Under the pieces are notes generated by a model. That model saw nothing but the letters and a program-made list of their open reading frames with translations. It did not search any database and was not told the origin of the DNA. Shown here piece after piece: positions 1-64,000 of a DNA stretch of 64,000 bases. The translations under genes and the position numbers were made by a program. This stretch comes from Parashewanella tropica (lineage in GTDB: Bacteria > Pseudomonadota > Gammaproteobacteria > Enterobacterales > Shewanellaceae), in assembly GCF_004358445.1 (NCBI RefSeq), contig NZ_CP037951.1, positions 3,483,001 through 3,547,000 of the forward strand, read 5' to 3'. Numbering within the stretch: the first letter of the stretch is position 1; every line of letters begins with the position of its first letter.

Positions 1-17
1 ACAATCCATAACGTTTG

Positions 18-1445
18 ATGAACAAAATGGCAGCAGTAAATGGGGGGACACTTCTTTGCCCTGAATTCGATGTAAGTGCCTCTACAGTACTACCTCAAAA
101 CAATGATGAAAAAATGATTGAGGCATTCAAATTATTGAATAACTGTTATGACCCCCAATTACGAGATAAGTTTGCCGAAGGTTTTCTCGCCTTAAACAAG
201 GCTGAGACACCCGCAGAGTTAAATAGACAAGCAATACACTTAAATAAAATGCTTTATGAACATTCAGAACTAAGGTTTTATGTTGCGCATGATAGGATGA
301 AGTATAAATCAATGAAAGATGCAGGAACTGAAATTTTCCTTGTTCTGGCTCGAAAACATAGTAGAGAACCAGTACTTCATTTCCCCAAAAAGCTACAACC
401 TGACGTTCAAATACAAGTAATGGCTCAAGGACAAGCTAATGCTGCAGATACTACAGGTGAACCAATGTCGACATTTTCTCGGCAACTTTCTACTCTTTCA
501 CTTGGTACTGTCGCTAGTCATATTAATGAATTAGTGGGCGATCCTACTCCCCCTCCTCATCCAGTTTACAGTACTACAGAAGATGTAGGTTCAGATCCAA
601 TTCAACCATCAGAGCTCGATCTCTCTCGATTCCCTCAAGTAGATCTTAACTCTTTGAAAATCTCCAACGAACCGGTACAACAAAGACTGTTTTCTAAATA
701 CCAAAATGATGAGTCTGTCACATATGAACAAGCGCTTTTCGAGGTGATGTCAGCCCCCATGTTTTGGCAAAAAATATTTGAACACGACATTTTTCAAGCC
801 ACCAAGCATCAATTCGATTTCATCGTTCAGCCCTCAATGGATCAACTCACACTACTACAAAATAGTCTCGAATTCTTATCATTTGTGTATGCCGTCTTTG
901 AGCATGAGCAAAGTAGAATTGAACACGATATAACTTCTATTGATGCGAAACTTCGAACTTTTTATAATGAACCAACACCTGTCGTGCTATATCCTCACTT
1001 TAATCCTGACCAAGCAGTAAGAAAAAAAACTTGGCTTCAGGGTCAATGGTTCAATCTTAAGAGTCAAATTGATCTGGTTGGCTATCTCATGCACCACCCA
1101 GAAGGAAAGTTTGAAAGTGACAATATTGAAAATTTAGCCTTAACACTGGCATGCTGGAGGAAGTCTTGTATGCAGTCAGAACTGGTTCCTGGAAGCATTG
1201 AAAAAAAAGCCAATGCAGTTAAAGAGCAAGCATTAAAAAAACAAGCTCAAAAAAGCTTGCAAGCTCACCTTAGCCGAACATTAACCCCAGCAGCACAACG
1301 ATTTGTAACTCAAAACGTCAGTCAACATCCACACAGAAGTAGCCCGTATAGCTCAGTACATTCATCGGCAAACCAAACTCCTCAAGCTTCTCCCTATCAT
1401 TCCCCTCACCCTTCTCGTCCAGTCTCGCCGTATTTCCAAAACTAG
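18..1445 (+). CDS. hypothetical protein with Ser/Pro/His-rich tail
   Basis: I do not recognise this protein of about 475 residues. An in-frame TAA at 9-11 limits the start to TTG 15, ATG 18 or ATG 27; no clear Shine-Dalgarno is visible in the few upstream bases. ATG 27 would give a start beginning MAAVNG, which resembles the MAAE start of the gene at 20631. The body is mostly hydrophilic and helical-looking, with no signal peptide or membrane segment. The last ~40 residues are rich in Ser, Pro and His and contain repeated SPY/SPH units. It could be a lineage-specific secreted or effector-like protein, but nothing in the sequence proves that. It reads towards the SnoaL-like gene 58 bp downstream. 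Confidence 0.6.
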   Translation: MNKMAAVNGGTLLCPEFDVSASTVLPQNNDEKMIEAFKLLNNCYDPQLRDKFAEGFLALNKAETPAELNRQAIHLNKMLYEHSELRFYVAHDRMKYKSMKDAGTEIFLVLARKHSREPVLHFPKKLQPDVQIQVMAQGQANAADTTGEPMSTFSRQLSTLSLGTVASHINELVGDPTPPPHPVYSTTEDVGSDPIQPSELDLSRFPQVDLNSLKISNEPVQQRLFSKYQNDESVTYEQALFEVMSAPMFWQKIFEHDIFQATKHQFDFIVQPSMDQLTLLQNSLEFLSFVYAVFEHEQSRIEHDITSIDAKLRTFYNEPTPVVLYPHFNPDQAVRKKTWLQGQWFNLKSQIDLVGYLMHHPEGKFESDNIENLALTLACWRKSCMQSELVPGSIEKKANAVKEQALKKQAQKSLQAHLSRTLTPAAQRFVTQNVSQHPHRSSPYSSVHSSANQTPQASPYHSPHPSRPVSPYFQN

Positions 1446-1503
1446 AGACCATCTAGACTGATAGGATATACTGTTTTTATTGTTAGTTTGATAAGAGTTT
1501 ATT

Positions 1504-1941
1504 ATGTCAAAAGCCCATTTAATCGAACTTGCTCAAGAGTACATGAAACGTCATTCCGCTAAAGATGCTACTGGTATAGCTTCCCTGTTTGCTCAACAAG
1601 GTTCAATACAGTGCTGGGGGACCAGTTCAGATGAAGAAGTACATTCGGTTTCAGAACTAGCAACGATGGTTCAACTGGACTATGACGCTACTCAATCGCT
1701 TTCTCTGTCATGTGGTGACTTAGAGGTTTTTCATACTGAAAACTCAGGTGTGGTTTTTGGCAATTGGAAAGCCGAATATCAACTGATAGGGGAAAATATG
1801 ACTCATGAGTTGATGCTCAGAACGACACTTTATGCCGAAAAAGTCGGTGAAAAATGGCAGATCAGACATGCTCATTGGTCAGTTGCCGCCGATAATCAAA
1901 CATTGGCAGCAGACCAACCGATTGAAATAGAACGAGTATAA
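1504..1941 (+). CDS. SnoaL-like / NTF2-fold protein
   Basis: A 145-residue protein with the pattern of the SnoaL/NTF2-like fold: an N-terminal helix with the common 'Y...H..KD..GI..LFA..G.I..WG' start, then alternating strands ending in 'KWQIRHAHWSV'. Members of this fold bind small ligands or act as isomerases or hydrolases, and many have no known substrate. No signal peptide is present, so it is probably cytoplasmic. An AAGAG-like ribosome site lies about 8 bases before the ATG. The gene is followed by a long hairpin and converges on the RND operon. The fold assignment is fairly likely; the function is unknown. Confidence 0.6.
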   Translation: MSKAHLIELAQEYMKRHSAKDATGIASLFAQQGSIQCWGTSSDEEVHSVSELATMVQLDYDATQSLSLSCGDLEVFHTENSGVVFGNWKAEYQLIGENMTHELMLRTTLYAEKVGEKWQIRHAHWSVAADNQTLAADQPIEIERV

Positions 1942-1945
1942 AACT

Positions 1946-1971
1946 ATGTCGCCCAATATATTGAGCGACAT
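1946..1971. terminator. hairpin between convergent genes
   Basis: A near-perfect 26-bp dyad: ATGTCGC and GCGACAT arms flank the self-complementary CAATATATTG, with one mismatch. It lies between the stop codons of the SnoaL-like gene and the adaptor gene and lacks a long T run. It probably acts as a shared transcription end or mRNA-stabilising hairpin. Confidence 0.5.
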
Positions 1972-1994
1972 CGAAGAACTCTATGCTGCCACTA

Positions 1995-3059
1995 TCAACT
2001 TGATTGTTTTTTATCGATTTTAAAGTTAACCAATTGCCCATCTTGCAAGGTTTCAGCTCCTCTAATAACCACTCGGTCTTTTTTATGGATATCGCCTTTC
2101 ACCGCTATCCAATCTCCGTCGCCATCACCTAGCTCAACTTTCACTTTTACGGCTTTATCTTGCTCATTGATTTTAAATACAAAGGCGCCTTTTGAGCGCA
2201 AAATAACCGCATCTCTTGGTACCAATGTGGTCAGTGTTTGCGGTGCAATCGGTAAAGCTAATGAAATCAGTTCACCCACACTTAAATTATCGGCAATACC
2301 TAGCGGCATATTTAAACGTATTTCAAAGGTTTGTGACCGAACATCAGAGACAGGAATTAAACTTCTGATCGAAGCCGTAAACTCACCATCACTGTGATAA
2401 ACCTTTAAACTATCCCCCACTTTGACGCGTTTACTGTGCTTGAGCGGGGCATGTAAGCGGATCTCTAAATGTTCGGGATCTGTCATCGCCAAAATGGCTT
2501 TTGAGCGTCCAATATCTTCCCCTTTTTGGTGGAAGCGCTGGGTAATAATCCCTGAAAAAGGTGCTTTTACGTCGGTACGATTGAGCTCATCAACAATTTC
2601 TTTTAAGCGCACTTTAGCTAAAGTGAGATTTGCTTTAGCAAGATCCCGCTGCGACTGTGCCTCATCAATTTGAGCTTCAGACACATGCTGGCTTTCTCTC
2701 AACGCCTTTAACCTGTTAAACTCTCGGCTTAATCTTTGGAAGGACACTTTACTGTGCTGCACTTGGGCTTGTTGTTTTTCTTTTGCAAGCAATAAACGGG
2801 TCTTTTCAATTCGAGCGACTACCTCTCCTTCTTTAATGTGGCTTCCCGCTTCCTGCACCCATTCTAAGCGTCCATCAACACCCGCAGTAAGCTCTGCACT
2901 TTGACGAGAGTGTACAGAACCAATCACATTGATTTTGGGTGACAAAGGTCGGTTTTGAACTTCAACAACACTAACTAATCTCGGCTGTTCGTCAGCAAAT
3001 GCTGTTAACGCAGTTAAAGAAAGTGCAGCCGTAAAAGCTAAAGAGGTAAAAACGTTCAT
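1995..3059 (-). CDS. RND efflux periplasmic adaptor (membrane fusion protein)
   Basis: A 354-residue HlyD/AcrA-type adaptor linking an inner-membrane RND pump to an outer-membrane channel. Residues 1-22 form a signal peptide ending AFA; there is no lipobox, unlike AcrA. A lipoyl-like half-motif (AELTAGVDGRLEWV, then GSHIKEGEVVARIE) lies at about 55-85. A Lys/Gln-rich helical hairpin follows at about 87-160, then the second lipoyl half ending in 'DVKAPFSGIITQRF', then barrel and membrane-proximal domains. The start codon overlaps the pump stop codon in an ATGA, so translation is coupled. Gene order is pump first and adaptor second, the reverse of acrAB. No outer-membrane factor gene is nearby, so a TolC made elsewhere is probably used. 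Confidence 0.9.
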   Translation of the reverse strand: MNVFTSLAFTAALSLTALTAFADEQPRLVSVVEVQNRPLSPKINVIGSVHSRQSAELTAGVDGRLEWVQEAGSHIKEGEVVARIEKTRLLLAKEKQQAQVQHSKVSFQRLSREFNRLKALRESQHVSEAQIDEAQSQRDLAKANLTLAKVRLKEIVDELNRTDVKAPFSGIITQRFHQKGEDIGRSKAILAMTDPEHLEIRLHAPLKHSKRVKVGDSLKVYHSDGEFTASIRSLIPVSDVRSQTFEIRLNMPLGIADNLSVGELISLALPIAPQTLTTLVPRDAVILRSKGAFVFKINEQDKAVKVKVELGDGDGDWIAVKGDIHKKDRVVIRGAETLQDGQLVNFKIDKKQSS

Positions 3060-6000
3060 ACTTCATTCCTTGTTAAACCAACTGAAGAAACACGGTAAAA
3101 TTCCAATCCATGCGTTAATCGCAATAAACTCGGCATTAAGATCAAGGTAAATAGAGCGCTAAAGATCATTCCCCCAACAATCACAGCCGCTAATCCTCGA
3201 TAAATTTCACTTCCAACTCCGGGAACAAGCATTAGAGGTAACATGCCAAAAATTGAGGTTAAGGTGCTCATATACACAGGTCTGGCTCTGGTGCGAACCG
3301 CCTGTGCAATTGCGCTATCAATATCGAGTCCATGACGAGTGCCTTGGCGTGTTTGATCCACTAATAAAATGGCATTATTCACCACTAAACCCAGAAGAAT
3401 AATAAAACCTATCATGGTTAATAGATCTAGGCTCTGAAAACTGAATAGATTTAATAAACGTAAACTGACCACACCGCCACAAACAGCCAATGGCATCGAC
3501 AGTAAAACCAATAAACTGTCTTTCACCGACTTAAACATGGCCGCCATCAGTAAGAATAGGATCAGCACAGCAAGGGCAAAGTTAAGGCTCATTTGTTCTA
3601 TGGCTTGTTTCAGTTTATCTGAGCTGCCTCTAAATTGAACCGAAGTGTTCTCAGGTAAATCAGCCTTGATTTTCGGCAATGCTTTTACGGTAATTTGCTC
3701 TAGAGCTTGATCTAACGACATGTCAGCAGGCGGAAAAATCAATAGACTGACGCTACGTCGACCATTCACCCTTTGCAGCTGCGTTGGTCCTACTGCTCTG
3801 TGAATGTTTGTTAACTCGCCTAATGTTTGAATGCCTGCTTCATTAGTATAAATGGGCGTAGCGGCAAGCTGTTCAGGCACTTGCCACCTAGGAGCTTTAA
3901 GCAATACATCCATGCGCTCATTACCGTCAAAATATTCTCCAACAAATAACCCTGAGGTGTATGCTCGAACAGCATTAGCTAATTGAGTTTTATCAATGCC
4001 TGCTTGTGCCAAGCGACGTTCGTCAGGCACTAATTGCAGTTCGGGCTGTGCCAATGATAATCCAGGAATTGGGCGAACAACGGCGCCGGGTAATGCCTCT
4101 GTAATATGTGCCATCCCTTTACGTGCCGTTTCCATTAGGGCTTCATTGTCTGCCCCTTGCAAATCAATATTAATGGCTCGACCACCATTAATACCAAATT
4201 GCAGCAATGTTCCTCGGTTAGTAAAAGCTTGCGTGTCAGGTAAGCCTTTTAACAATTCTGTTTGCAGCAGCTGCATCATTTCATCGATACGGCTTGGGTC
4301 CTCTGTGTAGATAAATAAGACGTTAAACGAATTATAAACCGACAGGTTATAACCCTTAATATAGGGCTGTTGCCGTTTATCATAATAAGGTTTCAACCGC
4401 TCAGTAATAATTGAGCCCAGTTCTTTCTCTAACACTTTGATATTTGCACCCGGCGGTAAAGAGAAGAAAGTAAATATCCCGTCTGACTTGGCTTGCGGCA
4501 AAAAATCAGGACGAGGCATTAATACCGCCGTAAGGGCACTCGTTCCCAAAATCAAACCAACACACCATGAAGCTGCCAAAGTTTTATTTCGAGTAAGACG
4601 CTGAATAAAAGCGGTTAATTTATCCCAAACCTGAACCTGTTTTTGAGCTTGGCTAATGGGAGCGTACTTGAGCCAAAGTAAACTGAATACTGGTAATAGG
4701 GTGATAGCGCTAATGAATGAAGCTACTACCGCAACGGAAAGCGTTAAGGCTAAGTCAGAAAACAGCTGCCCTTCTACACCCGTCATAAATAAAATCGGCA
4801 AAAATATAGCCACAGTCGTTGCTGTCGATGCGAGCAGTGCACCTTTGACTTGTCCTGTTCCTTCCAATACCGCTTGTTTGAGCGAACGACCTTGTTGGAG
4901 TAAGCGCACAATGTTTTCTTGCACAATAATGGCGGCATCAAGCACCAACCCGACCGCAAATGCCAAACCTGCTAACGAAATCACATTTAAGGTTCGGCCT
5001 AAGGCTTCCAATGAAATAAAGGCGATTAATAAGGCTACGGGGATGGTTGAGGCAATCATCAAGGTGGCTGGAAAACTTCTTAAAAACGCGAATAGGATAA
5101 CCAGTGCTAACACCACGCCAATGACGATATTCCCTTGAACCAGAGCAATCGCACGTTTAATGTGGACTGAGGCATCAAAAGATAAATCCATTACCAAGCC
5201 CGCTTCTTTTAACGCCCCGTTATTCAATTCATCAATCGCTTTGTTCACCCCTTTAAGCACTGTTACAGTATTCGCATCAAATGTGCCTTCAAGGGTAATG
5301 TAATACGCTGGGTATCCATTACGCTTAGTAAACCCTTGTTGTTCTGAGCTGGTTATTTCGACATCAGCCACTTCATTTAGATAAATAGGGCGGCCATTGT
5401 TATAACTTAAAATCAGCTTTCCTAAACTTTCAGGGTGATATTGACCAATAAATCTAACCGTATATTGTCGGCGTCCAACATTTGCTGTCCCACCAGATAC
5501 ATCAGAGGCGCGCAGTAAAACACTACGAAATTGTTCGACGGTGATCCCTAATGCCGCAGCGCGATACGGATCAAAATTAATGTGTAACTCTTTGGGTAAT
5601 CGCCCCGCTAAATGAACATTAGCGATCCCATTAATTTGCCTTAGTCTTGGCTCTACGACATCATCAATCAGTTTCTGATAATAAGTGAAATCTTGATTGG
5701 GGTTATCAGGAGCAGTACGGATCAGCAAAGACGCCATCCCCGGAGCGCCGCCCCCGCCGCCACCAACGTTGATGAACGGCTCCATTGCATCTAATGGTCT
5801 GGGAGGGGTTTGATTTAACGCATTAATGACATTGATCATCGCCTCTTGCATATTGGTGCCCACTTCAAAAGTGAGTGTCACCATGCCGAAGCCTTGGGAG
5901 ATATGTGAATTAACTTCAATGACGCCTGTCACTCGTTTGAGGACATTTTCTTGCGGCTCAATAATGTTCGACTCCATCTCTTGAGGAGCTGCTGAGCGCC

Positions 6001-6151
6001 AGTTATTCATGACTGAAATTTGTGGCTGCTGGATATCAGGCAACAACCGAATAGGGAGTTTGGATATGGCAATTAAACCAAATACAGCTATGAGCAGTAC
6101 AGCAACAATAGTTCCAGCAATATTCTCGGTACTGACTTTGGTAAGACTCAT
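3056..6151 (-). CDS. RND efflux transporter, AcrB/HAE1-like
   Basis: A 1031-residue inner-membrane proton-driven pump, full length for the AcrB family. It begins with an N-terminal membrane helix (about 12-30) followed by LPIRLLPDIQQPQI, the usual entry into the porter domain. The TM4 proton-relay segment reads GLVLDAAIIVQENI: the first Asp of the AcrB Asp-Asp pair is present and the second is Ala, as in some RND subfamilies. A second membrane half occupies about residues 840-1010 and includes GLVVNNAILLVDQTR. It is the first gene of a two-gene operon with the adaptor. Substrates cannot be read from sequence. No regulator gene is adjacent. Confidence 0.92.
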   Translation of the reverse strand: MSLTKVSTENIAGTIVAVLLIAVFGLIAISKLPIRLLPDIQQPQISVMNNWRSAAPQEMESNIIEPQENVLKRVTGVIEVNSHISQGFGMVTLTFEVGTNMQEAMINVINALNQTPPRPLDAMEPFINVGGGGGGAPGMASLLIRTAPDNPNQDFTYYQKLIDDVVEPRLRQINGIANVHLAGRLPKELHINFDPYRAAALGITVEQFRSVLLRASDVSGGTANVGRRQYTVRFIGQYHPESLGKLILSYNNGRPIYLNEVADVEITSSEQQGFTKRNGYPAYYITLEGTFDANTVTVLKGVNKAIDELNNGALKEAGLVMDLSFDASVHIKRAIALVQGNIVIGVVLALVILFAFLRSFPATLMIASTIPVALLIAFISLEALGRTLNVISLAGLAFAVGLVLDAAIIVQENIVRLLQQGRSLKQAVLEGTGQVKGALLASTATTVAIFLPILFMTGVEGQLFSDLALTLSVAVVASFISAITLLPVFSLLWLKYAPISQAQKQVQVWDKLTAFIQRLTRNKTLAASWCVGLILGTSALTAVLMPRPDFLPQAKSDGIFTFFSLPPGANIKVLEKELGSIITERLKPYYDKRQQPYIKGYNLSVYNSFNVLFIYTEDPSRIDEMMQLLQTELLKGLPDTQAFTNRGTLLQFGINGGRAINIDLQGADNEALMETARKGMAHITEALPGAVVRPIPGLSLAQPELQLVPDERRLAQAGIDKTQLANAVRAYTSGLFVGEYFDGNERMDVLLKAPRWQVPEQLAATPIYTNEAGIQTLGELTNIHRAVGPTQLQRVNGRRSVSLLIFPPADMSLDQALEQITVKALPKIKADLPENTSVQFRGSSDKLKQAIEQMSLNFALAVLILFLLMAAMFKSVKDSLLVLLSMPLAVCGGVVSLRLLNLFSFQSLDLLTMIGFIILLGLVVNNAILLVDQTRQGTRHGLDIDSAIAQAVRTRARPVYMSTLTSIFGMLPLMLVPGVGSEIYRGLAAVIVGGMIFSALFTLILMPSLLRLTHGLEFYRVSSVGLTRNEV

Positions 6152-6275
6152 CGCGATTCCTTGCGAAGGGTTACAACAATTAACCCAGCATCCTACCAGC
6201 TACAGCCTAAAAATGAACAGTAAAACATACATCTTCATTACAATTTGTAACAATTTTGAAATGTACGGATTAAAA

Positions 6276-6527
6276 TCAATCTCCACTGCCACCGCTGTCA
6301 CCTCCATCTCCCCAACTGGAACCACCACCATCTACACCATTGGAGTTTGATTTTTTTGAGCTAGACGACCAATTAAAAGAACCAGAAATAACGAGCAAAA
6401 TATAAGCAATGGAAAAGACGATAAAGAGTTTGCGAAAATCAAGGATGGCATCACCAGCAATATAAATATCGTAGGCCAGTACGCCAAGCATAATCACAAA
6501 ACTGAGCAAGAGTTTGGTTTTCATCAT
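6276..6527 (-). CDS. small membrane protein with Gly/Ser/Asp-rich tail
   Basis: An 83-residue protein with two hydrophobic segments (about 5-25 and 33-50) and a C-terminal tail made almost only of Gly, Ser, Asp and Asn. An AAGGA ribosome site precedes the ATG pair, which supports it as a real gene. I do not recognise a family. It stands alone between trmN6 and the RND operon. The first segment could be a signal peptide or anchor. Confidence 0.6.
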   Translation of the reverse strand: MMKTKLLLSFVIMLGVLAYDIYIAGDAILDFRKLFIVFSIAYILLVISGSFNWSSSSKKSNSNGVDGGGSSWGDGGDSGGSGD

Positions 6528-6587
6528 AACTTTCCTTGTTAGGGCGTGTTCAAAACCAAGCTACTGATGTTTTGGAGGAAATGCAAT

Positions 6588-7289
6588 TTATAGGTTTAAA
6601 TAGAAAGCCTTGGTGAGTGTAACCATTTCTTCAGTATAAGTATTATCACGCTCTCTTAAAATCAAACTTTCTTCTAATACCTCACCGCCAGCAAAGTTAA
6701 GCTCAAGTAATAACCGCCTTGCTGTCTTTCCTCTTACAGGAATAACTTGCACACGTTTACTGACTTGTAATTGACTTACCGATAATGCCTGTAAAAAATT
6801 GACCTCAACTTCACAAGGTAATATCAAACTTGCACAACCATTTTGGCTTAACAAGCTTTGCATGCTTTCGATCAAATGCTGAAAAGTGAGGGTATTGGTA
6901 TGACGAGCATTAGCTCTTGATTCATCAGTAGTTTGAGGACCAGTTAGAAAATAAGGGGGATTACAAATAATATGCTCAAATTTTTTATCTGAACATGCCA
7001 CATAATCTCGAATACATATGTGCTTGACTGTGATCCGTTCAGGCCATGGGCCTGCCGCAACATTTCTCTTTGCCACCTCACAGCTGGCTTGATCATATTC
7101 CACCGCCACAATTGAAGCGTTTGAGCGTTGGGCTGCCATGAGCGCTAACACGCCACTCCCCGTTCCTATATCAAGTACTGTGTTTGAATGTGAAAGGTTT
7201 GCCCATGCCCCCAGGACTATGGCATCGGTACTCACAGGCATTCCACAGCCTGAATCATCAATATGAAATTGTTTTAATGTAAATGGCAT
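6588..7289 (-). CDS. trmN6: tRNA1(Val) (adenine37-N6)-methyltransferase
   Basis: A 233-residue class I SAM-dependent methyltransferase of the YfiC/TrmN6 family, which methylates N6 of A37 in tRNA1(Val). The SAM-binding motif LDIGTGSGVLAL is at residues 39-50 and the N6-adenine catalytic NPPY motif at 110-113. The N-terminal 'FTLKQFHIDDSGCGMPVSTDA' type start is typical of the family; length matches. It is divergent from brnQ across 192 bp, so both promoters lie there. Cytoplasmic. Assignment to TrmN6 rather than another NPPY methylase rests on the N-terminus and size. Confidence 0.88.
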   Translation of the reverse strand: MPFTLKQFHIDDSGCGMPVSTDAIVLGAWANLSHSNTVLDIGTGSGVLALMAAQRSNASIVAVEYDQASCEVAKRNVAAGPWPERITVKHICIRDYVACSDKKFEHIICNPPYFLTGPQTTDESRANARHTNTLTFQHLIESMQSLLSQNGCASLILPCEVEVNFLQALSVSQLQVSKRVQVIPVRGKTARRLLLELNFAGGEVLEESLILRERDNTYTEEMVTLTKAFYLNL

Positions 7290-7481
7290 AAAAAAGAAAA
7301 TATGGCTAAAAGTACGACAACAGTATGTTCTGAAGGGGCATTGTGCCTAAAAATAAGTGCTAGAGCTAACATTCTTCTCCCTACTTTTCTTTAAACAGTA
7401 GCCAACGGACTTAATTTCGAATAAGTTATCAATAAAAATAATTATTAAATCAACAAAGTTTAAAATTAACAGAGGTCTGCT

Positions 7482-8813
7482 GTGCAAAATAATCAAATGA
7501 GTGTCGCTGACACATTTGGGCTTGGCTTTATGACATTCGCCTTTTTTTTAGGAGCGGGTAACCTAATTTTCCCTCCATTCGCGGGCATGTTAGCTGGCGA
7601 AAACATGAGCTGGGCCATGATTGGCTTTCTGATCACCGCCGTCGGTTTACCGCTGTCAGGCTTAATTGCCGTTGCTCGCGCCAAAGGTAATGTCATGGGC
7701 ATGTTACCCGCTTTTGCTGCGACCGCATTAGCCGTTGCCATTTACATCATTATCGGCCCAGCATTTGCGGCACCTCGCACAGGGCTTGTCGCTTACGAGA
7801 TTGGGGTACGCCCATTTTTAGAGCACACTTCTGCCGTTTATCATATTGCAGGATTAGAATTAAACGTTACTCAAATGTGGTCAACGCTAAGTTTCTTTGT
7901 CATTGCCATGGTATTGGCACTTTTCCCTGGAAAATTACTCGATAATGTCGGTAAAGTGCTTACTCCTTTACTTTTGACATTGTTAGTCGTGCTGGCCATT
8001 TCAGTCATTATGTTCACAGGCTCTGCGCCAGCTGCACCACAAGGTGATTATGCCTCTCAACCACTGGCTAAAGGTATTATTGAAGGCTACAACACCATGG
8101 ATACTTTAGCCTCATTAATGTTTGGTATGCTGATCATCGATGTTCTGAAAAAGAAAGGGGTCAGTGACCCTAAAGCCCAGACTCGTTATTTGGTTAGAGC
8201 GGCTATCATTGCGGCATCTGGTTTAGCTTTCGTTTATGTATCACTATTTTTCTTAGGCACCAGCGCTGGTGATTTAGCCAAAGGCACCACCAATGGCGGT
8301 CAAATCTTAACAAACTTTGTTGATTTCCAATTTGGTAGTTTAGGTACGATTCTATTATCAACGGTAGTATCTCTGGCCTGTTTGACCACAGCAGTCGGCT
8401 TGATTGTAGCCTGTTCTGAATTTTTTGAAGAGTTGATCCCAGCCTTTAGCTATCGCCCATTGGTTGTTTTCTTCAGTGCGATATGTGCATTAGTGGCTAA
8501 TGTGGGTTTAAGCCAGTTAATTTCCATCAGCATTCCAGTACTCGTCACCATTTACCCTGTTGCCATTGCACTGGTAGCAATCACTTTTGTGACCACTAAG
8601 CTTGCTCGTCCTGAGTTTTCTCATCGCTTAGTGTTAAGCGTGGCATTGGTATTTGGAATTATTGATGGACTAAAAGCGGCAGGCGTCGATATGAGTGCAC
8701 TTAAATTCTTACCACTGTTTGATGACGGTATGGCATGGGTGATTCCAACCTTCTTTACCATCATTGCATGCGTTGCCATTCCTCGCCATAAATCACTAGA
8801 AGCTAAGGCATAA
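7482..8813 (+). CDS. brnQ: branched-chain amino acid transporter BrnQ
   Basis: A 443-residue LIVCS-family cation symporter importing Leu, Ile and Val. It shows about 12 hydrophobic segments and the family start 'FGLGFMTFAFFLGAGNLIFPP' (residues ~13-33). The start is GTG at 7482, preceded by AGAGG at a good distance; ATG 7497 is an alternative. It is followed 60 bp later by xerD. Complete and unremarkable. Confidence 0.92.
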   Translation: MQNNQMSVADTFGLGFMTFAFFLGAGNLIFPPFAGMLAGENMSWAMIGFLITAVGLPLSGLIAVARAKGNVMGMLPAFAATALAVAIYIIIGPAFAAPRTGLVAYEIGVRPFLEHTSAVYHIAGLELNVTQMWSTLSFFVIAMVLALFPGKLLDNVGKVLTPLLLTLLVVLAISVIMFTGSAPAAPQGDYASQPLAKGIIEGYNTMDTLASLMFGMLIIDVLKKKGVSDPKAQTRYLVRAAIIAASGLAFVYVSLFFLGTSAGDLAKGTTNGGQILTNFVDFQFGSLGTILLSTVVSLACLTTAVGLIVACSEFFEELIPAFSYRPLVVFFSAICALVANVGLSQLISISIPVLVTIYPVAIALVAITFVTTKLARPEFSHRLVLSVALVFGIIDGLKAAGVDMSALKFLPLFDDGMAWVIPTFFTIIACVAIPRHKSLEAKA

Positions 8814-8873
8814 CCTTGTTTCTCGGCTTACCTGTTCGTACAATTGACGTAATCATCGTTAATTTATGTACTT

Positions 8874-9782
8874 ATGGTAAGCCGACATTCCTACCAATCC
8901 GACCCTATCATAGAGCAGTTTTTAGATGAGACATGGTCTATTCATGGTCTTAGCGACAACACTCTTTCGGCTTATCGAACCGACTTACGTCACCTTGATA
9001 AATTTCTGCAACAACAAAAAACATCATTACAGGCTGTAGAGCTTACTGATCTGCAAGATTTTATAGCCCACCGCACCGAAATCGGTACCTCTAAAAATAG
9101 CCAAGCGAGAATGCGCAGCTCAATGCGACGCTTTTATTTGTTTCTGTTACAAAAAAAGTTGATCCAAAAAGATCCAACAGCGTTACTCGGCAAAACCAAA
9201 CTGGACGCACGTATTCCAAAAAGCTTAACGGAAGAAGAGGTCGAGCAACTGCTTTCAACCCCAAGTGATGATGATGTGATTGAAGCTCGAGATAAAGCCA
9301 TGCTAGAACTGCTTTATGCCACAGGGCTACGTGTTACAGAACTGGTTTCACTAACGATTGAACAAGTCAGTTTACGCCAAGGTGTTATCCGTATTGTCGG
9401 TAAAGGCGGTAAAGAGCGTTTAGTTCCACTAGGTGAGGTCGCTGGTGAACAACTGGAACAATATCTTAATCTTGTTCGTCATGAGCTTGTCGACACCGCC
9501 AGCTCTGACGTGCTTTTTCCCTCAAGACGAGGCCGACAAATGACCCGCCAGGCCTTTTGGCATCGGATTAAACACTATGCCTTAAAAGCTAACATCCAAT
9601 CTGAGCTATCCCCCCATACACTCCGTCATGCCTTTGCGACTCATTTATTGAATCATGGTGCTGATTTACGTGTCGTACAACTTTTATTAGGGCACAGTGA
9701 TTTATCCACCACTCAAATTTATACTCATGTAGCTAAGGCGCGATTGCAAGAATTACATGCACAGCATCACCCGAGAGGTTGA
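8874..9782 (+). CDS. xerD: site-specific tyrosine recombinase XerD
   Basis: A 302-residue tyrosine recombinase that with XerC resolves chromosome dimers at dif. The N-terminal SAM-like core-binding domain covers about residues 10-95 and the catalytic domain about 115-290. The catalytic set is complete: Arg153 (ATGLRVTEL), His248 and Arg251 (HTLRH), His274 (LLGHS) and Tyr283 (QIYTHV). It sits upstream of dsbC and recJ, an arrangement common in gammaproteobacteria and the reason for calling XerD rather than a phage integrase. No att or dif site was recognised nearby. Confidence 0.93.
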   Translation: MVSRHSYQSDPIIEQFLDETWSIHGLSDNTLSAYRTDLRHLDKFLQQQKTSLQAVELTDLQDFIAHRTEIGTSKNSQARMRSSMRRFYLFLLQKKLIQKDPTALLGKTKLDARIPKSLTEEEVEQLLSTPSDDDVIEARDKAMLELLYATGLRVTELVSLTIEQVSLRQGVIRIVGKGGKERLVPLGEVAGEQLEQYLNLVRHELVDTASSDVLFPSRRGRQMTRQAFWHRIKHYALKANIQSELSPHTLRHAFATHLLNHGADLRVVQLLLGHSDLSTTQIYTHVAKARLQELHAQHHPRG

Positions 9783-9837
9783 ACCAATACAAAACCGCAT
9801 AGTCATAAATTTGATTTAACCACCATTTAACGGTAAC

Positions 9838-9863
9838 TTTTAGACCATAAATCCGGTCTAAAA
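9838..9863 (+). promoter_or_regulatory. 9-bp inverted repeat upstream of dsbC
   Basis: TTTTAGACC and GGTCTAAAA form a perfect 9-bp stem with an 8-base loop, 32 bp before the dsbC start. It is followed by A rather than T residues on the plus strand, so it is unlikely to be a plus-strand terminator. It may be an operator or a leader hairpin. Confidence 0.35.
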
Positions 9864-9894
9864 AAATGAAAGACTTAATCCAATAGGAACCCTA

Positions 9895-10620
9895 ATGAAG
9901 TTTGCCCGTATCATGTCACTATTTACCGCATTAATGGTGACCTCGGCATTTGCCGTAGCTCAATCGCCACAATTACCCGACGACAATGCCATTAAAGCAA
10001 AAGTTGAGGGAACACTCGATTTAAAAGTGTTATCAATGCAAGACTCTCCTGTTCATGGTTTATATATCGCCATGACTAATCGTGGAGTGCTTTATATCAG
10101 CAATGATGGTTCTAAAGTCATTCACGGTAATATGTACGATTTAGATAATCGAATGAAAAATTTGACTGAAGCAGCGTTAGCTAAACCTCGAGTACAGCAG
10201 CTTAAAAAGTTTGAAAAAGACATGTTGGTTTATAAAGCCAAGAATGAAAAACATGTGATTACTGTATTCACCGACATCACTTGTGGTTATTGCCGTCGCA
10301 TGCACAGCCAAATGCAAGAGTACAATGATTTAGGGATCACTGTTCGCTACTTAGCCTTCCCACGTGCAGGCGAAAATTCATCAGTAGCCAAAGAAATGAA
10401 ATCCATTTGGTGTGCAAAAGATCCATTAAAAGCGATGGACGATGCTAAAGCCGGTAAAGATGTTGCGAACAAAACTTGTCACGCCAACATTGCTGCTCAA
10501 TATGAACTTGGGCAAAGCTTTGGTGTAAATGGTACGCCTGCAGTTGTTCTAGATGACGGTACGCTTATCCCAGGTTATCAACCACCTGAGCGCATGCTAC
10601 AAACCATTGAGCATCACTAA
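9895..10620 (+). CDS. dsbC: thiol:disulfide interchange protein DsbC
   Basis: A 241-residue periplasmic disulfide isomerase. Residues 1-22 are a signal peptide (SAFAVA-Q). The N-terminal dimerisation domain covers about 28-90. The thioredoxin-fold catalytic domain contains the active-site CGYC at 130-133 (DITCGYCRRMH) and the cis-Pro loop GVNGTPAVV near 220. A second Cys pair (WCAK, KTCH) fits the structural disulfide of DsbC. It acts with DsbD to repair wrongly paired cysteines in exported proteins. It lies between xerD and recJ and is followed by a strong terminator. Confidence 0.92.
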   Translation: MKFARIMSLFTALMVTSAFAVAQSPQLPDDNAIKAKVEGTLDLKVLSMQDSPVHGLYIAMTNRGVLYISNDGSKVIHGNMYDLDNRMKNLTEAALAKPRVQQLKKFEKDMLVYKAKNEKHVITVFTDITCGYCRRMHSQMQEYNDLGITVRYLAFPRAGENSSVAKEMKSIWCAKDPLKAMDDAKAGKDVANKTCHANIAAQYELGQSFGVNGTPAVVLDDGTLIPGYQPPERMLQTIEHH

Positions 10621-10650
10621 TTCACTCTATAGAGTTTAATTAAAACCCCT

Positions 10651-10680
10651 AAAGCCACTGACTCAAACAGTGGCTTTTTT
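10651..10680 (+). terminator. rho-independent terminator of dsbC
   Basis: AAAGCCACTG and CAGTGGCTTT form a 10-bp stem with a 7-base loop and run directly into a T tract. It separates dsbC from recJ. Confidence 0.85.
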
Positions 10681-10727
10681 GATACACTCAGTGTCGTTTC
10701 ATAATTCATAATAAGAGAATCACTCCT

Positions 10728-12452
10728 GTGCTAAAACCCATTGTTCGCCGCTCAAATGTCGATGATTCACATCTACCCAATTCTCTACCACCATTGTTAA
10801 AGCAGTTGTATGCTCGTCGTGGTGTGATGGCGGAACAATGCCAAACGGGCTTAGCAGGACTACTGCGACCAGATACGTTAAAAGATTTGCCTAAAGCTGC
10901 CGCTATCATCAGTGATGCCATTGAAGCCAATAAGCTCATCACTATCATTGGAGATTTTGATGCCGACGGTGCAACATCCACTTCGGTATGTATGTTGGCG
11001 TTACGCTCAATGGGTGCTTATAAAGTCAATTTTCTTATCCCTAATCGCTTTGATTATGGCTACGGCCTAAGCCCTGAAATCGTGGATTTGGCTCATCAAC
11101 AAGGCTCTGAGTTATTGCTTACTGTCGATAATGGTATTTCATCTATATCAGGCATTGCCCATGCGAATGAACTAGCCATTCCAGTGGTGGTGACAGATCA
11201 TCACCTAGCTGGTGAAGAGTTACCTCAAGCTGCTGCCATTGTGAACCCTAACCAGCCAGACTGTCCGTTCGCCAGTAAAGCAATTGCGGGTGTGGGTGTG
11301 GCATTTTATTTGATGACCGCGATTAAAGCTGAGTTAGTTCGCCGCCAATGGTTTGAAAAGCAAAATATCACGCCACCGAATCTCACCTTCTTATTGGATA
11401 TCGTAGCGTTAGGTACAGTAGCGGATGTCGTACCTTTAGACGCTAACAATCGCATTTTAGTTGAAGCAGGATTAAGGCGAGTACGTAGCGGTCAGTGCCG
11501 CCCCGGTATCACAGCGTTACTGGATATTGCCAAACGCAACCCCAGTAAAGTAGTCGCTAGTGATTTTGGATTTGCGGTAGGACCAAGACTCAATGCTGCA
11601 GGTCGCTTAGACGAGATGTCTTTGGGTGTAGAGTTGTTGATGTGCGATGACATGAGTAAAGCCAGACAAATGGCGTATGAGCTAGACTCCCTCAACCAAG
11701 AACGACGTGAACTAGAAGCTGGTATGCAGCATGAAGCAATGCAAAAGTTAGCTTCATTAAGCCTTCACGATGATGATTTACCTTGTGGACTTGCCATCTA
11801 TCAAGAGGACTGGCATCAAGGGGTGATTGGCATTCTGGCCTCACGGATCAAAGATCGTTATCACCGACCTGTCATAGCCTTTGCTAAAGCTGAAAATGGT
11901 GAAATTAAAGGCTCTGCACGCTCTATTAAAGGCTTACACATGAGAGATCTGTTAGCCGATATTAATAATCTTGCCCCCGATCTCATTATCAAATTTGGTG
12001 GCCATGCCATGGCTGCCGGTTTATCCCTTAAAGCCGACGCTTTTCCTCGCTTTGCTGAGCTGTTTGAACAATTAACCAGTGAACGTCTTACTCAAGCACA
12101 ACTTACTGGTGAAATTTTCACTGATGGTGAGTTACCTCTGCAATTAATGGAAATGGAAACCGCTAATCTGATCCGCTATGCGGGACCGTGGGGGCAAGAA
12201 TTTGAAGAGCCGTGCTTTGATGGGCAATTCCATATTATCCAACAGCGTCTAGTTGGGGAAAAACACTTAAAGTTAGTATTGGAATCTTTATGTGGCACCA
12301 TGATGTTTGATGCGATTGCGTTTAATGTGGATCTGAAACGTTGGCCAGATATGCAGGCTAAAACCGTTGAGTTGGTGTATACCCTAGATGTGAATGAATT
12401 CCGTGGTAATCAGTCATTGCAATTGATGGTAAAACAAATAAAGGCGGCGTGA
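10728..12452 (+). CDS. recJ: single-strand-DNA-specific exonuclease RecJ
   Basis: A 574-residue DHH-family 5'-3' exonuclease acting in RecF-pathway recombination and mismatch repair. Metal-binding motifs are visible: DFDADG at 76-81, DHHL near 155, and the C-terminal FGGHAMAAGLS motif of DHHA1. The start is GTG at 10728 with AAGAGA upstream. Size is normal for the family. It follows dsbC after a terminator and converges on the unknown gene at 12455 with only 2 bp between stop codons, leaving no room for a conventional terminator. Confidence 0.95.
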   Translation: MLKPIVRRSNVDDSHLPNSLPPLLKQLYARRGVMAEQCQTGLAGLLRPDTLKDLPKAAAIISDAIEANKLITIIGDFDADGATSTSVCMLALRSMGAYKVNFLIPNRFDYGYGLSPEIVDLAHQQGSELLLTVDNGISSISGIAHANELAIPVVVTDHHLAGEELPQAAAIVNPNQPDCPFASKAIAGVGVAFYLMTAIKAELVRRQWFEKQNITPPNLTFLLDIVALGTVADVVPLDANNRILVEAGLRRVRSGQCRPGITALLDIAKRNPSKVVASDFGFAVGPRLNAAGRLDEMSLGVELLMCDDMSKARQMAYELDSLNQERRELEAGMQHEAMQKLASLSLHDDDLPCGLAIYQEDWHQGVIGILASRIKDRYHRPVIAFAKAENGEIKGSARSIKGLHMRDLLADINNLAPDLIIKFGGHAMAAGLSLKADAFPRFAELFEQLTSERLTQAQLTGEIFTDGELPLQLMEMETANLIRYAGPWGQEFEEPCFDGQFHIIQQRLVGEKHLKLVLESLCGTMMFDAIAFNVDLKRWPDMQAKTVELVYTLDVNEFRGNQSLQLMVKQIKAA

Positions 12453-12454
12453 TC

Positions 12455-13882
12455 TTAACTTCTAAGGTTTCTTAATCTTTGGTGCATTTCATCATCTTCA
12501 TCACTGGATTGTACCTCTTCAACCCTTGGAGGTGCACTAATATCATCCCAATCGTCGCCTTCATTTTCACTGTCACTTTCAAGGTTACCCTCACCATCGA
12601 CAGGCACTTGTAGTAAACGATTATGCCAATCATCAAGAGACTCTCCAGGTAGTCTTGGTTCTAGGTCAACATCATCAGGCTCTGCATCATTTCCATTCTC
12701 AGCATCCATTTGTGCCTGCTGGAGTCTCAAGTTTTGTCGCAACAGTTCATCATGAGTAGGGCCATCTGGTTCAGCTTCTATTTCCTCTTGCTCATCCAGC
12801 TCGAAATTTCTATTTCTTAATAAACGCTCAACAATATCTTTTTGTAATGGCGTTAATCTCTCATCCTTCATCAATTTAACCATGTCAGGCTTTTCACCAT
12901 CCGCTAACATAGTAAATCCACCTAAGGCTATTCTGATAGCTGCTGAAATTCTGTCGGCATATTTTAATCTGGTATGTTCATCTTTAATGTTTAATTTGGT
13001 TAGAATTTTATTGATGATAGCGCCAAGTGAATCACCGTGCAGTACTAAGCCATCATTTCCTCTAGAACGACTTACAGCATCGTAACTTGCACACGAAGTG
13101 TCAATAATCGCTAACCCCAAATTACCAACAGCTATGACTAATAAGGGTGACGCCATTCCCGCACTGAATATGGTTACAGGTATAGCTACCGCTGTTAGAC
13201 CTGCGCTCAACGCTAATGAGCCAACGCGATGCCCCACTTCTTTTTTAGCAATTCCTTGACGAAACTCAGCTATTTGCCTATCACGCTGCGCTTTAATGAA
13301 CTTCCCCTGCATTTCCAGCCCTTCAATTCTGCGTGCTTCCTCAGGGTCGACGGGAGGCTCTGGGTCAAGCCTTCTTATTTCATCTTCGCCTATTGTCGAG
13401 TAGGTATCTTCACCTTCAATTGGATCATCATAATCTGGAGCAGCCGCATCACTGGCTTCTGATGCATCACTCGCTGTGCTGGCAATACTGGCAGAGCGGC
13501 TAGAACGAGGTGAGGGTGCATTACTCTCAGAGGAGTCTGATAAGCTACGATCGTGCAGACGATTATAAAGATCATGTGGCACAGGTAGACTTAAGCCGTC
13601 TTCGAGTTCATCTTCTGACGAATCATGACCACTTGGAAAACCAGGAATAAGCGTTGAGGGTAAATCATTAAAGTCTGGCCTTGATACAGGGGCTGGAGTG
13701 GTAGTTTGATTGGAAAGTTCACTTGGATCAGGTAAATCTACTTGAGAGTAATCAAACGATGATGCACGAGCTAAGCGCGCAGAGCGGCTACAAGATGAGC
13801 TGCTTAAATCAAGCTCATCTGAAGATGTATCATAATTATCGTTAACAGGGGTAAGGTCACTTGGTCTAATTACGTCTACCAT
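12455..13882 (-). CDS. hypothetical Ser/Asp/Glu-rich protein with central hydrophobic segment
   Basis: A 475-residue protein I do not recognise. Residues 1-145 are rich in Ser, Asp and Pro with several 'SSDEL/DSSEDEL' acidic clusters. A basic-acidic helical stretch covers about 175-215. Two adjacent hydrophobic Ala/Gly/Val/Ile runs follow at about 220-265. A helical region covers about 275-355, and a strongly acidic tail contains repeated D/E clusters. There is no signal peptide. The disordered Ser-rich N-terminus and internal hydrophobic hairpin are common in type III effectors or translocators, but that is only a guess. It is wedged between two housekeeping genes, recJ and the EF-G gene, which suggests a lineage-specific insertion. 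Confidence 0.65.
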   Translation of the reverse strand: MVDVIRPSDLTPVNDNYDTSSDELDLSSSSCSRSARLARASSFDYSQVDLPDPSELSNQTTTPAPVSRPDFNDLPSTLIPGFPSGHDSSEDELEDGLSLPVPHDLYNRLHDRSLSDSSESNAPSPRSSRSASIASTASDASEASDAAAPDYDDPIEGEDTYSTIGEDEIRRLDPEPPVDPEEARRIEGLEMQGKFIKAQRDRQIAEFRQGIAKKEVGHRVGSLALSAGLTAVAIPVTIFSAGMASPLLVIAVGNLGLAIIDTSCASYDAVSRSRGNDGLVLHGDSLGAIINKILTKLNIKDEHTRLKYADRISAAIRIALGGFTMLADGEKPDMVKLMKDERLTPLQKDIVERLLRNRNFELDEQEEIEAEPDGPTHDELLRQNLRLQQAQMDAENGNDAEPDDVDLEPRLPGESLDDWHNRLLQVPVDGEGNLESDSENEGDDWDDISAPPRVEEVQSSDEDDEMHQRLRNLRS

Positions 13883-13990
13883 ATGTACTCCACTAACTAT
13901 TATCCCCCGTCTTCCTTAAGATAATAATAGTTGGGGTATTGTAGCTAAGCAATTGAATTAGATTAGACTTTGATTAAATTTGATTCATAA

Positions 13991-14026
13991 AAAAACCGCT
14001 GAATCTATTAAGAATCAGCGGTTTTT
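13991..14026 (-). terminator. rho-independent terminator of the EF-G gene
   Basis: AAAAACCGCTGA and TCAGCGGTTTTT form a 12-bp stem around a 12-base loop, giving a T run on the minus strand just after the EF-G stop codon. It is also T-flanked on the plus strand, so it can work both ways. Confidence 0.85.
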
Positions 14027-14050
14027 ATCGTTACAGAGTAAAAGCTACAA

Positions 14051-16135
14051 TTACTTGTTTGCTTCTCTTTCTTTAACGTCAGCAATTACTTTTTCAGCAA
14101 CGCTTGCAGGACATGGAGCGTAGTGTGAGAACTCCATAGAGAACTGACCACGACCAGAAGTCATTGTACGTAGAGAACCGATGTAACCGAACATTTCTGA
14201 AAGCGGTACGTCAGCCTTAATACGAACACCAGTTACGCCTGCCATTTGGTCTTTGATCATACCACGACGACGGTTAAGGTCACCGATTACGTCACCTACG
14301 TTGTCTTCTGGGCTGAATACGTCAACGTGCATCACAGGCTCAAGAAGCTGTGCGCCAGCTTTTGGCATAGATTGACGGAATGCACCTTTAGCAGCGATTT
14401 CGAACGCGATAGCTGAAGAGTCAACTGCGTGGTATGCACCATCAGTTAGTTCCATTTCAACGTCTAGTACAGGGAAACCAGCAACGGTACCAGTAGCCAT
14501 CATAGACTCGAAGCCTTTCTCAACTGCAGGCCAGAATTCTTTAGGTACGTTACCACCAACTACTGAAGAGCTGAACGTGAAGCCTGAGTTTGGCTCACCT
14601 GGACGGATAACATAGTCGATCTTACCAAACTGACCAGAACCACCAGACTGCTTCTTATGAGTGTAAGAATCTTCAACGATTTGAGTGATAGTCTCACGGT
14701 AAGCTACTTGTGGCTCACCAACGATTAGGTCAACACCGTAAGTACGCTTCAAGATATCAACTTTAATATCTAAGTGAAGTTCACCCATACCTTTAAGGAT
14801 GGTTTCACCTGAATCTTCGTCAGTTTCAACGCGGAAAGATGGATCTTCTGCAACCATTTTACCGATTGCGATACCCATTTTCTCACTACCACCTTTATCT
14901 TTTGGAGATACAGCGATAGAGATTACTGGCTCTGGGAATACCATAGCTTCAAGAGTACATGGGTGCTTAGGATCACATAGAGTGTGACCAGTTTGCACGT
15001 TCTTCATACCCACGATAGCGATAATGTCACCCGCTTGAGCTGAATCTAGTTCGTTACGCTCGTCTGCTTGCATCTCAACCATACGGCCAACACGCTCAGT
15101 TTTACCTGTTGCAGAGTTAAGAATGGTGTCACCCTTCTTGATACGACCAGAGTAGATACGTACGAAAGTAAGCGCACCAAAACGGTCATCCATAATCTTG
15201 AACGCAAGTGCTTTTAGAGGCTCATCAGCGTCAACGATAGCGTGCTCGCCAGTCTCGTTACCTTCTTCGTCAGTTAGAGGCTGTGGATCAACTTCTTGTG
15301 GAGCTGGTAGGTAATCAACAACAGCGTCAAGTAGAAGCTGCATACCTTTGTTCTTGAACGCAGAACCACAGTAAGTTGGGAAGAACGCCATAGTACGAGT
15401 ACCAGTACGGATACAACGCTTGATGTCTTCGATAGAAGGCTCTTCACCTTCCATGTAAGCTTCCATTAGATCGTCATCTTGCTCAACAGCAGTTTCGATC
15501 AGTTGCTCACGGTATTCTTCAACCATGTCAACCATGTCAGCTGGAATGTCTTCAACGCTGTAGTTCTCAGCTTGTCCAGTTTCATCCCAAACGTAAGCTT
15601 TACGAGAAAGTAGATCTACAACGCCTTTGAATTCGTCTTCGATACCGATTGGCAATACCATTACCAATGGGTTAGCCGCTAGAACGTCTTTAGTTTGCTT
15701 AACAACACGTAAGAAGTCAGCACCCATACGGTCTAACTTGTTTACGAAGATGATACGAGCAACTTCAGATTCGTTCGCATAGCGCCAGTTAGTTTCTGAT
15801 TGTGGCTCAACACCACCAGAACCACAGAATACACCAACACCACCATCGAGAACTTTAAGAGAACGATATACTTCAACAGTGAAGTCAACGTGTCCAGGAG
15901 TGTCAATTACGTTTAGACGGTGCTTGTTCCACTCACAAGTAACAGCCGCTGACTGAATGGTAATACCACGCTCAGCTTCTTGCTCCATGAAGTCAGTAGT
16001 AGATTCACCATCGTGAACCTCACCGATTTTATGGATTTTACCGGTAAGCTTAAGAATACGCTCAGTGGTAGTAGTTTTACCCGCATCAACGTGAGCAAAA
16101 ATACCAATATTTCTGTATTTTGATAAGTCAGCCAT
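14051..16135 (-). CDS. fusB: translation elongation factor G, second type (EF-G 2)
   Basis: A 694-residue GTPase driving ribosomal translocation or, as some second EF-Gs do, ribosome recycling. GTP motifs are intact: HVDAGKTT at 15-22, DTPGH at 78-82 and NKLD at 132-135. The switch I region RGITIQSAA is present and domains II-V follow at full length. It stands alone with its own terminator, not in an rpsL-rpsG-fusA-tuf operon, and near the fused carboxylase gene. That context matches the stand-alone second EF-G of Shewanella species, as far as I recall, hence the fusB symbol. The str-operon copy should exist elsewhere in the genome. Codon use looks biased towards highly expressed genes. Confidence 0.85.
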
Positions 16136-16210
16136 GATTCAACTTTAATCTAGTTAGGTTAAGAAGTAGACGGAGTATGCGAATAACCGACACACCACAC
16201 ATCAGAATAA

Positions 16211-16476
16211 AGGGATCGTTTCGAAATAATTTGCCAATTTGTTACTGCTGAAAATTGACAAAATCAAGGCACGAATCATGAAGCTTAGTAAACTAAGCGA
16301 TTGATGAGTAACGCCGAGTGTGTCAATTTTAAGCGTAACCCTTTGGGCTGCGCTCATTTTCAGCTGATGCTGCGTTGTCGAGCGCTCATGTAGAATAACT
16401 ACACGTCGCACTCTCCGCCTTGCAACACCAGAAAATGCACGGCAGCAAATGGGTAAATTATTTCGACACGATCCCT
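16211..16476. repeat. MITE-like element with terminal inverted repeats
   Basis: A 266-bp non-coding block. Its ends are inverted copies: AGGGATCGTTTCGAAATAAT at the left matches the reverse complement of the right end with one difference in 22 bases, and similarity continues to about 35 bases. Inside lie a second inverted pair (AAAATTGACA at 16251-16260, TGTCAATTTT at 16321-16330) and a CTTAGT-AA-ACTAAG palindrome. No transposase reading frame fits. The structure is that of a miniature inverted-repeat transposable element or a large folded repeat. Target-site duplications are not obvious. Confidence 0.7.
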
Positions 16477-16948
16477 AGGGCGCATATTGTAAAGTGGAAC
16501 GGGCACAGGCGCAATTAGCTAGTGCAAATTTTAGCGATTCTAACGCTAGGCACATAACACCAACAAAAATAAGCCTTTATAAACATAACCTTACAGAATT
16601 ACTTTTCTGAAACTTTTTTTTATTACATAGTCTAAATTGAGCTAAATCCATTGATTTTATTAAGAAGGTACATTTCCACACCCATTCGCAATTGTAATCA
16701 CGCACTTACTTCTTCTTTATAGCAATTATTGCATCTTAAAAGCTCATGGAGGTCATTATCGTCTTATAGACAAAAGCGAGACTTTCTCACTTTTTAGTCG
16801 AAAATAAGCTCAAAATTAGAAGTTTACTCACACTCAAATATATACGATTAATAATATTTTTAACGCGATCACAAATCATACAAACGACAGATTACAAGAA
16901 AAACTTGATCCCTATAATGAGCGGCTTTTCCGCCCAGTTAGAGTTTTT
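16477..16948. other. AT-rich intergenic region upstream of the lipoprotein gene
   Basis: Together with the repeat to its left, this makes an 813-bp gap between the EF-G and lipoprotein genes. Apart from an AT-rich stretch that probably carries the lipoprotein promoter, I see no gene, tRNA or clear hairpin. Confidence 0.5.
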
Positions 16949-18745
16949 ATGCAAATCTTAAAATATACAATGATTGCCGCCACCATTTCATTTTTGTGTG
17001 CTTGCGGTAGTGACAACAAGCCTTCAACACCGTCAAAGCCTACTCCACCGCCAGCCGCTGAAGCACTAACGGGTACATCGGCTATTGGTGCCCCAATTTT
17101 AGGACAGCTAGAAATTATTGATGCCAGCGGAAAAAAATATCAGCTTGTAACAACTAAAGAAGGTAAATTTGAGCAAAAAGCGTTGAAGCAAATTAAAGCA
17201 CCTGCACTGCTCAAAGTGGTTGGTGCCGCAGCAGGCAAAAGTCATGTACTTTATTCACTTTTACTTGAAAACCAAAAACAAAATGGCATCGCGAATGTTA
17301 CACCACTAACACAGTTAGTGATATCTCGCATTACAGCCAAATCGGCAGCTGACGTTTATACAAACTTTGAGGATTACAAAGCTGATTTTACTGCTGAAAA
17401 AGTTAATGAAGCGCAGCAAGAGTTAAAATCGGTATTAAGCACGCTTTTAAAAGCAGCAAAAGTCGATGCCGACTTTAATTTCTTATCTTCAAAATTTGAT
17501 GCTAACTACACAGAATTTGATTCAGTGCTGGATTTATTGGATATCACCTTTTTAGCCGATAAAGCTATCGTCACTTATAAGCCGGATACTCAATTAAGCA
17601 TCACTCTCAACTATAACGAAAACTGGGGTAACAAAACCTTAGTGGACGACTCAAAGCAAAATGAAGTGGCGCAAACGGCATCCTTCATCGCTAAAGCGGA
17701 TAAAATTCTCGAAAGTATGCTGATTGAGCAAGACTCAGCAAAATATAAGACTTACCTACACCCTGATGCTAAGTGGTACGGTGAGACGACACCTGAAGGA
17801 ATTTGGCAACAAAAAGAAGAAATCGTTGGTGAAGAAACCGATGCTATTGAACACTACCGAGATTTATCTCTTCTTGAAGTGACTGGTGATCAATATTTAG
17901 TAGCATTCACTGAGCATTTCCAGAAATCAAAATTTGCTAGTGGTGGGCGTGCTAGAGCTTGGTTTAGTAAAAATGCTGAAGGTAAAATTAAGTTCTTGGG
18001 GCAAAAACTAGACTTACCAGTTAATATTGCTCTGACGACTAAGTTGTCAATTAAGGCTAATGAAACAGATAAAACACCAACATTAGCGATTGGCGTTAAT
18101 GGTTTCCCAAACTTGAATAAATGTAAGGCTATCCCTTCCAAATATGACAATGTGAGTTGGTTTGTGCCCGGTTTAAAATTGGTGGATATCAAAGACTATA
18201 TTTCCACTTTCGATACTATCGAAATCACTGGTGAAGGCATTAATGACAAACTGGTTATTGATAAGATTTATAAAGAAGTAAAAGACGGCGAGATCACTGG
18301 ATGTCATTTAGCAGCAAGCCAAGTGAAACAACCTTGGGGCGCGCTAAGAAGTTTAGTCATCGATGGTTACCCAGTTAGTGGAGGCATTAAAGATAATGCG
18401 AACTACACCATCAAATACATGAAAAACAATGAAGCGGTTTATGTTGAAACCTTATCTATTGGTAAAACCCATGCCGAAGGAGATGTATTAGCATTGCCTA
18501 AAATGGAAAAGCTAGACCGTGACGCTGGCAGCTTCAGCTATGAGTGGAAACCATCATCACCACTATGGATTGATACTGACATTTGGGTTTCTGATATTAA
18601 CTCACCAGGTAGCCAACGCTTTGCCGTGAAAAAAGGCGAAACTAAAGTATCGTCAAAGTCACTGGATAAAATCGATTTTATCAATCATTCCATGTTTGAT
18701 AATTACGGACGCAGCATCAGCTTGCAATACAGCTTTGCCAAATAG
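16949..18745 (+). CDS. putative outer-membrane or periplasmic lipoprotein
   Basis: A 598-residue protein with a lipoprotein signal: the hydrophobic start ends in LCAC, so Cys19 should be lipidated. It is followed by a Ser/Pro/Lys linker (about 20-40). Residues ~43-130 look like a carboxypeptidase-regulatory-type beta domain (GTSAIGAPILGQLEIIDASGK). The middle (about 235-355) resembles an NTF2/SnoaL-like calcium-kinase-type domain, a weak impression. The C-terminal part is beta-rich. No catalytic motif is recognised. It is single-gene, followed by a perfect 10-bp hairpin. Confidence 0.65.
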   Translation: MQILKYTMIAATISFLCACGSDNKPSTPSKPTPPPAAEALTGTSAIGAPILGQLEIIDASGKKYQLVTTKEGKFEQKALKQIKAPALLKVVGAAAGKSHVLYSLLLENQKQNGIANVTPLTQLVISRITAKSAADVYTNFEDYKADFTAEKVNEAQQELKSVLSTLLKAAKVDADFNFLSSKFDANYTEFDSVLDLLDITFLADKAIVTYKPDTQLSITLNYNENWGNKTLVDDSKQNEVAQTASFIAKADKILESMLIEQDSAKYKTYLHPDAKWYGETTPEGIWQQKEEIVGEETDAIEHYRDLSLLEVTGDQYLVAFTEHFQKSKFASGGRARAWFSKNAEGKIKFLGQKLDLPVNIALTTKLSIKANETDKTPTLAIGVNGFPNLNKCKAIPSKYDNVSWFVPGLKLVDIKDYISTFDTIEITGEGINDKLVIDKIYKEVKDGEITGCHLAASQVKQPWGALRSLVIDGYPVSGGIKDNANYTIKYMKNNEAVYVETLSIGKTHAEGDVLALPKMEKLDRDAGSFSYEWKPSSPLWIDTDIWVSDINSPGSQRFAVKKGETKVSSKSLDKIDFINHSMFDNYGRSISLQYSFAK

Positions 18746-18758
18746 GCAACGCCAAACC

Positions 18759-18786
18759 GAGCAAAGGACAAAGTGATCCTTTGCTC
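18759..18786 (+). terminator. hairpin after the lipoprotein gene
   Basis: GAGCAAAGGA and TCCTTTGCTC make a perfect 10-bp stem with an 8-base loop, 13 bp after the stop codon. There is no T run, so it may protect the 3' end or need Rho. Confidence 0.55.
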
Positions 18787-18830
18787 AACACAAAGCGTAA
18801 GATACATAACTCCACAATTAAGGATGAGGT

Positions 18831-19370
18831 GTGGTTATGTTGTACAACCTATTAATATTCAGTATTTTGTGGCTAGCTTGTGTTGTGTTTGGCAACGCAG
18901 CCGTTCCCTTCGTCGTACTATTTTCAGTACTCTACTTTTTTAAAAACAAATCCATATTAGATCTTAATTTGATCTTATTTATCGTTGTCGTTGGTGGCTT
19001 GGCCGATAACATTCTTATGCATTTAGACGTGATCCAATATCGACATTACAGTGCTTTTGAACATAACAGTTCTGTGATCCCATTCTGGATGTGGGCTATT
19101 TGGCTCAGTTTCGCCATCAGTGTAAAACCATTTCTTCAATGGTTGTCTCAATCTGTATGGCTACAACTCCTGTTCGCAATCACCGCTCCAGCAACGGCTT
19201 ATTTAATCGCCCAACAACTTGGCGCCATGAGTTTTTCATTTTCAAATGCCGAAATGTTTATGCTACTTGGTATGATCAGTTCAGTATTAATTCCGCTATT
19301 TACCGCCGTTCAAAAATGGAATGACGAAGATAGAATTTCCACTCAAAAACCAAGTCTGGTTAAAAGTTAG
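18831..19370 (+). CDS. small inner-membrane protein, DUF2878-like
   Basis: A 179-residue protein with about six hydrophobic segments and few polar loops. The N-terminal 'LACVVFGN..VPFVVLFSVLYF' and the 'GGLADNILMHLDVI' stretch fit my memory of the DUF2878 family of unknown function, but this is a weak match. The start at 18831 is GTG, with ATG 18837 also available; GATGAGG lies just before 18831. A strong terminator follows, so it is the last gene of its transcript. Confidence 0.65.
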   Translation: MVMLYNLLIFSILWLACVVFGNAAVPFVVLFSVLYFFKNKSILDLNLILFIVVVGGLADNILMHLDVIQYRHYSAFEHNSSVIPFWMWAIWLSFAISVKPFLQWLSQSVWLQLLFAITAPATAYLIAQQLGAMSFSFSNAEMFMLLGMISSVLIPLFTAVQKWNDEDRISTQKPSLVKS

Positions 19371-19387
19371 TGACTCTCCGGTCAATT

Positions 19388-19423
19388 CCCCCTTTTATAT
19401 AAATGTCAAAGGGGGATTTTTTT
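19388..19423 (+). terminator. rho-independent terminator
   Basis: CCCCCTTT and AAAGGGGG form an 8-bp stem followed by a T-rich run (ATTTTTTT) after the membrane-protein gene. Confidence 0.85.
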
Positions 19424-19481
19424 GTTACTCGAAATACATGAAACCCTGATAAAGTCATACAATCACCTTTAAAATCTGTAC

Positions 19482-19528
19482 GTTACTGTACACAAGATGA
19501 TTAATTTGTTTTTATCTTTCATTCCGAA
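19482..19528 (+). promoter_or_regulatory. conserved upstream element, copy 1
   Basis: The element reads GTTACTGTAC, seven variable bases, GATTAATT, one base, GTTTTTA, then a TTTCATT.CGA tail. It starts exactly 100 bp before the ATG of the gene at 19582. The same blocks with the same internal spacing occur 100 bp before the paralogue at 20631. Sequence between this element and each start codon is much less similar, so the element is under separate constraint or was duplicated with the gene. Confidence 0.65.
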
Positions 19529-19581
19529 TGCAAATTCTGCAACGCATAATGAGGCTTCCTTAACCCACATGAGTCACGATT

Positions 19582-20391
19582 ATGGCTACCGAAGCTTCCT
19601 TAACTGCAGCTCCGCAACCCCCTCAAATTAATTGGCAAGCCCAGACTTCCGCAGATTATTTTGACCCAAATACAATGACTGTGAAGGAGTTTTCTCAACG
19701 CACTGGATTTAAAACAATCAGAAGTGAGCTACTTGCTCATTTAAATTCACTAAGTTCCACATTATCCGAAGGAGGCTTAGATCAAACAAAATTAGAGAAA
19801 TTAGAGCGTTTAATTCAACTTGTTAAAGACGCACCTTCTGAAATTCAAGACCATACATTTGCAGCACTATTTGGTGAGTTTTGTGTAGAAATGACAAAGT
19901 TTGATCAGCTTTTTAATGACGGAACATTTGTTGAACATGATGGAATTAGCAAGTTTAAGTTACTAGAGCAACAAATTGATGATTTTAATATTGATAATCC
20001 ACATCTAGCTAATGACTTAAAAAGAATAAACCAACAACTCAACACCTTAAATTTAGAGGCTCACCAATTTGAGGAACTATCAGAAAAAGCATTCAGAATG
20101 CTGACCCAGTCTGAAGACTTACAAGCAGCTATTATAGACAATTTAGATCAATTGCCTGATTTTAGTGAGTTTTCACCTAACCCAATAGATGACTACAGTC
20201 AGCAATTACAAGAACATAAAGATCAAAAGATCAAACAACATCAAGATCATTTAGCTTATGTATTATCTGATAGAATCGGATTCACACAATCTGAGACACC
20301 AGATACTCTACCTGTCTACTTTAATCCTCTAATACTACAACTTCTCAATTGTGTAAAAACCAACGTATTTCCTAATGGTGTGATTGTTTAA
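19582..20391 (+). CDS. hypothetical protein, tandem paralogue 1
   Basis: A 269-residue soluble, mostly helical and acidic protein that I do not recognise. It is clearly paralogous to the next gene. Shared blocks are 'FDP..M...EF.QR..F.TI.SEL' at about 28-50, 'LFGEFC' at about 94-99, 'FNI.NPH..NDLKR.NQQL.TL' at about 134-156, 'H..HLAYVLS.R.GF' near 220-232, and 'ILQLLNC.KT.V' near the end. There is no signal peptide or membrane segment. Each copy has its own upstream element and downstream hairpin, so they are separate transcription units. A secreted effector or a chaperone-like protein is possible; no direct evidence. Confidence 0.7.
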   Translation: MATEASLTAAPQPPQINWQAQTSADYFDPNTMTVKEFSQRTGFKTIRSELLAHLNSLSSTLSEGGLDQTKLEKLERLIQLVKDAPSEIQDHTFAALFGEFCVEMTKFDQLFNDGTFVEHDGISKFKLLEQQIDDFNIDNPHLANDLKRINQQLNTLNLEAHQFEELSEKAFRMLTQSEDLQAAIIDNLDQLPDFSEFSPNPIDDYSQQLQEHKDQKIKQHQDHLAYVLSDRIGFTQSETPDTLPVYFNPLILQLLNCVKTNVFPNGVIV

Positions 20392-20400
20392 ATCCATAAA

Positions 20401-20427
20401 AAATCCCCAACATTTGCTTGGGGATTT
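20401..20427. terminator. hairpin terminator after paralogue 1
   Basis: AAATCCCCAA and TTGGGGATTT form a 10-bp stem with a 7-base loop just after the stop codon. It resembles the hairpin after paralogue 2. Confidence 0.65.
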
Positions 20428-20530
20428 GCTTAATTGTATTGAAACCGACAATCACTTCTCATTTTCTCTACCCACAAGGATCTAGCAGAGAGACTTTTTA
20501 TCACGATAGATAACCCTTTTAATATTAAAA

Positions 20531-20577
20531 GTTACTGTACGCATGAAGATTAATTAGTTTTTACATTTCATTTCGAT
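20531..20577 (+). promoter_or_regulatory. conserved upstream element, copy 2
   Basis: GTTACTGTAC at 20531-20540 and GATTAATT at 20548-20555, followed by a GTTTTTA block and TTTCATT.CGA. Spacing is identical to copy 1, and the element starts 100 bp before the ATG of the gene at 20631. Confidence 0.65.
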
Positions 20578-20630
20578 TAGAACCTTAACTGAACATAATA
20601 TGGTCACCTAAAATCACGCAAATCAATACT

Positions 20631-21443
20631 ATGGCAGCAGAAGTTCTAGCTACGGGAAACCAATCACACACTTTGCAAAGTGCAACTCTAGTGACTCATT
20701 TTGACCCCACCCAAATGAATATTAGAGAATTTACCCAACGTCCAGAGTTCGCCACAATCAAATCAGAATTGCACTCGCAGTTAGGTACCTTGCAGTGCCT
20801 TTTATGGGGTCAGCCCTCAACTACAGATAAATTACAGTCATTAATATACATGTTAGAGTGTGTAGAAAATGCGCCAACGGGGGTTCCTGAAGCTCACTTC
20901 ACCCAACTTTTTGGCGAGTTTTGCTTGCAATTGAAGAGCTTAGATGAACTCTCTAAAAATGATAGATATGTACAATACGGCAACATCAACAAAGCCGAAA
21001 TCATTGAACTTCAATTTGCAGATTTCAATATTGAAAATCCGCATATAGTCAACGATCTAAAAAGGATGAACCAACAACTAACAACACTGGTTACAGAAGC
21101 CTACTTTTATAGTTCTTTATCAGATCAAGTTTTTGACTTGATTAGTACCTCACCAGCTTTAACAAGACTCATAGCTGAACAAGCTGAGCAGCTTCCCGAG
21201 CTAGCTGACTTGCCTTTCAGTGATGATGAAGCGAAAAATCGGGAAAAAGAGTATCATGCTGAAAAACTAAAGCATCATCAGCATCATTTAGCTTATATTT
21301 TATCGGCAAGAGTTGGATTCCCAGTACCTGACAAAACTGTTTACACAACAAACAAATACGATGAAGCTTTTATTCTTCAACTATTAAACTGTCTTAAAAC
21401 TGAAGTACTGACTCATGACGTTTTAACCAAAATTGTCTCATAA
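20631..21443 (+). CDS. hypothetical protein, tandem paralogue 2
   Basis: A 270-residue paralogue of the preceding gene, of the same length and with the same conserved blocks in the same order (FDPTQMNIREFTQRPEF near the N-terminus, FNIENPH in the middle, KHHQHHLAYIL near 220-232, LLNCLKTEV at the end). Divergence between the copies is high outside these blocks, so the duplication is old or the sequences evolve fast. It has its own upstream element. No family recognised; soluble, no export signal of the Sec type. Confidence 0.7.
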   Translation: MAAEVLATGNQSHTLQSATLVTHFDPTQMNIREFTQRPEFATIKSELHSQLGTLQCLLWGQPSTTDKLQSLIYMLECVENAPTGVPEAHFTQLFGEFCLQLKSLDELSKNDRYVQYGNINKAEIIELQFADFNIENPHIVNDLKRMNQQLTTLVTEAYFYSSLSDQVFDLISTSPALTRLIAEQAEQLPELADLPFSDDEAKNREKEYHAEKLKHHQHHLAYILSARVGFPVPDKTVYTTNKYDEAFILQLLNCLKTEVLTHDVLTKIVS

Positions 21444-21446
21444 AAA

Positions 21447-21470
21447 AATCCCCAGGCTAAGCTGGGGATT
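21447..21470. terminator. bidirectional terminator between paralogue 2 and the carboxylase
   Basis: AATCCCCAG and CTGGGGATT form a 9-bp stem with a 6-base loop. On the minus strand it is followed by seven T, so it should stop the fused carboxylase transcript; it also closes paralogue 2. Confidence 0.8.
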
Positions 21471-21492
21471 TCTCTTGTAAATAAGTAATGAA

Positions 21493-24400
21493 TTACTCTT
21501 CTACCGGCGATACTACAAACATCAAGTCACCTTGTGAGATTTGCTGACCGTTAGTATTCAAAATACGCTCGATACGGTATTTCTTATCTTCTGGGTACAA
21601 CACAGCATCTTTACGATTGAAGCTTGCCAAGTTCACTTGCGAGAACATCTTCATTGCTTCTGTTAATGCCAGAGTTTGATCGGCAGTAACAATGTCACCT
21701 TCTTCGACAAAGTTTGGCTCACCCGGCGCTGGAGAGGTATAGAAGATACCGGCACCTTGTGACAGTACTTTCAGCTCATTACTGTCACCAACACGTAGTG
21801 ATTCAGTTGATACTCCAGCCGTTTCAGCTGCGGCTTCCATTTCTTCGATTAGAGCAGGAATGTCAAGCTCAGCCATTAGGCGAGGTAGATAATTAGTATC
21901 GTAAACACCTTGACGGAAAGTGTTGTCTTTCAGAATACGCTTCAACAATGGAATGTTGGTTGCGATGCCTTTGATCACCACTTGATCTAAGTACTCAATA
22001 AACTGATCAATCACTTGCTCACGGCTTTCACCACGCATGATCACCTGTGCAATCAAGCTATCGTAGTATGGTGATACTTCTTTATCGGTTGCTGCAATCG
22101 AGATGATTTCAATATCGTCACGCTCTGGGAAGTTACACTCAGTGATCATACCAGGGTTTGGTAGTAACTGAAGAACGCCTTCGCTGTCTAACGCCGCTTT
22201 TTCAGCCGTGATACGAAGTTCCATTGCATAGCCAACTTCTTTTGGCTCAAGTTCTGCAATTGAGTTACCCGCCGCAACATCAAACTGCGCGCTTACGATA
22301 TCGATGCAAGAGGTTGCTTCGGTAACTGGGTGCTCTACCTGTAGACGAGTGTTCATTTCCATGAAGTACACTTCGTTGGCGTCTAGGTTATAGATAAACT
22401 CAACCGTACCTGCGCCCATGTAGTCCGTCGCATCACCAAGAGCACGAGTATAATCCATCACTTTCTGCTTCAATTCAGCAGGAAGCATGGTTGACTCAGA
22501 CTCTTCAATCACTTTTTGGTTGTTACGCTGTACAGAACAATCACGAATACCCAGTACTTTAGTGTTACCGAACTTATCACGTAACAGCTGAACTTCGATG
22601 TGACGTAGTGAGGTTACGTATTTCTCTAGGTATAAGTCACCGTTACCAAAGGCTGCGGCTGCTTCGGTAGAGGTCTTTTGGAACAAGAAGATCATGTCTT
22701 CTGGTTTTTCAACGACCTGAATACCTTTACCGCCACCACCTTGTACGGCTTTAAGCAGCACTGGGTAACCGATTTCGTTAGCCACGTTCACCGCTTGCTC
22801 AGCGTTGTTCAAAATACCGTGAGATCCAGGTACTACTGGAACGTTTTGCGCTTGTGAAGTCTTAATCGCATTCGACTTGTTACCCATGGTCGTCATCGAC
22901 AATACGCTTGGACCAACAAAGTTAACGCCATTGTTTACACAAAGTGCCGCAAACTGTGGGCTTTCAGATAAGAAACCAATACCAGGGTGTAGTGCGTCTA
23001 CTTTTTCATATTCAGCTACTTTCAGTACTGAATACGCGTTTAGGTATGATTCATCAGAAGTATTACCGCCGATACAAACTAGCTTGTCGTTCTCTTTTAG
23101 CATTTCTGCTGGAACAGCGGTCATATCTGGATCTGACGCCACCAATACCACATTGATATCGTTGTCGTGTGCTTTACGGATAAGTTTAACCGCCGTACAA
23201 CCACGAGCATGGATAAGGACTTTATCCATTGGCTTCATCAGTGCACGAGGATCGTCTTGCTCAATGGTTTCTTCTTCTGCTTGTACTTCTGGAACAAGCG
23301 TAGAGAACGCACTTGAGATAACGTCATTGATCTCTTGGCTAGGCAGTGGCATCAATGGGTCAATGCTTGTTAGCTGCGCATCTAATGTATCGCTGAATGG
23401 GTTACTTACTAGACCGTTCATCGCACCCGGTACTTTAGATAAGTAGTTCGATAGTGTTGAGGTTGATGGTAAGTAAGCAGGAACCACCATTTGACCCGCA
23501 AACGGCATGTTAGTACCAGATAGGTAATAAGTTTGCACTAATGGGTGAGTTACGAAACTTGCCTGTGCACCACCCGTACAGTCACCGTAACCGAACATCA
23601 TCACAGGAAGTTCGTTATCACGGATAAATCGAGTAATACGGTCGTTTACTACAGCCATTGAGAATAGTGCCGCAGCACCTTCTTTTGTCTGCATACCACC
23701 TGAGCTGATAAAGCACACAACAGGAAGTTTACGCTTAGCACACTCAATCAATAGTGAGCTGAATTTCTCAGCACTCGCCATATCAAATGCACCTGCTTGG
23801 AATGCTGTGTTCGAAACCGCGACACCAACACGTTGCTTTTGACCATTATTGTCAAAGTCAGCCAAACCTGTGATCAAACCACAAGGGCGAATGCCTTTGT
23901 CTAATGCATCTTCAATCGATAAACGGAAACCTGGGAAGTTCAGTTGGTTTGCGGTCATCTTATCGGCATCAAGCTCATCAAACTGAGTGAAGAACTTACC
24001 AATAATGTTTTCCCAGCTCATCTTGCCAGAACGTTTTTCATCACGAAGTACTTTCTGGATAAGCAAGTCTTGATAACCCATGGTTAGGCGGTTCCAGAAG
24101 TCTTTACGACGACCGATACGCACTGGGTTAATCGCACCTGTATAAGCACTTTGATCGTTTTCACTGTCAAAGTATTCAGGCAATAGACGCTCGAAGAAGT
24201 AAGTTAGAATTACGAACAAACTGTCGTTCAATTGTGGGAAACCAACACTCTTCCAAGACTCTACGCGAGTCAATAGTTCAGCGCGGTTAGACTGAGACAT
24301 AAAGTACTTCAGCCACTTGTAGAATTTGCTCTTATCGTTGGCAATATCTTGAGTCGAAATCGCTTTATCGATAGACGTATGCAGTAGGTTATCCACTGAC

Positions 24401-26043
24401 GCACGAGACAAGCTCTTCGCCATCATCGCTTCTTTAGCGATAGAGGCTAGGTTAACTACAACATTGTCATACAAAGAGTTGAAAATAAGAATGTTGTAGC
24501 ATTGCCAGATAAAGTCTTCACGCAGCTCATCATTAACCACTACATCAAGAACCGTTAACTGATTCAGCTCTGGCCAATCTTTTTGCGTTACGTCTGCGGG
24601 TAAGTTTTCTAGGTGCGCAATCAACCCTTTAAAGTTGTTTGCTGCATTACCTTTCCAACGGTGGTATAGCGACCAACCAATGTTGAACAATAACGCCTTA
24701 CGCGCTTTTTTGTAGTTCTCTTTTGGCTCACCCAGAATCAAACGGGTGATCATGTTACGCTCTTCAGAGATCTCTTCACGCTTAGACGTGAACGTTCCCC
24801 AAAGTTTGTTTAACTCGTCGTCATAAACGATTTTATCTGGGCTAGATAACCAAGTTTGGAAAACTTTATCTTGCTCTTGTTGGATACGCGCCAGTAAGTC
24901 ACCTTCAGGTACGCTCACTTTTGACAAGCGACCATACTCACCACCAGGGATAGAATGAATACGGCTACGAAGCGTTAGGTAACGTAAGTAACGATATGCA
25001 CTACCAAATAAGTTAAGGTGCATGGTTGGGTTACTTGCGACTTCAAGCTCAGCGTTGTGCTCTAACGACTGTAGGCTATCCGATGGATTCAAGAAACGGT
25101 TTAATGAACGGTCATAGTGTTCACGTAAATCATCAGAATCGCGAACGAATTCAATCGCCGCTTTTTCTACCGCTTCAATCGAGCTGATAATAGCGCGGCG
25201 TAAGTTGTGCTGACGCTCATCTTTATCGAATGGTGTGAAATCAACGATGCCATCAATACAACCGTGACTGTATAGCTCTTCTGGAGATACACCCACAGAC
25301 TTGGCACATTCTTGCCAAGACAAGTTGTATTTACGAGCAATGCTTTGCAAACCTTGTGGCTGAATGGTATTAAAAATACCATCACGCAGAGATAGAAGGA
25401 TGTTGGCAGCCGCTAATGGGATCGCACCACCAGAGTATCCAGCACCGATAACAATACCTACCGTTGGTACGTCAACGTTGGCACTTTCTGCAATCGCTTT
25501 AGAGATTGAGTGTGCTTGATTTTGGCTGTTTGCCGCTTCACCTGCATCCGCTCCAGGAGTGTCAATCAGATAGACGATTGGCATCGACAGCTCTGCGAAG
25601 TGGCGGATTGCTTTACACGCTTCTAAGTGGTGCTCTGGCATCCAAGCGCCATTTGACGTGGTGCGCTCTTGAGCGATAAAACCAATACGGCGAGTGCGAG
25701 TACCAAAATGCAATTCTACTTCTGCACTGTAAAAAGGCCCTACTGATTTTTCGGTAACAATTTTACCTTTGAGATCCGCGATCATGCGCTTAGCGCCTGG
25801 GCGGTTTTTATCTTGGGTCGGTTGAATAACTTTACTGACGTATCCATCGACATCCAGTAAAGATAGGCTTTTTAAATTCGCCTGAATGCTGTCTTCATCA
25901 AGCAGCCCTTTCACTTCATCAGACAAGCTCTGCTTGCTGTGCTTTGGAAACAGTGAAAAGTCGTTGGCTAAATGCTCAGCCTTTAAAAAAAGTACGTCAG
26001 CACCTTGATTTTGCGTCGTTACCGGCTGTTTGTTGCTGGTCAT
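21493..26043 (-). CDS. fused multidomain acyl-CoA (acetyl-CoA) carboxylase
   Basis: A 1516-residue protein carrying every activity of a biotin-dependent carboxylase on one chain. First comes an AccA-like carboxyltransferase half (about 95-290, with IDTPGADAG and GAGYSGGAIPLA). A helical linker follows (about 300-640). Next is an AccD-like half (about 660-900, with ISSGGMQTKEG and GDCTGGAQASF), then biotin carboxylase (about 930-1380, with the ATP-grasp loop KAVQGGGGKGI and EMNTRLQVEHPVTE). A C-terminal biotinyl domain ends the chain, with Lys1465 in EAMKM. This matches the AccADC-type protein of Shewanella, as I recall. The substrate could be acetyl-CoA or another acyl-CoA. It is divergent from a LysR gene. 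Confidence 0.88.
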   Translation of the reverse strand: MTSNKQPVTTQNQGADVLFLKAEHLANDFSLFPKHSKQSLSDEVKGLLDEDSIQANLKSLSLLDVDGYVSKVIQPTQDKNRPGAKRMIADLKGKIVTEKSVGPFYSAEVELHFGTRTRRIGFIAQERTTSNGAWMPEHHLEACKAIRHFAELSMPIVYLIDTPGADAGEAANSQNQAHSISKAIAESANVDVPTVGIVIGAGYSGGAIPLAAANILLSLRDGIFNTIQPQGLQSIARKYNLSWQECAKSVGVSPEELYSHGCIDGIVDFTPFDKDERQHNLRRAIISSIEAVEKAAIEFVRDSDDLREHYDRSLNRFLNPSDSLQSLEHNAELEVASNPTMHLNLFGSAYRYLRYLTLRSRIHSIPGGEYGRLSKVSVPEGDLLARIQQEQDKVFQTWLSSPDKIVYDDELNKLWGTFTSKREEISEERNMITRLILGEPKENYKKARKALLFNIGWSLYHRWKGNAANNFKGLIAHLENLPADVTQKDWPELNQLTVLDVVVNDELREDFIWQCYNILIFNSLYDNVVVNLASIAKEAMMAKSLSRASVDNLLHTSIDKAISTQDIANDKSKFYKWLKYFMSQSNRAELLTRVESWKSVGFPQLNDSLFVILTYFFERLLPEYFDSENDQSAYTGAINPVRIGRRKDFWNRLTMGYQDLLIQKVLRDEKRSGKMSWENIIGKFFTQFDELDADKMTANQLNFPGFRLSIEDALDKGIRPCGLITGLADFDNNGQKQRVGVAVSNTAFQAGAFDMASAEKFSSLLIECAKRKLPVVCFISSGGMQTKEGAAALFSMAVVNDRITRFIRDNELPVMMFGYGDCTGGAQASFVTHPLVQTYYLSGTNMPFAGQMVVPAYLPSTSTLSNYLSKVPGAMNGLVSNPFSDTLDAQLTSIDPLMPLPSQEINDVISSAFSTLVPEVQAEEETIEQDDPRALMKPMDKVLIHARGCTAVKLIRKAHDNDINVVLVASDPDMTAVPAEMLKENDKLVCIGGNTSDESYLNAYSVLKVAEYEKVDALHPGIGFLSESPQFAALCVNNGVNFVGPSVLSMTTMGNKSNAIKTSQAQNVPVVPGSHGILNNAEQAVNVANEIGYPVLLKAVQGGGGKGIQVVEKPEDMIFLFQKTSTEAAAAFGNGDLYLEKYVTSLRHIEVQLLRDKFGNTKVLGIRDCSVQRNNQKVIEESESTMLPAELKQKVMDYTRALGDATDYMGAGTVEFIYNLDANEVYFMEMNTRLQVEHPVTEATSCIDIVSAQFDVAAGNSIAELEPKEVGYAMELRITAEKAALDSEGVLQLLPNPGMITECNFPERDDIEIISIAATDKEVSPYYDSLIAQVIMRGESREQVIDQFIEYLDQVVIKGIATNIPLLKRILKDNTFRQGVYDTNYLPRLMAELDIPALIEEMEAAAETAGVSTESLRVGDSNELKVLSQGAGIFYTSPAPGEPNFVEEGDIVTADQTLALTEAMKMFSQVNLASFNRKDAVLYPEDKKYRIERILNTNGQQISQGDLMFVVSPVEE

Positions 26044-26143
26044 CCTAAGATCCTCTGCTTATCCTAGCCTCTAGGTTTCTGAATTTGTGACACCCGTCAT
26101 CAGAACCTGATTTTTTTATTAGGTTAAATATAACTTTTATCTA

Positions 26144-26192
26144 TCTCAAATTGCCATTAAACTGACTTAGACGCTTTGTTCCAAATTTGAGA
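26144..26192. promoter_or_regulatory. inverted repeat in the carboxylase/LysR divergent promoter
   Basis: TCTCAAATT (26144-26152) and AATTTGAGA (26184-26192) are perfect inverted 9-mers 31 bp apart, in the 162-bp gap between divergent genes. The right copy lies 14-22 bp before the LysR start. This placement suits binding by the LysR protein itself. Confidence 0.5.
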
Positions 26193-26205
26193 CAGTGGTA
26201 AAAAC

Positions 26206-27117
26206 ATGCCTGATTTGAATGGGATGATGCTCTTTGCCGCCGTAGTTCGTGCTAAGGGTTTCTCACAAGCCGCCCGAGATACAGGGCTACCAAAATCAAC
26301 CATTAGTCGTAAAGTTGCTCAACTCGAAGAGCAACTTGGAGTGCGATTATTACAAAGAGATACGCGCAATTTGAGCCTGACTCAAGTTGGGGCGCTGTTT
26401 TATCAGCATTGTGACAGTATCAGTCACGAAATCGAAGCAGCCAAAGCTACCATCGAAAACACCCATAATGATGTCTCTGGCTCATTGCGAATTGCCATCC
26501 CAGTTTCCTTCAGTCAGGAACTGATTGCCAACTTGGCAAGCGGATTTATGCGACTTTATCCTAATGTCACCCTAGATATCCAGTTTACAGACAACGATGT
26601 TGGACTGGTCGGAGAAGGTTACGACATCGCAATTAAATATGGACCGCTACAATCTTCAGACCTCGTTGCTCGACTTTTGTTCGAAAGACAACCGATTTTA
26701 GTTGCTGGCCCTGGATATTTAAAAACCAATGGTACGCCAGCAACGCCTGCGGAACTCTCTAATCATAAAGGCATTATGCTGGGCAGTTCTCGCTCTGTAC
26801 CGATCTGGCCATTGGGCAAAGGCTCCCGAAAAACCATGGTTAGTTTTCAAAAGAAAGTAAGCGTGAACAGCACGACTATGGTAAAAAAACTGGCTATGGA
26901 TGATTTTGGCATTGCGATGATTTCAAATACCAGCTGTAAAAAAGAACTCGCCAATGGCACTCTCATTCCCATTTTGCAAGAATGGCCGATTGAAGCCACT
27001 AAAATTTATGGCGTCTATTCTAGTCGTAGGCAACTGGCAACCAATATCAGTACTTTTTTAGACTTCTTCGCTAAACGTTTTTCTAGCCAAGAGTCATTAC
27101 AAATTTTAATGAACTAA
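26206..27117 (+). CDS. LysR-family transcriptional regulator
   Basis: A 303-residue LysR regulator. The N-terminal winged helix-turn-helix covers about 4-63 (FAAVVRAKGFSQAARDTGLP, SRKVAQLEEQLGVRLLQR), and the periplasmic-binding-like effector domain about 90-295. It is transcribed away from the fused carboxylase gene, with an inverted repeat between them, so control of that gene and of itself is likely. The exported peptidase-like gene starts 9 bp downstream and may share its transcript. The inducer cannot be predicted. Confidence 0.88.
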   Translation: MPDLNGMMLFAAVVRAKGFSQAARDTGLPKSTISRKVAQLEEQLGVRLLQRDTRNLSLTQVGALFYQHCDSISHEIEAAKATIENTHNDVSGSLRIAIPVSFSQELIANLASGFMRLYPNVTLDIQFTDNDVGLVGEGYDIAIKYGPLQSSDLVARLLFERQPILVAGPGYLKTNGTPATPAELSNHKGIMLGSSRSVPIWPLGKGSRKTMVSFQKKVSVNSTTMVKKLAMDDFGIAMISNTSCKKELANGTLIPILQEWPIEATKIYGVYSSRRQLATNISTFLDFFAKRFSSQESLQILMN

Positions 27118-27126
27118 GGAACAGTC

Positions 27127-28272
27127 ATGCTGCGTTATTTGCAATTGAGTTTAGCTGCGTTAGCCAGTTTTTCTATTAATGCTGCTTCACTTGATGTTGA
27201 AGAAACTAGGCTGACCAAAGCCAATCAGCAGATAGCTGAAGTAGTAAATCGCTATCAAACTAACCTTGATGCTTTTCAAGATGTATTATCTGAAAAAAAC
27301 CAACTCATCTTAACTCACAAGATCACGCAGCAAGCTAAGCAACTCTGGCAACAGGCTGTATCTGATATTCGCTCAGGTCACCAAGATGACCGTAGCTTGT
27401 ATTGGTCACGGCTTATAATGCGTAAACAGCTTAAACAATATCAACAGCAAGCTAAATGGCCTGACTGGCAACTAAAAGTCCTGCTTAATGGCGTTGAATC
27501 AGCCACAAGAGGAATAAGTGATGTCCATTTCGGTGAAAGTGTTGATATAAAAATCTTATTGACGGGGTTTGATCCTTTCTTTCTTGATAAGAACATCGCT
27601 CAGAGTAATCCATCTGGATTAACCGCTCTCGCTTTAGATGGCTTTCAATTTGAAGTGAATGGCAAAAAAGCTCAAATAGAAACCATGATGATCCCAGTGC
27701 GCTTTGCCGATTTCAATAAAGGGTTAATTGAATCTATCTTTACGCCAGCGTTCAGAGATAAAACAGCCGATATGATTTTTACCGTTAGTATGGGGCGTGA
27801 ACATTTTGATTTAGAGCGATTTCCGGGTTTAAATCGCAGTGCAAAAGCACCGGGGAATTTAAATGTTTATACTGGAGCAACCAAAGAAAAACCGCTTGCT
27901 CCTCGTTTACAAAATCAAACTCTAAATGGTGCTCAATTTGTCGAATTTACTTTACCAGTAAAAGCCATGCAGTCCGTTTCAGGGAAATGGAAAGTGATTG
28001 ATAACCATAAGGTGACAACATTAGAACGCGGAAAACATGAAGCAAAATCCTTACATGCTCTTCAACAACAGACTTCGGTTGAAGGTTCTGGTGGTGGTTA
28101 TTTATCGAATGAAATTTCTTACCGTTCGATTCGATTGATGCAGCAATTTGATCATATTATTCCTGTAGGCCATATCCACACACCTCGTATCAAAGGTTAT
28201 GAAGCCGATACCGAGAAACAAATTGTGGATCAAATACGTGAAATGATAAAAGCGGCAGCCGCAACACTTTAA
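27127..28272 (+). CDS. exported pyroglutamyl-peptidase-like protein, catalytic Cys replaced by Ser
   Basis: A 381-residue protein with a signal peptide (residues 1-20) and a helical N-terminal extension, then a C15 peptidase-like domain from about 140 (ILLTGFDPFFLDKNIAQSNPS). Classical pyroglutamyl peptidase I is a cytoplasmic protein of about 215 residues with a Glu-Cys-His triad. Here Glu230 (GREHFDLERF) and His351 (VGHIHTPR) fit, but the Cys position in the 'G.YVCN' motif is Ser327 (GGYLSNEISY). So either Ser acts as nucleophile, or the protein no longer cleaves. It lies 9 bp after lysR and ends 12 bp before sctQ, marking the edge of the T3SS block. Confidence 0.7.
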   Translation: MLRYLQLSLAALASFSINAASLDVEETRLTKANQQIAEVVNRYQTNLDAFQDVLSEKNQLILTHKITQQAKQLWQQAVSDIRSGHQDDRSLYWSRLIMRKQLKQYQQQAKWPDWQLKVLLNGVESATRGISDVHFGESVDIKILLTGFDPFFLDKNIAQSNPSGLTALALDGFQFEVNGKKAQIETMMIPVRFADFNKGLIESIFTPAFRDKTADMIFTVSMGREHFDLERFPGLNRSAKAPGNLNVYTGATKEKPLAPRLQNQTLNGAQFVEFTLPVKAMQSVSGKWKVIDNHKVTTLERGKHEAKSLHALQQQTSVEGSGGGYLSNEISYRSIRLMQQFDHIIPVGHIHTPRIKGYEADTEKQIVDQIREMIKAAAATL

Positions 28273-28284
28273 ATAAACCTAAGC

Positions 28285-29148
28285 TCAGATTAACTTTGCA
28301 ATCAAGCCATCAGGACTTCTAAGTAGAGTAATATTTCCAAAGCTTTCTTTGTGAGACGCATCGGTTTGACGGCATAAACTCAGTTGCCCATGATTTACAA
28401 ATTTGACAGGAATGCCATCTCCCTGTGCCATAGTACCAACATCAGCAAGGCTCAATGATACACTAGCAAGTTCAGCTAATAAGGGAGGGTAATGGAAATC
28501 AATTTCGGTAAGGACTTCTTCGATCACCATTACTTTTTCTTCAGAGTCAGGATCATCTTGCATTCGCACTTTAGCTAGAGGGCGTTGCCACCAAAGAATG
28601 GCTTGGCTTTGTTCAATGTCGGTTTCAGAATCCAACCAAAGACCATTACCAACCTCGGGGAGATCTGGTTGAGGTTGAGTTTGAGGAATATATCCCGCTA
28701 TCAAACTCAATGAAACACTGGGTGAATCCGTAATACATGGTGCCCAGTGGGACACCATAGGTTGCCATTCATTAACTGGCCATCGAACTAAAACACAGCG
28801 AATACCATTAAGGGTCAATATTGGATATACATCCTGCTCCAAAGTATAACTGCTTGGCGTTTCCGATACTGACTCCACTAACCATTGCCCTACTACCTCA
28901 AAAATAGCAGCACTCATACAGGGAACAAAATCTTCGGGCAATTTGTCAAGAACCGATATCCCAGTATATTCAGATACCGATTTTTTCCAGTCAGAGAGAG
29001 GGATCCATATACCAATACCTTCTGCAAGATTTTGGTGCTGCCAAAACATGCCGTCACCACCAATAGATTTAATTTCTAAGCGGCAATTTTGCGCTTCAAG
29101 GCCTTTACCTATCGCTCGGCTTACTTCTAACAGTACGCTGCTTTCCAT
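28285..29148 (-). CDS. sctQ: T3SS cytoplasmic ring (C-ring/sorting platform) protein SctQ
   Basis: A 287-residue protein in the position of ssaQ/yscQ, directly after sctP. The N-terminal half is divergent. The C-terminal part (about 215-287, with LLAELASVSLSLADVGTMAQGDGIPV) resembles a SpoA/SPOA domain, and the stretch around 150-205 may be the first SpoA domain. AGGAA precedes the ATG at a proper distance. SctQ forms sorting-platform pods with SctK and SctL and binds substrates. It is the last T3SS gene here; in SPI-2 and Ysc systems sctR, S, T and U follow, but here the convergent peptidase-like gene ends 12 bp away. Confidence 0.72.
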   Translation of the reverse strand: MESSVLLEVSRAIGKGLEAQNCRLEIKSIGGDGMFWQHQNLAEGIGIWIPLSDWKKSVSEYTGISVLDKLPEDFVPCMSAAIFEVVGQWLVESVSETPSSYTLEQDVYPILTLNGIRCVLVRWPVNEWQPMVSHWAPCITDSPSVSLSLIAGYIPQTQPQPDLPEVGNGLWLDSETDIEQSQAILWWQRPLAKVRMQDDPDSEEKVMVIEEVLTEIDFHYPPLLAELASVSLSLADVGTMAQGDGIPVKFVNHGQLSLCRQTDASHKESFGNITLLRSPDGLIAKLI

Positions 29149-29180
29149 CAGTGTTCCTATGTTTATGATATTTAGCTTTT

Positions 29181-29639
29181 CTATTCTCTGGGCGCATGCA
29201 CATGTATATGCACTTGATGCTTCCGACCTTGCAAATTTTCAACTATTTTAGGCATAGCATTTTTAATGGCTTTAGCGTGACGCTCATTTTTGGGGAATAA
29301 ACTTAAGCGTATTCCACGTTTGTCATAATTTGCCTGAATAATAAGTCCAGTCATTGGGCCATTTAACAAGCGATAGCACAGCATGTCACCTTGCCTTGAA
29401 ACCTCTGCACCGCCTAATTTACACACGCCGCCATCATGACTCAAAATCGACTTTGTGCTTTTAGTAATCCCCTTATTTTTATTTTCCATCTCAAATTCAT
29501 CTTGTTTATGACGGAAGGGATTGAACAATTCCTTAAAGTGTCGTACTTCACGCGACTGTGGATCGGCCTTTTTCTCTTTTGTTTCATGCTCGCTTGAGTG
29601 GACATTCTCAGAACGATTGACGTTAATGGAGTTACTCAT
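29181..29639 (-). CDS. sctP: T3SS needle-length regulator SctP
   Basis: A small SctP/SsaP-type protein of about 152 residues, much shorter than YscP, encoded between sctO and sctQ. The N-terminal half is hydrophilic and disordered; the C-terminal half (GLIIQANYDKRGIRLSLFP) resembles the substrate-switch domain. ATG 29639 is preferred over the upstream GTG and overlaps the end of sctO by 8 bases. Assignment rests on position, size and this C-terminal pattern. Family members set needle length and switch export from early to later substrates. Confidence 0.65.
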   Translation of the reverse strand: MSNSINVNRSENVHSSEHETKEKKADPQSREVRHFKELFNPFRHKQDEFEMENKNKGITKSTKSILSHDGGVCKLGGAEVSRQGDMLCYRLLNGPMTGLIIQANYDKRGIRLSLFPKNERHAKAIKNAMPKIVENLQGRKHQVHIHVHAPRE

Positions 29640-30033
29640 CACACACCGCCTGCAATTTTTCTTGATCCTTTACTAACTGTAGTACTTCTCGGTTAAGTTG
29701 CTCGATGGTGTTGTCAGTTTCATGAATTTCTTGCTGAATACTGACCACCTTTTCTGCCAACTCTCGCTCTTGTTGATATTGCTTTGCCTGCTGCAATTTG
29801 AATTCTGACAGTTCACTATGCCCTAATGATTCACTAGGTACGCTGCCATTTCTTATTTGTTCAATGAGATTATGGCGCTCACGTATTGTTTGTTGACGTT
29901 GTTCTTTTAGTTCTTGTTTTTGCTTCTTAACATCACTGATTTTACGTCGTAATTTACTTTCTTTTTGCGCCCGTATTTTTAAAATCTGTTTTATGGTGTT
30001 TTTATCTTTACCATTCAGTTCCGAATCTTTCAT
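29632..30033 (-). CDS. sctO: T3SS ATPase stalk protein SctO
   Basis: A 133-residue, highly charged coiled-coil protein rich in Glu, Gln, Lys and Arg, located between the ATPase gene and sctP exactly as ssaO/yscO. SctO is the FliJ-like stalk in the ATPase hexamer that couples it to the export gate SctV. Two long helices of about 55 residues with a turn at 'NGSVPSESLGHSEL' are visible. It starts 9 bp after sctN and overlaps sctP. Confidence 0.75.
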   Translation of the reverse strand: MKDSELNGKDKNTIKQILKIRAQKESKLRRKISDVKKQKQELKEQRQQTIRERHNLIEQIRNGSVPSESLGHSELSEFKLQQAKQYQQERELAEKVVSIQQEIHETDNTIEQLNREVLQLVKDQEKLQAVCDE

Positions 30034-30042
30034 GGTATGGCC

Positions 30043-31380
30043 TTATCGCGATACCACTTGGACTAGCTGAGCTTGAGTCTCATCGTAAGAACTGTACTCA
30101 TTCATATCCTGCTTTAAGAAATTCATGATTCCTGAGTGCAATGCAATGGCTTCATCGGTTTCAGGATCTTGCCCTGATTCATATTCCCCAACTCGAATAA
30201 GTAACTGTACTTCTTCATATTTAGCCAACATATCTCGCATTTTGGCCGCGGCTTGGCGCTGTTCAGGACTGACAATTTGATCCATTACACGGCTTACACT
30301 TGCGTTAATATCAATAGCAGGATAGTGGCCTGAACCAGCAAGCTTTCTTGATAAGACAATATGACCATCGAGCAAAGACCGAACTTCATCTGCGATGGGT
30401 TCATTCATATCATCCCCTTCTACTAGCACAGTATAAATGCCAGTAATACTTCCTACTTTGGCAGGACCTGCACGCTCAACCAGCGATGAAAGTTTTACGA
30501 ATACACTAGGCGGAAAACCATTGGCAACTGCGGGCTCACCTGCGGCAAGACCAATTTCTCGGGCACTTCTAGCAAAACGAGTGAGCGAGTCCACCATCAG
30601 TAGGACATCTTTACCTTGATCGCGGAAGTATTCGGCAATAGTTGTAGCCGTTATTGTCGCTTTCATGCGTTCAAGTGGCGGCCTATCAGAAGTAGACACC
30701 ACCATTACCGTTCGCTTTCGAGCTTCTGCTGAGAGGTTATATTCCATAAACTCTCGTACTTCACGTCCCCGCTCCCCGACTAAGGCTAATACAATGACTT
30801 CGGCTTCGCAGCTTGAGGCTATCATCCCTAGTAATGTTGATTTACCGCCCCCTGCGGCGGCAAAAATGCCAATACGCTGCCCAACACCACAAGCTAATGC
30901 GCTGTCTATTGCTCTCACTCCCATAGGTAAAACGTCTTTGATCAAGCTGCGACTAAGAGGATCGGGGGCTGCACCTTGATTATCTCGAATTTCGGAAGCT
31001 GAAATCTCACCATGTTCGTCAATAGGGCGACCAAGTCCATCTACAACTCGCCCAAGTAAACTATTTCCTAACGCAATTTGATGACCATGGCCTAACAGTT
31101 CGACAGGTTCATCAGTTTGCAAACCTGTGGTGGCATCAAATGGTGATAAAATGGCTTCGTCTTCTTTGACTGCAATAACTTCTGCGTGTAGATGCCCTGC
31201 AATCTCACACAAGTCTCCTTGATGTGCTCCTGCCAATGTTGAGCGTACGAGTGTGGCTCCAACTTCTTGTACTCGCCCAAAAAAACGTACTGCTGGTGCC
31301 ATGCTTTCAATTTGGTATGGCTTAAAAAACAGCGCATCATCGATGGCTTTGACTAGAGTGGATTTCTTGGGTAATTGCAT
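30043..31380 (-). CDS. sctN: T3SS ATPase SctN
   Basis: About 445 residues, a FliI/YscN-type hexameric ATPase that unfolds and detaches substrates from chaperones at the export gate. Walker A is AAAGGGKST (175-183, counted from the GTG); Walker B VLLMVDSLTRFA lies near 264-275, and the F1-type 'GERGREV' is present. ATG 31380 is chosen because AGAGG lies six bases upstream; a GTG sits directly before it. It lies 13 bp after sctV in one operon. Distinguished from flagellar FliI by its neighbours. Confidence 0.93.
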   Translation of the reverse strand: MQLPKKSTLVKAIDDALFFKPYQIESMAPAVRFFGRVQEVGATLVRSTLAGAHQGDLCEIAGHLHAEVIAVKEDEAILSPFDATTGLQTDEPVELLGHGHQIALGNSLLGRVVDGLGRPIDEHGEISASEIRDNQGAAPDPLSRSLIKDVLPMGVRAIDSALACGVGQRIGIFAAAGGGKSTLLGMIASSCEAEVIVLALVGERGREVREFMEYNLSAEARKRTVMVVSTSDRPPLERMKATITATTIAEYFRDQGKDVLLMVDSLTRFARSAREIGLAAGEPAVANGFPPSVFVKLSSLVERAGPAKVGSITGIYTVLVEGDDMNEPIADEVRSLLDGHIVLSRKLAGSGHYPAIDINASVSRVMDQIVSPEQRQAAAKMRDMLAKYEEVQLLIRVGEYESGQDPETDEAIALHSGIMNFLKQDMNEYSSYDETQAQLVQVVSR

Positions 31381-31393
31381 CACTTACCTCTCA

Positions 31394-33451
31394 TTAAGCA
31401 TTCATGGCTTCATCAAGGGCTTCACCCACAAGATCAACGTGATCCAATACCTTAATCTCCACATCATCACCTAACTCTTGGTATGACAATACAGGGGTAT
31501 TAAACATATCTCTCTCGACAATTTTTCTTAGGTAACGACGAACATCCAGTGAGGTCAATAACGCACATTGCTGATTATCAGGTAATAAATCTTTTATGGC
31601 ATTAAGGATAAGTTGAGTTTGAGCACTATTAAGTACCGAGTATGATCCCGCTGTGGATTGGCGAATAGATTCTCGAATTAGATTTTCAATGCCTTCACCA
31701 ACCATAAGCGCAGATATCCAGCCTTGAGGAGTAGCAAATTTGCGTCTTATATGCCTTCTTAAGGCAATTCGTACATACTCGGTAAGCATGATGACATCTT
31801 TTTCTTTAGGAACCCATTCAACTAAGGTCTCAAAGATGGTCCGTAGGTCGCGAATAGAAATGCCTTCTTCGACTAAACGTTGAAGAATTTCCGCAACTTT
31901 ACCTACCGAGAGTAAGCGCTGTAACTCTCGAATAAGCTCGCCATATTTATTTTCCATGGCATCCATTAGGAAACGCGTTTCTTGTACACCAATAAATTCA
32001 CCAATATAACGGTCAACCACTTTGTTGATCAGACACGTTGGAATCGCTTCACCTTCAACAATCGTCAAATTTTGTTGCTTAGCTTCAGCAATTTGCGGCT
32101 CTTTTATCCAAAATAAATTTTGTCCATTAAATGCCATGGTTTCTTGTCTGGCTTCGATGTCGGTAAATGGTACATCGAGTAAGACTTCTTCAGGCTTAAG
32201 CTGAACTTGAAGTACAGGCTCTTGATATAAATGAATATCACATTGACCTTCAATGTCTTTTTTGACCACTTGCAGCTGAATTTCAGGTAAAGGAACACCT
32301 AATTTTTCAAATAATGCCCACCGTAAACGATGTAAGTTTTCTTTCATCCCCTGATGTGGAGTATCAGAGCCCAGATAAAGCATCAGTGGTACAGCACCAG
32401 GTTGCATTTTTGTATCATCAGAGGCTTCTTCGTCCCCTTCTGCAAACGGCACCGTTTCATCTCCGGCTTCACTTTGTTTTTGTTGCTTACGGCCTAACCA
32501 CCAGGTGGTAAAAAAGGTCAGAAAACCAAGCGAACCAAATACCCACCAAGGAAAACCTGGGATCACTGCAAAAGTGATCATGACTATGCCTGCCATTTGT
32601 AATGATGATGGCTGCTTAGTGATTTGATTAACGACTTCTTTACCTAAATTTTGTCTAGATTCACCTGGCACTCGAGTTACAATCAAACCGGCTGTAATCG
32701 AGATAAGTAGAGAGGGAATTTGTGCTATAAGCCCATCGCCTACAGATAGTATTGAATATGTATTTACGGCTTCTGATGCCGTCATTCCCTTTTGAAGTAC
32801 ACCAACGGAAATACCACCAATGATGTTTGTGAAGATAACGATAATACTGGCAATCGCATCACCTTTTACAAACTTCATAGCACCATCCATTGCACCATAA
32901 AGCTGACTTTCTTTTTGTACTTTTGCTCTGAGCTTTTTGGCTTCTTTTGCGTCGATCATTCCTGCACGCATATCACCATCAATACTCATTTGCTTACCAG
33001 GCATGCCATCCAATGAGAAACGAGCTGAAACTTCTGCCACACGCTCAGAACCTTTGGTGATCACGATAAACTGAACAATGGTTATAATGGCAAAGATAAT
33101 AATACCTACGGCCAAATTACCACCCACAACAAAATTACCAAAGGTAAATACGATTTCACCTGCATCGTGTTGAAGTAAGATCAAGCGACTGGTACTGATA
33201 GTTAACGCTAAGCGATATAAGGTGGTGACCAATAGCACTGATGGGAATACTGAAAATTCAAGTGGATCACGAATGTAAATTGCAATCATCAATAGCATGA
33301 CAGATAAAGCTAGGTTTATGGCAATCAACAGATCAACCAAAGGCGTAGGCAGTGGAATGATCATCATAAATACCGCCACCATGAGCATGACAGCTAAAAT
33401 AATGTCATGGCGTCCTGATATTTTATGAAGCCAGTTAGTGATCATGTTCAT
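31394..33451 (-). CDS. sctV: T3SS export gate protein SctV
   Basis: A 685-residue FlhA/YscV-family protein. About eight membrane helices span residues 15-320, with the conserved FHIPEP loop containing 'KGSERVAEVSARFSLDGMPGKQMSIDGD' as the landmark, followed by 'RAGMIDAKEAKK'. The C-terminal cytoplasmic domain (about 350-685) forms a nonameric ring that receives chaperone-substrate complexes. The start overlaps the ssaM-like stop codon as ATGA. It is the only export-gate membrane gene found in the window; its partners sctR, S, T and U are absent. Confidence 0.94.
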   Translation of the reverse strand: MNMITNWLHKISGRHDIILAVMLMVAVFMMIIPLPTPLVDLLIAINLALSVMLLMIAIYIRDPLEFSVFPSVLLVTTLYRLALTISTSRLILLQHDAGEIVFTFGNFVVGGNLAVGIIIFAIITIVQFIVITKGSERVAEVSARFSLDGMPGKQMSIDGDMRAGMIDAKEAKKLRAKVQKESQLYGAMDGAMKFVKGDAIASIIVIFTNIIGGISVGVLQKGMTASEAVNTYSILSVGDGLIAQIPSLLISITAGLIVTRVPGESRQNLGKEVVNQITKQPSSLQMAGIVMITFAVIPGFPWWVFGSLGFLTFFTTWWLGRKQQKQSEAGDETVPFAEGDEEASDDTKMQPGAVPLMLYLGSDTPHQGMKENLHRLRWALFEKLGVPLPEIQLQVVKKDIEGQCDIHLYQEPVLQVQLKPEEVLLDVPFTDIEARQETMAFNGQNLFWIKEPQIAEAKQQNLTIVEGEAIPTCLINKVVDRYIGEFIGVQETRFLMDAMENKYGELIRELQRLLSVGKVAEILQRLVEEGISIRDLRTIFETLVEWVPKEKDVIMLTEYVRIALRRHIRRKFATPQGWISALMVGEGIENLIRESIRQSTAGSYSVLNSAQTQLILNAIKDLLPDNQQCALLTSLDVRRYLRKIVERDMFNTPVLSYQELGDDVEIKVLDHVDLVGEALDEAMNA

Positions 33452-33810
33452 GAATCAGCTCCGTAACCAACCCTGTCTAAAAATTGTTGCTGCAACTTCA
33501 ACATTTGAAACCAATCTCTCCCTTCGCTGCTTGTAGGACACAAGCAACTGATCATCAGTTTTTGTTTTATTGAAAACAACCGCTGCGGTACACCCATGAA
33601 TATTTGAGGATGCCAACGAGCCAAACAGGGTTTTAAGTCCATAATTTGACCGTTTAATAGCCATGATGTCATCAATAAGCGTTCGTCTTTCATTTCCAAC
33701 ATCACGCCATAAGGCTCCCAGTGGTATTCCATTTGCTCATCAATGGTCACTGGCCACTTTTCAAGTAACTGAAACAATTCTTCCAACTTTCTGGATGAGC
33801 GCAGATCCAT
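33448..33810 (-). CDS. ssaM: SsaM-like secretion-hierarchy protein
   Basis: A protein of about 120 residues between sctW and sctV, the ssaM position of SPI-2. The C-terminal half, PQRLFSIKQKLMISC with a following WF..LK..Q..FL block, matches my memory of Salmonella SsaM (PQRLF, SC, then a W/L/Q-rich end). In SPI-2, SsaM works with SpiC/SsaB and SsaL to hold back effectors until translocators are exported. ATG 33810 is preferred because it gives an MDLR start like MDWD of SsaM; a TTG at 33822 is possible. No strong ribosome site is visible for either. Confidence 0.7.
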   Translation of the reverse strand: MDLRSSRKLEELFQLLEKWPVTIDEQMEYHWEPYGVMLEMKDERLLMTSWLLNGQIMDLKPCLARWHPQIFMGVPQRLFSIKQKLMISCLCPTSSEGRDWFQMLKLQQQFLDRVGYGADS

Positions 33811-33896
33811 GATAAATATCAATGCCTATATGTATGGAAATTAAACACTTTCATAAGCTTAGGACTTCTCAGAGAAAATGATAAATATTTCGTCCA

Positions 33897-34922
33897 TTAT
33901 TCTTCATCGCACCATTTATCCAGCAAATCCATCATGGCATCTGCTACATGTGATTGCTGCTCAGGATCACGAAAACAAGTATTTGGAATTTGCAGTAATA
34001 AGTCTCGCCAACGCCTAAGGAAGCTGATCTGTCTTTCTTCATCTAATATCAATGGCTTGATTTTGCCTTCCAGCCATTCGGCATAAACCCAAGATTGTTC
34101 AATCAACTCCAAACTGATTGACAGCACATCAGCGGACTTTACTTCAAAAGCGCGAGCCAACACATTACAGTGCTCTTCAATACTCATAAAAATCAGTAAC
34201 CGCCTTAAATCGTCGATCACAGTGACGATTTTCACCATGTCTGTGCCAGTGTTGTCCTCATTCAAAGAATTAGACAAGGCTCTGAGTAATACTCGTATCC
34301 TTTTACGTCTATCAGGCATATCTTTTAAATGGCTAAACCACTTTGCTAACCCAGCCTCTCCATGCTCTGCACGCTGGTAAAGACTTTTTAAACTTTCGAG
34401 TCCAGCTTGATCCAGTGGCAAGCCTTCCATTGCAGCAATCAAGGCCAGTTCGGCACCTTCTTCGGACAGTAATTCTTGAAGCTTTTTCCTTAGCTTTTCT
34501 TTTACTTGATTACTCATTTCTCCTGATGAGATAACGGTTGCTAGCAATAACATGACATTGCCTGCATCCATTTTCATTTGGCCTACTTTTGCCAAGATGG
34601 CATCACCATCATTTAATGCAGCTAATTCACTGGCTAAGGTCGCCATACCCTCTGCTTGTTCGCCTTCTAAGTTAGCGACTAACTCTTCGAGAGTATTTAA
34701 GCGAGTTTCGTCTTTTTGATTTTTACTGGAGAGTTTTTTTAGAAAATTACTTGCACCTAAGCCAATATCATCCATGGCTTCCTGCATGGATTCAGCTTGA
34801 ACTTCAGCAAATTCAGCAGCCGCTAAGGCCGCTGTATTATGGGCAGGATGCACTTGACCGTTAACTGATTGGTTTTCAGTTTGAGTGTTTAGGTTTACGG
34901 TATTAGCACCATCAATTCTCAT
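33897..34922 (-). CDS. sctW: T3SS gatekeeper SctW (SsaL/SepL/YopN-like)
   Basis: A 341-residue, helical, soluble protein with the length and position of SsaL. The Ala/Gln-rich N-terminal region and the LcrE/YopN-like core (about 75-330, with SLYQRAEHGEAGLAKWF and RRKRIRVLLRALS) fit the gatekeeper family. Gatekeepers bind SctV and order secretion of translocators before effectors. Together with the ssaB-like and ssaM-like genes, it would form the three-part calcium- or pH-sensing switch known in SPI-2. It starts 23 bp after sctL. Confidence 0.8.
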   Translation of the reverse strand: MRIDGANTVNLNTQTENQSVNGQVHPAHNTAALAAAEFAEVQAESMQEAMDDIGLGASNFLKKLSSKNQKDETRLNTLEELVANLEGEQAEGMATLASELAALNDGDAILAKVGQMKMDAGNVMLLLATVISSGEMSNQVKEKLRKKLQELLSEEGAELALIAAMEGLPLDQAGLESLKSLYQRAEHGEAGLAKWFSHLKDMPDRRKRIRVLLRALSNSLNEDNTGTDMVKIVTVIDDLRRLLIFMSIEEHCNVLARAFEVKSADVLSISLELIEQSWVYAEWLEGKIKPLILDEERQISFLRRWRDLLLQIPNTCFRDPEQQSHVADAMMDLLDKWCDEE

Positions 34923-34945
34923 AGAGGCGTTGTCCTAAATTTCAT

Positions 34946-35659
34946 TTAAGATTCAGCTTGAATCTCACTCTCTTGAGGTTGAGCTTCTTGCTCCTCCTTA
35001 GGCTCGTCATGGTGTTCAGTGGCCGACTTACTAATAAACACCTCTAATAAGGTCGATAAGTGCTGCTCTAAATCAATTCGAGCAGTTAGGGCTTTTGAGT
35101 GTAGCTCTGCACAACCTGCCCCTAAATGAGGATCGACTTTAATTGTGAATGTATCACTTAATAGCTCGGATAACTTAGGCTCATCTTCCGCGGACACTGA
35201 TAAGGTCAACACACCTTCTCCTACTTTTTCCACAACTTCTTGAGTCAGCCTTTGCGCTATCAATGTTGTATTTTCCTGCTCACCGGCCCATTGAGTGATA
35301 ACCCTTTGGATCTGCTCAGCAATTTTAGGCTGTAAGTCGTGTAATAGTTGTTCAGTAAACTCAGCTTCATCTTTTACCCACTGCACCACTTCAGCAATAA
35401 CGCTTTCTTGAGCTTGTTGCTGCCACTGTTCTAAGTTTTCTTGTGCTTGTAATTCAGCTTGTTTTAGCAGCTGTTCTGATTCAGCTCTAGCTTGCTCTCG
35501 TTGTTGATGGGCCTGTTGAAGCGCGTCTTGTATACGCTCTTTCACTTGCCTTTCCATATCTTGCAATTCAACAGACTGTTGCAATGACTCTGCTGTGACG
35601 AGTCGACTTTCACTTCGTAATACTTCACATGGTTCAACATTGATCATAAAGGCACTCAT
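34946..35659 (-). CDS. sctL: T3SS sorting-platform/ATPase regulator SctL
   Basis: A 237-residue FliH/YscL-type protein. A long Gln/Glu/Ala-rich coiled coil covers about 25-95, and a C-terminal globular domain about 100-210 binds the ATPase. The acidic tail ends with repeated Glu/Gln pairs. Its start overlaps the sctK stop codon as ATGA. SctL links SctN to SctQ in the cytoplasmic cage. In SPI-2 the same protein is named SsaK. Confidence 0.82.
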   Translation of the reverse strand: MSAFMINVEPCEVLRSESRLVTAESLQQSVELQDMERQVKERIQDALQQAHQQREQARAESEQLLKQAELQAQENLEQWQQQAQESVIAEVVQWVKDEAEFTEQLLHDLQPKIAEQIQRVITQWAGEQENTTLIAQRLTQEVVEKVGEGVLTLSVSAEDEPKLSELLSDTFTIKVDPHLGAGCAELHSKALTARIDLEQHLSTLLEVFISKSATEHHDEPKEEQEAQPQESEIQAES

Positions 35660-36315
35660 AGTAGACGCTCCAATCGAGTTAACCAGCGTGACATGCTTAT
35701 AGACTGTTTATCTAATGCTTTTAGTTGCGCAGTTAATGGTTTTGACAACTGCTCAGTATCCGTTGCAGGAAAAGTCATTAATAGGGCTCTCCATACAATG
35801 CTGTCTGTAAGTTCTTTTGAAAATTGAATGACGGCAACTTGTAATGCTGTTTTTACGATATCTTTCTCCGCGATATCGTTTATCACGGGTTTTAACTTAG
35901 AGGTCGGACGCTGAGGCCAAAGAGCCCATGCTTGTTGTATTTGCTCTGGCGCTAATACTGTTTGCAAAACTTCGCGATAGGATTTAAGAGATAAATAATC
36001 AGGACTGTTTAAACTATAAAGACCTAACACCAGTAGTAATTCAGTAAGCTTGTCTTTTCTTTGTATGAGTAAATTATCTTGTTCATTGAGTTTGGTAGGC
36101 ATGGGCTCATCAATCAACCCTGCACGACTCACTATCATTGTTTCAATACGATGCCCTAGTGTTGAGTGAGGCTGATATTTTCCTTGCCACGCTTGTACGC
36201 CAAGCTTTTGCCACCAACTAGGGTGCATGTTCGCCATTGGGCGCCAAATTAATTCAAAGCACTGGCGTAAAGCTAAACCAGTGTCACTCGTTGATGAAAA
36301 AAAATCCTCACTCAT
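35656..36315 (-). CDS. sctK: T3SS sorting-platform adaptor SctK
   Basis: A soluble protein of about 219 residues between sctJ and sctL, the position of yscK and of the unnamed SPI-2 reading frame after ssaJ. A Trp-rich N-terminus (RQCFELIWRPMANMHPSWW) and 'LGLYSLNSPDYLSLKSYREVL' resemble YscK/MxiK-type proteins that connect the inner ring to SctQ pods. ATG 36315 is favoured over GTG 36318, with AAGG about seven bases upstream. Identification is mainly positional. Confidence 0.68.
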   Translation of the reverse strand: MSEDFFSSTSDTGLALRQCFELIWRPMANMHPSWWQKLGVQAWQGKYQPHSTLGHRIETMIVSRAGLIDEPMPTKLNEQDNLLIQRKDKLTELLLVLGLYSLNSPDYLSLKSYREVLQTVLAPEQIQQAWALWPQRPTSKLKPVINDIAEKDIVKTALQVAVIQFSKELTDSIVWRALLMTFPATDTEQLSKPLTAQLKALDKQSISMSRWLTRLERLL

Positions 36316-36344
36316 CACGCACCCTTAAGTTCTCAGTCAGGCCG

Positions 36345-37070
36345 CTAAGACCTTCTTCGTATCCACATAACCCCAACTAGACTCAGCAAGAAAATCAATG
36401 ACAAACCAATAACGGCTGGCATTTTATTTTCTTCTATAACAGAGACAACTTCTGACCACATATCCTCGTCTTTAAGAGGTGGAGCAGACTGATAGCCGTA
36501 ATTGGCCGCTTGCAAGAACACAGTTATGCGTTCGTAACTTAAACCAGGTACAGCATTTTGAACCAAACTTTTAATCTCATTTTCTTGAGTCGATAAATTA
36601 GCCTGTGGAGAATACTTGATGTAAACCGAAGCTGATTTTTGCTGCTGGGTTTGAAATTGGTCTTCTTGAGTCGGCTCAGCGATTGAAACTCTGGCACTGA
36701 TCACCCCTTCAATATTGGATAAAGTTCGTTCCAGTTGCTGCTCTTTTAAGAAAGCAATTTTTGCTTCTTCTTGAGCTGGCGAAGTAACCAATTGACCCGA
36801 TGGAAATAAATCCTCAATGTTGGCATATTTGGGCCTTGGTAAACCATTTTGCCTTAATAACGCCACAGCATTGATGAATTTGTGTTCATCAATCATCAAG
36901 GTAGCCATACCCGATTTATCGTCAATCTTTGTCGTAGCACCAATATCATTCAACCTCAACAAGGCCACCATTTGGTTCGCCTCTTCCTGAGATAAATTAC
37001 GATAAAGCTCAACTTTACATCCAGCGAGTACAAGAATAAGCGGTAAAAGTAATAAAAATCGAATTCTCAT
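36345..37070 (-). CDS. sctJ: T3SS inner-membrane ring lipoprotein SctJ
   Basis: A 241-residue YscJ/PrgK/SsaJ-family protein. Its lipoprotein signal ends in LAGC with Cys18 as lipid site. The periplasmic ring-building domains contain the family signature 'ELYRNLSQEEANQMVALL', then 'PRPKYANIEDLFPSGQLVTSP'. A C-terminal membrane helix lies at about 213-236. It overlaps sctI by four bases. Full length and intact. Confidence 0.92.
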   Translation of the reverse strand: MRIRFLLLLPLILVLAGCKVELYRNLSQEEANQMVALLRLNDIGATTKIDDKSGMATLMIDEHKFINAVALLRQNGLPRPKYANIEDLFPSGQLVTSPAQEEAKIAFLKEQQLERTLSNIEGVISARVSIAEPTQEDQFQTQQQKSASVYIKYSPQANLSTQENEIKSLVQNAVPGLSYERITVFLQAANYGYQSAPPLKDEDMWSEVVSVIEENKMPAVIGLSLIFLLSLVGVMWIRRRS

Positions 37071-37426
37071 TGCATGCTCGCCAACTTGTTGATGGATTGA
37101 GATAATGAACCCGCTATTTTGGCAAATAAATCAACCTCAATAACGGCTTTTGTAATGTGACGCTGCCCTTCTAAAGCGGCAAGTGGCGACATGCTGTGCC
37201 CTAACTTATTAGCTTGAAGTGGATCTGGATTACCCAATTTATTGATCAGCTCGTTGTCATTTCCATTCGCTTCTAATTGAGCGGCTTGCTTTAAATCACC
37301 TGAGCCCATATTTAGTAATTCTTGAAATTTAGCCGCAAGCTGGTGATTAGCTTTTGGTTCATCCTTTGTAAGCTGTTTATTTTTATTGATTTCAGCAAGT
37401 TGTCTTATTGTTTCTAAGTTAGGCAT
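37067..37426 (-). CDS. sctI: T3SS inner rod protein SctI
   Basis: A 119-residue protein immediately before sctJ with a strong AGGAGG ribosome site. The C-terminal 'VDLFAKIAGSLSQSINKL' matches the rod-forming helix of SsaI/YscI-type proteins; the N-terminal two thirds is hydrophilic. It polymerises under the needle and influences substrate switching. It is longer than SsaI (about 82 residues, as I recall). Confidence 0.78.
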   Translation of the reverse strand: MPNLETIRQLAEINKNKQLTKDEPKANHQLAAKFQELLNMGSGDLKQAAQLEANGNDNELINKLGNPDPLQANKLGHSMSPLAALEGQRHITKAVIEVDLFAKIAGSLSQSINKLASMQ

Positions 37427-37438
37427 GTTTACCTCCTA

Positions 37439-37744
37439 TCACTCAGATAAAGTGGTAATCTGCTGATTTAACGCAACATCTTTACCTGAGTTGTTCATCC
37501 TTGAACCTGAGAAAATAACGTATAAAGCTTTGCCAGAATCACTATTACAAGCTTGTAATTGCTCTAGCGCCCCTGAAACATCATTTAGTGCAAAATAAAT
37601 AATGCTAGTACAAATGCGCCTATCTTCCTCATCTTCGATCAGATCAGGAAACACTTTAACAATGGCATAAGACTCTTTTTCTAAGCCATGATTTGCAGCA
37701 GCAAGTGCGGCTTCTACCAGCAATTTTTTGTGTTCACTTTCCAT
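37439..37744 (-). CDS. sctG: T3SS needle chaperone-like protein SctG (SsaH-like)
   Basis: About 101 residues, all helical, located between the needle and rod genes exactly as ssaH/escG/yscG. The TPR-like pattern 'ALAAANHGLEKESYAIVKVFPDL' then 'CTSIIYFALNDVSGALEQL' is typical of YscG/HrpB1-type needle chaperones that prevent early needle polymerisation. ATG 37744 is preferred over the upstream TTG. An unrelated C-terminal tail of about 25 residues follows. Confidence 0.72.
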   Translation of the reverse strand: MESEHKKLLVEAALAAANHGLEKESYAIVKVFPDLIEDEEDRRICTSIIYFALNDVSGALEQLQACNSDSGKALYVIFSGSRMNNSGKDVALNQQITTLSE

Positions 37745-37776
37745 AATCAACTGTTATTCCTAACTATTGTTAATGA

Positions 37777-37992
37777 TCAAATTTTGGCGATAATGCCTTG
37801 GATCATGTCTTTAATTGATTTGATGATGGCACTCTCATAGCCGACAAAATTGGAATATTGTTGGATCGCGAATTGAGCCTTTAGCATTTTATCTGGGTCA
37901 TTAATGTCCCCAGATTGCATATTGCCTTGAATGTCTTTTGCTGACTGTGCAGACATTTCAGACAACTGACTGACTACCGTACTTAAGTCCAT
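37777..37992 (-). CDS. sctF: T3SS needle subunit SctF
   Basis: A 71-residue protein, the exact length of SsaG as I recall. It has the helix-turn-helix of MxiH/YscF/SsaG needles: a turn at 'GDINDPDKMLKAQFAIQQYS' and the final helix 'YESAIIKSIKDMIQGIIAKI'. A strong AAAGGAG ribosome site precedes it, as expected for an abundant structural subunit. It begins the basal-body part of the cluster after the araC-type gene. Confidence 0.88.
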   Translation of the reverse strand: MDLSTVVSQLSEMSAQSAKDIQGNMQSGDINDPDKMLKAQFAIQQYSNFVGYESAIIKSIKDMIQGIIAKI

Positions 37993-38005
37993 ATTTAGTA
38001 CTCCT

Positions 38006-38704
38006 TTAATTCACGCTACTTCTAAGTGTAGTTGGACAACAGGAATATCGCTTTTTAAATGCATCGGTAAAATGTGCGTGATTACTAAAGCCACTGTCTA
38101 AAGCAATATCAGCGATTTTTTTGTCGGTTCCTAACAACTGCTGCCTAGCAAAACTAAGCCTCCTATCTTGCAACCACTTTTTGGCCGAGACGCCATAGTT
38201 CTTATAAAAGATAAAATTGAGTTTCCTCACATCTACGTTTAAATCTTCAGCAAAGCGATTAACAGGCCAAGGCCTCATAAAATTAGTTTCTATATAACGC
38301 AATACTTCATCGTTATAAGCTAAAAAGTATCTGAATAAGATAGAGAAATAAGCTTTGTCCATGCTAAGGCAATAAATGAATACAAACTTCATTAGCATTT
38401 CACGGTTAGAAATGAGCTGCTCAAACACTTTAACTAGATTCTGGTATACAGGAATTACTTTTATTTCATCTACCTTGAAGTGCTTCAACTCATTGTTTGT
38501 ATCAATCAGCTCTGATACTTCGTTATAGAGAGCGTGTAATTCTCCCGGATAGCAAAATACACTCAACCAGCAATCACGACTGATTGCTGATGCTCTTACA
38601 TCTTCAGAAGTCACAATGAGTTGATTGGCTTCAATCTCAAGAACTTCCTCCCCACGATGTAACTTTCCTGGTTGCTTAAAAAGCAGTATTTGGATCGCGC
38701 TCAT
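38006..38704 (-). CDS. AraC-family transcriptional regulator within the T3SS cluster
   Basis: A 232-residue protein. The C-terminal AraC/XylS DNA-binding domain covers about 135-230 (NRFAEDLNVDVRKLNFIFY, then DKKIADIALDSGFSNHAHFTDAFKKRY with the second helix-turn-helix). The N-terminal half is divergent, as in VirF/ExsA/InvF-type virulence activators. It lies between the filament gene and the needle gene, 13 bp before sctF, where SPI-2 carries translocator and effector genes. It likely activates T3SS operons. A hairpin separates it from the filament gene. Confidence 0.85.
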   Translation of the reverse strand: MSAIQILLFKQPGKLHRGEEVLEIEANQLIVTSEDVRASAISRDCWLSVFCYPGELHALYNEVSELIDTNNELKHFKVDEIKVIPVYQNLVKVFEQLISNREMLMKFVFIYCLSMDKAYFSILFRYFLAYNDEVLRYIETNFMRPWPVNRFAEDLNVDVRKLNFIFYKNYGVSAKKWLQDRRLSFARQQLLGTDKKIADIALDSGFSNHAHFTDAFKKRYSCCPTTLRSSVN

Positions 38705-38773
38705 GCAACAAGCCTTTCCTCATCAATTGAAACTATCTTATCTTTGAGTGTAATTAAGCTGAACGAGCGCGAT

Positions 38774-38793
38774 AATCAGGTAAACCCCTGATT
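38774..38793 (-). terminator. hairpin between the filament and araC-type genes
   Basis: AATCAGG and CCTGATT form a 7-bp stem with a 6-base loop, 23 bp after the filament stop codon on the minus strand. There is no T run, so it may cause partial termination or mark a transcript-processing point. Confidence 0.4.
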
Positions 38794-38815
38794 TTAGTTA
38801 TTGGTGTTGATATTA

Positions 38816-39391
38816 TTAGCGAATATTCTGGGCGATACTTTTATTCATCTCTGAAAGTAAAGTTTGCATGCTATTGATTAAGCTAACGAGCACGTTATAA
38901 GTTTGCAGAATTTTTTGCAGTTGTAACTGTTGCTGAGAGACAAAATCTGAAGCTTTATTTGAAGCGGTATCAAGGGCGTTTTTAACGGCTGTTAACTGGG
39001 TATTGTTAAGCTTGCCACCGTGTTTTTTAATATAATCGTCAATGCCCATTCCATCTACGGTAAGGTTAGCTTGGCGAGCAAAATCTAAAATATCAGGTTG
39101 TAAAGCAACGGTAGCATCGCTACCTTGATGACTGAGATCCGAAATTTGTTCATCAACTTCGTTAGACATCGTATGTGCATCACGAGAGAAATTGGCTTTA
39201 GCCGTGAGCATTTTGTATTTGTCATTAGCCTGTTCAGAAAACATGTTCATGTTGTTGTAAAGGGTATTAATACCATTCGAAAAGACAGAATCCCCGCTAA
39301 GGGTGGCTCCACCATCAAAGTGATCCGACTCTGATTGTTCAAAGCTTGTTTTTAATGCGCCTCCAAGGCCACTAATATTATTCGTCCCCAT
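38816..39391 (-). CDS. EspA/SseB-like T3SS filament (translocon) protein
   Basis: A 191-residue protein, close to EspA (192) and SseB (196) in length. The C-terminal helix 'QKILQTYNVLVSLINSMQ', ending with 'EMNKSIAQNIR', is the coiled-coil polymerisation region of the EspA family, and the N-terminal 'NGINTLYNNMNMFSEQANDKY' fits the first helix. EspA-type proteins form a sheath extending the needle to the host surface and occur in the SPI-2/LEE class. It follows its likely chaperone and has a good AAGGA site. No EspB/EspD (SseC/SseD) pore proteins follow. Confidence 0.8.
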   Translation of the reverse strand: MGTNNISGLGGALKTSFEQSESDHFDGGATLSGDSVFSNGINTLYNNMNMFSEQANDKYKMLTAKANFSRDAHTMSNEVDEQISDLSHQGSDATVALQPDILDFARQANLTVDGMGIDDYIKKHGGKLNNTQLTAVKNALDTASNKASDFVSQQQLQLQKILQTYNVLVSLINSMQTLLSEMNKSIAQNIR

Positions 39392-39425
39392 ACCCCATCC
39401 TTAGGCATTTACGCTACTGCTAATA

Positions 39426-39830
39426 TTATAGATAACTTCTGACTTTTTTCTTTTTTGTCTTGGGCTTATCACTCTTTTCATCAACTTCAGATTCTGACGG
39501 TTCAGTCGCCTCAGTATTATTGGTAATGATTGGTACAGACGCTTCTTCATCACCAATATCTGTAAATTGTTGCTCGAGCTTTTTAAAGTTTTGCCCCAGC
39601 TCATTCACTTTATCCATGACCTTTTGCTGCTGTTGATCAAACCCTTGTGGAAACGCTTTTTGCAAACGGATCAATTTTTCTCTGGCCTCTGGATCCGTTT
39701 TTGCCCTTTGCATCAAAGAACGAATCTCAGCCTGAAGTGATTGGAACTCTTGAATTTGATGATTAATGGCTTCTTTTCGATGTTGAATATCATTCATCAC
39801 CGCTTTTAAATCTTGCAACATATCGTTCAT
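39426..39830 (-). CDS. SseA-like T3SS chaperone
   Basis: About 134 residues. Start ATG 39830 is chosen because AAGAGG lies six bases upstream and it avoids a 53-bp overlap with the gene before; the open frame extends up to 39893. It is a charged coiled-coil protein containing the FPQG motif in a context like that of Salmonella SseA ('LQKAFPQGFDQQ', then 'LGQNFKKLEQQF'). SseA/CesA chaperones stabilise EspA/SseB and its partner. An added Lys-rich acidic tail of about 40 residues is unusual. It lies directly before the filament gene. Confidence 0.68.
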   Translation of the reverse strand: MNDMLQDLKAVMNDIQHRKEAINHQIQEFQSLQAEIRSLMQRAKTDPEAREKLIRLQKAFPQGFDQQQQKVMDKVNELGQNFKKLEQQFTDIGDEEASVPIITNNTEATEPSESEVDEKSDKPKTKKKKVRSYL

Positions 39831-39840
39831 AGGATGCCTC

Positions 39841-40056
39841 TTAACCTGATTTCTTTTTAGAAACACGCTTTTTAAAGCGTTTATGTAAGACATTTACTAC
39901 ATTTTCTGCTGCATCTACGGCTTCAAGTAGTGCCGCCTTATTTTTCTCTTTAGAATTCAATAAAGCCTGCTTCATATCCTCAAGTTGAGTTTGATAGTGT
40001 TCTTTAGGATATTTTCGAGCTCGAATATTATCTTCTAATTTAGTAATTCTCGGCAT
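39841..40056 (-). CDS. ssaE: SsaE/EscE-like small T3SS protein
   Basis: A 71-residue helical protein after sctD, the ssaE position of SPI-2. 'ITKLEDNI' near the start and 'ALLEAVDAAENVVNVLHKRF' match the pattern I recall for SsaE (TRLEDLL ... LLEAIEQAENIINII). SsaE/EscE is a co-chaperone for the needle subunit with the SctG protein, though SsaE has also been linked to translocator handling. It has an excellent AAGGAGG ribosome site. The Lys-rich end overlaps the open frame of the next gene but not its likely start. Confidence 0.72.
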   Translation of the reverse strand: MPRITKLEDNIRARKYPKEHYQTQLEDMKQALLNSKEKNKAALLEAVDAAENVVNVLHKRFKKRVSKKKSG

Positions 40057-40066
40057 GTATTCCTCC

Positions 40067-41275
40067 TTATAGCAGTAGTGGTATGTGAATCACTTGCCCA
40101 CTCTTACTTAAATCAATTCCGTTAATATCGATAAACTTGATGACATATCCACTGGCGATTTCACTGCCTTGAGATAGCCTGACTCCGTTTTCAAGTTCAA
40201 TAAAGGGGTCATCCCGACTGCCGCCAAAACTCACAATGGCGGACGTTAAAATTCGATTCACTTCATTGCGAACAGGGATATTTTGAAATACTAATTTTGT
40301 GCCGCTTTGTTGGATAGGCTTTAATGAACGAGCCGCTTTCATCACCTGTTCTTCTACTTTACGGTCCACTTCGCCAGTGATTACAATCGCTTCATCCAGT
40401 TGAGTTAACATCAAATTAGCCAGCAGATTTTGTTTGCGAAGCTCATCTATTAAGGTTTGCAATTGGACACCAGATTGATTCACTACATGCCAACTCATTA
40501 ACCCTGAAATGCTCTTAAGCATTTTAACGGCTTTATCCCATTCTTCTCCGGCTTGAATAGCACCGGTTATGGTAACGCTGCCTGGAGTCGGATCTTGTGT
40601 CACCGTGACATTTTTGAAGCCACTTTGCCCGAGAACTTGTCTAACATCCGTCACCAGTTGATCAGTACATTCAGCATGTTCCACAAATAAAATGCCATGG
40701 TTTTTCACTTCTTCAATAAATTGGGCTAACTTCCTTGAGTCATCACAAAAACCATTGAAGGTAACAACACCATTGTCTGACCAAATAGCTTTGATGCCAT
40801 CAAGCTCATTTAATGTTAGACGCTGTGAGACCCACTCCTGAGGAGTAACTTCATGCTGAGGTGCTTCAACTGGATCGATTAATAACACCAAAATTAATAT
40901 CGCCGAAAACGTTGATAACCCTATCAATAATAAATTTGAAGCACGCTTTTTGGTAAGTTTACGTTTAGGAATGTCCTGCTTTTGAATATCTTCAGTACCG
41001 AGCCCTAGAATAAAAGCAATGCCTTCAATCTCGATGACTGAGCCTAAAGGGATTTCAGTAATGGCTTCATCTGGCTTTATTCCATCAATCCAAACTGGCG
41101 CTTGTGTGATAAGTTCAACCTTTTCCTCACCAACATTAAATTCAATGAGTTTAACTTTATCCAATACCGCCAGCACATCACCGTCTTCCCCAACAGTAAA
41201 TGTACCTTCAGGAATAACTAGTTGTCGTCCTGAAAGTGGACCGTTTAACCATAATATTTTGAATTTTGACGGCAT
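40067..41275 (-). CDS. sctD: T3SS inner-membrane ring protein SctD
   Basis: A 402-residue protein, about the length of SsaD (403 as I recall). The N-terminal cytoplasmic FHA-like domain covers about 1-95 (FKILWLNGPLSGRQLVIPEGTFTVGEDGD). One membrane helix lies at about 112-132, then periplasmic ring-building repeats at about 140-345. It forms the outer of the two inner-membrane rings around SctJ. It follows sctC by 7 bp. The ribosome site is weak. Confidence 0.88.
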   Translation of the reverse strand: MPSKFKILWLNGPLSGRQLVIPEGTFTVGEDGDVLAVLDKVKLIEFNVGEEKVELITQAPVWIDGIKPDEAITEIPLGSVIEIEGIAFILGLGTEDIQKQDIPKRKLTKKRASNLLLIGLSTFSAILILVLLIDPVEAPQHEVTPQEWVSQRLTLNELDGIKAIWSDNGVVTFNGFCDDSRKLAQFIEEVKNHGILFVEHAECTDQLVTDVRQVLGQSGFKNVTVTQDPTPGSVTITGAIQAGEEWDKAVKMLKSISGLMSWHVVNQSGVQLQTLIDELRKQNLLANLMLTQLDEAIVITGEVDRKVEEQVMKAARSLKPIQQSGTKLVFQNIPVRNEVNRILTSAIVSFGGSRDDPFIELENGVRLSQGSEIASGYVIKFIDINGIDLSKSGQVIHIPLLL

Positions 41276-41282
41276 ACTCTAC

Positions 41283-42755
41283 TCATTGAATTACAGGTTC
41301 AGCTTTGATCAAAAATAATCGCATAACACTTTGACGTTGATGTCCTGTTGACCGAAACAATCCACCCACAAGTGGTAAGTCACCTAATAAGGGTAGTTTG
41401 TTTTTTGTCTCTTCGTCTTTATCTTGAACAAATCCCCCAATCAGTAAGCTTTCTCCTGACTTTAACGTTGCTTGAGTCGAGATTTCAGAGTTTTGCACCT
41501 GAGGTAAGCCATCACTACCTGCAACCACAGCACCTTGTTGTCCATCTTGAATATTGAGCACGAGATTTACCGCTTTGTGACCATGATCAATGATCATTCT
41601 TGGTGTAACTCTGAGTAATGAACCTGTCGTAACTGACTTTAAATCCGCCACTTTTTCGCCGGATACCTTGGTGTAAAAGGTAACGTTTTTATCTAATACT
41701 GCTTGGACATTATTTAAAGTCACAACTGAAGGACGTGATAGCACTTTAGCTTTTGAGTTTCTCTGTAACGCATTTAGCTTTACCATGAAACTCCCAGTAT
41801 TTCCTATTACTGAAGAAAAGCTACCACCTGCCGAGCCAGCACTACTGGGACCACCATCCGAATTAAAGCTGATACTTCCTCCACCTAATTTTGCAGAAGC
41901 TGACCACTCCACTCCTAGTTGATTAAAATTAGAAGCATCAACGTCAAAGATAGATACGGAAATTTCTATCATGATGGGTTTGACATCTAACTGCTTGATG
42001 ATAGAAGAATAGGTTTTTTGTTCCTGAGTACTGCCTTTAACTATTATTGCATTTTGCCTAGGGTCCGCCGCAAAGGTAGGCCCAGTAGATGTGTTTGCAG
42101 AGCCTTTTAAATTCTTACTCATCTCTTGCAGCACTGTAACTAAGCCAGGAACAACGACATCTTGAGTACGATAACTGTATTTGGAATCACTGGCAGAAGC
42201 ATAGTTGAGTTTATAAACTTTAACTTCTTCATGGTTGACTGCTGCTTGCTGTGCGCTGGCATCAAGTTTTTCAGTAAGTTTGCTGACAGTACTGATGCAA
42301 ACAGGCACACCGACTAGTTGGACGCTGGCAATATCGGCAGCAGGCCGAATGTTACACGCTTTTTTATCAAGCACACCGGCGTTAGTTAAATATCGAGTCA
42401 CATCAGCTGTAGAGATATTATTTAAGGGTAACACTTCATTCTCTAATTCACTGGTTTTGTAAACATAGAGAACATCCGTGTTGTAGTACCAGACAAGGCC
42501 ATATTGTCGACTCAGCTGAGTGATCACTTGCAAAGGAGTCTTATTTTGAATTCGACCATTGAATTGATCGGTTATCTTGGCACTGATCACTACAGGAATA
42601 CCGTAATTACTACCAAACTCCTGAAGCACTGAGGCTAAAGGTGTACCTCGACTGATCATGACAAATGGATCCCCTTGCCATTGAATATCCTTCAACGGTG
42701 CAGCAATCGCTCCTGTCATAAAACATAAGAAAAACAATCCTATCAGTGTTCTCAT
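41283..42755 (-). CDS. sctC: T3SS outer-membrane secretin SctC
   Basis: A 490-residue secretin with a signal peptide (MRTLIGLFFLCFMTGAIAA). N-terminal N-domains cover about 20-180 and the membrane-pore domain about 240-485, with the secretin landmark 'KLPLLGDLPLVGGLFRS' near the end. Length is close to SsaC/EscC. It makes the outer-membrane ring through which the needle passes. Its start overlaps the preceding ssaB-like stop codon by four bases, so the two are coupled. No pilotin gene was recognised nearby. Confidence 0.93.
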   Translation of the reverse strand: MRTLIGLFFLCFMTGAIAAPLKDIQWQGDPFVMISRGTPLASVLQEFGSNYGIPVVISAKITDQFNGRIQNKTPLQVITQLSRQYGLVWYYNTDVLYVYKTSELENEVLPLNNISTADVTRYLTNAGVLDKKACNIRPAADIASVQLVGVPVCISTVSKLTEKLDASAQQAAVNHEEVKVYKLNYASASDSKYSYRTQDVVVPGLVTVLQEMSKNLKGSANTSTGPTFAADPRQNAIIVKGSTQEQKTYSSIIKQLDVKPIMIEISVSIFDVDASNFNQLGVEWSASAKLGGGSISFNSDGGPSSAGSAGGSFSSVIGNTGSFMVKLNALQRNSKAKVLSRPSVVTLNNVQAVLDKNVTFYTKVSGEKVADLKSVTTGSLLRVTPRMIIDHGHKAVNLVLNIQDGQQGAVVAGSDGLPQVQNSEISTQATLKSGESLLIGGFVQDKDEETKNKLPLLGDLPLVGGLFRSTGHQRQSVMRLFLIKAEPVIQ

Positions 42756-43150
42756 GTTCGCATTCTCATTTCAAATTTCGGTTTTTTTTCAACTGTTTTT
42801 TTAAACCCTTTTTCAAGGTATTGTGCAATTGCAAGCTGCACTGCCACGGCTTTTTTTAACGCTTTGTCATCCAATGACTCATCGTAGTGGCACCAAAGCT
42901 TCCACACTTCATTATCTAACTGCAAGCTACTGTCTTGACCACCATCAAAAGCGGCAAGTACTAACGTGGCTTTATGAACCCACAAACTTTCCTCATGAGT
43001 TTCATAACTTGGTTTAAGCTCCAGAGCTATCGACAACAAGGATTGATGTTCGAGCACCGTAGCTTTTCGATCGGATAATTGCCATTGATCTGATTTTGGG
43101 CTGGGTACTTGAGACTTTAATAACCCCAATTTAATTAACTGCTGTAGCAT
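42752..43150 (-). CDS. ssaB: SsaB/SpiC-like protein
   Basis: A 132-residue protein directly before sctC, the position of ssaB/spiC in SPI-2 and mpc in LEE. The middle 'HKATLVLAAFDGGQDSSLQL', followed by a W..CHYDES stretch and a C-terminal helix, resembles the 'VTLLLAAHPDVHDYAIQL' pattern I recall for SpiC, with the same total length. SpiC binds SsaM and SsaL to control the order of secretion. No signal peptide. It is the first gene of the long minus-strand operon; its promoter should lie in the 286-bp gap shared with the kinase gene. Confidence 0.65.
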   Translation of the reverse strand: MLQQLIKLGLLKSQVPSPKSDQWQLSDRKATVLEHQSLLSIALELKPSYETHEESLWVHKATLVLAAFDGGQDSSLQLDNEVWKLWCHYDESLDDKALKKAVAVQLAIAQYLEKGFKKTVEKKPKFEMRMRT

Positions 43151-43436
43151 GTCATCACCACACCCATTACATTATTAAATGTATCGAGAAGCATTTCATT
43201 GAACCATCAGGTATTAACCCGACTTTTCTAAATTGAAAATCCCTCAAATAACCAAATACTTTGAGCTAATAACACTCATTAATTCAGCCAGCTTTCATTT
43301 AGTATATGTGAAAATTAAAAACTTGAAGGACAATTGCATTATTTGCGCACGGGTTATCCCAGTTTGAAGACATGAGCGACAAATTTGTTCTAAGCTCTAA
43401 TGGTTATTTTGACACGGCAAATGAATCAAATTATTA
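43151..43436. promoter_or_regulatory. divergent promoter region, T3SS operon / sensor kinase
   Basis: A 286-bp AT-rich gap between the divergent ssaB-like and kinase genes. It must hold the promoter of the long T3SS operon and that of the kinase. I could not pick out a reliable SsrB-type palindrome or -35/-10 pair by eye. Confidence 0.5.
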
Positions 43437-43793
43437 ATGAAAAAGCTGTCTTTGGTATCAACACTAACAATTAGCACAATTACTTTGTGCTGCTTCTGGT
43501 GGTCTTTAGTTGAGTACCAAAATTATCACCAATCGATACAGCAACAGGAAAAAAATACCTTAAAACAACATACACTGATCCAAAAACTCAATACCGAAGT
43601 GGTCAATGGATTTTTACAAAGAGTAAAAAGGGATCTTCAAGAATACGCTGATACTATTCCACATATCAGCTATAAAGGAAAAATAACGGCCAATGTGTAT
43701 CACTACATAATTGGTGCCCCCCCCCTTCTTCCTTTGCGAATCACAAGCGTTTCTTTCAAAAAAACGTCTCGAAGTACTACAACACCTTACTAA
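43437..43793 (+). pseudogene. N-terminal fragment of SsrA-like sensor kinase, cut by a C9 frameshift
   Basis: A 118-residue frame with an N-terminal membrane anchor (about 5-25, ISTITLCCFWWSLV) and the start of a periplasmic sensor domain. It reads into nine C residues at 43717-43725 and then into nonsense 'LRITSVSFKKTSRS' before a stop. One added C, or two fewer, would join it to the frame at 43820 through 'SSFANHKRFFQKNVSKYYNT', which is open and protein-like with no stop. The joined product would be about 901 residues, close to Salmonella SsrA (920 as I recall). So this is one gene split by slippage or by a sequence error. Confidence 0.75.
43717..43725. repeat. homopolymer tract of nine C
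   Basis: (C)9 lies inside the periplasmic-sensor coding part of the kinase gene, at the exact point where the reading frame changes from that of 43437 to that of 43820. Tracts of this length are prone to slipped-strand mispairing and to sequencing error. Confidence 0.9.
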
Positions 43794-43819
43794 TCAAAAC
43801 CCCGAGAACCATTGAGATC

Positions 43820-46141
43820 TTGAGTCGTATTCCATTATCAGAATTACAGCAACAATCTTTAATAAAGCAGTTTAGGCAAAACTCATCTACACCGAGTAAT
43901 TCTGTAAAATGGCAAGGTGTTAATAACTCAAAGTCGACTTTGCTTTTGGCTAGTATCTTCAATCCAAAATCAAAATCCACTTACGGAGTAACAGTCGATA
44001 TCGCTCCTATTATGGCTAAACTGAAGCATCAACTTGAGAGGCAGCATGTTCTTTTATTGTCTCCTAATCAGAAACTTATTCCTTCTGTCCCTACACCTTT
44101 AAAACAATGGCTACTCAAACAGCTTCAACTTTCAGAAACTTCAAACCAGATAATAAAAAATCATCGTACAAATACCCTTTATTTAATTTCAAAACTTAAC
44201 CAAAGTGATTGGGGCCTAATCAGTTATTTTCCTAAACAAGAAGGGAATACAGCAGCAAAAATGTTTTTTTTGAATAAGCTTCCAAAAGCCTTAGGTTTAC
44301 TTTTCATAATGACCTTGCTTTTAATACTGCTATTTTATGTTCTTCTGAAACGCCCTTTAGCCAGATATGTAGACATTATTCGTGATAGGAAGACCCCTGC
44401 TCTAAAGCGACATTTACCCACTCACTATGGTGAAGAGTTTTCAGAAATAGCCGAAGCGTACAATGAGCTTTTAGATAACGTTCAACGCCACCAGCAGGAA
44501 CTCGAATTTTTGGTAGAGGAACGTACTCATGATTTATTGGCGGCATCGAAAAAAGCTGAGCTTGCCAATCAACGTAAAACGGAACACTTAACCAGTATCA
44601 GCCATGAAATCCGCACTCCTCTAAATGGAATTTTAGGTGTGCAAGAACTATTACTCAGCAGTCACACTTCACCTCGACAAACCAAATTAATTCGAACCGC
44701 TATTGATTGCGGCTATTCCTTATTGTCCTTAGTCAATAATTTACTCGACTTTTCTCGGATTGAAGCCCAAGAAATTGAGCTTAAACCTTATCGATATTCA
44801 ACGCTTAAAATCGTTGACGAAGCAATGTCCAGCATTGCTTCACAAGCCCAAAGTAAAGGTATTGTTCTCGTTGTGACGGTAAATAAAACAGTGCCTGAGT
44901 TTGCCAAATTCGATCCAGAAAGAGTTCGACAAATCTTAATCAATCTATTAGGTAATGCCATTAAGTTTACCGATAGCGGCTACATTTCCTTAAGCATCAC
45001 TTATTTCAAACAGCAAATAAAATACCGTGTAAAAGATTCCGGCAATGGTATTAAAGACAGTGAACTCAGCACCATTTTTGAACCTTATGTCCAAGGCCAT
45101 CACCATAAGATTGGCTCAGGGTTAGGACTACCCATTGCGAGAAAACTGGCTCGATTAATGGGAGGCGATATTATTGCTAAAAGTCGCATTGAGCATGGCG
45201 CTTCGTTTTCTCTAAAGATCCCAGTGGAGGCCCCTGAATCGAGTATTCTATTACAAAACAGTTTTATTCCTGCCCCCAATCATTTACATCCTCAACTCAA
45301 AGCGTGGGGAGCAAACCCTACACCTCCAGAGGAAAATCAATTATCGGCTCCTGAGCTGCAATATTTACCAGATAAACTCTTACAGTATTGCCGTGAAATT
45401 CAGCACGATGTGCCACACTTTGCTCAAAGTACTCTGCCGCCACTATTGCCGTGGAAATTAAAAGTGTTAGTGGTTGACGATGTCGATATTAATCGTGAGA
45501 TTATGTCTCAAATGCTGCTTGAGCTGGGTCAATCAAGCTATACGGCTTCAGGCGCTAATATGGCTATAGCGATGGGACGTAAGCACATTTTTGATTTAAT
45601 TTTGATGGACATTCGTATGCCTGATATTGATGGCTATCAAGCGACAGCAATGTGGCGTAGCGATGAACAAATTCTCGATAATGCCTGTCCAATTTTCGCA
45701 CTGACCGCTAATGCCGAATCCTTTTCTGATGAGCAACTCACTGCCACTGGCATTAATCATTATTTAGTCAAACCCATCTCATTGCGAAGCTTAAATAAAG
45801 CACTTGAATTAGCGGCCGAATTTCAGCTCGAAAGAGACGTTCAACCCACGATAAATTCAGAAGCAGACACACCGTTGATTGACGTATTGCAAAGCGATTT
45901 AAATCAAAAGCTATACAGTCAGCTTACTGAGATGTTGTTATCACTGAAGACTTCCATTGAAAGTAAAAATTGGCAACTGGTTAGCCATTGGCTTCACACG
46001 CTCAAGGGCACTTCTGGATTGGCGGCATTAAAAGAGATTGAACGTGAAGTATCTGAGTTAGAACTCATTCTTGAACAACAAAACAGTTTAAGCCTTCCTC
46101 AACTCAAGCAGCTCAATCAACTGATCAAAGCTGTTGAATGA
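43820..46141 (+). CDS. SsrA-like tripartite hybrid sensor histidine kinase (main part)
   Basis: 773 residues from a TTG at 43820; the frame is open upstream to the C9 tract, so the true protein probably starts at 43437. The rest of the periplasmic domain covers 1-155, a membrane helix 155-176 and a HAMP-like linker 177-230. The kinase core has His262 in 'TSISHEIRTPLNGI' and an ATP lid 'GSGLGLPIARKLA'. A receiver domain has Asp597 in 'LILMDIRMPDIDGY', and an Hpt domain has His726 in 'HWLHTLKGTSG'. This layout is that of SsrA. It is divergent from the T3SS operon and converges on the SsrB-like gene with 5 bp between them. Confidence 0.85.
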   Translation: MSRIPLSELQQQSLIKQFRQNSSTPSNSVKWQGVNNSKSTLLLASIFNPKSKSTYGVTVDIAPIMAKLKHQLERQHVLLLSPNQKLIPSVPTPLKQWLLKQLQLSETSNQIIKNHRTNTLYLISKLNQSDWGLISYFPKQEGNTAAKMFFLNKLPKALGLLFIMTLLLILLFYVLLKRPLARYVDIIRDRKTPALKRHLPTHYGEEFSEIAEAYNELLDNVQRHQQELEFLVEERTHDLLAASKKAELANQRKTEHLTSISHEIRTPLNGILGVQELLLSSHTSPRQTKLIRTAIDCGYSLLSLVNNLLDFSRIEAQEIELKPYRYSTLKIVDEAMSSIASQAQSKGIVLVVTVNKTVPEFAKFDPERVRQILINLLGNAIKFTDSGYISLSITYFKQQIKYRVKDSGNGIKDSELSTIFEPYVQGHHHKIGSGLGLPIARKLARLMGGDIIAKSRIEHGASFSLKIPVEAPESSILLQNSFIPAPNHLHPQLKAWGANPTPPEENQLSAPELQYLPDKLLQYCREIQHDVPHFAQSTLPPLLPWKLKVLVVDDVDINREIMSQMLLELGQSSYTASGANMAIAMGRKHIFDLILMDIRMPDIDGYQATAMWRSDEQILDNACPIFALTANAESFSDEQLTATGINHYLVKPISLRSLNKALELAAEFQLERDVQPTINSEADTPLIDVLQSDLNQKLYSQLTEMLLSLKTSIESKNWQLVSHWLHTLKGTSGLAALKEIEREVSELELILEQQNSLSLPQLKQLNQLIKAVE

Positions 46142-46146
46142 GCAAC

Positions 46147-46791
46147 TTACCTCAAACCTAATCTATCCGCCCATGAGATCAATTCTGCGACATTATGGGC
46201 GTTGAGTTTGCGCATTAAATTAGTCCGATGGCTTTCAACTGTTTTCAAGCTGATCACTAGAGCCTCAGCCATATCCCGATTTCTCAAACCTTCGCAAATT
46301 AAGCCTAACACCTGTTTTTCTCTATGAGTCAATGTTGGAAGGTCGTGGGTTTCTGTATCAAAGGCATGAATTTGCTGCTCATCTAGGCTGGGATCAATAA
46401 AGGTTTTTCCTCTGATCACGGTTTTAATGGCAGCAAATAGTGTGGATTTAGGACTATTTTTTAACAAATATCCGTTGGCCCCAATATCTAATGCTTCTCG
46501 TGCTGTTTTTTCTTCAGCAACAGCCGTGAGCATAATAATCAGAATTTCTGGCCAACGGTTTTTGAGCTGTCTGACAACTTCAATGCCATTCATTTTTGGC
46601 AATCTGAAATCCATAAAGACAAGATCGGGCTGTAAAGACAGACATTCTTGATATACGGAAAGTCCATCTTCGACAAAGCCAACTAACTGCATATCAGGGT
46701 AAGGAGCCAAACAACTACTGAGCCCGTCGTAAATGAGGGAATGATCATCTACGACTAAAATTCTTAAAGGTTTGTTGGACTCAAAAGACAT
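46147..46791 (-). CDS. SsrB-like NarL/FixJ-family response regulator
   Basis: A 214-residue regulator: receiver domain about 8-125 with phospho-acceptor Asp61 (VFMDFRLPKMNG) and Lys near 111 (YLLKNSP), then a LuxR-type helix-turn-helix about 150-210 (LTHREKQVLGLICEGLRNRDMAEAL). Size and the C-terminal 'SLKTVESHRTNLMRKLNAHNVAELI' closely resemble Salmonella SsrB, the master activator of SPI-2. It probably receives phosphate from the adjacent kinase and controls the T3SS. In Salmonella ssrA and ssrB are co-directional; here the two genes converge. AGGAGA precedes the start. Confidence 0.85.
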   Translation of the reverse strand: MSFESNKPLRILVVDDHSLIYDGLSSCLAPYPDMQLVGFVEDGLSVYQECLSLQPDLVFMDFRLPKMNGIEVVRQLKNRWPEILIIMLTAVAEEKTAREALDIGANGYLLKNSPKSTLFAAIKTVIRGKTFIDPSLDEQQIHAFDTETHDLPTLTHREKQVLGLICEGLRNRDMAEALVISLKTVESHRTNLMRKLNAHNVAELISWADRLGLR

Positions 46792-46899
46792 GTTTGCTTC
46801 TCCTAGATCCCCGCATAGAGTTCGTTAGACGAAGTGCAGGTCTATAACTAGGGTAGCAAACTCTATCAAACTCAGTGGTTAAACTTTATCCACAAAAAG

Positions 46900-47760
46900 T
46901 TAATTTAAATAGATCAACTCACCTGTAAGATGTGGCCGTTTACCTTTTTTATCTCTCATTTCAAAACTCAAGCCATTTTCTTGGGTTTCATAGTTAAAGG
47001 TAATCGTTCCCGGCATAAATACGGGTAATTTAAAAGCAACATCAATACTAAAAGCTGAGCTTTCAAGTTTTGGCATCAATTGAGATAAGCAATAAGCCTT
47101 CGACCACATACCATGTACAAGCACTTTATCAAAACCAAAACGTTTCGATAAAAACGGATATAAATGGATCAAGTTATAATCGCCTGATGCTTTTGCATAT
47201 CGACGTCCAAGATCTTCATCGATTTCAGTAGATATGGCATTTTCCCAAGCAATATTATTGGCTCTTGGAGGACGTGAGCGGCGCTTTTCTTCATTGCGGT
47301 ATAGGTAAGTTGAGCGAGATTCCCAGACTAATTCACCTGATACAACGGCTTTTGAATAGAAGACAAATTCGATGCCTTTATCCGTAACTTCACTTTCAAC
47401 GAGCTCGCAGCTACAGTCTATAGACTCATCAATGGTTACATGACGATAGTGGGTGATCTGATTTTGAAGGTGAATCATCCCTAACAAAGGAAACGTGATT
47501 GCTTTATGGGTAAACAAGGTTGCATGCAGACGAAACATAACAATATGCAAATATGTTGGCGGTAAAATTCGACCATCAAACTCAAAGCCACAGACTTCAG
47601 AGTAGCGTTCTGCACGACGGTGAGAAACTTTAACGTTCTTTTGAGTAACGAGGATTGAAGGTAAAGCTTTACCGTCCCACCCAGGTTTTTTAACGAAAAA
47701 GATTTTGCGATATAGAGATAAAAGCGATGGCTTGCCAGTTAACTCAACCTTGTACTGCAT
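46900..47760 (-). CDS. MaoC-like hot-dog acyl dehydratase family protein
   Basis: A 286-residue protein with the C-terminal MaoC hydratase motif: 'YAKASGDYNLIHLYPFLSKR', then 'GFDKVLVHGMWSKA' (about residues 187-222), with the expected Asp and His of (R)-specific enoyl-CoA hydratases. The N-terminal half should be a second, degenerate hot-dog domain. No signal peptide; cytoplasmic or membrane-associated. Its role could be in fatty-acid or polyhydroxyalkanoate metabolism. It stands between the response regulator and the chemotaxis receptor with no clear operon partner. Confidence 0.75.
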   Translation of the reverse strand: MQYKVELTGKPSLLSLYRKIFFVKKPGWDGKALPSILVTQKNVKVSHRRAERYSEVCGFEFDGRILPPTYLHIVMFRLHATLFTHKAITFPLLGMIHLQNQITHYRHVTIDESIDCSCELVESEVTDKGIEFVFYSKAVVSGELVWESRSTYLYRNEEKRRSRPPRANNIAWENAISTEIDEDLGRRYAKASGDYNLIHLYPFLSKRFGFDKVLVHGMWSKAYCLSQLMPKLESSAFSIDVAFKLPVFMPGTITFNYETQENGLSFEMRDKKGKRPHLTGELIYLN

Positions 47761-47868
47761 TTGAAATTCTTATCCTTTAGTCTGCGAACCAAGCGGCGAT
47801 TATACCTGTAAATGACATCCATGTGCATAATTCCTATTTTTACACAGGCTTGGTTAAGCAAATATAAG

Positions 47869-49473
47869 TTAAGAAAGCTTGAACTGCTGAATCGCTCGCT
47901 CCACGTCTTTCATGGTTTGCACCGCTTTTTCACCCGATGTTTTAAGTGTTTCACTGCCCTGCGCCGTTTGTTCGGCAATCACAACGATGTTACATAAATT
48001 GGTAGAAACACTATCAGACACTTCAATTTGATGTTTACTTTGCTGACAAATGCTGTCACTCGTTTGCTGAATACTTTCAACACTTCCTAATACATCTTGT
48101 AGCGAGTGAGACAGCACCTCATTGTTCGTCAAACATTGACGAGTGCCAGCTTGTCCTACTTCCATCATGCTTCTTGCTTGTTCCGCTCGTTGCTGGATTT
48201 TTACAATGGTTTGATGAATATCGGTAATCGACTCTTGGGTTTTCATGGCTAAAGAGCGCACTTCATCGGCAACCACAGAAAAACCTCGGCCCGCTTCTCC
48301 TGCTCTAGCGGCTTCAATCGCGGCATTTAAGGCCAGTAAGTTAGTTTGCTCAGCAATATTTTCAATCACCTCAAGCACGCTTCCGATGGCTTTGCCTGAG
48401 TCACTGAGAGAGTGGATCACTTCTGCGGTTTCATCGACATTTTGGTTTAACTCTTTAAGCGCGGTCGTGGCTTGTTTCAATAGTTCAGTGCTATTTCTGG
48501 TACCAGCAAGAATATTTCCAGCCTGATCGGTAGCGACAGACACGTTTTCACCAATGGTGATCATAGAACAAGCAACCGTATCTATCGATTTACTGATCTG
48601 ATTAATTTCAAGCTTCTGTTTTGACGTTCCTTGTTCAGTTTGCTCACTAATGACTTTAAATTCACAAAGCTGGCGCTCCATTACAGACACTGACTCTGCA
48701 ATGTTTTTAACCGCATTTTGTATTTTTTCGATAAAACCATTAAATTCAGCCGATAACTGCCCAATTTCGTCTTTTCTTGACGCGTCGAGTCTTCGAGTCA
48801 AATCACCATCTCCACGAGTTAACTCCACAACCGCAGAAGATAATGCTCTGATGGGCGTTAAAATATTATGAGTAACCCATAAAGCCCAAGCTATCGCTAT
48901 CACAGCGATAATAATCATCAGAGTGCTCATTTTTACAAGCTGGAAATCAATACGTTGCTCAACCTCAGCCGCCATCTTTGATGACTCTTTCAACGTATCT
49001 TCGATTAAGGTCGTTAACTGATTTTCAACCAGATGCATTTGACGATCTAATACACGAATATCAATCAGTTGTGTTTGATTACTGGCCTGTAAATGCGTTT
49101 CCATACCAGTAAACCAAATATCAGCGGATTGTTTTATTGCCTGAGACTGATGATGGATATCAGTCGTTAAGCTGTTGTTCGAAGCTTGAGTCACTTGCTG
49201 TTCAAAACGTTGCTTGAGTGATTCAAAGTGCGTTTTCACTTCATGCTCAGCTTTAGGTTGAGTCATGGCTAACACTTGAGCAGCATAAGCTTCCATTTCT
49301 AAAAAGGTTTCCCATGCTGCTCGGCTACTATCTACCGCTTTTAACGGCTGATTGAAAGCAAAAACTGTTTGTTGCCCCTGCTCGTTTAATTGCTTGAGCA
49401 AAAATAGACTGAGCAAGCTGAATAAGAGTATTAACCCACCAAAACTCAGCAATATTTTTTGTTTAATTTTCAT
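47869..49473 (-). CDS. methyl-accepting chemotaxis protein
   Basis: A 534-residue transmembrane chemoreceptor. A first membrane helix (about 8-27) is followed by a four-helix-type periplasmic domain (about 30-180), a second helix (about 182-202), HAMP (about 203-257) and a signalling domain whose hairpin tip reads '[27 protein letters not shown]' in shortened form near 380-400. It relays ligand binding to CheA/CheW. The ligand is unknown. It lies 14 bp after the di-heme peroxidase gene on the same strand, so the two may be co-transcribed. Confidence 0.92.
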
Positions 49474-49487
49474 ATTCAGTTATCTAA

Positions 49488-50471
49488 TTAATATGGGAGC
49501 AACGGCAAAGTAATGACTTTATCTTCACCAGTAAGTGTTTTTAAAAACGCCACTAATTGTTCAATTTCTAAATCTGACAATTCAGCCGATTTCATTAACG
49601 GTGACAAGCTAGGACGAGACGGAGTCTTTTTTACGTAATGGCGAATGACCGTATTTAAGTCATTCATTGAACCATCATGCATATATGGCGCACGCTGACT
49701 GATGTTTCTCAGGCTTGGTGTTTTAAAGGCATACTTATTCACTGGATTGTTGGTAATAACAAACCGCCCTTCATCGGAAAAACTGGTTCCAATATCGTGA
49801 AATTGGTTATCGGTAAAATTCCATCCTGTATGGCAAGAAACACAGCGGGCTTTGCCCGTAAACAATTCAAAACCACGTTTTGCATTTGAGCTAATAGCAC
49901 TTTCATCTCCCTCGACCCATCGATCGAAAGGAGCCTCCCCCGAAACAATGGTTCGCTCAAAGGTAGCAATGGCTTTTAAAATGTTCTGCTCAGAAATACC
50001 GGATTGCCCAAATACTTCACGAAATAATTCTTGGTATCCTTTCACTTTTTTTAGTCTTGCGACCACTTCAGGCAAAGTAATATTCATCTCAACCGCAGCT
50101 TCGATGGGGCCTTGAGCTTGAGCTTCTAAATCCTGTGCTCGACCATCCCAAAAAAACGATGCTCCCCAAGCGGCATTAATAATCGTTGGAGAGTGACGGC
50201 CAAGTTGAGTATTTTGGCTACCAACGGCTCTAGCGGTTGCATCTTCCCAACCAAAACTTGGGTTATGACAACTTGCGCAAGTTAGGTTTCTATTGCGGCT
50301 TAACCTTGGATCAAAAAACAGCATTTTTCCTAATGCTGCTTTAGGTGCACTGTAAGGATTCGATGCAGGAAAAGGGATATGATCTGGTCGTTTAAATGCA
50401 TCAGTCGGTTGTGCAACCACTTTTACTGAAATCAATAACGCACCCAGTAGAAGGAAAATCTTACTCTTCAT
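49488..50471 (-). CDS. di-heme cytochrome c peroxidase / MauG-family protein
   Basis: A 327-residue exported protein (signal peptide about 1-20) with two heme-c sites, CASCH at 65-69 and CVSCH near 211-215. The family 'GKMLFFDPRLSRN' and the C-terminal 'YAFKTPSLRNISQRAPYMHDGS' segment are present. Bacterial di-heme peroxidases reduce hydrogen peroxide in the periplasm with electrons from cytochrome c. MauG-like members modify other proteins. It is 14 bp upstream of the chemoreceptor, a possible redox-sensing pair. Confidence 0.88.
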   Translation of the reverse strand: MKSKIFLLLGALLISVKVVAQPTDAFKRPDHIPFPASNPYSAPKAALGKMLFFDPRLSRNRNLTCASCHNPSFGWEDATARAVGSQNTQLGRHSPTIINAAWGASFFWDGRAQDLEAQAQGPIEAAVEMNITLPEVVARLKKVKGYQELFREVFGQSGISEQNILKAIATFERTIVSGEAPFDRWVEGDESAISSNAKRGFELFTGKARCVSCHTGWNFTDNQFHDIGTSFSDEGRFVITNNPVNKYAFKTPSLRNISQRAPYMHDGSMNDLNTVIRHYVKKTPSRPSLSPLMKSAELSDLEIEQLVAFLKTLTGEDKVITLPLLPY

Positions 50472-50651
50472 ATAATGTCTCTCAGTATGAGCTTCTTATT
50501 TTGATGGAGGTTTTAGCCCTATCATTTTATCGAAAATATCAATAAAAGCTTTAGGGTTATTTATGACATCCCAGCTAAGCGGTTAAAACCTGAACATCTT
50601 TTTAACAAAAATTACATTTTTACTTTGTACCTAAATCGTTATTGGTGACAC

Positions 50652-51650
50652 ATGACTTCAATCCCTATTACTTACAAGCATATTGGTGTGACTAATTGTA
50701 AAGACACACCTCTATCGCTCACTCAATCCCCGCTACCTCACATAGCACCTAATCAAGTGTTAATCAAAGTTGCAGCCGCGGGCGTTAATGGGCCAGATTT
50801 AGCACAAAGACAAGGAATTTATCCGCCACCAGACGATGCATCACCCATCTTAGGATTAGAGGTCGCAGGAAAAATATGCGCCGTTGGCAATGAGGTCACC
50901 CAATGGCAAATTGGCGATGAGATATGTGCTTTAGTGGCAGGCGGTGGTTATGCTGAATATGCGATTGCCCATCAAGACCACTGTTTAGCATTACCTAATT
51001 CGATATCTATGATCCAAGGTGCCGCTTTGCCTGAAACCCTATTTACCGTGTGGGGTAACCTGTTTCAACGGGCTAAGCTTAAGCCGTCAGATACTGTACT
51101 CATCCACGGTGCTTCAGGCGGTTTGGGGAATTGTGCAATCCAGTTAGCTAAAGCTTTTGGGGCAAAGGTTATTGCAACGGCAGGTAGCCAAGACAAATGC
51201 ACGCATTGTTTAGCATTAGGGGCTGATCATGCATTTGAATATTCATCACCGTCCCTTCATCAAGCCATTATGGAAGCCACAAATCATCAAGGTGTATCAG
51301 TCGTATTTGATATGGCAGCCGGAGACTTTGTTAATTTAAACCTCAAACTGCTTCAACATGATGGTCGAATGGTTACTGTAGCCCTGCAACGCGGCATTAA
51401 GGCTCAAGTTGATGTCTTTCGTTTAATGAGCAAACGTATCATTTGGACGGGTTCAACTCTACGGCCTCAATCCGATGAAACAAAAGCCAATATTGCAACA
51501 GAGTTAAAACAACATGTGCTTCCTCTTTTAAAGCAAGGGCTCTGTCATCCTCATATTTATCAAACATTTGAACTGTCAGAAGCAGAGCAAGCCCACCAAC
51601 TTATGGCTTCTAAAACACACTCGGGGAAAATTGTTCTCACCGTCAATTAG
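50652..51650 (+). CDS. NAD(P)H quinone oxidoreductase, zinc-free MDR family
   Basis: A 332-residue medium-chain dehydrogenase/reductase. A GroES-like N-terminal domain covers about 25-120 and a Rossmann domain about 130-265 with NADPH motif 'IHGASGGLGNCAIQLAKAFG'. The zinc-binding cysteines of alcohol dehydrogenases are absent, as in Qor and PIG3-type enzymes. The 'PDLAQRQGIYPPP' N-terminal stretch is typical of the PIG3-like quinone reductases. Cytoplasmic, single-gene, divergent from the peroxidase gene. Confidence 0.85.
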   Translation: MTSIPITYKHIGVTNCKDTPLSLTQSPLPHIAPNQVLIKVAAAGVNGPDLAQRQGIYPPPDDASPILGLEVAGKICAVGNEVTQWQIGDEICALVAGGGYAEYAIAHQDHCLALPNSISMIQGAALPETLFTVWGNLFQRAKLKPSDTVLIHGASGGLGNCAIQLAKAFGAKVIATAGSQDKCTHCLALGADHAFEYSSPSLHQAIMEATNHQGVSVVFDMAAGDFVNLNLKLLQHDGRMVTVALQRGIKAQVDVFRLMSKRIIWTGSTLRPQSDETKANIATELKQHVLPLLKQGLCHPHIYQTFELSEAEQAHQLMASKTHSGKIVLTVN

Positions 51651-51969
51651 CCTGTAAGACGGTTGTAATAATCTCGCCTAATAATGAGTTCGTATTTTCA
51701 AAAATTGCGCACTGGTGCAAAAATTAACATTAAACTGTGACAAAAAACTTGAACCCTAACATTTTTTGACTAAATTCGTATAAAGCCGATGGCATGGGGT
51801 TTTCCATGATATTGGTTCTTTGTTGCAAGTGTGATTAGGGCTTGCCCTAATTTAGCGTTTTGCATTCGTTACTTCATTCTTCGAATGCAAAACATTGTCG
51901 TCGGGTGGGTTGAACCTAACTTTATCGCCCCCCCTGAGTGTATGTGTTGAATGAAGGGTATTAGCATAT
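51651..51969. other. 319-bp intergenic region with three consecutive hairpins
   Basis: Between the quinone reductase and the small acidic protein. Three dyads are visible: CATGG/CCATG near 51792-51808; TTAGGGC-TT-GCCCTAA at 51835-51850; and GTTTTGCATTCG/CGAATGCAAAAC (12 bp, loop 13) at 51857-51893. A C7 run follows at 51928-51934. These may be a terminator, operator and leader structures, or a small RNA. Confidence 0.5.
51857..51893 (+). promoter_or_regulatory. 12-bp perfect hairpin in the leader of the small acidic protein
   Basis: GTTTTGCATTCG pairs perfectly with CGAATGCAAAAC around a 13-base loop, about 77 bp before the start codon. No T run follows. A 16-bp perfect palindrome lies just upstream at 51835-51850. 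Confidence 0.5.
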
Positions 51970-52380
51970 ATGAACAGCATGGACAAAAAGCAGCTTTGGT
52001 ATGGCGAGCTAAGAACAGCCCGTGGAAATACGATTGTCATCCATGATCAGGCATTACCAGAGGCCAGTCCTGGCCGTATCTATTTGTATAACTCAACCCG
52101 TGAATCCATTATCGAGTATGTTAAAGATATTGTTGAGCATAACTTGCATGATTTGGATAAGGATAGCCTTGCGAAAGCACAAGCGAACTACGCTGAAGCA
52201 TGGAAACAAGCCAAAACGGAATTCATGAGTAAGCAAAAGGGTAATCTTGATCTAAACCCTGAAGCCACATCCACTTCAGCTAAATCGGATGAATCTATCG
52301 ACTTAGACGAAGAACCAGAGATCACCGCTGACGTCGATGATCTTCAAAATGAATGGACAGATGAAGAGTACGAGGAATAG
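51970..52380 (+). CDS. conserved-type small acidic hypothetical protein
   Basis: A 136-residue cytoplasmic protein. The N-terminal ~85 residues form a compact domain (KKQLWYGELRTARGNTIVIH, then YLYNSTRESIIEYVKDIVEHNL). The C-terminal ~50 residues are low-complexity and strongly acidic (Glu, Asp, Ser). I do not recognise a function, though I believe similar genes sit near galactose genes in Shewanella. It converges on galM with 4 bp between stop codons. A hairpin-rich leader precedes it. Confidence 0.7.
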   Translation: MNSMDKKQLWYGELRTARGNTIVIHDQALPEASPGRIYLYNSTRESIIEYVKDIVEHNLHDLDKDSLAKAQANYAEAWKQAKTEFMSKQKGNLDLNPEATSTSAKSDESIDLDEEPEITADVDDLQNEWTDEEYEE

Positions 52381-52384
52381 CCCT

Positions 52385-53425
52385 CTACTCTTCAATAGTT
52401 TCAAACTGATATCGGCTAAGGTGATGGTATTGCTCCCCCACCTCTAGCCATGATTTACCAAGTAAATCAGGTTGATTAGGCGCATCTGGGCATAACTGGG
52501 GTTCTAGGCAAATTCCGTGATACTGGTTAAATACTTGTCCATTCTCTCCCTTGGTACCAGCTAGAAAATTAGCCGTATAAACTTGAACACCAGGTTGATT
52601 AGTAAATAAGGTCATCATCACCCCACTTTTAGGGCTAGCTATCCGCCCAAATCGAACCAAATTATCAGATTCATTTTCCATTAAGTAACAATGATCTAAA
52701 CCACGTGTCGCTTCGACACTTTTATCAATTAAGCGTTCAGCTAGCTCACTCTTCTGATTGAAGTTTAACGTAGCCGTTACAGGCTCAATAGCAACAGGAA
52801 TACCTTGTTCATCAGTACGCAAATACTGAGTACAATCCGTCTGTAATAAATGCTGAGTAATGGTTTCTGAGCCATCAAGGTTGAAATAACTGTGTTGAGT
52901 TAAATTCACTGGGCAAGGTTTATCGGTAGATGCTGTAATTTCAACGAGTAAGCTATTGCCATCAAGACGATAATCAAGTTGTACTTCACAGTTACCCGGA
53001 AACCCCATATCGCCATCAGGACTCGTTAACGTCAATCTCACTCCATCTTCCAATTCAGCCAACTCAGCCAACTGCCACTGCTTTTGATTGAATCCTTTGC
53101 TCCCGCCATGCAAGCAATTGTCTTGATTATTGACGTCCAGCTGAAACTCTTGGCCTTGATAGCTTAACTCTCCTCCTTTGATTCGGTTTGCAAATCGACC
53201 AGCTACCGCTCCCAAGTGAGCGTCTTGATCTAAATAAGCTTGAGCACTATCACAACCTAATACAATATTTTGTCGTTCACCGTTACGATCTGGTACCCAT
53301 AAATGACGAATGATGCCGCCTAGAGAAAGCACTTCCATAGCGATAATTCCATTATCAACAATGACTCTCTCTATCTCTCCTCCACGAGGATCTTTCCATG
53401 GCGTTTGTTTTATTATTTTTATCAC
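52385..53425 (-). CDS. galM: aldose 1-epimerase (galactose mutarotase)
   Basis: A 346-residue GalM converting beta- to alpha-galactose. Catalytic landmarks include 'NRIKGGELSYQGQEF' with the substrate-binding region, 'LTQHSYFNLDG' (catalytic His) and 'CLEPQLCPDAPN' (catalytic Glu) near the end. It is the last gene of the symporter-galK-galM set, 50 bp after galK. The product feeds galactokinase. Confidence 0.92.
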   Translation of the reverse strand: MIKIIKQTPWKDPRGGEIERVIVDNGIIAMEVLSLGGIIRHLWVPDRNGERQNIVLGCDSAQAYLDQDAHLGAVAGRFANRIKGGELSYQGQEFQLDVNNQDNCLHGGSKGFNQKQWQLAELAELEDGVRLTLTSPDGDMGFPGNCEVQLDYRLDGNSLLVEITASTDKPCPVNLTQHSYFNLDGSETITQHLLQTDCTQYLRTDEQGIPVAIEPVTATLNFNQKSELAERLIDKSVEATRGLDHCYLMENESDNLVRFGRIASPKSGVMMTLFTNQPGVQVYTANFLAGTKGENGQVFNQYHGICLEPQLCPDAPNQPDLLGKSWLEVGEQYHHLSRYQFETIEE

Positions 53426-53475
53426 TTAAATTTCCTTAAATAACCACTCTGCCTTGATACGCTTTGAACCTTGAG

Positions 53476-54633
53476 TTACTCATCAACTCTTGCAGCAGCA
53501 GCGGCGGCACTGCATAAATACACCTGTGCTTCGATTCCCGTATGTGCAAGGTATTGTGTCTCAACAGCAGTCACAACATCGTCGGTTAACTCATGCTCGA
53601 CAAGGGCAATGACACTGCCTCCAAAACCACTTCCGGTTAATCGAACACCACCTCGATCACCCACTTGTTGCTTGATGATATCCACCAACAAGTCAATTTC
53701 AGGAATACTCATTTCAAAGTCATCACGCATAGATTGGTGAGATTGTTCCATCAATTTACTGATTTTTTTGATATTACCTTGTTCTAATGCTCTTGCAGCA
53801 CTTTGAGTACGAGCATTTTCGGTGATCACATGGCGCGCTCTTTGGTATAAATGTTCATCGAGTTGGCTTCTATGCTGTTTTAATTGCGATTCAGAAACGT
53901 GACGTAAACTTTCTAAGCCAAAATATTCAGCCACTTGCTGACATTCGTCTTTTCGAAGTTGATACTTTGTCTGAATGTCTTTAGCGTATTTGCCTGAATG
54001 AACAATGATAATACTTAAATTGTCTGGAATGGTGACAGATTCGTAATCCAAGTCTAGGCAATCAATCAACAAGGCTTGATCCGCTTCAGCCAGAGCACTG
54101 ATCATCTGATCTTTCATGCCACAGGTACGAGCCATAAAATGGTGCTCACCTCGCTGAGCAAGTTGAGCAATCGCTAATGGTGATAAGAATAACTGACTAC
54201 TATTATTCACCGCAGTGCCAAAAGCAATTTGCAACGCTGCGGACGATGAAAACCCACTTTCCATCGGTATATCGCTAATGATAGCCACATCAACACCACA
54301 GGATTTCAACCCAGACATGGCCAAGGCAGCGGTAAAACTTTTTAAATAATGACTCCAATGGAAATCAGTATCTTCTAATGCTTCTTTACCGAAAGTCCAC
54401 TCTACAAAGTTATCAGCATCAATATCCGTGACCACGCGAAACAAATCATCTTCACGACGTTTTACCGCTGCCAATACTCTAAAATTCACCGCAGCTGGTA
54501 GAACAAAACCTTCATTATAATCTGTGTGCTCACCCATTAAATTAATACGCCCTGGTGCTTGAAAGCATGCATCAGGGCTGGTTCCAAATGTTCTTACAAA
54601 TAATTTAGTTGCACGTTGCACAGGCGAGGGCAT
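53476..54633 (-). CDS. galK: galactokinase
   Basis: A 385-residue GHMP kinase phosphorylating alpha-D-galactose at C1. The galactokinase signature GRINLMGEHTDY is at 28-39. The phosphate loop 'PMESGFSSSAAL' lies near 130, and the C-terminal motif 'RLTGSGFGGSVIAL' near 345. All are intact. It is the middle gene of the cluster; galT and galE are not in the window, so later Leloir steps must be encoded elsewhere. Confidence 0.95.
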   Translation of the reverse strand: MPSPVQRATKLFVRTFGTSPDACFQAPGRINLMGEHTDYNEGFVLPAAVNFRVLAAVKRREDDLFRVVTDIDADNFVEWTFGKEALEDTDFHWSHYLKSFTAALAMSGLKSCGVDVAIISDIPMESGFSSSAALQIAFGTAVNNSSQLFLSPLAIAQLAQRGEHHFMARTCGMKDQMISALAEADQALLIDCLDLDYESVTIPDNLSIIIVHSGKYAKDIQTKYQLRKDECQQVAEYFGLESLRHVSESQLKQHRSQLDEHLYQRARHVITENARTQSAARALEQGNIKKISKLMEQSHQSMRDDFEMSIPEIDLLVDIIKQQVGDRGGVRLTGSGFGGSVIALVEHELTDDVVTAVETQYLAHTGIEAQVYLCSAAAAAARVDE

Positions 54634-54767
54634 AAAACTACAGGTTTCCCAAAATATAACTAAACAAAGCTGAGCTTGAGCTAAATGAATTTAAATTCAG
54701 TGCTAAGTTCTCAACAAAAATACTGAGCTGAGTTATATCATGCTTCAAAGGATACTGTCACTAGCCA

Positions 54768-56237
54768 TTATTCGCTGAGTACAACCTGTTTTGGAACGCC
54801 AGTTAAAGGTTCAGGGCTATCGCCGTCTAATTCACGATTTTGATTTTCTAACCAAAAACGACTCAAGAACAAAGTAAAGATCACTGTCACCGCTAAAGTA
54901 ATGGCCATTAAGTGAATATAATGCAGCCCCCAAGGTTGCCATACAAAGGTAAAGATAGAATATAAAGCAACCCCAAAAATCAAGCCGATTTTTATGGCGG
55001 TAGCATGCACATTTTTAAACAATAAGGCGCAAATAAAGGCCGCTAAAACAGGCATCGAATAGAGCCCATTCAATTGTTGTAAAAATGCAACAATACTGGC
55101 CGCTTTTGCAAAAATAGGAACAAGACATAAAGATAAAATAGTAAAGAGTAACGCTACGCGAGTCCCAATTTTTCTTGGATCAGCATCGGCATTAAAATAA
55201 TTTTGGTGAATGTCGCAGGTATACAATGCCGCAGCTGAGTTCAAGCAGGAGTTAAACGAGCTTAACACAGCCCCAGCAATCACGGCTGCAAATGCACCCG
55301 AAAGCCAATGAGGCAGAATGTCGCCGACTAACTTACCGTAAGCGACATCGCCAATATCACCATAAAGTTTTAATGCAACAATGCCGGGTAACACGACGAC
55401 AAGAGGAGTTAGAAACTTGGTAAACACTGCACCATAAAGCCCTTTTTTTGCCTCTCTCACCGACTTGGCCGCTAACGCTCTTTGGGTGATCACCATATTA
55501 GTGCCCCAGTAGAAAATCTGAATAAAAATCATCCCAGTAAATAAGGTTGGCCATGGGATATCTGATGTATTGTCGCCAATTAACGTCAAACTGCTTTCAG
55601 GAATGCCTGAAAAGTTCCAATGAATGGCATTCATGGCAAGAAATGAAACAATCAAACTCATGACGATTAAACCAACACCATTAAGCGTATCGGAAATCGC
55701 AATCGCGCGAAGACCACCAAAAATGGCGTATATTGCTCCTGCAGCTGCAAACAAAATCGCAATCACCATAATCGGTATGTGAAGCCCAAACATGGACTTC
55801 ATAAATAACGATCCGGTATAGAGAACGACAGGAAGCAGAATAAAAGCATACCCAAGCATAAACAGCACAGAGACCATAGCGCGAATGCCTTTATCATTAT
55901 ATTTACGCTCAAGTAACTCCGTGGTTGTGGTGCAATTGTATTTGTAATAAATCGGGATCAACCATTTGGCTAAAATCATTAGTCCTATGGCTGCAGCAAT
56001 TTCCCACCACGCAACCAATAAAGTCTGCGCTCCATTCATACCAACGATTTGCTCAGCACTGATGTTCGTCATCATCAATGAACCAGCCACAACAACCCAA
56101 TTCAACCCACCGCCAGCGAGAAAATAATCTTTAGTATCATTGGGATCACGCTTTACTTTTTTGCAACGAATATAAGTTATGAGTGCGACTAACAAAGTTA
56201 AACCTAAAAATACGCTTACTTGGATGAATGCATCCAT
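54768..56237 (-). CDS. sodium:solute symporter (SGLT-type, probable galactose importer)
   Basis: A 489-residue SSS-family transporter with about 13-14 membrane helices. The N-terminal 'DYFLAGGGLNWVVVAGSLMMTNISAEQIVGMNGA' region (about 37-70) and 'GGLRAIAISDTLNGVGLIV' are typical of SGLT proteins such as the Vibrio galactose carrier. It is encoded just upstream of galK and galM on the same strand, so galactose with sodium is the likely substrate pair. The 134-bp gap to galK may hold a second promoter. Confidence 0.88.
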   Translation of the reverse strand: MDAFIQVSVFLGLTLLVALITYIRCKKVKRDPNDTKDYFLAGGGLNWVVVAGSLMMTNISAEQIVGMNGAQTLLVAWWEIAAAIGLMILAKWLIPIYYKYNCTTTTELLERKYNDKGIRAMVSVLFMLGYAFILLPVVLYTGSLFMKSMFGLHIPIMVIAILFAAAGAIYAIFGGLRAIAISDTLNGVGLIVMSLIVSFLAMNAIHWNFSGIPESSLTLIGDNTSDIPWPTLFTGMIFIQIFYWGTNMVITQRALAAKSVREAKKGLYGAVFTKFLTPLVVVLPGIVALKLYGDIGDVAYGKLVGDILPHWLSGAFAAVIAGAVLSSFNSCLNSAAALYTCDIHQNYFNADADPRKIGTRVALLFTILSLCLVPIFAKAASIVAFLQQLNGLYSMPVLAAFICALLFKNVHATAIKIGLIFGVALYSIFTFVWQPWGLHYIHLMAITLAVTVIFTLFLSRFWLENQNRELDGDSPEPLTGVPKQVVLSE

Positions 56238-56492
56238 CGTTAACTCCTACTGTTAGAGTTTTAGGCCGTTTTATCCAGTGAGTGAAATAACCTTAAATCA
56301 GGCTATAAACATCAAAACGGCAAACTAAAACGAAATATCAGTGTGTTTACGAGGATATGATAGGTATTATCAGGGTACGCCCCATGATGACAGATGACAG
56401 CTACTCATATATTGTCTGTAACCCGCCTTGCTTCCCCACGTTTTCCTCTTTTTTCGCGCAAAAATCTTCAGGAAACAGCGCACGGTTGCACG

Positions 56493-57407
56493 CTATTTTC
56501 GACTCCAAACAATGGTGATGTACCGATTATTGGGACTCACTGCAATGCGATACGGACTGTGATGCCTTGGTGATGGTGGCGTAATATTCTTGATAGACTG
56601 CCAGCTCATCGATACCGTCGAAGAAGGCTTTTGCTCTAGGTGCCAAGCTCTTAACTCATTCCCATCCAAATTAAATAACCAAGTGGATTGAGTTAGCGCA
56701 TGACCGCTCCAAGCATAGTCTTCATTTCCTGAACCTAAACTGACTACCTCTTGATGACTTCGAAGCTTAGGATCAAATATTGTAACGACTTGATCACCGT
56801 TCATTTTCTTTTTTACATAGCTAAAACGAGTTTGATTAGGTACTAGATGGATACTGCGTCCCACATGATCAGTGACAAAATGTCGCTCATCAGCTTGCTC
56901 CCCCTTTGGCTCAAAATACAGTGCATGAGCGTAACGAGCCCAAAGCAGTGTCCCAAGTTCTGAATGAGCAGCGTAATACCCCGAGGGGATCAAACTATTA
57001 ATCGCTCGAACTCTTGGTTTCCCCTCTTTTTGAAGCCATACACTTTGATGTGGTACGCCTTGCTCTACGACATACTTCAAGCCTTCTGGTGTCTCATTCG
57101 GGGAAAATTCGCTTTCATCAGGTGTATTTGTAACTTGGTAAATGTCACCATTAAAGAATTGATATTGATAAATATCAGTATGGGCACCACTCCGATTGGA
57201 AGAAAAGAAAATGGATTGGCCGTCTAGCGCAAAACTCGCTTGATTGTCATAACCATCTCGATCTGTGATGACTTTGCCTTTACCAATCGACCATTGCTGG
57301 GTCTTGTTATCAAAGCTTAATGGATAAATTGAAATATCGGTGCCAGCAGCTAACGTACTTTGCGTAACCATCAAACTGGCTAGGACGAAACTCGGTTTTA
57401 TTTTCAT
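56493..57407 (-). CDS. exported TolB-like beta-propeller (PD40) protein
   Basis: A 304-residue protein with a signal peptide (about 1-20, VTQSTLAAG) and WD40-like PD40 repeats, clearest in 'ASFALDGQSIFFSSNRSGAHTDIYQ' in shortened form near 60-80. This resembles the TolB C-terminal propeller. The repeats probably bind a protein partner in the periplasm. It is not the tol-pal TolB, which is longer and lies in another operon. No enzymatic motif. Located between the galactose cluster and the protease. Confidence 0.7.
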   Translation of the reverse strand: MKIKPSFVLASLMVTQSTLAAGTDISIYPLSFDNKTQQWSIGKGKVITDRDGYDNQASFALDGQSIFFSSNRSGAHTDIYQYQFFNGDIYQVTNTPDESEFSPNETPEGLKYVVEQGVPHQSVWLQKEGKPRVRAINSLIPSGYYAAHSELGTLLWARYAHALYFEPKGEQADERHFVTDHVGRSIHLVPNQTRFSYVKKKMNGDQVVTIFDPKLRSHQEVVSLGSGNEDYAWSGHALTQSTWLFNLDGNELRAWHLEQKPSSTVSMSWQSIKNITPPSPRHHSPYRIAVSPNNRYITIVWSRK

Positions 57408-57502
57408 ATTGTTGCTCTTTATATAAACAAATCAGCAACACAATAACTAAGTTCTCACAAGCTGTATACAACATCGAAAAGTGCACAAAGCTATAAAATT
57501 CT

Positions 57503-57533
57503 AAAAAAAGCGCCAACTCTTTTGAGGTGGCGC
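57503..57533 (-). terminator. rho-independent terminator of the subtilase gene
   Basis: GCGCCAACTC and GAGGTGGCGC form a 10-bp stem (one G-T type mismatch) with a four-base loop. On the minus strand a run of seven T follows directly. Confidence 0.85.
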
Positions 57534-57552
57534 CTTCAACTGTTTGATAAGA

Positions 57553-60500
57553 TTATTTGATGATTCTTCTTCTCATGGCCAACAAACCTAACATCAGGGT
57601 TAATAAGTCCATTGAACCACCTGAACTTTTATTATCAGGCTTAGGCGCTGGTGCTTTTTCTGCTTTGACATTAATGGTCGCTGTAGCCGTATCCATTAAT
57701 GTTCCATTCGACACCGTTAACTCTAAAACGACTTGAGCATCAGAAGCTACATCAGGCAAGGAAACTGTAATTTCTTTAGTAGAGCTATCTGAAATCTTAA
57801 CATCAGGCCCAGAACTTTGTTTCCATTCATACGATATGGTGTCATCGGCCTCTGGCACTGAGCTACCTGTTGCCGCCAATGTGATATTTGTCTTTTCATT
57901 AGCGTTAACTGTAACCGCGTCCTCACCATTGATTTTGGCGAGCGTAACTCCTGATAAATCAACCTTTCCAATCATTTCGGAGATAGTTTCTTCAGCAAGA
58001 GTATGACTTAGCTCAAACGAGAGCTTTTTTGACTTAACCAGTGCAGCAGTACCTAACTCCACGGTAATGGTTTCATCAGTACTATTTGCCGCTTGGGTGA
58101 GTTCCCAAATCAGCTGTTGTGACTCAAATTGGCCATTGTGACTGTCAGAGCTGACGGTGATACCTTGTGGTAGGGCTAACTTAATGTTCAGCGTTCTTTC
58201 TTTATCGGTATTATTTCCAGCAACATCAATAGTTGCTGTTAAAGTATCCCCTGTTTTAGCCACATTAGTATTTAACGAGCCACCAACTAAGTTAGCATTA
58301 CGGTAAATTTCAATCGGCATGATCCCAATATTAGTTGGCGTATTAATACCACTGCCCATCTCCAATGCCGTCATATAAAGCGTGTCACGTTTTAGAGGCT
58401 TATCCCATGCAACATTTATTGCAAATGGATCTTCACTCTTAATCGCATCAGGCGCTGTAACTTTAATACTATTGTCATCAGCCCCAATTAACACCACTTC
58501 AATTACCACCTCATCAGATTTATCAGATGGCGCGTCTGGATCACCAAAGTTATGAACCGCAAAGAAATATGAACCGGGTTTAGGGTTATTGATCACGCAG
58601 CTTTCAAATTGCGTTTCCGTTGCACTCATGCACAAACGATTGTTCGCATGAAGTTCATTGGCGTTATCGGGCTTACCATTCAAGTTACTGTCTTTGCCGA
58701 TATACATATCAAGATCAGGCGATGTCGTTGACTTAATGCGTGCAACTAAGTGCTTAACCTTGTTATGGATATCGATTCGTTTTGAATAATAGAACTTAGG
58801 ATCGTTATAAACATTGATTGGCCATTTACTCTTATCGCTATCATCACGAGGAAGTTCGACAGCAATATTTTCAACTTCAGCCAATTCAAAAGTTGCAATT
58901 TGTAGATCTTGAGTTGGGATGGTTTTAATACCATCAATTGTTCCACTTCCTTTAGTCGACGACGTCTCAAGTCTTGGTTTTTCAGGGAAAGAGCCTGCTA
59001 CAAATGTACCAATAACAGGTAATGCTGCAGTGGAGAGCTCAATATTATCAGGTGTAAGAACAAGTCGCCCAAATCCATAATCAGAATCAAAACCCTCACC
59101 AATTTCAGCAGTAATCGTCAGCTCAATGGTTTCGCCTTTGGCTAATGAAAAGCTCGCAGGAGAAGCCGAAACAGAGACACCATCAGTAATTTTGTGATGA
59201 CTTGTTGTCCATGATGCCGTTTCAGTGGCTTTGAAGGTTCTGGTCCACGTACAACGAATCAAACATCCGGTTTCCAACATTGCCGGCATATTTAAGGTTT
59301 CTGGTTTACCGTCTTTATCTGGATTTGCAGCAACATATTCATCATGCGTAACATCCATGACTAAACCGGACTTTAAGGCTTTATCGATTCTAATACTGCC
59401 TGAACCACCATCAAAGAAACCTGATGGTGTCACGCCATCTTCTTTTTTGGTATCAAATACAGCAGTAAGCATGAGTGCCGATTGTGCTTCCGCTGGCGTC
59501 CAACCAGGTTTCATTGAATGAATTAACGTCAATGCCCCTGCCACATGTGGACTCGACATTGAAGTCCCACTCAAAAAAATGTACGGCGACTCTCTACGAT
59601 CCTTAGGCGCTTTGTGAGGCTGATTCTCGGAGTTTGCAGCATAAATATCCACACCTGGAGCGGCAACGTGAGGGGTCATCCAGCGGTTAAATACAGAATC
59701 AGGACCACGTGAAGTAAATGGTGCAGCCTTATCAGCCAACTTAGGATCTTTAATTAGATCTGAACTACCAATCGTCGCTTGGTGATCAGCGCCTGTAGCC
59801 AACCAATCTTTGATTTTTTTACCATCTTCAGCGGTTACATGAATAGCTGGTAATACATGGAGGTCGGCATCTACAGTATCAGAGCCTCCAGCGGCGTTCA
59901 TGAATATCATGCCACCAGCACCACCAGCCAAGACATTCTTACCTTTAGCAACACGAGCGATTTCACCACGCTCACAAATCACAATCTGACCATCAAAGGT
60001 ATTCTCAGCAAAAGGGTTGAGACATTGACCATCACCGAAATTCTTCGCATCAACGACTTTTCCAGTGTAAGCCTTGGTCGCACCTTTACCATTGATATCA
60101 GCCAAATTGGTATCGCCACCAGAAAAACTCACTTTCTTATCGGTAAAGCTACGATCATGAGTATATGCTGCTACTGTCGTCACCCAAGGCGCATTACCGG
60201 GACTTCCCACAGTTTCTGGTCCAGGTCCACTGTTACCCGCAGAAGTGGCAACATGGATCCCCGCTTCACGTGCTGATAAGAAAGCTTTTGCATCTATGCT
60301 TTCCCACGGGTTTCGTGCTGTACCACCAACGGAATAGTTAATAACTTTAATGCCATTGGCAATCGCGTGCTCTACCGCCTTAGCGGTGATATCAGGCCAA
60401 CAAGAACCAGAGGCCTCACACACTTGATATGACACAATGTTAGCTCTGGGCGCAACACCACTGATCTGCTCAAATTGATAATCGGCTTTATCGCCCACAA

Positions 60501-61428
60501 CATTATAAACAGGTACATTTTTGACAACATTACCCGCTGTGGTTGATGCAGTATGAGAACCATGACCATCATAGTCAACGGCTATTTTATCTTGGCCCGC
60601 TGGCGTATCTTTATTGATAATGCCTTCATCGCCCCAAATCCCGATGAGTTTGTCATTACAGTATTTAGCTAAATCGGATTTACGGCAGTCACCTAAATAA
60701 TTTCCTTCACCTCTAGGGTTAGTATGATCATAACCATCTCCAGAAATGTCGGCAAAAGAAGGGTGAGAGGGGTTGATCCCTGTATCCATGATACCAACAA
60801 TCACACCTTCGCCTTGACTTTTAGTACCAATGGCACTGCCATTCCAAGCAGAAGGCGCTTTAATGTAACTTGGGCCTGAATCCGTGGTCAAATAGCTTGG
60901 CGTTACCTTGATAACAGCACTGACTTGATCATGCTGTTGTAGTTTGGTGACTTCTTTCTTATTGTTAAGTCTTGTCGTAAAACCATTCAACACAACTTGG
61001 TAACTGGTCTCTGCTTTTACTTCGCGATTGAGCATTACATTTGCATTGCTTAAAACTTGCTGCTGTGTTGATTGCAAATGAGAGATATAGGCTCTACTCG
61101 CCGAGCTATTCATATCAAGTAATCCAGTTTCATCATTTCTATTTGCTGGATTCATTTTGAGGCTAGTTGCGGCAAACTTACGGTTATCCCCGCGATAACT
61201 AGATAGTGGGGCTTCTTTTAATAAAACAACATATAAGTCTTCTACATCACGTTTAGATTGTTTGACAACGGTTACTCTTTGACCACCATCAACATCATGC
61301 CCTCTAGAATCGAGTTGACTTGCATGGATATTCGGCACTAATACGGATGAAATGGCTAGTGTTAATACACTTTTATTAGGGAATAGTTTCACTCTGTATT
61401 CCTTCTTATGTTTCTTGTTATTGTACAT
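57553..61428 (-). CDS. secreted subtilisin-family (S8) serine protease with GlyGly-CTERM tail
   Basis: A 1291-residue exported protease. A long signal peptide covers about 1-37 and an I9-type propeptide about 65-180. The S8 domain has an intact triad: Asp215 (IMDTGIN), His289 (DGHGSHTAS) and Ser623 (SGTSMSSPHVAG), with oxyanion Asn399 (SAGNSG). A protease-associated domain is inserted at about 450-560. Beta-rich domains follow, including PPC-like (about 870-975) and PKD/Ig-like (about 1185-1255) modules. The end, 'SSGGSMDLLTLMLGLLAMRR', is a GlyGly-CTERM signal: Gly-rich motif, membrane helix, basic end. Such tails are cut by rhombosortase after type II export. Divergent from a dead subtilase. 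Confidence 0.92.
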   Translation of the reverse strand: MYNNKKHKKEYRVKLFPNKSVLTLAISSVLVPNIHASQLDSRGHDVDGGQRVTVVKQSKRDVEDLYVVLLKEAPLSSYRGDNRKFAATSLKMNPANRNDETGLLDMNSSASRAYISHLQSTQQQVLSNANVMLNREVKAETSYQVVLNGFTTRLNNKKEVTKLQQHDQVSAVIKVTPSYLTTDSGPSYIKAPSAWNGSAIGTKSQGEGVIVGIMDTGINPSHPSFADISGDGYDHTNPRGEGNYLGDCRKSDLAKYCNDKLIGIWGDEGIINKDTPAGQDKIAVDYDGHGSHTASTTAGNVVKNVPVYNVVGDKADYQFEQISGVAPRANIVSYQVCEASGSCWPDITAKAVEHAIANGIKVINYSVGGTARNPWESIDAKAFLSAREAGIHVATSAGNSGPGPETVGSPGNAPWVTTVAAYTHDRSFTDKKVSFSGGDTNLADINGKGATKAYTGKVVDAKNFGDGQCLNPFAENTFDGQIVICERGEIARVAKGKNVLAGGAGGMIFMNAAGGSDTVDADLHVLPAIHVTAEDGKKIKDWLATGADHQATIGSSDLIKDPKLADKAAPFTSRGPDSVFNRWMTPHVAAPGVDIYAANSENQPHKAPKDRRESPYIFLSGTSMSSPHVAGALTLIHSMKPGWTPAEAQSALMLTAVFDTKKEDGVTPSGFFDGGSGSIRIDKALKSGLVMDVTHDEYVAANPDKDGKPETLNMPAMLETGCLIRCTWTRTFKATETASWTTSHHKITDGVSVSASPASFSLAKGETIELTITAEIGEGFDSDYGFGRLVLTPDNIELSTAALPVIGTFVAGSFPEKPRLETSSTKGSGTIDGIKTIPTQDLQIATFELAEVENIAVELPRDDSDKSKWPINVYNDPKFYYSKRIDIHNKVKHLVARIKSTTSPDLDMYIGKDSNLNGKPDNANELHANNRLCMSATETQFESCVINNPKPGSYFFAVHNFGDPDAPSDKSDEVVIEVVLIGADDNSIKVTAPDAIKSEDPFAINVAWDKPLKRDTLYMTALEMGSGINTPTNIGIMPIEIYRNANLVGGSLNTNVAKTGDTLTATIDVAGNNTDKERTLNIKLALPQGITVSSDSHNGQFESQQLIWELTQAANSTDETITVELGTAALVKSKKLSFELSHTLAEETISEMIGKVDLSGVTLAKINGEDAVTVNANEKTNITLAATGSSVPEADDTISYEWKQSSGPDVKISDSSTKEITVSLPDVASDAQVVLELTVSNGTLMDTATATINVKAEKAPAPKPDNKSSGGSMDLLTLMLGLLAMRRRIIK

Positions 61429-61866
61429 TTTCCTTACCTAATTAACCTTTCAGTAATAATCACGCAAATCAAATAGCATCATTTTTTTTTCTATTTTCTT
61501 TCACTGCCATATAAATCATGTACTTACACACATATATTTTTTTGTTCTAAATGGTTAACCAGAAAGCAGAATTTAACTTGGTAGCAACATGATAATTAAT
61601 GGCTTTCGTCATGCAAAACAAACCGAAACACAAAAATAACCAATTGAAATTAAAGGAAATGAAAAATAAATGAAATAAATTTGAAACAAAACAGAGGAAC
61701 CTAAGCTTGCTTGAATTTATCTTTTATTTAACAAATAGACTAGAGGCAACAAATATATGTTTCTCATTTCTCCATTTGTTATTGGCAGTGATTGAGTTAC
61801 CAAAAACGTTTGCCATCAATAAACAGTCGACAAATCAATTCTAATAAAGCAAGCGAAGGGAATAAT
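61429..61866. other. AT-rich divergent intergenic region
   Basis: A 438-bp gap between two divergent protease-family genes. It is AT-rich with A and T runs and should hold both promoters. I see no gene and no strong hairpin. Confidence 0.5.
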
Positions 61867-64000
61867 ATGTCATTTAAAATAAATAAACTTGCTGCTTGTA
61901 TTGCCATGGCTGCTGTCATTCCAGCCTCAGCAATAAATGCTCAAGTCACTGATATCCAAACTCCTTATGCCGCGGGGCAAACTGCGGAACAAACTCAGGT
62001 AATTTATGTCTATCTGTCAGACCTCGGTTCTCTGTCTAAAGCAACAATCAAGAATAAACAGCGTTTAGATAACGAACTACTCAAAATAAAAAGCACTCAA
62101 CAACGTGTTATAGCTGACATTAAAGCCATAGATGGAAATATAGAGGTAATATCATCAACTCGGTTATTTGGTAACTTTATCACCATTAAAGCTGATGTTT
62201 CTTTAGCTGAGAAAATCAAACAAGTTGCAGGTGTTAAGCACATTTCTGTAGAAACAAAGCCAATCTCTATGCCAGTTAATGCCATGGCATCAATCAGCTC
62301 GACTGCACAAAATGACGCAATTTCGATCCCCCCGTTATCAGCTGAAGCCAATGCAGGAAGCGGGGTAAAGGTCGCGATTATCGGTACAGGTGTTGACTAC
62401 ACCCATAAATCCTTAGGTGGAGTTGGTACACCAGAAGCCTATGCTGATGCCATGGCCAATGCGACAGCACCTTTTGACGGTTTCCCAACTGACGTAGTCG
62501 TTGGCGGCCTAGATTTAAGCAGTGAAAACCATGGTTTAGATTTAAACCCTATTGATCAAAACATCCGCTGCGTACGTGACTATGATAAAGCCACACACAA
62601 CACGGGGTTTGGTACTCGTCTAGCCAGTGCTGTTCACGCATTAGCACCTGGAGCAAAACTGACCGCTTATAAAACTTCCAATGTGGCTATGCCAAACCCT
62701 GACACCTGCCGCTTATCCGCTGAAAATACAGATAAATTTGTTCAAGCGATCGAACGTGCCGTTGATCCTAAAGGCGATGGTAGTTTTGAAGGTCGTGCCG
62801 ATATTATTGTGATTGATGCCTATGGTAATTCAGGGTTTTACAGTAGTAACGACGAAGGCATTTCTGCACCAATTGTCGAAACCTACGCGATTGAAATGGC
62901 TTCCGCTTTAGGCTCATTGGTGGTTGTAAACGCGGGGAGTTTTGGCGACAAGTTTGATAGTCATTACAACTTAGCATGGCGTGCCGCTGCTCCAAGTGCT
63001 TTGACAGTTGGTGGAATGACAAAAGATGCAAAAGGCACACTTAAAGTCACCAAAAAAACACCATATGGGCCTGTGCGAGGTTCAAACCACTACACCAAGC
63101 CCGACATGGTTTCCTATGCAGAGCAAATTGACGTTGCTGTTGTTGGCACTCAAGACAAAGTGGAAAAAAGTTCCGACACGGTCATGGGCGCTGCTCGTAT
63201 CGCGGCAGCCGCAGCCATCGTAAAATCTAAGCGTCCAGATCTGTCAATGACAGAAGTTAAAGCGCTGCTTATGAATACCGCCAACAAGCAAATTCAAGAT
63301 CTGAATGGCAAGCAAGCCGAATTAACCTTAGTTGGTAGTGGCACAGAAAACCTAGCTGATGCTTTAACTTCTCCTTCTGTTGTTTGGGAAAAAGGGACTT
63401 ATCAACCTAGTCTGAATTTCGGTTTCCAAGAAGGTCTTTCAACTCAGCGCTTCGTTAAGCAAGTTCAAATTAAAAACCTGTCAGACAAGACGGTTACTTA
63501 TAACGTTAGCGTTGATAATGACGGAAAAGATGGTAAAAGCGCTCTTACTTGGGAGTTACCAACAAGTGTAAGTGTACCCGCGGGACAAACTGTCGTTTTC
63601 CCTGCCGTTCTCAATATCGACTTTACTAAATTGCAAAACTGGCCTTTGAATAACACTGCGGGCTTTACTGCTGATAATTGGGCCAAAATTGAATTAACTG
63701 GCCACATTCAGCTCAAAGCAGATGGAAAACCGACCTTATCAATGAACTGGATGGCCAAGCCTCGCTCTGCCACAAAAATTAGCCGTGATTTCACTACACT
63801 GGAATCAATACATGAAGTAAAAGGCATCGAGCACCCATTTGGCCCATTTGCAGGAGCTTACAAACAGAGTTTCTCCAATGACAGCGCAACCGATACAACT
63901 TTTGCCGTATTCCCTTTAATGTTTCATGCGGACTCAAAACCTAAAGGCAAGCAACGCTCACGCGGGAACTTTTTCTCAGATATCGGAGCAGGAGTTTATG
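61867..64000 (+). CDS. subtilase-fold protein with all catalytic residues lost (partial, runs off the window)
   Basis: At least 711 residues, open to the window end. ATG 61867 has a good AAGGGA site. A signal peptide covers about 1-27 and an I9-like propeptide about 35-135. The S8 fold is recognisable, but its catalytic sites are changed: the Asp motif reads VAIIGTGVDYTH (Gly173 for Asp); the His motif reads GFGTRLAS (Phe248 for His); the oxyanion motif reads NAGSFG (Ser358 for Asn); the Ser motif reads DTVMGAARIAAAA (Val439 for Ser). The frame itself is intact, so this is a pseudoenzyme rather than a decayed gene. It may bind peptides or inhibitors or help the neighbouring active protease. 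The 3' end is not visible. Confidence 0.82.
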   Translation, partial: MSFKINKLAACIAMAAVIPASAINAQVTDIQTPYAAGQTAEQTQVIYVYLSDLGSLSKATIKNKQRLDNELLKIKSTQQRVIADIKAIDGNIEVISSTRLFGNFITIKADVSLAEKIKQVAGVKHISVETKPISMPVNAMASISSTAQNDAISIPPLSAEANAGSGVKVAIIGTGVDYTHKSLGGVGTPEAYADAMANATAPFDGFPTDVVVGGLDLSSENHGLDLNPIDQNIRCVRDYDKATHNTGFGTRLASAVHALAPGAKLTAYKTSNVAMPNPDTCRLSAENTDKFVQAIERAVDPKGDGSFEGRADIIVIDAYGNSGFYSSNDEGISAPIVETYAIEMASALGSLVVVNAGSFGDKFDSHYNLAWRAAAPSALTVGGMTKDAKGTLKVTKKTPYGPVRGSNHYTKPDMVSYAEQIDVAVVGTQDKVEKSSDTVMGAARIAAAAAIVKSKRPDLSMTEVKALLMNTANKQIQDLNGKQAELTLVGSGTENLADALTSPSVVWEKGTYQPSLNFGFQEGLSTQRFVKQVQIKNLSDKTVTYNVSVDNDGKDGKSALTWELPTSVSVPAGQTVVFPAVLNIDFTKLQNWPLNNTAGFTADNWAKIELTGHIQLKADGKPTLSMNWMAKPRSATKISRDFTTLESIHEVKGIEHPFGPFAGAYKQSFSNDSATDTTFAVFPLMFHADSKPKGKQRSRGNFFSDIGAGVY

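What the first reader, a model, noticed from the sequence alone, without database searches (positions are those of the whole stretch)
43437..46141. SsrA-like kinase gene split exactly at a run of nine C: possible phase-variable T3SS switch
Two frames (43437-43793 and 43820-46141) together make a full hybrid kinase of about 901 residues. The frame changes at (C)9 (43717-43725), and the downstream frame stays open back to the tract. With 9 C the kinase loses its anchor and sensor start; with 10 or 7 C it would be whole. A slipping tract in the master T3SS sensor could turn the system on and off in subpopulations. Transcriptional slippage could also restore some product. A sequencing error is the plain alternative.
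Basis: partly seen in the sequence, partly recalled or inferred. Interest (0 to 1): 0.8.

Follow-up and report, generated by a model that had tools for sequence, protein, structure and literature searches.

The report
Secretion-system sensor gene split at C-run
In this bacterium the gene for the sensor that probably controls its type III secretion system is broken exactly at a run of nine C; the break looks recent and could be a real, possibly reversible slip of DNA copying or a base-counting error, and no evidence yet shows that it is an evolved on/off switch.

Summary
Nine C (43717-43725) lie where an SsrA-type hybrid kinase gene changes frame. Against the intact Parashewanella curva orthologue, the upstream frame aligns up to 43715 and the downstream frame from 43739 to 46138. 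All four congeners searched have the gene open, without a C run of six or more in those loci. The neighbouring regulator and T3SS frames align to P. curva over nearly full length.

The tract is one of three C/G runs of nine in this genome, about what chance gives (0.8-4.1 expected). Two of the three split a gene: this kinase and a nuclease-like gene. In five Parashewanella genomes 4 of 16 coding runs of nine or more look split. In 264 kb, 215 homopolymers showed no in-gene frame break, but only 6 were C/G.

Best reading: a recent slipped-strand indel in a chance C run, leaving the sequenced isolate without a complete sensor, like the bvgS mutants of Bordetella. A miscount at C9 is the main rival. 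An evolved phase-variable switch is possible but unsupported: the tract is not shared by relatives, and there are no read or population data. Slippage-rescued expression is unlikely.

The parts
43437..43793 (+). Upstream fragment of the SsrA-type kinase: first hydrophobic segment (43446-43511) and start of the periplasmic sensor domain; past the tract this frame is not the conserved one
43717..43725 (+). Run of nine C at the change of frame, inside the sequence for the periplasmic domain
43820..46141 (+). Downstream fragment from its first start codon (TTG); the frame is open from 43676. Rest of periplasmic domain, second hydrophobic segment (about 44288-44350), HisKA 44576-44767, HATPase_c 44912-45229, receiver 45464-45805, Hpt 45911-46135
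46147..46791 (-). SsrB-type response regulator (NF011896 over its cut-off); 92-93% identical to P. curva
28285..43150 (-). SPI-2-type T3SS cluster (SctN, SctV, SctC, SctD, SctJ, SctI, SsaH and SseB over at least one cut-off; SctQ-, SctW-, SctL-, SseA-, SpiC-like and one further apparatus frame by weaker or domain matches; an AraC-type regulator; three frames without a family), aligned over nearly full length to P. curva

Best explanation
A run of C arose by chance in the fast-evolving periplasmic part of the ssrA-type gene of this species. DNA polymerase slippage on it changed its length by a number not divisible by three. The sequenced isolate therefore makes a short membrane-anchored peptide and, at best, a weakly started kinase fragment without the first anchor. 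It is a recent loss-of-sensor variant that may revert at the rate at which C9 runs slip. It works like the bvgS C-run mutants of Bordetella pertussis, but as an accident of a mutable run rather than a conserved switch. Shown: the tract, the frame change at it, open orthologues, a complete-looking T3SS neighbourhood, long-term purifying selection on both pieces. Inferred: that the count of nine is real, that slippage caused it, that it is reversible, and that the T3SS is under-expressed.
For: Frame change bracketed to 43716-43738 by the P. curva orthologue. 4 of 4 congeneric orthologues open (913-947 codons stop to stop; 899-929 aa) without a C run of six or more in those loci. No further frame break in the 800 downstream codons aligned to P. 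curva, and dN/dS of 0.20 upstream and 0.075 downstream (dS near saturation), so the break is young. A second gene of this genome, nuclease-like by eye, at C1:658417-658425, is split at another C9. 4 of 16 coding C/G runs of nine or more in five Parashewanella assemblies look split, in three of the five. No in-gene frame break at 215 homopolymers of 6-9; T8 at 44264-44271 in the same gene keeps frame. Precedent: bvgS (PMC1891110, passages).
Against: No reads, no second strain and no sequencing method are known; the break rests on one assembly. Nine is the longest C/G run in this genome, and the accuracy control hardly covers it: of the 215 runs tested only 6 were C/G (four of six, one of seven, one of eight bases), and only one run was nine long, of A or T. 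mutS is open over full length, so no mismatch-repair defect is seen there. For two of the four split genes (L131, L136) the split rests on ORF layout and codon scores alone. GeneTack authors expect singleton frame breaks backed by a homologue to be sequencing errors rather than real indels (PMC3711429, passages).
Confidence: 0.47

Rival explanations
1. The assembly miscounts the C run; the gene is whole in the living isolate.
For: C9 is at the limit of what many platforms count well (recalled). Two of the three C9 runs in this genome break a gene, while five of eight C8 runs lie in continuous frames of genes recognised by eye; a length threshold for miscounts would give this. The T3SS frames and the response regulator are kept. 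GeneTack authors take homologue-backed singleton breaks for sequencing errors rather than real indels (PMC3711429, passages). The C/G part of the accuracy control is only 6 runs.
Against: 215 homopolymers of 6-9 with coding sequence on both sides in 264 kb gave 207 in the same frame; the 8 others, at 6 places, are gene ends or borders. The third C9 is in a frame whose tail beyond the run matches P. curva. Apparent splits at C9 also occur in two other assemblies of the genus.
Confidence: 0.33
2. An evolved phase-variable (contingency) locus: the tract toggles the T3SS sensor on and off in subpopulations.
For: Tract at the frame change, in the sensor of a costly system; bvgS is a direct precedent for a sensor kinase. 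A second gene, nuclease-like, is split at a C9 as well. P. curva, though not at this gene, holds 11 of the 23 C/G runs of nine or more found in the genus, which may be more than chance; that was not tested with its own composition.
Against: Tract absent in 4 of 4 congeneric orthologues. No excess of long C/G runs in this genome. No C or G run of six or more at the nuclease locus in the two relatives examined. No data on variation within a population.
Confidence: 0.15
3. The split gene is expressed through transcriptional or ribosomal slippage at the C run, or by re-initiation at a start codon after the first fragment.
For: Shigella T3SS genes, mxiE among them, use transcriptional slippage (PMC5009743, one passage). 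The TTG at 43820 begins 26 bases after the first frame's stop codon.
Against: The slippage studies seen concern A/T runs (listing, passages). No structure beyond chance just downstream (z 0.73). Only weak start contexts (TTG 43820, ATG 44012; no clear ribosome site by eye). The orthologues need no such device.
Confidence: 0.05

Closest known systems
bvgS of Bordetella pertussis (C6/C7 run in a sensor kinase gene)
   Same: Sensor kinase that governs virulence-type functions, truncated by a length change of a C run in the coding sequence (PMC1891110, passages).
   Different: In bvgS both lengths and mixtures of them are documented (same passages); here one assembly only, a run of nine in the periplasmic part near the 5' end, and no variation data.
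SsrA/SsrB of Salmonella SPI-2 (NCBIfam NF011874/NF011896; the names SsrA and SsrB for these models are recalled)
   Same: Same family hits, kinase beside the regulator and an SPI-2-type T3SS.
   Different: The NF011874 cut-off (852 bits) is missed even by the four intact congeneric orthologues (798-846 bits): a diverged relative. No report of a phase-variable SsrA showed in the titles and abstract starts (10 of 14 papers listed).
MxiE and other Shigella T3SS genes decoded by transcriptional slippage
   Same: T3SS regulator gene with a repeat at a frame change.
   Different: Shigella uses the slip to make product (PMC5009743, one passage); its runs are A/T (recalled). Here C, and no sign of programming.

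Membership tests
SsrA-type sensor kinase | Best match to NF011874 along the whole protein | tested here: met
   Pieces hit profile 5-86 and 156-913 of 921 as best family.
SsrA-type sensor kinase | Score over the curated cut-off of 852 bits | tested here: not met
   Downstream piece 777 bits; intact congeneric orthologues 798, 815, 846, 845 bits. Hence 'SsrA-type', not SsrA proper.
SsrA-type sensor kinase | HisKA, HATPase_c, receiver and Hpt domains | tested here: met
   Four Pfam domains over cut-off.
SsrA-type sensor kinase | Next to an SsrB-type regulator and SPI-2-type T3SS | tested here: met
   NF011896 295 bits over cut-off 242; SctC NF011873, SctV NF009363 and SctN NF005295 over cut-off.
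Simple-repeat phase-variable locus | Mutable repeat placed so that its length sets the reading frame | tested here: met
   C9 lies at the frame change.
Simple-repeat phase-variable locus | Repeat kept in relatives | tested here: not met
   0 of 4 congeneric orthologues have a C run of six or more in the fetched locus.
Simple-repeat phase-variable locus | Genome enriched in long repeats of this kind | tested here: not met
   3 C/G runs of nine or more against 0.8-4.1 expected. P. curva has 11, not tested against its own expectation.
Simple-repeat phase-variable locus | Frequent, reversible length change within a population | not testable with these tools
   No reads or second strain.
Programmed transcriptional or ribosomal slippage | Conserved slippery site with stimulating signals | tested here: not met
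   Site not conserved; no unusual structure in the 90 bases downstream.
Programmed transcriptional or ribosomal slippage | Both products made | not testable with these tools
   No RNA or protein data.

The most novel reading that the evidence does not exclude
The C9 run is a working phase-variable switch of an SPI-2-type T3SS in a marine host-associated bacterium (habitat recalled), so that sensor-less and sensor-bearing cells coexist, perhaps together with an independently switching nuclease-like protein, in a genus where long C runs often break genes.
Probability: 0.15. Interest if true: 0.7.

Novelty: new member of a known kind. Interest (0 to 1): 0.35.

Why it matters
If the run varies in living populations it would be a second bvgS-like case, here at an SPI-2-type secretion system outside the classical pathogens. 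If it is a fixed loss, it shows how easily a sensor is lost through a chance C run while the injection machine is kept. If it is a miscount, it warns that C9 runs make false pseudogenes in this genus.

Tried and rejected
Old, degenerate pseudogene: rejected as the main reading, because there is no second break in the 800 downstream codons aligned and the substitution pattern is that of a selected gene. Decaying T3SS: no sign of it; the frames of the cluster align to P. curva over nearly full length, and further parts have candidates elsewhere in the genome, as in the other four genomes of the genus. Assembly-wide homopolymer errors: not seen, with a thin C/G part. Mutator through mutS: not seen; mutL was not examined. 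Long C/G runs as a genome-wide repertoire: not enriched in this genome; P. curva has 11 of the 23 runs in the genus, not tested further. RNA structure in the 90 bases after the tract: none beyond chance. Two weaker cases found no homologue in the other genomes of the genus: the first frame at the C8 run L111 and the second frame at the G9 run L136. Papers that name the genus: 12 listed; one opened, where the genus stands only in tables; nothing seen on how this genome was sequenced.

Full report
Source. The window lies in a one-contig genome of 4,222,191 bases. No call named the species of the window. The marine habitat is recalled.

Observation. With the intact P. curva frame as query, tblastn places residues 29-116 on the upstream frame at 43449-43715 and residues 124-923 on the downstream frame at 43739-46138. 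The C run lies in the gap. The three more distant orthologues give the same order of frames: G003 matches the upstream frame to 43724 and the downstream frame from 44207; G001 and G002 to 43664 and from 43772. NF011874 is hit by both pieces in order, the upstream one weakly.

What the fragments hold. The upstream piece has one hydrophobic segment (43446-43511). The downstream piece has one (about 44288-44350) and HisKA, HATPase_c, receiver and Hpt domains. If anything is made from the downstream frame it starts at a TTG or a later start codon without a clear ribosome site (by eye), and it lacks the first anchor and about a hundred residues of the sensor part.

Surroundings. The SsrB-type regulator lies at 46147-46791 and the SPI-2-type T3SS genes at 28285-43150. 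Their stop-to-stop frames align to P. curva over nearly full length, at 70-97% identity. For parts not in the window, second SctU-type (PF01312) and SctR-type (PF00813) genes lie together near 30 kb and an SseC-type gene near 537 kb. That the pair near 30 kb belongs to the T3SS and not to the flagellum is inferred from the two copies of each; the other four genomes also have at least two copies of each and an SseC match. So the machine seems kept while the sensor gene is split.

Relatives. Of 60 genomes searched (this one included), 58 had some match, but only the four congeners reach orthologue level (E below 1e-200). Of the 55 outside the genus 53 matched; the best has E 3e-49, around the kinase core. 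All four congeneric genes are open (923, 947, 913, 913 codons) and code for 899, 929, 912 and 912 aa. None of the four loci shows a C run of six or more; L006 and L007 have a G6 elsewhere. The scan of genome contigs returned 76 loci, of which only P. curva matches at orthologue level (75% identity, E 0; the next in the list has E 3e-58).

Is the run special? By models of order 0 to 3 from 264 kb, 0.8-4.1 C/G runs of nine or more are expected in the genome; 3 are there, none longer. So the run is ordinary; its place is not. Of the three, the kinase run and the run at 658417-658425 split a gene. The run at 927359-927367 lies inside one frame whose P. curva counterpart (65%, with one TAG inside) matches up to residue 522 of 526, that is past the run. 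The second split gene is nuclease-like by eye (no family search was made). It matches open frames of 898 and 893 codons in P. curva and in G003. Those align to one frame before the tract, ending 22 to 28 bases short of it, and to another frame from 25 bases after it; the relatives carry the first part twice, this genome once. Neither relative has a C or G run of six or more in that locus.

Genus view. The five genomes hold 23 distinct C/G runs of nine or more: 3 each in G000, G001, G002 and G003, and 11 in P. curva. By ORF layout I count 16 inside genes. Twelve lie within one continuous frame (L118, L120, L124, L127, L128, L129, L130, L133, L135, L138, L139, L140); in five of these (L118, L127, L128, L129, L133) the run is about 30-55 codons from the frame's end, where a shifted tail is not excluded by layout. 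Four are split (L122 and L132 in this genome, L131 in G003, L136 in P. curva). Seven are outside genes or unclear (L119, L121, L134, L142, L158, L159, L160). The kinase and nuclease splits are backed by homology. The second frame of L136 found no homologue in the other genomes and L131 was not searched, so those two rest on overlapping long frames and codon scores. The eleven runs of P. curva may exceed chance; its own expectation was not computed.

Accuracy control. In the window plus ten 20-kb stretches, 215 homopolymers of six to nine had confident coding sequence on both sides: 207 in the same frame, 8 not. The 8 lie at 6 places, all at gene ends or borders by ORF layout. This is nearly an A/T test: 209 were A/T (three of eight, one of nine bases) and 6 were C/G (four of six, one of seven, one of eight), all 6 in the same frame. 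The kinase run itself did not pass the score filter. Among the eight C8 runs of the genome five lie in continuous frames of recognisable genes (L104, L110, L113, L116, L117; by eye), one lies outside genes (L112) and two are undecided (L105, L111). So no general indel problem shows, but C9 itself is hardly tested.

Age. Against P. curva, dN/dS is 0.20 for the upstream piece, 0.075 for the downstream piece and 0.049 for its cytoplasmic part; eight neighbouring genes give 0.015-0.075; dS is near saturation. The kinase thus evolves as fast as or faster than its neighbours, mostly in the periplasmic part (46% identity against 84%). Selection held both pieces in frame for most of the time since the split from P. 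curva. The break is recent, transient or not real.

Weighing. A real slip without an evolved switch (0.47) is favoured over a miscount (0.33), because apparent breaks at C9 recur in three assemblies and the rest of the sampled assembly is clean. Recoding (0.05) lacks a fitting site. The precedent is bvgS (PMC1891110, passages). GeneTack authors expect homologue-backed singleton frame breaks to be sequencing errors rather than real indels (PMC3711429, passages), which speaks for the miscount. Searches of the open-access library for phase variation of SsrA or of T3SS regulators (titles and abstract starts only, listing 10 of 14) showed no report of a phase-variable SsrA; most subscription papers are not held.

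Noticed in passing
G000 C1:658417-658425 (L106, L148): A second gene, lamin-tail/endonuclease-I-like by eye, is split at a C9 run; P. curva and G003 have open frames of 898 and 893 codons, which carry its first part twice.
   Followed up: partly
L136:1501-1509 and L131:1501-1509: In P. curva and in G003, long frames of unknown function also seem to change frame at C/G runs of nine.
   Followed up: partly
P. curva (G004), 11 places: P. curva holds 11 of the 23 C/G runs of nine or more in the five genomes of the genus, perhaps more than chance.
   Followed up: no
L159:1083-1091: A C9 run in P. curva within a sequence that looks by eye like the 3' end of a tRNA or tmRNA gene.
   Followed up: no
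L111:1501-1508: A C8 run in this genome between two short overlapping frames; the first has no homologue in the other genomes of the genus; possibly another split gene.
   Followed up: partly
window 28285-46791; G000 C1 near 30 kb and 537 kb: The T3SS genes appear spread over at least three places in this genome; the other four genomes also have second SctU/SctR-type copies and an SseC-type gene.
   Followed up: partly
window 43739-44281: The periplasmic sensor part of the kinase evolves much faster (46% identity to P. curva) than the cytoplasmic part (84%).
   Followed up: no
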